From a virus, in the IMG/VR virus record IMGVR_UViG_3300028654_000074, positions 1 through 20,853 of that record: DNA of 20,853 nt, one strand, 5' to 3'. The translations under genes and the position numbers were made by a program. The stretch's first letter is position 1, and each line of letters starts with the position of its first letter. Below are positions 1 to 20,853 of this stretch, piece by piece. The notes beneath the pieces are model-generated. The model was given only the letters and a program-made list of their open reading frames with translations, did no database searches and was not told where the DNA came from.

Positions 1-1144
1 CAAGTTGAGAGAAAGAAGCTACCGTACCAGGAGTTACAGGACCATCCGACTGATCTTTTGTAATCCAGGGTGAAGTGCTTTGGACAACCGATACAGAATC
101 TGTACCAGAAGCAAGAGTCCACGTCCTTCCTGTGGTCCACGTTCCCGACTGTACAGCACTTACGTTCAGCGCACCAGTTGTGGAAGAGATTGCGTTGCCC
201 GATCCATCATATAAGTTTGAAGCAACGCGAAGTGTCTGAGCAGTGGTTGCACCAGCACCGAAGTTTGCAGCACCAGTAGCGTTGCCAATCTGTGAAGCGG
301 TACGTAAAGTTGTTGCACCGACCGTGCCGTAGTTAGTATCGTAAGGAAAAGTAACAGCAGCATCTACTAACAAACGACCGGCAGAATCAACCTGCAGTGC
401 AGACTGTTGACCGGTTGTTAAGGTAGGAGGTGTAGAGTTATATTGTCCACCAGCTAATTGAGAAAATGATGCAGCTGTACCTGGAGTAACCGGTCCATCT
501 GCTTGATCCTTAACAATCCATGGAGATGTACCTTGGTTAACAGAGCCGATGTTGTTGGCGCCTGCGGGAATAGCTGTGGTTAAACTAACATTTAATGCAC
601 CAGAAGTAGAAGATAAAGCATTGCCAGAACCATCGTACATGTTAGAAGCGACACGAAGAGTTTGGGCAGTAGTCGCACCTGCTCCAAAATTAGCAGCGCC
701 AGTTGCGTTACCAATTTGAGCAGCAGTTCTAAGAGTATTTGCGCCAACAGTACCGTAGTTGGTATCATTGTTGATGCTTGTTGCAACCAATAAATACCCA
801 TTAGCATTTAGTTGTAAAGAAGCTTGTTGACCGTTAGTAAGAGTGGGAAGGGAGGTATTGTAGATACCGCCAGCCAAACTTGAAAAGTTAGCTGCAGTTC
901 CACCGACAGCAGAGCCAGAATTTTGCGTCATTACGTCTAAGGCACGTTGCGCACCGTTGGCTTCCGTGGTGACGGCATTGCCGGAGACATCCCTGACAAT
1001 TGCAGACTGACTACCATGAGTATCGACCGCAGCAAGCTGAGTGGTAGGATTGGTAGCGTCGCCAAGTTTGACGATAACGTCATCAGGATTTACCTGACTT
1101 GGCAGCTGGGACCGTATCGGTAATTCGCTATTATAATCAGCCAC
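1..1144 (-). CDS. Repetitive beta-rich virion protein, likely tail/fibre associated (partial, C-terminus off the left edge)
   Basis: An open frame of 381 codons runs from a GTG at 1144-1142 to the window edge. The GTG directly follows an in-frame TAA (1147-1145), so the start cannot lie further upstream; an AGG at about 1153-1151 can serve as ribosome binding site. The protein starts (M)ADYNSELPIRSQLPSQ and then consists of long repeats of about 140-150 residues. Each carries 'LAGG.YN...PTLT.GQQ', 'TNYGTVGA.TLRTA.QIGNATGAANFG' in pieces, 'TLRVASN.YDGSGNA' and 'DGPVTPGT.ASFSQL'. Two copies are complete and a third begins at the edge. Composition is rich in Gly, Ala, Thr, Ser and Asn with no hydrophobic segment. 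Such repeats occur in phage tail and adsorption proteins. The role is inferred from composition and from position downstream of sheath and tube. Confidence 0.7.
   Translation of the reverse strand, partial: MADYNSELPIRSQLPSQVNPDDVIVKLGDATNPTTQLAAVDTHGSQSAIVRDVSGNAVTTEANGAQRALDVMTQNSGSAVGGTAANFSSLAGGIYNTSLPTLTNGQQASLQLNANGYLLVATSINNDTNYGTVGANTLRTAAQIGNATGAANFGAGATTAQTLRVASNMYDGSGNALSSTSGALNVSLTTAIPAGANNIGSVNQGTSPWIVKDQADGPVTPGTAASFSQLAGGQYNSTPPTLTTGQQSALQVDSAGRLLVDAAVTFPYDTNYGTVGATTLRTASQIGNATGAANFGAGATTAQTLRVASNLYDGSGNAISSTTGALNVSAVQSGTWTTGRTWTLASGTDSVSVVQSTSPWITKDQSDGPVTPGTVASFSQL
11..886 (-). repeat. Protein-level tandem repeat of about 140-150 residues
   Basis: The same protein segments recur at a spacing of 420-453 bases: the Phe codon of the 'FSxL' motif lies at 886-884, 466-464 and 13-11, and the 'TNYGTVGA' motif recurs with an offset of exactly 426 bases (142 codons). 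The DNA copies have drifted, mostly at third positions, so this is an old duplication kept by selection on the protein. Confidence 0.7.
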
Positions 1145-1151
1145 TTAGCAC

Positions 1152-1340
1152 CTATTCTTGTTTTTGCATTTCTGCAAGTTTAACTTTAAGCTCTTCTTCT
1201 CTAGCAATAGAGATCGTTATGCTGGCTTCAAGACGTTGAATTTGTTCTTGAAATTCCATTATACGTAGTTCTTGTTCACAACGTGAACTGTGTACACGTA
1301 AAAGTTCTACGCTTATCTTTTTTAATTCAAATGGGCTCAT
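1152..1340 (-). CDS. Small coiled-coil protein of unknown function
   Basis: A 62-residue protein begins at the ATG at 1340 and ends TAG at 1154-1152, seven bases before the GTG of the next gene. It is almost entirely predicted helix with a heptad-like run of Leu, Ile and Val among many Glu, Lys and Arg (for example ELRIMEFQEQIQRLEAS), which suggests a short coiled coil. There is no signal peptide or membrane segment. It may be a small assembly factor or chaperone for the repetitive protein that follows, but that is inference from adjacency only. The AATCTT element described at 1356-1361 lies 15 bases upstream of the start. Confidence 0.6.
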   Translation of the reverse strand: MSPFELKKISVELLRVHSSRCEQELRIMEFQEQIQRLEASITISIAREEELKVKLAEMQKQE

Positions 1341-1352
1341 GATACACCTATA

Positions 1353-2162
1353 TTAAAGATTGCTTGATAAAAATTTAAAACACTTATCTATGCAATTTTG
1401 TTGATTTTTTATCCAATCTTCTTCTTTTATATGAAGAAGTTGAATACCCTTAGAAAGAAAATATTTATCCTTAATTTGATGATAATTCATCAAGTCTTCG
1501 CTTGGCCAATCGTTACGGGAGCGTCTTAGACCCGGAATTGAGTGCCAATACTTCCCATCAAACTCTATACCCTTACAAAGTTCTGGTATAAAGGCATCTA
1601 TGTCAAAACCCTTGATATGTGGTTTATTTATGATTTTAACTTTTCTATCCCTTAAAACTTTACAATTTGGATATTTTTGTTTAATTGAATTAAATAAATT
1701 GTGCTCTAATGAGGAAATATTTTTAGAACGACTCATGTGTTGACAAATTTGCTCTAACATTTTATGTTTATTGGCGAAATGATAGGCCTTACTACTATAT
1801 AATGTAAAATCACCTACGTTTGAATATTTTGAAGATTCTTCCAGCAATTCTCCGATTGTCCAATGACGAGAAGACATGTGTTTGCAAATTTTATCTAAAA
1901 TTTTTCTTTTTTGAGCAGCCTTATAAGCTCCACCGCTATTTTTTTGAAAATCCCATCTTATTTCATATTTCAATGCTTCTGCCTGCAACTGTTCATTAGT
2001 CCAATTTTTATGCAATATTTTCATGTGTTGACAGATTTGATCTAAAATCCTTCTTTTTTGGGCAAACTGATAGGCACTATTACTATTTTTCTTAAACTCT
2101 TCTCTTATTTTATATTTTAACGCTTCTTCTTGAAGTGTTTCTAATGTCCAACTTTTTCTCAT
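1353..2162 (-). CDS. Vsr/EDxHD-type homing endonuclease with three N-terminal repeats
   Basis: A 269-residue, A+T-rich gene. Residues 5-47, 54-96 and 101-143 are three copies of a 43-residue module: W-T at the start, then EALKY, a Phe, an AY..A segment, ending (I/L)(D/E)(Q/K)IC.HM. These probably form a DNA-binding array. Residues 150-269 form a Vsr-like nuclease: FDIDAFIP, then GIEFDGKYWHS, then IQLLHIKEEDW, which supply the acidic and histidine residues typical of Vsr-related EDxHD homing enzymes such as I-Bth0305I. It is clearly related to the gene at 3151-3954. It probably makes a site-specific cut in endonuclease-less relatives and spreads by recombination. It is free-standing, lying between a structural gene and a 62-residue gene, with its own promoter immediately before the ATG and no visible Shine-Dalgarno. 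Confidence 0.85.
   Translation of the reverse strand: MRKSWTLETLQEEALKYKIREEFKKNSNSAYQFAQKRRILDQICQHMKILHKNWTNEQLQAEALKYEIRWDFQKNSGGAYKAAQKRKILDKICKHMSSRHWTIGELLEESSKYSNVGDFTLYSSKAYHFANKHKMLEQICQHMSRSKNISSLEHNLFNSIKQKYPNCKVLRDRKVKIINKPHIKGFDIDAFIPELCKGIEFDGKYWHSIPGLRRSRNDWPSEDLMNYHQIKDKYFLSKGIQLLHIKEEDWIKNQQNCIDKCFKFLSSNL
1356..1361 (-). promoter_or_regulatory. AATCTT element upstream of the 62-residue gene
   Basis: On the minus strand this reads AAGCAATCTTTAATATAGG and ends 15 bases before the ATG at 1340. It overlaps the last codons of the endonuclease gene at 1353-2162. The TAATAT that follows could serve as a -10-like box. One of nine instances in this window; function is inferred only from recurrence. 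Confidence 0.35.
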
Positions 2163-2169
2163 ATATGTA

Positions 2170-2178
2170 ATTATATCA
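2170..2178 (-). promoter_or_regulatory. Extended -10 promoter of the Vsr-type endonuclease
   Basis: The minus strand reads TGATATAAT, an exact TGnTATAAT extended -10. Only seven bases separate TATAAT from the ATG at 2162, so the expected transcription start falls on or next to the start codon, giving a leaderless mRNA. No good -35 is visible, which extended -10 promoters can tolerate. The same nonamer precedes the sister gene at 3954. Confidence 0.6.
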
Positions 2179-2183
2179 CATTC

Positions 2184-3056
2184 TTAAGTTATTAGCATTA
2201 CTTGAATTCTAGCATTATAAAGTGCAGAATAAGGTCTTGGATTGTTTACTTGTACCGCAATAGTATCTCCAGCATTTAACGGTAATCCAAACCCAATTCC
2301 ATCAGTAAAATCAAACATTTGAGTTAAATCGCCACCAAACATGGTCCTAATTGTATCTTGAGTTACTGCATTTACTAATATATCATATCTGCCAATATTC
2401 TCACCACTTACAGCACTTCTTTGTAAAATTGCTGTTTTCCCAACTGGAATGGTATAAGTGACTAATTGTACCGTCGCCCCACTAGCGACCGCTGTTTGGG
2501 CATACGTGTTTACCACTTGATTGGTTGATGGGGTTGATTCTATAACTACATTGATAGAACCATCGGCATTAGGCTCTAAAAAATTTCCATTTGTACCTTT
2601 AACCTCCACTGATCCTATTGATATCGTACCTTCGAAGGTGGCAGGAAGTGGATTTTCATCACTGTACAGGTTTCCGTATTGGTCAGTGAATATAACGCGT
2701 AGAGCAACGGTAGGGTCGGTTTCATAGACCGCCTTCATTATATCGTCTACCGTAGGATTGCTTTTGGGCTGTATCTGTGCCCCTATAGCCGCATTTCTAG
2801 CCACAGTGTAGGCCGTTACATTCAAAGGAGGCCACTGAGCGATCTGAGCGTTGTTTACGGTGCCTACGACTAATAGGGTGGAAGAAAGAACTCTTTTGAT
2901 TTGAACGGGTAGGTCAGGCAATCCAGTAGCCTTGAGATAGGCTGTTTGTTTAACTTTAAATCCAGCGGTATTGGCAACTGTGATTTCGCCAAATTGGGTT
3001 CCATCACTGGTAAATAGTTGTGGAGGGACTAATCCCCATGCTTTCTCTAACGCCAT
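2184..3056 (-). CDS. Virion structural protein, unknown role
   Basis: A 290-residue protein (MALEKAWGLVPPQLF...) with alternating hydrophobic and polar residues, suggesting mostly beta structure, and no signal peptide or membrane segment. Motifs include 'FTDQYGNLYSDENPLP', 'DGSINVVIES' and a C-terminal part with 'SALYNARIQVMLIT'. The 'GN/DG-S-INV' style resembles tail and baseplate-associated proteins that decorate phage particles, but I do not recognise a specific family. It lies downstream of the sheath and tube genes, between two related endonuclease genes. Its start is supported by AAGGA nine bases upstream of the ATG at 3056. That site is part of a hairpin, so translation may be controlled. 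Confidence 0.65.
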   Translation of the reverse strand: MALEKAWGLVPPQLFTSDGTQFGEITVANTAGFKVKQTAYLKATGLPDLPVQIKRVLSSTLLVVGTVNNAQIAQWPPLNVTAYTVARNAAIGAQIQPKSNPTVDDIMKAVYETDPTVALRVIFTDQYGNLYSDENPLPATFEGTISIGSVEVKGTNGNFLEPNADGSINVVIESTPSTNQVVNTYAQTAVASGATVQLVTYTIPVGKTAILQRSAVSGENIGRYDILVNAVTQDTIRTMFGGDLTQMFDFTDGIGFGLPLNAGDTIAVQVNNPRPYSALYNARIQVMLIT

Positions 3057-3063
3057 ATCCCAA

Positions 3064-3115
3064 TCCTTTTAAGGAGTTATGCCCTTGCATAACAAAATCC
3101 TCAACCATATGAGGA
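3064..3115 (-). promoter_or_regulatory. Structured leader with three consecutive hairpins before the structural gene
   Basis: Three inverted repeats lie in the 94-base gap before the ATG at 3056: 3098-3115 (TCCTCA/TGAGGA, six-base loop), 3076-3093 (GTTATGC/GCATAAC, four-base loop, perfect seven-base stem) and 3064-3075 (TCCTT/AAGGA). The last includes the Shine-Dalgarno AAGGA, so it could hide the ribosome binding site. The first is followed on the minus strand by TTTTG and could instead be a weak terminator. Confidence 0.45.
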
Positions 3116-3122
3116 CATCTTT

Positions 3123-3128
3123 AAGATT
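3123..3128 (-). promoter_or_regulatory. AATCTT element upstream of the structured leader
   Basis: The minus strand reads CAGCAATCTTAAAGATG. It lies between the end of the endonuclease gene at 3151 and the hairpins, about 65 bases before the ATG at 3056, the largest distance among the instances of this motif. Confidence 0.3.
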
Positions 3129-3150
3129 GCTGTAGTAAACCGTAATGGAT

Positions 3151-3954
3151 TTAAGTACTTAGAAAAGTTAAACATTTTTTAAGACAAGATTCCCTGTCTT
3201 TTAACCAATCAATCTCATTGATATGGAGAATTTGGATGCCTTTGGAGAGAAAATAATCGTCTTTGATTTGATGATAGTTCCGGAGATCTTTTTCTGGCCA
3301 ATTAGGGTGTGAGCGTTTAAGTCCAGGAATAGAATGCCAATAACGACCATCAAACTCTATACCTTTATTTAGGTTGGGGATGTAAATATCGATTTCCATT
3401 CCATGAATATAAGGTTTATTGAGTATGCTCACCCTTCGATCTTTCAAACGCTTAGTTTCCGAATATACCTCTTTTATTAAATCAAAAAGTTTCTTTTCTG
3501 GTATAGATGTTGCGCCCAAAATTTTCATATGAGAGCAAATCTGATCCAAGATACCCCTAGCGTGAGCAGTTTGATATCCTGAACTATTTTTTGAAAACTC
3601 TGTTCTGGTGGTATATTTTAAGGCTTCTTTTATTAATTCTTCATCTGTCCAATAGTTAAGCACGGGTGTCATATGAGAGCAGACTTGATCTAGTAAACCC
3701 TTCCTATGTGCTACGTGATATAGTGGAGTACTTCGAAATTCGCCTTTTGTTTTGTAGTTCAACGCCTCCACCTTCAGTTCTTCAAAGGTATAGGGTTTAG
3801 TTTTGGGAAATCTCATATGAGTGCAAATTTGGTCCAGAAGATCTCTCCTATATGCGGCCAAATAAGCACCCTTACTATTTTTTTGAAATTCAACTCTAGT
3901 TTTATATTTCAACGCTTCCTTTTGAAGCATTTCAAATTTCCATTTACTTTGCAT
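3151..3954 (-). CDS. Vsr/EDxHD-type homing endonuclease, sister of the one at 1353-2162
   Basis: A 267-residue protein with the same plan as its sister: three N-terminal modules of about 42 residues (start W-K-F, Y-T-F and W-T-D; each ends LDQ(I/V)C.HM), then a nuclease domain with MEIDIYIP, GIEFDGRYWHS and IQILHINEIDW. The modules differ enough between the two genes that they probably read different DNA targets, while the catalytic parts are very similar. It sits just after the terminator that follows the tail tube gene, separating it from the structural gene at 2184-3056. It has an extended -10 promoter directly in front of the ATG and no Shine-Dalgarno. Base composition is A+T-richer than the neighbouring virion genes, consistent with transfer. 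Confidence 0.85.
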   Translation of the reverse strand: MQSKWKFEMLQKEALKYKTRVEFQKNSKGAYLAAYRRDLLDQICTHMRFPKTKPYTFEELKVEALNYKTKGEFRSTPLYHVAHRKGLLDQVCSHMTPVLNYWTDEELIKEALKYTTRTEFSKNSSGYQTAHARGILDQICSHMKILGATSIPEKKLFDLIKEVYSETKRLKDRRVSILNKPYIHGMEIDIYIPNLNKGIEFDGRYWHSIPGLKRSHPNWPEKDLRNYHQIKDDYFLSKGIQILHINEIDWLKDRESCLKKCLTFLST

Positions 3955-3960
3955 AACTAT

Positions 3961-3969
3961 ATTATATCA
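3961..3969 (-). promoter_or_regulatory. Extended -10 promoter of the second Vsr-type endonuclease
   Basis: The minus strand reads TGATATAAT, identical to the nonamer before the gene at 2162. Six bases separate TATAAT from the ATG at 3954, so transcription should begin at the start codon. The promoter lies directly downstream of the terminator at 3986-4017, which would insulate it from late read-through. Confidence 0.6.
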
Positions 3970-3985
3970 TTAAAGTAATTAAAAC

Positions 3986-4017
3986 AAAAGCCCTTCAGAT
4001 TTCTCTGAAAGGCTTTT
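3986..4017 (-). terminator. Intrinsic terminator after the tail tube gene
   Basis: An inverted repeat pairs AAAAGCC with GGCTTTT and, after one mismatch, TTCAG with CTGAA around a six-base loop. On the minus strand the stem ends in GGGCTTTTGTTTTAATT, a T-rich tail typical of factor-independent termination. It lies 23 bases past the stop of the tail tube gene, so it should end the sheath-tube transcript. The A-tract on the other side would also allow plus-strand termination. Confidence 0.75.
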
Positions 4018-4039
4018 AATATTAATAAGTTAGATACTA

Positions 4040-4498
4040 TTATGGAAGAGACGTTGCTCCGTTTTCACCATCATTAGGGGCACTTTCATCAACTAAAAGT
4101 GTACCACGGTAGCTGATATTGATCTTAGAGGTTGCACGGGCATTAAAATTCTCGCTATTGGTCTCAGGTACGCAGTTAATTATAGTGGCGATAGGGTTGC
4201 CCTTAAGGTTTTGTCTATCCTGAACAGAGAGAGTAACCGTACCAAGAAGAAGTAGATCATTCACCGTAGGAAATTTTGGCAATACCTTTACACCATTTCC
4301 GTAAATTCTAAACCCCGTACAAGAGACAGTTATGGCATTATACGATGTAGCCACAATTTCGTCAGCCCCATATTTGCCGAGGATATGGATATCTTCTAGA
4401 GTCAATCCTTCATTGATGGTGCAACTATCAAACACACCAACGACAGTACCATCGACTGTTACGAATGTTCTACCGCCAACTATTGTTTTAGCAGCCAT
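4040..4498 (-). CDS. Tail tube protein
   Basis: A 152-residue protein close in length to contractile-tail tube subunits (T4 gp19 has 163 residues). It begins MAAKTIVGGRTFVTVDGTVVG and shows short beta strands throughout, with 'ISYRGTLLVDES' near the C-terminus, as expected for the beta-barrel subunits that stack into hexameric rings inside the sheath. It directly follows the sheath gene (30-base gap), the usual order in myoviruses, and is followed by a terminator. The start is well supported: AAGGAGAA precedes the ATG at 4498 at good spacing. The call rests on size, position and beta-rich character; I cannot align it residue by residue. Confidence 0.75.
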   Translation of the reverse strand: MAAKTIVGGRTFVTVDGTVVGVFDSCTINEGLTLEDIHILGKYGADEIVATSYNAITVSCTGFRIYGNGVKVLPKFPTVNDLLLLGTVTLSVQDRQNLKGNPIATIINCVPETNSENFNARATSKINISYRGTLLVDESAPNDGENGATSLP

Positions 4499-4528
4499 TT
4501 TAATTCTCCTTACTTACATTAAAAATAA

Positions 4529-6679
4529 TTAACTTGCCGAATTCATTATCTGCGAAACGTTGATGTTAAGCGGAATAAAGTAAATTGCCGTACTGAGCTT
4601 AATTTCCACCGACACATCCATTTCTGGTGCATTGATAATAATATTCGGATTCTTCCATCCAAGCGGCGCATCGCTGCTTGAACCAATAAGCTTAAGCGCT
4701 AGATAGCCAGCCATCTTTTGGCCTAAGAATGCCAATCCAGAAGCTGCGGTAACATCGGCATCTGATTGACCGCCGAACTGTAACCAGAAGCTTTGTGCCA
4801 GATCAAGGGCAACGAGATCGGATGTATACACAGCTTGGATACTATTGTAAACAAAATTAGTATCATAGCCATACGTAGTCTGATCACTGACCCAGTAACC
4901 CGCCCTGCTCGTATCTGTTGACAGGAAAAGCAGACCAGCAGAAAGAGCATCACTCACATCGCCGGGATCGCCCGAATCAAACCCAACCGGGTCGATATAA
5001 CTGATGATATTGGCCGCTTTATTAACGATGGCTTTATAGAAACCACCCGCTTGCATACCCGCCGCCAAGCATGAGGCGTACCAAGGCTGAAACGTTGTAA
5101 TAACTCCTTGGGAATTAACTTGCTGAATCTGTTGCATCGTAAGAGAGCAACGATAAAATGCAAGTCCTTGTGCTTCACTTTTGTCGTTAGCGTAGGTATC
5201 TAACATTGAGAGAATCGCTTGACGATTCTTTTTCAATTGTGGTGTGCTATACTCGATGCAGTGACTCTTTGTCAGTGCGTTGATAGCCGCAATCGTATAT
5301 GTGGACGCTGAAGATGTCATCCCCGCAGTAATATCTCTGGATGCATCTTGCGAAAATAACGGAACAATGATATTAACATTAATACCGGCCATTTGCGCCA
5401 ATGCATTAACGATATCTGCCGCAAGCGTGGGTCCTCTTCCGCCACCAGCCAGTAAAGCCGGAAGGCTCATCGAACTTGGCAATCCCGCATGTGCGGTATT
5501 TGTGAAAACCAAAGCTTTTGAGGTGCCCAACGCAGTTTCAAAATTATACAATGCTATCTTAACTCGGCCAGGCATAAGCGATGTACCAGTAGAAGCGATA
5601 CCAATCGCAGCCACCTGATCCAGAATACTTGGCGACAGCTGTTGAACTGCAGCAGAAACGCTGACCGTATAACCTGGCTGCGTTTGAATGAAAGCTACCA
5701 AGCCTGCCAACGTATTAAATTGGCTAAGGGTAATATTCAGACTCGCACCAACTCCACCAGCAACCGTAGTGATAAGCGATGTGGCGTTGATTGTCATCAA
5801 AGCAGTCGTGCCCTGATATCCAATTTGCAAACCAATTTCAGAAGCGATGTCTAAGGTTTCGCTAAAATTTACTCCAGAATTAGAAGTTACAACTTCAATC
5901 GCCGGTTCTGCAGCAGATACCGTAAGTCCAGCCGCCAACCCAAGAGAAGCGAGATCGCCAGGAGTGGAATCAATCAATTCAAATGATTTACCCCATCCTT
6001 CTGCATTCGCACCCGGATCAACTGCCATGGTAAGTTGAAGACTATTAAGTGCCACCCCAAGACTAGCCGTAATTCCAGCGGGAAGTAATCCATTGAGTTC
6101 CGTAATCAAAGTACCAATATTGGCATGCAGTGCGGGAGTAGCACTCAGGGTAACTACTGCCCCAGTAAATCCATTCATTCTAAGAGTGAAACTTGCGCCG
6201 TTAAGAGGTGCGCCAAAAGCAGGGACTGTATTTCCGCCAACGGTCGGAGTAACTTCGGTCTGAGTATTCGTTACTTGATATGCGTAGTTATTTCCGGGAG
6301 TACCATAGTTGTTAAAAAATAGAGTTCCATAACCACCAGGAATAGCAGCAGATGCGACGGTTCCAGTGTTAGTCTTCACAACGTAAACTTGATTGGCTGT
6401 ACCCGTGATATCTGGATCATTAGAAGGAGCGGCCAAAGCAGTAAAGGCATCAACAATTTGTCCGCTACCGTAGATTTGCGTAACAAGAGCAAGCTGATTA
6501 GGAGTAAAATAGTTGGTCTTTAACGGGATCTGCTGATAGCTAGGACCCTGAGCGGCTTCTCCCATGATGACAACCACGCCAGAGCTACCCAATCCAACGG
6601 GCTGGCTCTGCACAATAATATTCGGATAACTTCCTGGAATATTTGTATTAATAAAAGGCGTAACTAGTCGTAATGACAT
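4529..6679 (-). CDS. Contractile tail sheath protein
   Basis: A 716-residue protein, slightly longer than T4 gp18 (659). The N-terminus (MSLRLVTPFINTNIPGSYPN) and the early 'SSGVVVIMGEAAQGPSYQQIP' are typical of sheath subunits. The middle (about residues 120-380) is a variable, Ala/Gly/Thr-rich surface region. The conserved C-terminal half includes 'SKALVF', 'NAEGWG', 'LGWKNPNIIINAPEMD' and a final beta segment 'VEIKLSTAIYFIPLNINVSQ', matching the C-terminal domain that joins sheath subunits and contacts the tube. AGGGAGA lies just upstream of the ATG at 6679. The tail tube gene follows. The sheath contracts to drive the tube through the host envelope. The frame is intact, with no sign of an intron. 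Confidence 0.9.
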   Translation of the reverse strand: MSLRLVTPFINTNIPGSYPNIIVQSQPVGLGSSGVVVIMGEAAQGPSYQQIPLKTNYFTPNQLALVTQIYGSGQIVDAFTALAAPSNDPDITGTANQVYVVKTNTGTVASAAIPGGYGTLFFNNYGTPGNNYAYQVTNTQTEVTPTVGGNTVPAFGAPLNGASFTLRMNGFTGAVVTLSATPALHANIGTLITELNGLLPAGITASLGVALNSLQLTMAVDPGANAEGWGKSFELIDSTPGDLASLGLAAGLTVSAAEPAIEVVTSNSGVNFSETLDIASEIGLQIGYQGTTALMTINATSLITTVAGGVGASLNITLSQFNTLAGLVAFIQTQPGYTVSVSAAVQQLSPSILDQVAAIGIASTGTSLMPGRVKIALYNFETALGTSKALVFTNTAHAGLPSSMSLPALLAGGGRGPTLAADIVNALAQMAGINVNIIVPLFSQDASRDITAGMTSSASTYTIAAINALTKSHCIEYSTPQLKKNRQAILSMLDTYANDKSEAQGLAFYRCSLTMQQIQQVNSQGVITTFQPWYASCLAAGMQAGGFYKAIVNKAANIISYIDPVGFDSGDPGDVSDALSAGLLFLSTDTSRAGYWVSDQTTYGYDTNFVYNSIQAVYTSDLVALDLAQSFWLQFGGQSDADVTAASGLAFLGQKMAGYLALKLIGSSSDAPLGWKNPNIIINAPEMDVSVEIKLSTAIYFIPLNINVSQIMNSAS

Positions 6680-6690
6680 GATTATTCTCC

Positions 6691-6960
6691 CTATTTCCCT
6701 ATCTTAAATCCAAAATGACGAACACCCGCATCAAACTTTTCCGGTTCGTCATGTCCTGTGGCCTTCAAGTATATCCACAAGATCTGTTCTAATTCTTTCG
6801 ATTTGCCATACTTCTTTTTTGATTGAGCCCAAAAAAGCCTAAACTGTTCTCTCTTTTCCTTATCAGATAAAGGAACAATAGTTGGCTTATACTGAGAAGC
6901 TCTATAGGCCTTGGCCTCTTCTAGAGACATACTCTCTTTAATTTGTTTTTCTTTAGCCAT
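6691..6960 (-). CDS. Small charged protein of unknown function upstream of the sheath gene
   Basis: An 89-residue, highly charged, mostly helical protein (MAKEKQIKESMSLEEAKAYR...), with an aromatic stretch 'FRLFWAQSKKKYGKSKELEQILWIYLKATG' in pieces and a C-terminus 'GVRHFGFKIGK'. No signal peptide or membrane segment. It lies 3 bases after the Gly-rich gene and 11 bases before the sheath gene, so it is co-transcribed with the tail genes. A role in tail assembly is plausible by context. I do not recognise the family. The ribosome binding site is weak (AAGG inside the end of the previous gene), suggesting translational coupling. Confidence 0.55.
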   Translation of the reverse strand: MAKEKQIKESMSLEEAKAYRASQYKPTIVPLSDKEKREQFRLFWAQSKKKYGKSKELEQILWIYLKATGHDEPEKFDAGVRHFGFKIGK

Positions 6961-6963
6961 AAA

Positions 6964-8010
6964 TTAGTTAGCCTTGCGCCATTCAAGAGTGTGCATACCG
7001 TACTGACTCTTCACCATCTTATCTTTGCCTTGCGTACTAAAATTCTTTGGCTCATCTGGAGAAGCTCCGCCGCCGCCACCACCAAAGCCATTCGGAGCAG
7101 TACCGCCTGAACCCGAAGCACCAGGACCGTCACCGCTTGCAACATTACCAGCATCGGTTGTACCACCAACATTGCTTATATTGATGGTGATTGGGGCTGC
7201 AGGTTTGCCACCGCCGTCACCTTTTTTAGCACCGGCTCCAGAACTCGTATCCGTACTGCTACTACCAGAAATTGTTACATTTACCGTGCCAGCACCACCG
7301 GTAGAAGCGCCGCCTGTTGCGGCGCCGCCTGTGCCAGCACCACCAAGACCGCTTCCGACTCCGCCCGTTGAAGCGCCACCGGGGCTTGAACCACCAGTTT
7401 CTGTGTTAGTTTTAGTCGGAGAATTAGCAGACCCCGGCTTTGCAGCCGTAGCCGCAGGTGCCGTAGCTTTAGCAGGGTTAAATGCTTCGGCTTTTGCCAA
7501 ATCTTCTGATTTATTCATCCCGCTAACAACTTCTTTATGTTGAGTCGTTGACTCTCCTTGAGTCTGCGTATTAGAAAGATTTCTTTCTCTCTTCCCTTCC
7601 ATACGTCCAATAAACTTTGCCAACTTTAGGTGGCCTTTCATTTCATCATATCCAGGCTTATTCTTTCCATCTTGACCAACTTGAGTTGGCGTGGTGCCTG
7701 CAAGCTCGTTATTGCCTTCCGCCTTTTCTTTCGGGTTATTTCCCGGAGCAGGAGTAGGCCTGCTTTCATTGGTCGGCGCCCCAACCTCTGTTTCTTTAGG
7801 ATGAATTTCACCCTTCGGCCCCGGTCCATCAGCATGTTGCATAGCATCTTTAGAGTTATGTTCAGATGGCTTAGCATTTTCTTTACCAGAATTTTGAGGT
7901 TTGTAACTTTCTGCCTTCATAAGCTCACATTTGTGCAGAAGTTCGCCTACTTTTTCTAATACAGCAGTCGCCACTTGTTTTGCCGTAAGCTGTTTATCTG
8001 AATTAGCCAT
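6964..8010 (-). CDS. Low-complexity Gly/Thr/Ser-rich protein in the tail gene block
   Basis: A protein of about 348 residues. I place the start at the ATG at 8010 (MANSDKQLTAKQ...), because GGAG lies eight bases upstream; a TTG at 8016 in the same frame sits only three bases from that GGAG. The first 30 residues look helical. Residues 40-190 are polar and probably disordered, with 'LAKFIGRMEGKRE' as the only folded-looking patch. Residues 190-320 are a glycine-rich stretch with GGAxTGG-type repeats. The C-terminus is 'SQYGMHTLEWRKAN'. It contains the short motifs MKAE and NKSE seen in neighbouring genes. The flexible character and position suggest a virion or assembly protein; the function is unknown. 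The high GC of the Gly-rich part creates long antisense open frames. Confidence 0.55.
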   Translation of the reverse strand: MANSDKQLTAKQVATAVLEKVGELLHKCELMKAESYKPQNSGKENAKPSEHNSKDAMQHADGPGPKGEIHPKETEVGAPTNESRPTPAPGNNPKEKAEGNNELAGTTPTQVGQDGKNKPGYDEMKGHLKLAKFIGRMEGKRERNLSNTQTQGESTTQHKEVVSGMNKSEDLAKAEAFNPAKATAPAATAAKPGSANSPTKTNTETGGSSPGGASTGGVGSGLGGAGTGGAATGGASTGGAGTVNVTISGSSSTDTSSGAGAKKGDGGGKPAAPITINISNVGGTTDAGNVASGDGPGASGSGGTAPNGFGGGGGGASPDEPKNFSTQGKDKMVKSQYGMHTLEWRKAN

Positions 8011-8034
8011 GCTCAAGTCTCCATACCTAGTGTT

Positions 8035-8040
8035 AAGATT
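8035..8040 (-). promoter_or_regulatory. AATCTT element before the Gly-rich gene
   Basis: The minus strand reads CACACAATCTTAACACTAGG, 24 bases before the ATG at 8010, inside the gap between the 114-residue gene (stop at 8088) and the Gly-rich gene. Nothing else is evident in that gap apart from A+T-rich sequence. Confidence 0.3.
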
Positions 8041-8087
8041 GTGTGCCCCTGCCTAGTATTTACCTTAAGTATTTGATTTTATTAATC

Positions 8088-8432
8088 TTATTTTTTACTA
8101 CGAGTATGTTTCAAAAAATCACGTAATTTCATCAAAGTAGGGTGTTTCATATGAGAAAATTCTTCTGGTTCTGATTTGAAAAACTTCGAAGGTTTATCGA
8201 GGGCTTGAGGCATGCTTTTAGGCTTAGGCATCTTCATCCCACTTGGCATGCGTGGCATGGAAGCGATAGATTTGGTGATTTCTTCAAATTCACTCTTATG
8301 CCAAGCTCCATTGACCGTAGCCCAATCTCTATCTGTAAAATCTTCAACGCTTTTACCTCGTTGTTTCGCTACAGAATGCTTGATGGCGTTCCACTTTTTC
8401 TCATCAGCTGGCGTTTTAATAAATCCTGGCAT
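8088..8432 (-). CDS. Small basic protein with a conserved phage-type N-terminal segment
   Basis: A 114-residue, Lys-rich protein. The N-terminus 'TPADEKKWNAIKHSVAKQ' followed by 'DWATVNGAWHKSE' resembles a short helical segment (Trp, Lys, spaced hydrophobics, then a 'W..VN..Y/W') that I have seen in many phage proteins next to head genes. The rest is Pro/Met/Lys-rich with two KSE motifs. No membrane segment. It lies 17 bases downstream of the neck-like gene. There is no clear Shine-Dalgarno before the ATG at 8432; the AATCTT element ends nine bases upstream. The function is unknown. Confidence 0.5.
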   Translation of the reverse strand: MPGFIKTPADEKKWNAIKHSVAKQRGKSVEDFTDRDWATVNGAWHKSEFEEITKSIASMPRMPSGMKMPKPKSMPQALDKPSKFFKSEPEEFSHMKHPTLMKLRDFLKHTRSKK

Positions 8433-8441
8433 AGTATTAAT

Positions 8442-8457
8442 AAGATTGCTTAATCTT
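8442..8457 (-). promoter_or_regulatory. AATCTT element within a perfect small hairpin before the 114-residue gene
   Basis: On the minus strand AAGATT-AAGC-AATCTT forms a six-base stem with a four-base loop, overlapping the stop codon of the neck-like gene (8452-8450). AATCTT itself is at 8442-8447, nine bases before the next ATG. The hairpin has no T-tract, so it does not look like a terminator. Confidence 0.35.
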
Positions 8458-9463
8458 CGGAATCATCATCTTCCACGGTAGACCAAGGCTCATCGTTATC
8501 CATCATGAAAGCTGGTGTGGTTTTATTAGCCAAGAAGATAATGCCGCCAGTCCAACCAGATTTTGGACCTTTGCCTATTTTCTTTTTAAAATTAATTACT
8601 TCGATGAGACGATGCGGTTGTTTTATAAATGTATTTTCAATTTGACCCACGAGAGAAATGGTTCTATCCCAAACAGTATCCCCACCAGGAGTGCCTAATT
8701 CTTGATTAACTTCCAACGGTCCCGAAGACATTACTGTTTCAGAAAGTCCTAGGGCTTCTAGTAAACTCTCTTTATAACGTAAAAGACCATATAAGGTGAT
8801 GTCGTGTAGCCAAATGGCATTTTGGGGGTCGCCATGGGCCGTACAGATGATATTGTAATTGCCAGTTGAATAGGTATGTTCCACTCTAGCTTTATAAAAG
8901 GGATAACGAGGAAGAATCCCAAGTTTGCTAGCATCTATGGCTAGTCCAGGATCGATAAATAAACTATTTGCCGTTATACTTTGTATAGTATATCCAATAG
9001 CATTGGTTGGGTTAACTAAAACCATCCCAGGAGCTATCTGGTCTATCTCTATATTTGTTGGTAATCCCAATTCCCCTGTGGTTTCATCGTAACCAGTAGG
9101 AACAAAGGGTTTAACCATATAGGCTATCGGTTTACCAATCTCATTAGGAAGAAGAACAATCTCTTCCGTATCCTTATCGGCCATGAATTTTAGACCTTCG
9201 CGCTCTGGCATCGGCCCTAATCCTATGGAAATACATGGTGGTTTTATTTTGCCAGATTGCCATCCTACATAAACATCTATTTGATTATTAAGGAGAAATT
9301 CCTTACATGCATCGATCTGTTTCTGACCATATGCTTTCTTGAGATAAGGATTTTTGACAAAATCTTCCATCATATGATCGATCAACCATATATTATTGCG
9401 CATATCATCTAAAAACAGCCTAACGACCGTTTGTAGCACTGCATCTGACGGAAAAAATCCCAT
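8450..9463 (-). CDS. Neck / tail-terminator-like protein
   Basis: A 337-residue protein. The N-terminal part is helical (DAVLQTVVRLFLDDMRNNIW), then beta-rich segments include 'IDVYVGWQSGKIKPPCISIGL'. Around residues 200-240, 'NIICTAHGDPQNAIWLHDIT' is followed by 'YGLLRYKESLLEALGL'. The pattern of a 'HGDP' or similar turn followed by a long helix with 'LLRYK' is reminiscent of phage tail terminator or neck proteins that cap the tail and join it to the head. The C-terminus is acidic (EDDDSED). It lies after the gp10-like gene and before sheath and tube, the expected place for head-tail joining functions. The exact role is inferred. A T4-like late promoter motif lies 25 bases upstream of the start. 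Confidence 0.5.
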   Translation of the reverse strand: MGFFPSDAVLQTVVRLFLDDMRNNIWLIDHMMEDFVKNPYLKKAYGQKQIDACKEFLLNNQIDVYVGWQSGKIKPPCISIGLGPMPEREGLKFMADKDTEEIVLLPNEIGKPIAYMVKPFVPTGYDETTGELGLPTNIEIDQIAPGMVLVNPTNAIGYTIQSITANSLFIDPGLAIDASKLGILPRYPFYKARVEHTYSTGNYNIICTAHGDPQNAIWLHDITLYGLLRYKESLLEALGLSETVMSSGPLEVNQELGTPGGDTVWDRTISLVGQIENTFIKQPHRLIEVINFKKKIGKGPKSGWTGGIIFLANKTTPAFMMDNDEPWSTVEDDDSED

Positions 9464-9487
9464 AATTACCCTATTGATTTATTTGAA

Positions 9488-9495
9488 TATTTATA
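9488..9495 (-). promoter_or_regulatory. T4-like late promoter motif TATAAATA, joined to an AATCTT element
   Basis: The minus strand reads AATCTTAATATAAATATTC. TATAAATA (9495-9488) is the exact consensus of T4-type late promoters, and AATCTT lies at 9503-9498 directly upstream. A transcript starting about 10 bases downstream would have a short leader before the ATG at 9463. It would restart late transcription after the opposite-strand endonuclease insertion. It is the only exact TATAAATA I noted in a gene-start region here. Confidence 0.45.
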
Positions 9496-9539
9496 TTAAG
9501 ATTAGTGTATGAGATTCCCATTTTCGAAATGCCTAACAC

Positions 9540-9545
9540 AATCTT
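9540..9545 (+). promoter_or_regulatory. AATCTT element before the plus-strand endonuclease
   Basis: The plus strand reads CACAATCTTTTCTATATG and the element ends exactly six bases before the ATG at 9552. This is the only plus-strand gene start in the interior of the window, and the motif has turned with the gene. The GIY-YIG gene at 20779 shows the same six-base spacing. There is no Shine-Dalgarno before this ATG. Confidence 0.4.
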
Positions 9546-9551
9546 TTCTAT

Positions 9552-10343
9552 ATGTATGTCTACAAACTTACTAATATCATAGATGGCAAAAGCTATATAG
9601 GTCAAACTACTAGAACGGTAGAAGAAAGAGTTTTAGAACATTTTAAATATCACTTAAAGCCCGATAGAGGATGTAGAAAACTTTCTTTTGCTATCAAAAA
9701 ATATGGGGTTGAAAACTTTAAAATAGAGACTATAGATACGGCAGATTCATTGGAAGATCTCAATAATAAAGAAATTTATTGGATAGAATACTATAATTCT
9801 ATGAAAAATGGCTATAACTTATCAAGTGGAGGTAATGGTAGGGGGAGTTTTATATCAGATGAAACCCGCAAACTTTTGTCTAAAGCCGGAAAAGGTAGGA
9901 AACACAGCGCAGATCAAAAAAGAAAAATAAGAGAGGCACACCTTATCCCTGTATATCAATATACGAAAGATGGTTTTTTTATAAAAGAACATTCTTCTAG
10001 CGCAGATGCTTTTTTAATTACCAATATTAACAATTCCGATATAGGAAAATGTTGTAAAGGAAAGAAAAAAAGTGCTGGCGGATATCAGTGGAAATTTTTT
10101 AAAAATAAAAAAATAGATGCAGTACTACCGAGAAAAAAATCAATACCAAAAAATAAACCTATTACAAACAATAAGAGGGTAGCAAAAATTAATTCAGACA
10201 GGATTATTTTGGAAATCTATAATTCAATTATAGAAGCAGCTGCAAAAAATAAATGTGACAATAGTGATATAGTGAAAGTTTGTAAAGGGAAAATGAAATC
10301 TGTAAAAGGATTATTGTTTATCTACCATTCCATTTTGCAATGA
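9552..10343 (+). CDS. GIY-YIG homing endonuclease on the opposite strand
   Basis: A 263-residue protein. Residues 1-95 form a GIY-YIG nuclease: 'YVYKLTN' and 'SYIGQTT' supply the two tyrosine motifs, an Arg in 'TVEERVLEHF' and the Glu in 'NNKEIYWIEYY' are the expected catalytic and metal residues, and 'GYNLSSGG' closes the domain. A NUMOD3-like basic segment follows (DETRKLLSKAGKGRKHS), then two IENR1/NUMOD1-like helix-turn-helix modules (about 130-180 and 215-263), each with a 'SDI.K.CKGK.KS..G' core, for DNA recognition. The gene is A+T-rich and is the only complete plus-strand gene here. Its last 26 bases overlap the 3' end of the gp10-like gene, tail to tail. It is free-standing, with no intron signature visible. 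Confidence 0.9.
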   Translation: MYVYKLTNIIDGKSYIGQTTRTVEERVLEHFKYHLKPDRGCRKLSFAIKKYGVENFKIETIDTADSLEDLNNKEIYWIEYYNSMKNGYNLSSGGNGRGSFISDETRKLLSKAGKGRKHSADQKRKIREAHLIPVYQYTKDGFFIKEHSSSADAFLITNINNSDIGKCCKGKKKSAGGYQWKFFKNKKIDAVLPRKKSIPKNKPITNNKRVAKINSDRIILEIYNSIIEAAAKNKCDNSDIVKVCKGKMKSVKGLLFIYHSILQ

Positions 10344-11067
10344 TTTCTGGAAGTATTGAATTGTAAAATTCTTTTTCAGCCCAGTCTCCAGCTTCATCTA
10401 ATATTTTCGCCGCTTTAATTCCTGGATGGTACCACTTATCTGTCTGTCCTTCGCTCACCGTTCTAAATGTCATTATATCTCTACGAATATTTCCTGTAGG
10501 CCCTTTTGATTGATAAATACTAACTCTTTGTAGGACTCCAGTATTGCCCTTGCCGGGCCTTTCTCCACCCCAATTAAAACTATGAAGCTTTCCTGTTTTA
10601 GGATTTCCCTTTGCGTCATATTCAATTTTCTTAAATGGTACTTTTTCTTCCTTCAATTTCTGTTTAATTTGTTGTACTATATTCTGTTCTTTTCCAGTCA
10701 TGTTCTGCGGAAGTTTAGAATGTTCGAATGGAATTATCTTATATCTTCCATTTTTGCCCACTTTAGCATTCTTCTTTAAAAGATCGGGCTTCATATCATG
10801 TCTTTCCATCCCTTCTTCTATAAATAATGCTGCTTCATTCAATGTTATAACAAATACGCCAGGAACCACTTCCTCTACTTGAGATAGATTGTCTAAAAAT
10901 GTATTTCTGGTAGAATGTAATTTTTCTGCAGCTAGATCTCTAATTTTAGCATGAGATAAAGCAGATAGATTGGCTACCCCTTTCCTCATATCTGCTTCTG
11001 CTTCCATAGCATATTCTTTTAATTGCTTTGAAAGAGATTGAACATCTATCTTAATTCTTAAAGACAT
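10318..11067 (-). CDS. HK97 gp10-like head-tail joining / tail completion protein
   Basis: A 249-residue protein. The N-terminal part (about 1-70) is helical with 'LSALSHAKIRDLAAEKLHST' followed by 'NTFLDNL'. Then come a beta part 'GVFVITLNEAALFIEEGM' and 'HDMKPDLLKKNAKVGKNGRY', then 'IPFEHSKLP'. The series helix, 'A.K.....Y/F...L', beta strand ending 'A.(W/F)IE.G', and an 'MK..LL' segment is what I know from gp10-like proteins that sit at the head-tail junction of many phages. The C-terminal third (FRTVSEGQTDKWYHPGIKAA) also fits, with aromatic and basic residues. The gene lies between the 692-residue protein and the neck-like gene. Its last 26 bases overlap the opposite-strand endonuclease, so its C-terminus may have been altered by that insertion. 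Confidence 0.6.
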   Translation of the reverse strand: MSLRIKIDVQSLSKQLKEYAMEAEADMRKGVANLSALSHAKIRDLAAEKLHSTRNTFLDNLSQVEEVVPGVFVITLNEAALFIEEGMERHDMKPDLLKKNAKVGKNGRYKIIPFEHSKLPQNMTGKEQNIVQQIKQKLKEEKVPFKKIEYDAKGNPKTGKLHSFNWGGERPGKGNTGVLQRVSIYQSKGPTGNIRRDIMTFRTVSEGQTDKWYHPGIKAAKILDEAGDWAEKEFYNSILPEIIAKWNGR

Positions 11068-11070
11068 TTC

Positions 11071-13149
11071 TTACCTATTTTTAGAAACTTCATTGCCCAT
11101 TTTTGGAGGCTTTACGGGAACCCCAGACGGACCCATAACAAGACCTTGCTTTCTATCGATGAATCTTATTTTACCCTGATCATCCATAACCTTCTGCTGA
11201 CCAGAAACATTGATTGCTCCTATTGGCATCGGATTTCTAGCAACGTGTTCGGTAGTGTGTTTGGCTGATAATTTGCCGATAGGCGTTCCTACGCTACCGG
11301 CTTGGGACTGTGGGGAGGGAGAATCCTCCTCTTCATTGCTAGACGGCGCGTGACCGGGCTTAGCTTCTCCACCCTGATCTGGATGTGTAGGAAAGGGCTC
11401 ATGCCAGTCATTCTCCTGTTGGGGCTGTGCCGATTGCTCAGGTTGTTCTGGCATCAGAGATTCTTGTGTTTGTCCTAATTCAGAATTTTGTCCTGATTCT
11501 TGTCCTAATCCGGCCCCGCTTTGTCCTAATCCGAGCATAGTAGCCATTTCAATCATGGCTTTTAGCATAGAAATAGAAGCCTGATAAAGTTGTGGCATCT
11601 GAGCCTTAGACTGTTCTAGCATATCTTTACAGCCCTTGAATTGCATTAGTGCTTGAGAAACAGACTTGATAGCCTTTTCTTTTTGAATACCATCGGCGTC
11701 ATGATTCAAACCTTCCTCTAAAACACCATAAAAGTCTGGTTCGTTATCATTTGGATCGGTATTATTAGGACCAGCTGTGCCCATATCACTAGGAGTGTTT
11801 TGTTCGAACCCATCTGGCCTACTAGTGTTGCCTTCCATTCTATCATTAGTAATTTGAGTATCGTCTATGCTGTCAGCTTCATGGGCGGGAGGATTACCAT
11901 CATTTTCTATTTCACTAGCGATAGATAGTAAGGCCTCTTTAGAATGATTATCTTCTGGATCTATTGCAGCTTCCCCTTCAGCGGCCCTAGGATCTTGATA
12001 GGCCAATGTTTCTGCATCTGGATCTTCATTAGCTGATTCTGGAGCAGCACCATAGGCCATGGGAGCATTTTGGCCGAGCGGGGCATGATCTTCAGAAGTA
12101 GGCTTTCCTATCATTGGCGGAGTCATTCCCATTTTTTCATATTGCTCATGTTCTTCTGGCGAACCAGCGGGAGCTTGATCATTGTTGGAATCAGGGCTCG
12201 TACCAAGACCGTCTGGATGAGTTTTTACATTTTCTCCATAGCCCTGGTTTTCAGGGGCATTAGCAAATTCATCATCTTGTTCTGCCAACTCAGGAAAATC
12301 TAACGCCTCATCTACTGGCTCATCATAACTACAAAATTTGCAAGGCTCTTCGCCTTCTGGAGTTTCAGCACTATTGCAAAACTCACACGCTTCGGGATTA
12401 TTTAATTCTTTTGAACTATCGCAAAATTCGCAGGGCTCTTCACCTTCTGCAGTTTCAGCATCATGACAAAATTCACAATGATTAGGATCAATCCCATCAG
12501 TTTGATTGCAATATTCACAATCATCATGAGTAGCCTCTGGCTTCTCTTGATGATTGCAATATTCACAATCATCATGAGTAGCCTCTGGCTTCTCTTGATA
12601 ATTGGCGGTTTCAGTAGCATCCTCTAATTTCTGATTATTGATACTTTCAGCTTTTTTCATAGATTTAACCGCCTCAGATTTGTCCAGGTAAGATTCTGCA
12701 ATCTTATATTCTTCCATGGACTTAAATTTTCCTTTCTTAACTCGCTTTTTTATTTGCTGAATCTCTTTCTTTGTTTCTTTGTCAAAAGACACTATCTGAT
12801 TTTTCCCTTTTAACTTTGCCATTAAGAGGGCTTGTCCCGATTCGGATAGATGGACACCTATTCCTATAGATACGGTTAAGCCGGTAAGATAGTGGTAATC
12901 CTTTCTTAGCTTTTCCAATCCTTCAACATGCTTTTTATCAATAGCGTATACGCCTTGATCGCCACCAGAAGAATATTGCTTACCATCTCGTTCTTTTGCC
13001 CATCGGCTAAACAGATCGTTGCCGACCTTAATGCGTTCAGAAATTCTGGACATTTCATCAGGATCATCGTTCAAAACCGCTTGACCGATTTTGCGACCCG
13101 CACTATCCGCATCGTAAGATATGTATACAATGTTATCTGATTTATCCAT
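11071..13149 (-). CDS. Polymerase/cyclase palm-domain protein (mCpol/GGDEF-like) fused to a CxxC array and a long acidic tail
   Basis: A 692-residue protein. Residues 7-123 look like a nucleotide-cyclase/polymerase palm. 'VYISYDADSAGRKIG' (D13, D15) matches the first metal-binding strand of mCpol/Cas10/GGDEF proteins. 'YSSGGDQGVYAI' (G62-G63-D64-Q65) matches the GGDD/GGDEF hairpin. 'VSIGIGVHLSESGQALLMAK' followed by 'LKGKNQIVSFD' matches the last helix and strand of the fold. The metal-binding D13 and D64 are kept but the residue after D64 is Gln, so activity may be changed or lost. After a basic helical linker come six C-(E/K)-(Y/F)-C motifs 14-16 residues apart, likely zinc-binding. The remainder is acidic and low-complexity with one helical stretch near 490-545 and a conserved-looking C-terminus (about 625-692). 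It lies among head-tail genes, so a virion or assembly role is plausible; a signalling role is a hypothesis. Confidence 0.6.
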   Translation of the reverse strand: MDKSDNIVYISYDADSAGRKIGQAVLNDDPDEMSRISERIKVGNDLFSRWAKERDGKQYSSGGDQGVYAIDKKHVEGLEKLRKDYHYLTGLTVSIGIGVHLSESGQALLMAKLKGKNQIVSFDKETKKEIQQIKKRVKKGKFKSMEEYKIAESYLDKSEAVKSMKKAESINNQKLEDATETANYQEKPEATHDDCEYCNHQEKPEATHDDCEYCNQTDGIDPNHCEFCHDAETAEGEEPCEFCDSSKELNNPEACEFCNSAETPEGEEPCKFCSYDEPVDEALDFPELAEQDDEFANAPENQGYGENVKTHPDGLGTSPDSNNDQAPAGSPEEHEQYEKMGMTPPMIGKPTSEDHAPLGQNAPMAYGAAPESANEDPDAETLAYQDPRAAEGEAAIDPEDNHSKEALLSIASEIENDGNPPAHEADSIDDTQITNDRMEGNTSRPDGFEQNTPSDMGTAGPNNTDPNDNEPDFYGVLEEGLNHDADGIQKEKAIKSVSQALMQFKGCKDMLEQSKAQMPQLYQASISMLKAMIEMATMLGLGQSGAGLGQESGQNSELGQTQESLMPEQPEQSAQPQQENDWHEPFPTHPDQGGEAKPGHAPSSNEEEDSPSPQSQAGSVGTPIGKLSAKHTTEHVARNPMPIGAINVSGQQKVMDDQGKIRFIDRKQGLVMGPSGVPVKPPKMGNEVSKNR
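12504..12599 (-). repeat. Perfect 48-base tandem duplication inside the CxxC array
   Basis: Positions 12504-12551 and 12552-12599 are identical. Each encodes 16 residues with the core PEATHDDCEYC, so the duplication adds one complete CxxC knuckle without breaking the frame. Exact identity shows it is recent. The other knuckles (12320-12480) are diverged copies of the same plan, suggesting the array grows and shrinks by slippage or unequal recombination. Confidence 0.9.
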
Positions 13150-13150
13150 G

Positions 13151-13951
13151 TTATAAAATTCCCATTTCTTTTAGCTTACTTTTTTGCCAGACTTCTGCTG
13201 TAGGGTTTTCAGATTTAAACCACTCCCATTTTAACTTGTCCGTAATTCTAAATCTTCCCTTGATTTCTACCCATTTATTTTCATTAATTAAAAATAAATC
13301 AGGTCTATAAGTTTTACCATCTGGCATAGCAAATGTTTTAGATTGCCAATCGTACTCGGTTTTGTTGGTATTAAAATAATCCACCACCTTTGCTTCCCAA
13401 GAACCTTGACACACAAGTTCTTCATTCGTTTTCCAGTGGAATTTTATATAAGTATTTTTGGCACTTTTAGCAGCCCTCAAGGCTATCTCTTTATTTTGAG
13501 TGGCATTTTTTACGCCATAACTCTTTAAGAGAGCATTTTCTCGCCTTTCTTTCCCGCCATTGGGATGCCTACAGTTGTCATACAAAACATTAAGTGAAAC
13601 AGTTTCCCATTCACCATATTTTTCATCTATAAATTTACATTTTGTAATAGTGTTTATATAGGTAGATTCAATCAAAATAACAGAATTTCCGTGTTTTTCT
13701 CTTATTTTTTCTTTTACCTGATCTATAGTTAAAGTTTTTGATTTACTTATTTTTTTTGCTCTTTTATTTGGGTGACCATTCTTTAAACCATACACATTTT
13801 TTGGTATAGCCCACCATTCTCCACATTCCCTATCTATAAAACGTGCACGAGTATGAGTATCTACGTAAGTGTCTATATCTAAAACAATAGTATTCCCGTG
13901 AATCTTCAAAATTCTTTTTTGGATCTCTTCTATTGTAATTTTTTTAGACAT
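13151..13951 (-). CDS. PD-(D/E)XK homing endonuclease with two N-terminal DNA-binding repeats
   Basis: A 266-residue A+T-rich gene. Residues about 15-62 and 83-132 are two copies of a module: HGN, a Tyr-(V/I) strand, (C/A)(R/K)FID..(Y/C)GEW, and a HPN ending, similar to repeats seen in phage endonucleases. A short helical segment 'KSYGVKNATQNKEI' resembles a NUMOD-like DNA-recognition element. The catalytic domain (184-250) has SWE (E186), YRPDLFL (P217-D218) and WVEIKG (E229, K231), a complete PD-(D/E)XK signature. The gene overlaps the end of the upstream gene by eight bases and ends one base before the ATG of the 692-residue gene, so it is embedded in a coding chain without its own visible promoter. 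Probably a selfish free-standing homing gene. Confidence 0.8.
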   Translation of the reverse strand: MSKKITIEEIQKRILKIHGNTIVLDIDTYVDTHTRARFIDRECGEWWAIPKNVYGLKNGHPNKRAKKISKSKTLTIDQVKEKIREKHGNSVILIESTYINTITKCKFIDEKYGEWETVSLNVLYDNCRHPNGGKERRENALLKSYGVKNATQNKEIALRAAKSAKNTYIKFHWKTNEELVCQGSWEAKVVDYFNTNKTEYDWQSKTFAMPDGKTYRPDLFLINENKWVEIKGRFRITDKLKWEWFKSENPTAEVWQKSKLKEMGIL

Positions 13952-14942
13952 GTTTATTCTTTTTTCTCAATACTTCTAATAACATTTCTATATTATCAAT
14001 ATCCCAACTTCTAGAGAATCTAACTTTTATTCCATTCTCCGTCTTCTTCAAAAATATTTTACCATAATCTCCATAACAAATACAAGGAGTTAGTGAGTTT
14101 CCATTAAAAATGTCCTTGCCACAATCTGGACAAGAAACCATCTCTCCCTTTGCCATCTGTACAGAGAATTCTTTAGGTTTCTTTCTCTTTTCCAAGAATT
14201 CTTGCAAAGGCCGACTTTTCTTCATAGGAGTGGGCGTTTCTTTTTCTTCCTCAATCTCAAATACAGCTGGATTTAGTTGTTTAGCCACTTCTGCCTCTTT
14301 TCTAGCCAATTCTGTTTTGGCAGACACAACTACCATCTTATTTTTTAAAGAACTGATTTCTTCTGTAAGCTTAGCCAACATCATCTGGTGAATAGCATCT
14401 TTGTGTGCTATCTTTTTTTCTACAACCTGTTCAACAAGACTGTGAAGGGCCAATCTTTCATCTATGAGCTTTTGTACTTTACTGTCGATATCTTCTGCGA
14501 AATTAGGCTGTGAAAGTGGGGCAGGTGCCATTGGCAAATCTGATGCACTTGGAGAGTTAATCAGATTCTCCATATCGTAAAGTTCAAAGGCGGACATGAT
14601 TATCAAGCCAACCCCAGGCAAGGATCTAAATTTGAATTCTGCTATTTTCTTGGAATCTTCTTCAACATCACCACTAAAACAATCTCTCTCATGTTTAGTA
14701 GCCCTAATCATAGCATTAACGCCCACAAGGAGAGGAATTTCTTTGGTATCACCCACATTCATGGGACTAAGCTCTCTGATAAGAAGGGCGATAATAGTGC
14801 GAGGAACTATCTGGAGTGCCGTTTTGATTTCTTCAATATCTAATACGCTTCTGGTGCCATATTTATACAGTTCGACCTTGGCTAAAGATTCAAAAAAATC
14901 TTCACCTAGAGCTTTCTTTAAAAATAGATCAGCATTAGACAT
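13944..14942 (-). CDS. Coiled-coil protein with a C-terminal Cys cluster, unknown function
   Basis: A 332-residue protein. Residues 1-150 are a mixed helical domain with 'SPMNVGDTKEIPLLVGVNAMI' in pieces and 'ATKHERDCFSGD'. Residues 155-230 are a long helix rich in Lys, Glu and Ala, probably a coiled coil. A Pro/Lys-rich linker precedes 'CPDCG' (C271, C274) and 'CICYGDYG' (C287, C289), four cysteines that could bind one zinc ion. The C-terminus is a short alpha/beta segment ending KKNKHV. AAGGA lies before the ATG at 14942. It precedes the gene with the CxxC array, separated only by the inserted endonuclease, so the two Cys-rich proteins were probably once adjacent. I do not recognise the family. 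Confidence 0.55.
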   Translation of the reverse strand: MSNADLFLKKALGEDFFESLAKVELYKYGTRSVLDIEEIKTALQIVPRTIIALLIRELSPMNVGDTKEIPLLVGVNAMIRATKHERDCFSGDVEEDSKKIAEFKFRSLPGVGLIIMSAFELYDMENLINSPSASDLPMAPAPLSQPNFAEDIDSKVQKLIDERLALHSLVEQVVEKKIAHKDAIHQMMLAKLTEEISSLKNKMVVVSAKTELARKEAEVAKQLNPAVFEIEEEKETPTPMKKSRPLQEFLEKRKKPKEFSVQMAKGEMVSCPDCGKDIFNGNSLTPCICYGDYGKIFLKKTENGIKVRFSRSWDIDNIEMLLEVLRKKNKHV

Positions 14943-14951
14943 TGGTAGTCC

Positions 14952-15398
14952 TTAGTAAGTTTGTTCGACGGTGATGTAGGTCTCATCGTTAATCAGGAAA
15001 ACCAACAAATTAGCGCTGCTGGTGATAACCCAATTAGAGTATCCGCAAGCTACATAAGTCCAAGAATTAGGCATACAAGGAATTCCAACATGTCCAGCAG
15101 AATCAGTGACGCCAGGAGCCAGAGAAGCAATCGTACTGGCTTCATTCAGGGTGAGTGACTGAACAGTACCGCTATTGTTATAAATAGCCAAACAAGCTCC
15201 AGCCCTATCTAATACTCGCGCTGTGCTTGCGTCTGTAGTATAGGCAACGGCACCACCACTAATGTGTTTTAGTGGCAACAAATGCTTTCCAACTTCGCTA
15301 ACTTTTTGAGAGCCAGCCGGGTTGTTGTATTTCAAATTATCTAATGTGGATGGATCTACAATCATTCCACTATTAATGCTTCTTACTTTTTTAGACAT
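14952..15398 (-). CDS. Small beta-rich virion protein, possibly head decoration
   Basis: A 148-residue protein, Ser/Thr/Ala/Val-rich with alternating patterns suggestive of a beta sandwich ('GACLAIYNNSGTVQSLTLN', 'WTYVACGYSNWVITSSANLL'). The N-terminal 25 residues are polar and look flexible. No membrane segment. Small beta-sandwich proteins in this position, just after large virion genes, are often head decoration or fibre-tip proteins, but I cannot recognise a specific one. The start is well supported by GAGGAAAG before the ATG at 15398. A 44-base gap upstream carries the AATCTT element, so this may begin a separate transcript. Confidence 0.55.
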   Translation of the reverse strand: MSKKVRSINSGMIVDPSTLDNLKYNNPAGSQKVSEVGKHLLPLKHISGGAVAYTTDASTARVLDRAGACLAIYNNSGTVQSLTLNEASTIASLAPGVTDSAGHVGIPCMPNSWTYVACGYSNWVITSSANLLVFLINDETYITVEQTY

Positions 15399-15417
15399 AT
15401 TCTTTCCTCATATGATA

Positions 15418-15423
15418 AAGATT
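15418..15423 (-). promoter_or_regulatory. AATCTT element before the 148-residue virion gene
   Basis: The minus strand reads AAGGTAATCTTTATCATATG, 19 bases before the ATG at 15398 and upstream of its ribosome binding site GAGGAAAG. It is the first gap of more than about 20 bases below the four overlapping genes between 15443 and 18645. Confidence 0.35.
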
Positions 15424-15442
15424 ACCTTGCAAAGACAATAGT

Positions 15443-16441
15443 TTATTCGTTTTCATCATCCCCATTTTCTATATTGCTCATGTCAATTTTTTGTACATTA
15501 CTAATGTCAACATTAACTGGCTGATTAGGATAAAGAATATTTTCCACCGGAGACTTAATGGTTCTAGCTTGGGTCTTTGGCTTAAGTTGATTCATCTTAT
15601 CTCCGCGATTTTGTTGATGGAATACGTATTCTCTCACTATTATCGCATGCATCGCCGCCCTTTGTGGCGCCCTAACCCCATTTGCTCCGGTTACGTTAGT
15701 AACCCTAACTTCTTTTGGTAGTGCCATAACATAATAAAAAGCTTTGTATAGATATCTAATTGAAAACACACGCCCTTTTCCAGTTAATGGGTCGATTCCA
15801 GGATTTTTCCCACCGGAAAGCCATCTGATGTTGCCACCCAAAGACTGTCCTCCAACTACGCAAGAACCTTGAGTTATTTCAAAATCAATACCGCAAGTAT
15901 ACTCTATGTTACGGCTATAGATAATTTTCTCTTGTAAACGCACAATAGGAAACATCGCCTCATTATCTATATCAGGTTGATAGGCTATTTCTTCTACATT
16001 AGCTACCAAAACATCTGCATTAGGATCAGACAGGTATAGTCTATCTCCAGGCATTAGATATATACGCTCTCCTTGAGCTACCCCCGTAGGCGTTGGAACA
16101 TTGTAAAAACGCGGCATCACGAGTCTAGATTCTGATGGATCAGTGACTCCACTTTGGGTACGTTTCTGTTCCCTGGTGTTGTCGGTCATGGTAGCGGTAA
16201 AAATACCGGCACAACGGTAAAGCATACCATTAGAGGTGATTTGGTCTACCCCATCATTTTTACGAATTTCACCAATATCATTCTTTCCTAAAGGACTAAT
16301 CATAGCCCTAAAATGAGAAAAATCTACGCCAAGACTAGTAACAAAAACATCTAATCTATTCAGATCAAATGATTCTTGCACTTGTGGTGCAAATGGCGTT
16401 ATCACCGGTATTTGAATACCTATTGGAGGCCTATTACTCAT
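15443..16441 (-). CDS. Virion structural protein, unknown role
   Basis: A 332-residue protein with a long N-terminal part containing 'DVFVTSLGVDFSHFRAMISP' and 'NGMLYRCAGIFTATMTDNTR', a centre with 'GERIYLMPGDRLYLSDPNAD', and 'YTCGIDFEITQGSCVVGG' and 'GGNIRWLSGGKNPGIDP'. The 'RVFSIRYLYKAFYYVMALPK' stretch followed by a basic C-terminus that ends acidic (ENGDDENE) fits a head or head-tail structural protein. The mixture of beta strands and loops, with no signal peptide or membrane segment, also fits. I cannot match it to a named family. Its ATG at 16441 overlaps the end of the previous gene by eight bases, with GGAAAG as ribosome binding site. Confidence 0.55.
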   Translation of the reverse strand: MSNRPPIGIQIPVITPFAPQVQESFDLNRLDVFVTSLGVDFSHFRAMISPLGKNDIGEIRKNDGVDQITSNGMLYRCAGIFTATMTDNTREQKRTQSGVTDPSESRLVMPRFYNVPTPTGVAQGERIYLMPGDRLYLSDPNADVLVANVEEIAYQPDIDNEAMFPIVRLQEKIIYSRNIEYTCGIDFEITQGSCVVGGQSLGGNIRWLSGGKNPGIDPLTGKGRVFSIRYLYKAFYYVMALPKEVRVTNVTGANGVRAPQRAAMHAIIVREYVFHQQNRGDKMNQLKPKTQARTIKSPVENILYPNQPVNVDISNVQKIDMSNIENGDDENE

Positions 16442-16796
16442 TATTCTTTCCGTTTAAGCAAAAATCAGACATTTCTTTCAAAGTTCTATCTGCTTGTGAA
16501 TGCATATTTACCAATAACTTAATTGCTTCATTTAGATTCAAATCTTTTACCAATCTTTTGGCCTGTCTTTTTGCTCTCATTCCTTTGAGGTTATTCCCAT
16601 GCGACATATCGACATCTATGTTTAAGCATACTCCGGTCTTACAACATCTTTCCATTTCTTCTAAAAATTTATCAATATCAGGGTCTTTTGATTCATATTT
16701 TATGATAACCTTATTATAACCATTAAGCTGTTCTTCTAAAGGTTTTTTTGAATCGTATTTGACTTCAGAAATTGAATTTGCTATTTTTACACACAT
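16434..16796 (-). CDS. Small Cys-containing protein, unknown
   Basis: A 120-residue protein with a beta-type start ('KVIIKYESKD'), two adjacent cysteines and a third (ERCCKTGVCLNIDVDMS), then a basic helical C-terminal half 'KGMRAKRQAKRLVKDLNLNEAIKLL'. The basic helix could contact nucleic acid, but that is only suggested by charge. It is tightly packed: one base after the stop of the previous gene and overlapping the next gene by eight bases, so it is translated from the same late message. No family recognised. Confidence 0.45.
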   Translation of the reverse strand: MCVKIANSISEVKYDSKKPLEEQLNGYNKVIIKYESKDPDIDKFLEEMERCCKTGVCLNIDVDMSHGNNLKGMRAKRQAKRLVKDLNLNEAIKLLVNMHSQADRTLKEMSDFCLNGKNNE

Positions 16797-16797
16797 G

Positions 16798-17298
16798 TTA
16801 TTTCTTCAGTTTTAATCCTGCCTCACAAGAAACAGATTTTTCAACTGTAGCTCCCGCCATAGCTTTAGCAAATTCTTTGGGGATATTTAGATTTTCAATA
16901 ATCAGGTGATCTTTAGAGAATTCGCTATTCACGGTAGCAATTTGACTGTTATGTTTTGTGATAAGGAATTCTACGCTTGGCCCTGTCTGAACAGAGAAGA
17001 TGTCATAGCCATTTTTTCTCAAATCATCTGATAGAAAATGCGAATGACTCATAACAAGGGGTTCTACAAATCCTTCGGACTTCATCATGGCTGGATGGTA
17101 ATCTGGGAATTGCTTTTCTAATTGATATTTTACGATAGCAGGATGAGACCCAGCCGCCAAAACATCCTCAGATGACTTGTATTTTCGTCTTCCCAACGCT
17201 AGCCAAAACCCCCCTTTGGTTCTAACCAGTTTTACTGGATTTCCATCAATGGTTCCAGAATCTTCGATTCTATCTACATCATTAGCTGTTATTTGCAT
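16798..17298 (-). CDS. Unknown protein of the head-gene block
   Basis: A 166-residue protein. The N-terminal half has a 'GNPVKLVRTKGGFWLALGRR' strand-turn pattern, followed by 'SHPAIVKYQLEKQFPDYHPA'. A short linker carries MMKSEGF, then a second part 'LSDDLRKNGYDIFSVQTG' and 'VEFLITKHNSQIATVNSEF'. AAAGGAGA lies at good spacing before the ATG at 17298; this site is inside the end of the GIY-YIG gene. Its first 17 bases overlap that gene, so the endonuclease has inserted exactly at the junction between this gene and the 2H phosphoesterase gene. Function unknown. Confidence 0.5.
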   Translation of the reverse strand: MQITANDVDRIEDSGTIDGNPVKLVRTKGGFWLALGRRKYKSSEDVLAAGSHPAIVKYQLEKQFPDYHPAMMKSEGFVEPLVMSHSHFLSDDLRKNGYDIFSVQTGPSVEFLITKHNSQIATVNSEFSKDHLIIENLNIPKEFAKAMAGATVEKSVSCEAGLKLKK

Positions 17299-17899
17299 GA
17301 AACTCTCCTTTATCTAGGAAAATAAATTTTTTACCAAAATAATGAACAGATTGGTTGTGAAGATTTTTGCTTATACCCCTAGAACTTATATTAAAATATT
17401 TCGCTGATTCTTTAATAGAATTAAATGTTAAACCAGTTGTTAATTCCATAATAGGTTTACATATAGATTTAGCTCTTTTATTTACAAAAACCCTTTTTTG
17501 AGGTTTGCCCTTTAGAGAGTCAGATCTCTTTTTTCTTGTTTTTTTAGATTGCTTTTTACCTAATTGTGCCTTTCTCATTCTGTTTTTTGTAATTTCTGAT
17601 ACTATACGAACGCCGCCACCAACTATCAAATTATAACCATTAGGATACAAAGTGTCATATTTTTGTATAAAATAATTCTCTTTATCATTTAATTCATTTA
17701 ATGAATTGCTTTCAAAAATTGCCTCTATAACAAAATTTTTCTTACCATATTTTCTTAAAGCATAGTGAATAGCATTTTTTCTTCGTGCATCAAAAGCGTC
17801 AAAAAGATGTTTTCTAAATCTTTCCTCTAGGCTTCTTGTGGTAAGACCAATATATTTTTTATCAGTCAATATATTGGTTATTTTATATACAAAACCCAT
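17282..17899 (-). CDS. GIY-YIG homing endonuclease, nested between two overlapping genes
   Basis: A 205-residue protein. Residues 1-95 are a GIY-YIG nuclease: 'FVYKITN' and 'KYIGLTT' hold the two Tyr motifs, an Arg in 'RSLEERFRKH' and Glu in 'LNDKENYFIQKY' are the expected catalytic and metal residues, and 'GYNLIVGGG' ends the domain. A NUMOD3-like basic segment (ITKNRMRKAQLGKKQSK) and a C-terminal helix-turn-helix-like module (TFNSIKESAKYFNIS) probably bind DNA. The ATG at 17899 shares bases with the stop of the upstream gene (TAATGG), and the end of the gene overlaps the next gene by 17 bases. GAGG lies nine bases before the start. Strongly A+T-rich. Confidence 0.85.
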   Translation of the reverse strand: MGFVYKITNILTDKKYIGLTTRSLEERFRKHLFDAFDARRKNAIHYALRKYGKKNFVIEAIFESNSLNELNDKENYFIQKYDTLYPNGYNLIVGGGVRIVSEITKNRMRKAQLGKKQSKKTRKKRSDSLKGKPQKRVFVNKRAKSICKPIMELTTGLTFNSIKESAKYFNISSRGISKNLHNQSVHYFGKKFIFLDKGEFHANNS

Positions 17900-18645
17900 T
17901 ACTTCTTATTCCTCGATGCGTAAGCAGCATCTATTCCATTTTTCCAAGCGAAATCTTTTAATTTTTCATCATTACCAAAATGATGCTCTATTCTATCTTT
18001 GTGCTTTTGTTCAATTTGCTGTTCTAATCCCGGATGATCTTCTAAATAATTGCAAAAAACTTCTGATTTCAACATAGATGCGCTAAAATGCTTTATAGAC
18101 AAATCTAAGTTTAAACAGATGGTTTCTTTCATTATCTCTACATCTAAACTTTTCTTGAACTCATGGACTGTATTTCCAGCCCCAAATTCGATAGAAAGAA
18201 CGCTAAACTCCACTTCGTCTGGTTTTAATCCTTCTTCATTTATCTTATCGTACAATCCCTTATCTATAGTAATATGAGTCATGAATTTATCGTAAACAGT
18301 TCCACAATGCTTTAGGCTGTTGTAAAAATCTTCATAAGTCTTATCTGCGCCTTCCACCAGAAGCATAAAATACTTTTTTCCATCTCTTTCAGATGTAAAA
18401 ATCGTAGTCTTAAATCTCAATTTCTCTGGGTTTGGCGTTTTTATATCAAACTTTTTAACCTTTTCTTTTATTTCATCAAGATTCATCTCTTTTTTGTCAT
18501 TAAAAACTTTTAAGGACATGTGAAGAGGAACCCCTTCCATCAATTCTGTTTGGCCCTTTATCTTAACATGCCACAGAACATCTCCACCCTGCTGGGCTCG
18601 TTCTTTGTAGATGTCATGTACGCCTTCTCCGACTTTATTAGCCAT
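17899..18645 (-). CDS. Predicted 2H phosphoesterase
   Basis: A 248-residue protein. 'PLHMSLKVF' (H42-M-S44) and 'FMTHITIDKGLY' (H124-I-T126) are the two Hx(S/T) motifs of 2H phosphoesterases, 82 residues apart and each on a beta strand. The segment between has the expected strand-helix plan ('KKYFMLLVEG', 'YEDFYNSLKHCG'). The family cleaves 2',3'- or 3',5'-linked phosphodiesters and includes LigT-like cyclic phosphodiesterases and the phage anti-CBASS enzyme Acb1. Residues after about 165 are an added helical domain with MLKSEVF. Substrate cannot be told from the sequence. It shares its stop with the GIY-YIG start. No Shine-Dalgarno is visible before the ATG at 18645. Confidence 0.6.
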   Translation of the reverse strand: MANKVGEGVHDIYKERAQQGGDVLWHVKIKGQTELMEGVPLHMSLKVFNDKKEMNLDEIKEKVKKFDIKTPNPEKLRFKTTIFTSERDGKKYFMLLVEGADKTYEDFYNSLKHCGTVYDKFMTHITIDKGLYDKINEEGLKPDEVEFSVLSIEFGAGNTVHEFKKSLDVEIMKETICLNLDLSIKHFSASMLKSEVFCNYLEDHPGLEQQIEQKHKDRIEHHFGNDEKLKDFAWKNGIDAAYASRNKK

Positions 18646-18666
18646 ATAAGTACTATTTTACCATAA

Positions 18667-19515
18667 TTAAAAGTTGCCGACGAAAAATCTAGACGAAAAA
18701 ATATTTCTAATCTGCCTTTCTAGCTTTGCTCTTTTTTGCATTAATTCTTCTATGCGCAACTGATATATGCGTGGGCCAGGCATAGAGCTGCTTTGCGAAA
18801 TTCCATCTTGACTTTGTGATTGACTTGTAAAGATGAATGTGGCCGCAATCTCGCTCAAGATATCTATGGCAGCAATACAGCCGATCAATTCATTGACGAC
18901 CGTAGGTATCTTGCCTTCTTGATTAGACATTCCAGCCGTATATTTTATTTGCCAATAAGCCGGGACCCAGTTCAATCCGTCCATGACACTTAAGAATGCA
19001 ATACCTGCATTTCCAACTGCACCCTGCACTGAATTCACGCCGTAAGCAGCTAAGAGCGGAATCACATTGATTAACCTCTTAGAAAAGTTTGCAGTTTCGA
19101 TCCATTCGGCAGGTATTTCAAAGATGGTATTTTTATCAGCACTCACGATGGCCAACTGTTCAATACTGATAATCGGACCCTGTTCGGCTACCAAATTGAT
19201 GTAAGCCTTATAGTCCTCTTGTTTGAAAGGCAATTTGTTTTGGAATTGTTCTGGAGTAATAGTAACTTTTAAATCTACTTCGGCTACGTTGGAGGCGAGA
19301 TAAATGCGATCCTTGAGGTCATCGTCAGAGAATGTATCGCCATTGAAAAAGAATAGAGGGATGCCCTTTAGGAATCTCGATTTTAATTGCTGCGGAGTAA
19401 GCATCGGTTCGACACGCTGCATCAAACCAGACACAACAGAAGCGTGAACCGGATAGATAGCCGTTCCGTAACCTTTTCCTATAATCGTAGAAACATTATT
19501 TGGTGTATTAGCCAT
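18667..19515 (-). CDS. Structural protein, possibly head-tail connector or neck
   Basis: A protein of about 282 residues (MANTPNNVSTIIGKGYGTAIYP...), starting at the ATG at 19515, which overlaps the upstream stop as TAATG with GGA eight bases upstream; a second ATG at 19524 would add three residues. It has 'AYINLVAEQGPIISIEQLAI', then 'ADKNTIFEIPAEWIETANFSKR' in pieces, a hydrophobic patch 'LINVIPLLAAYGVN' and a C-terminal basic helix 'IEELMQKRAKLERQIRNIF'. The C-terminal helix and two hydrophobic patches suggest a particle protein that packs against others. I do not recognise the family; the head-tail connector idea comes from position upstream of the decoration-like and neck-like genes. Confidence 0.5.
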   Translation of the reverse strand: MANTPNNVSTIIGKGYGTAIYPVHASVVSGLMQRVEPMLTPQQLKSRFLKGIPLFFFNGDTFSDDDLKDRIYLASNVAEVDLKVTITPEQFQNKLPFKQEDYKAYINLVAEQGPIISIEQLAIVSADKNTIFEIPAEWIETANFSKRLINVIPLLAAYGVNSVQGAVGNAGIAFLSVMDGLNWVPAYWQIKYTAGMSNQEGKIPTVVNELIGCIAAIDILSEIAATFIFTSQSQSQDGISQSSSMPGPRIYQLRIEELMQKRAKLERQIRNIFSSRFFVGNF

Positions 19516-19991
19516 TAGCAACATCCATTGTTTACTGGGAAGATAACGTCCAGCATATTAAGAACACTAAATCTATTGATTGTATTTCCCTGATAAATTG
19601 CAAATTGAATGTTTCCACCGCAAATCGCTTGGCTTGCGGGAACTGAAACAGACCAAATAGAGCTATCGGCGGGGCTGACCTGGGTTGCGATTAGCGTGAT
19701 GGCAGTGTTAAGATCAACTGACGGGAAAGTAACGGTGACTTGATATGGATTATTGTTAGAGCCAATTCCAACCAAATATCTTAGACCAGCAGTAGGTCCT
19801 ACTGGCGTTATCCCACTGAAAATACTGCCAAAATATCCACTACTATTTGAGGCTTGAGTAGCCTGATTAGCATCGTAAAGTTGAAAATACAGCGTTATGG
19901 GGTCGCCATTGTTGACGATCCACTGATTACCGTAGGTAAACGCGTTTATATTAAAAAAAGAGGTTATTACTTTTGCGGCGAACAACGGCAT
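19515..19991 (-). CDS. Beta-rich virion protein
   Basis: A 158-residue protein with many short beta strands, Asn, Ser and Thr rich, ending with NNGCC. Typical segments are 'GDPITLYFQLYDANQ', 'GLRYLVGIGSNNNPYQVTVTF' broken by turns, and 'GGNIQFAIYQGNT'. No membrane segment or signal peptide. It starts at the ATG at 19991 with GGAG nine bases upstream. It lies between an inserted endonuclease and a structural gene it overlaps (TAATG), so they are translationally coupled. It may be a minor capsid, decoration or adaptor protein; I cannot distinguish these. Confidence 0.55.
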   Translation of the reverse strand: MPLFAAKVITSFFNINAFTYGNQWIVNNGDPITLYFQLYDANQATQASNSSGYFGSIFSGITPVGPTAGLRYLVGIGSNNNPYQVTVTFPSVDLNTAITLIATQVSPADSSIWSVSVPASQAICGGNIQFAIYQGNTINRFSVLNMLDVIFPVNNGCC

Positions 19992-20023
19992 TGTATTTAC
20001 TCCAAAAAGGGTATATTCTATAG

Positions 20024-20779
20024 TTAAGATTGCTTGAGATTTCCAATAGTTGAGTTAACATATTGAAATGTTAGCCCTTTGTGGCTAATTCTTGATTTTT
20101 TCAAAATTTCAGATATATATTTTCTTCCTATATGTAATTCTTTCGCAGCTTGAGATAAAGAAGCATAAACAATACCATTAGAACATTGAATTTTTATGCC
20201 CCTATTTTCTCTTAAGGAAATGCTTATTTTAAGCTTAGATTCTTCTTTGTGTTTTTTGCCATACATAGGGTGCAATTCACCATTTCTACCAAAACAAGGT
20301 GCATTTTCGCCAGATTTTCCATACATTGGATTATTTTCACCAATGGTGGCTTCTGATAGAGTCTTTTTTATTTCTATGGCCCGTTGTTCTCCATAAATTT
20401 CTGTTAATGTTTTGCCTTTATTTGCCTGATTTCTTTTTATTAAATCAAATCTTTTTCTACCGTAAGCTCCATTTTTTTGTCCAGTTAAGCCTGAACCAGG
20501 CGAACCACCTTCGGAAATGTTTAATAATTGAACTCCTAAATGTTTGTAATATTTAATTAATTCTATTTCTTTGTTTAAAGCATCCTTTTCATTATCAAAA
20601 TATTCTATAATATCAATTATAGGTTTCAATGTTTTTTTAGATAACAGGCCTATCCATTCCAAATGTGCGGCACTACGTTTTGTTAGTGAATAGGCTCTTC
20701 TTCCCTGTCCTTTCCCAATATATTGGACTTGATTATTTTCCGGATTTCTGTGACAATATACATAGAATTTCTTGTTCAT
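20024..20779 (-). CDS. GIY-YIG homing endonuclease with a variant first motif
   Basis: A 251-residue protein. 'KFYVYCHRNPENN' and 'VQYIGKGQGRRAYS' supply the YVY and YIG motifs and a nearby Arg. A Glu in 'NKEIELIKYYK' and 'LLNISEGGSPGSG' complete a GIY-YIG fold in residues 4-95. Residues 95-190 hold several NUMOD3-like repeats (NPMYGKSG, APCFGRNG and HPMYGKKH, each with a G-K/R turn), which bind the DNA backbone in such enzymes. The C-terminus has an IENR1-like helix-turn-helix (YASLSQAAKELHIGRKYISE). No Shine-Dalgarno lies before the ATG at 20779; the AATCTT element ends six bases upstream. It is A+T-rich and separates the virion block from a plus-strand gene. Confidence 0.85.
   Translation of the reverse strand: MNKKFYVYCHRNPENNQVQYIGKGQGRRAYSLTKRSAAHLEWIGLLSKKTLKPIIDIIEYFDNEKDALNKEIELIKYYKHLGVQLLNISEGGSPGSGLTGQKNGAYGRKRFDLIKRNQANKGKTLTEIYGEQRAIEIKKTLSEATIGENNPMYGKSGENAPCFGRNGELHPMYGKKHKEESKLKISISLRENRGIKIQCSNGIVYASLSQAAKELHIGRKYISEILKKSRISHKGLTFQYVNSTIGNLKQS
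20026..20031 (-). promoter_or_regulatory. AATCTT element before the 158-residue virion gene
   Basis: The minus strand reads AAGCAATCTTAACTATAG, 34 bases before the ATG at 19991. The element overlaps the last codons of the GIY-YIG gene, exactly as at 1356-1361. In both places the upstream endonuclease ends TCAAGCAATCTT. Confidence 0.4.
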
Positions 20780-20785
20780 ATTAAT

Positions 20786-20791
20786 AAGATT
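20786..20791 (-). promoter_or_regulatory. AATCTT element before the GIY-YIG gene at the right end
   Basis: The minus strand reads CATAATCTTATTAATATG; the element ends six bases before the ATG at 20779, the same spacing as before the plus-strand GIY-YIG gene at 9552. It lies in the 49-base divergent gap between this gene and the plus-strand gene at 20829, which otherwise shows only the ribosome binding site of the latter. Confidence 0.35.
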
Positions 20792-20828
20792 ATGACACAG
20801 GTAAAACTACGGTGTCAAGGAGATATTT

Positions 20829-20853
20829 ATGCTTAAAATAGAATTCGAGGGAG
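20829..20853 (+). CDS. Start of a plus-strand gene (partial, off the right edge)
   Basis: AAGGAG lies six bases before an ATG at 20829, followed by an open frame reading MLKIEFEG to the edge. The ribosome binding site is among the best in the window, which is why I call a gene from only eight codons. It is divergent from the block to its left. The protein cannot be identified from this much. Confidence 0.55.

Follow-up and report, generated by a model that had tools for sequence, protein, structure and literature searches.

The mCpol (minimal CRISPR polymerase) domain, a miniature form of CRISPR Cas10, is an established family with an established fold, and all characterised enzymes that carry it belong to bacterial defence loci (PMC12657218, PMC12657230). 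One of them is OptS, the mCpol synthase of the Panoptes system, whose chemistry and catalytic residues D6 and D57 are described in the same two studies and in which both aspartates are metal ligands needed for activity (PMC12657218). In the literature searched, no paper on a phage mCpol or on a phage cyclase of this type was found, and absence there is no proof that none exists. Here, we describe an mCpol domain in a 20.9-kb IMG/VR virus fragment (20,853 nucleotides, analysed in full and hereafter called the window), where it forms the N-terminus of a 692-aa protein encoded among the neck genes of a tailed phage (Table 1).

The open reading frame lies exactly where the original prediction had placed it (11071-13149) and runs on the minus strand from an ATG at 13149 to a stop at 11071, while the plus strand of the same interval holds many stops. 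The motifs on which a palm of mCpol, GGDEF or Cas10 type had been proposed (D13-A-D15, GGDQ at residues 62-65, VSIGIG and AKLKGKNQIVSFD) are all present, and their order was reproduced in 4 of 2,000 shuffles of the first 130 residues. The Pfam mCpol model PF18182 matches residues 9-121 with E=1.3e-11 and 45.3 bits against a curated cut-off of 26.4, and no Pfam GGDEF match was found in the 692-aa protein up to E=1. In a phmmer search of the PDB with the single sequence, the two solved mCpol structures ranked first (1e-5), and a profile built from 13 phage relatives matched OptS/solved mCpol with E=3.5e-16, GGDEF proteins following at 0.01 or worse. AlphaFold2, given an 11-sequence alignment, modelled the palm with a pLDDT of 90.5 and a pTM of 0.84, in the order strand, two helices, beta hairpin with GGDQ, helix, strand, helix, strand. 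When this model was compared with solved structures by Foldseek and VIA-align, OptS came top (9pd0_A, Z 18.1, 1.4 Å over 118 residues), with GGDEF proteins, Csm1 and Y-family polymerases below it at Z 13-14. Two of the checks suggested at the outset, a profile comparison and a structure prediction, thus favour mCpol over GGDEF or Cas10: the palm of the 692-aa protein is an mCpol homologue, and it matches GGDEF diguanylate cyclases less well, mCpol outranking GGDEF in fold. The remainder of the proposed architecture was likewise confirmed, with six CxY/FC units in residues 195-273 and an acidic stretch over residues 131-620 (22% D/E and 6.5% K/R). For the C-terminal region, AlphaFold2 predicts a hairpin of two helices together with one small beta element (pLDDT 62.9 overall), and a sequence search of this region against the PDB gave no match.

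Residues D13 and D64 align with the catalytic D6 and D57 of OptS, and the superposition implies that they meet at one site in the modelled palm. Eleven close family members share D13, D15, S37, G62, G63, D64, K112 and K116 without exception. Across 54 non-redundant phage domains, whose mean identity is 39%, the columns for metal binding and for the lysines belong to the best conserved (counts in Table 1). It had been suggested that the glutamine following D64 means either a changed chemistry or a loss of activity. This concern falls away, because position 65 is E in 43 of the phage domains, Q in 8 and another residue in 3, and OptS, an active enzyme, has AAD-G at the GGDQ position, with a gap before the G. 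In the base pocket, S37 matches OptS S30, a position that is highly variable among mCpol domains (PMC12657218), and K41 replaces OptS N34 at a position that varies among the phages. Since N34 is an adenine contact in OptS and is not conserved here, the base choice may differ, and K41 counts against the synthase function that we favour below. On the strength of the conserved residues, we nevertheless regard the palm site of the window protein as probably competent. The dN/dS of the palm is about 0.04-0.16 in pairs with measurable dS (dS is often near saturation), and strong purifying selection together with the conserved metal and lysine columns reads as the mark of an enzyme with a conditional benefit, for example against host defence.

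To avoid choosing loci by the mCpol domain itself, the lineage was surveyed with an alignment of gp7.1, the next gene downstream, against IMG/VR (80 loci), and the gene upstream of each hit was then inspected. With redundant loci, the outgroups (Bacillus phage SPO1 and Leptospira) and a duplicate of Myxococcus phage Mx1 (L014, a piece of Mx1) set aside, 53 of 57 non-redundant members carried an mCpol domain in the gene preceding gp7.1. Both D13 and D64 are kept in 42 of the 54 non-redundant domains. Nine domains, forming one clade (support 99), have D13N with S replacing G62 and keep D15, D64 and K112, and three (Mx1, L104 and L123; one clade, support 97) have lost both Asp positions and still keep the domain. 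In four relatives at two tree positions, reflecting two events, the palm alone has been deleted, and the CxxC array, helical hairpin and C-terminal domain remain; two of these relatives, on contigs of 170 kb and 166 kb, contain no mCpol-like sequence elsewhere.

A further scan, based on a broader alignment of the domain, gave, among the loci inspected, only members of the same lineage, and gp7.1 adjoins the domain in 10 of 11. The exception, L155, is a contig resembling Mx1 into which a homing endonuclease has been inserted; its mCpol palm starts a 1392-aa protein (5989-10167) with ParB_N-like and GNAT acetyltransferase matches. A scan of bacterial genomes with the domain returned only two contigs in one bog MAG, rejected as bacterial mCpol because their gene order is that of phage structural contigs, and a Sulfobacillus GGDEF protein (L031), which is a false positive. 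No other mCpol was found among 58 genomes of the bog MAG's phylum, and searches of plasmids and named phages found only Mx1.

Because palm-less orthologues exist, the palm is not needed to build the particle, and a domain that is mostly kept but now and then lost is easier to reconcile with an accessory enzyme than with an essential part of the structure. The best explanation of these sequence comparisons is that the palm would be a dispensable, usually catalytic module, an accessory enzyme riding at the N-terminus of a conserved structural-operon protein whose structural part would comprise the CxxC or acidic linker, the helical hairpin and the C-terminal domain. Alternatively, the palm could serve only for oligomerisation in the neck or head, its enzyme chemistry being a relic, as might be suspected from its place among neck genes in all relatives and from Mx1, L104 and L123, which retain it in that place with both catalytic Asp positions lost. 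We consider this unlikely, because the catalytic residues rank with the best conserved columns (42 of 54 domains) and the absence of the whole domain from four relatives is not expected of an assembly scaffold. The inactive scaffold that had been offered as an option suits particular relatives (Mx1, L104, L123 and perhaps the D13N clade) but not the window protein. In the D13N clade, where purifying selection is equally strong, the domain may bind rather than convert nucleotides, and this raises a second alternative, in which the palm binds an NTP or a host cyclic nucleotide without synthesis, for instance to soak up CBASS signals. Phages are known to use sponges against defence nucleotides (Acb2; PMC12657218), and the retention of D15, D64 and K112 in the clade (9 of 54) would suit such a role. 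The full catalytic set is, however, kept by most members, the window protein included. Palm cyclases as a rule also bind their own products weakly, and a pure sensor is accordingly a distinctly unlikely account.

The gene for this putative accessory enzyme lies in a neck operon. As had been claimed, the surroundings are a phage structural block, identified by the tail sheath (phrog_279, E=8.8e-20), by phrog_772 (E=1.4e-18) and by gene-by-gene synteny with SPO1: gp6.3, gp6.4, gp7.1, gp7.2, gp8.1, sheath and tube follow in the SPO1 order, with gp8.1 and the tube assigned by position. SPO1 gp6.4 matches 8q01_S (E=8.8e-22), and a gp7.1 profile gave no match in the PDB. The neck of phage 812, an SPO1 relative, consists of portal, adaptor, stopper and terminator (PMC12886913). 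Between the gp6.4 and gp7.1 homologues, the lineage carries three genes, encoding a 148-171 aa protein, a coiled-coil/cysteine-cluster protein and the mCpol protein. The major capsid protein precedes the neck block in relatives, including Mx1, and terminase and portal come after the tube in a 163-kb relative (L012). The best explanation is that the gene belongs to a large group of myoviruses, most of them uncultured, whose relatives include SPO1 and Mx1.

Table 1. Features of the window and the evidence for each
Feature	Position	Strand	Evidence
692-aa protein: mCpol palm, CxxC array, acidic tail, helical hairpin and C-terminal domain	11071..13149	-	
mCpol palm domain, residues 7-127	12769..13131	-	Pfam PF18182, AF2, OptS 9pd0_A superposition
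Codon of D13, first metal-binding Asp (OptS D6)	13111..13113	-	Alignments; D in 42/54 phage domains
GGDQ, residues 62-65; D64 corresponds to OptS D57	12955..12966	-	Alignments; D64 in 51/54
KLKGK, residues 112-116, conserved lysines of GKN turn	12802..12816	-	K112 in 52/54, K116 in 49/54
Linker directly after palm, containing a pair of K[SA]E motifs (at 157 and 166); candidate prohead-protease sites	12646..12681	-	
Array of six CxxC units (CxY/FC type), residues 190-273	12331..12582	-	Also in relatives with and without palm
Conserved helical hairpin, residues 472-541	11527..11736	-	Present in palm-less orthologues too
Conserved C-terminal domain, residues 624-692; in frame in the window but out of frame in most relatives	11074..11280	-	
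SPO1 gp6.3 homologue (phrog_772), adaptor	18667..19524	-	
SPO1 gp6.4 homologue (phrog_1004), stopper	15443..16441	-	Weak match in window (0.019); L012 orthologue 0.0035
148-aa gene of unknown fold, part of conserved insert	14952..15398	-	
332-aa upstream gene, coiled coil and cysteine cluster; conserved partner just upstream of mCpol gene	13944..14942	-	
Downstream gene, SPO1 gp7.1 homologue (phrog_16819)	10318..11067	-	
SPO1 gp7.2 by position and size (phrog_1000; phage 812 tail terminator by position)	8450..9463	-	L012 orthologue matches phrog_1000
Tail sheath	4529..6679	-	phrog_279 E=8.8e-20; 39% to Mx1 sheath
Tail tube by position (SPO1 gp10.1)	4040..4498	-	Synteny

These surroundings also bear on whether the protein is an immunity or superinfection-exclusion device, that is, a phage-borne Panoptes relative whose mCpol product is read by a phage or host effector. 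The defence-locus setting of every characterised mCpol enzyme would favour such a device, as would the nearest PADLOC model, CARF_HEPN_mCpol (E 3e-4 to 4e-9), but no effector gene adjoins the mCpol gene: its neighbours are neck genes and homing endonucleases, and none in the window resembles optE (2TM and S-2TM-beta effector). The OptE-like effector domain PF18153 was not found in 16 related phage genomes, in a search made without a positive control. With no such effector in the 16 relatives and none beside the gene, the locus is not a Panoptes system, and the device reading is very improbable.

Several further genes lie among or near the structural genes. Free-standing homing-type endonuclease genes (GIY-YIG, NUMOD) separate structural genes at 9552-10343 (+), 17282-17899 (-), 20024-20779 (-) and 13151-13951 (-); the last encodes 266 aa, sits immediately upstream of mCpol and is missing from L002, a close relative. 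It had seemed that the window and L002 might have recombined in the mCpol gene, but this reading was dropped, as the flanks too are about 92% identical and the only difference lies in a section of gp7.1 beside a homing endonuclease. Two related window proteins (1353-2162 and 3151-3954, -) have EALKYKTRxEFxKNSxxAY repeats and a C-terminal stretch weakly like REase_MTES_1575, and are likely mobile nucleases. In Mx1 (L004), the interval from the major capsid gene to the neck genes holds large proteins annotated as NUDIX hydrolase (5436-9875, 1479 aa) and kinase (9883-11742, 619 aa), which may be further cases of enzyme domains on structural-operon proteins.

The C-terminal domain is in frame with the mCpol ORF in 14 members, including the window, and lies in the minus-one frame in 32 (L006, L012, L062, L108 and 28 others, at the end of the mCpol ORF) and the plus-one frame in 7. 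In 31 of the 32 minus-one cases, the short overlap before the ORF1 stop contains a slippery heptamer in frame, which in nearly every case is C_CCA_AAR or A_AAA_AAR. Such heptamers number 36 per 535 overlap codons versus 17 per 15,987 codons in the remainder of these ORFs (odds ratio 68, P=1.4e-41, a nominal value because related sequences are not independent). The recurrence of the heptamer implies programmed frameshifting, and the minus-one shift joining the mCpol ORF to the C-terminal domain is thus probably programmed. Re-initiation cannot make the domain in 22 of the 39 out-of-frame cases, since no start codon precedes it there. RNA structure downstream of the site is mildly stronger than in shuffles (mean z -1.6). 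All seven plus-one members have CC_CCA_CAR close to the stop. Other phages are known to extend structural proteins by frameshifting (PMC6669499).

The mCpol gene has a fixed position in the neck operon, whose genes are closely spaced. The structural region (20-60 kb) of the 163-kb relative contains 41 K[SA]E tripeptides versus about 12 expected, and the sequence outside it 14 versus about 22 expected; enrichment in structural proteins is likewise seen in L037-L044. From this composition, we take the K[SA]E motifs as likely prohead-protease sites and K[SA]E as a candidate recognition motif of the lineage. About a dozen members, the window included, have K[SA]E directly after the palm (residues 152-170), and this clustering, together with the enrichment, is consistent with a head protein that the prohead protease cleaves. 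A cut at this point would release a free palm of OptS size in the head. Gene position, which is no proof by itself, and K[SA]E motifs together make it reasonably probable that the mCpol protein is a virion component. A literature search for particle proteomics found none for Mx1 or the other members. Several structural proteins carry a recurring peptide, KxLxxMKAMPKPxLP/TK, close to their ends or linkers (L012:9650-9712, L036:14150-14268, L143:9785-10705, L136:1791-3731 and L081:6423-7790); it is a possible targeting or processing tag.

As both OptS metal-binding Asp residues and the other strongly conserved residues are kept, the palm would most likely join two NTPs into a cyclic dinucleotide, and we hold it somewhat probable that its product is a cyclic (di)nucleotide. 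mCpol works as a dimer or tetramer, an assembly that the fused protein would have to allow, and this requirement counts somewhat against the synthase reading. The product would be made late or carried in the particle and would act on host nucleotide-signalled defences, either (i) as a competitor for CBASS-type sensors or (ii) by keeping a Panoptes-like effector restrained; such a counter-defence role is tentative. Taken as a whole, a modular neck-operon protein with a cyclic-nucleotide synthase palm acting on host nucleotide-signalled defence, with its proposed catalysis, product, virion presence and target, has in our view an even chance of being correct. A bolder and rather doubtful version is that the lineage packages or builds into its neck an mCpol/Cas10-type synthase, which is freed or exposed at infection and floods the host with cyclic dinucleotide to jam or pacify nucleotide-signalled immunity, a mirror of the Panoptes decoy in which the dose of the long form is set by frameshifting in most members.

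Not found described in the literature searched are a phage mCpol as a near-core neck-operon gene, its intact, altered, dead and deleted states, and its frameshifted C-terminal domain. Wherever their function has been tested, mCpol proteins are otherwise bacterial defence enzymes, whereas here the domain belongs to a near-core phage gene within virion assembly genes, and its close match to such an enzyme suggests that the virus itself may make an immune-signalling-type nucleotide. The natural forms of the domain provide a comparative set for asking whether phages make the decoy-type nucleotides of bacteria, domain-level losses distinguish the parts required by the virion (tail and C-terminal domain) from the enzymatic part, and the conserved frameshift would represent an unrecognised gene-expression switch in phage neck operons.

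Compared with known systems, the phage palm shares with OptS (PDB 9mnr, 9pd0, 9nwn; PMC12657218, PMC12657230) its fold, the D6/D57/S30 equivalents (D13/D64/S37) and a lysine and GKN turn at the end, but the two are 25% identical and N34 is not conserved in the phage palm. Panoptes has a small single-domain synthase in a defence locus, whereas the phage protein is a 692-aa fusion from a virion operon, with a long CxxC/acidic tail and a C-terminal domain. GGDEF diguanylate cyclases and the Cas10/Csm1 palm have the same superfamily fold (Z about 13) but are clearly more distant than mCpol, and the window protein is without RxGGDEF, HD or Cas10 context. The Mx1 protein WNM70340.1 (OR576727.2, 33963-35369) stands in the same gene order, followed by gp7.1- and gp7.2-like genes, sheath and tube, and has an mCpol-like N-terminus (Pfam E=0.00046, below cut-off); it differs in having lost the catalytic residues (WSIDH; LGAVG) and in being without the CxxC array. 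The necks of SPO1 and phage 812 (Herelleviridae; PMC12886913) have adaptor, stopper, gp7.1, gp7.2, gp8.1, sheath and tube in the same order, but SPO1 has no gene between gp6.4 and gp7.1, where the window lineage has three inserted genes, mCpol last. Finally, in the frameshift-extended structural proteins of other phages (SPP1 and 936-phage major tail protein/TpeX; PMC6669499), a frameshift at the end of a structural gene likewise gives some of the product an extra C-terminal domain; in the present lineage, the protein so extended is one of the neck operon that bears mCpol, and in the window the domain is fused to it in frame.
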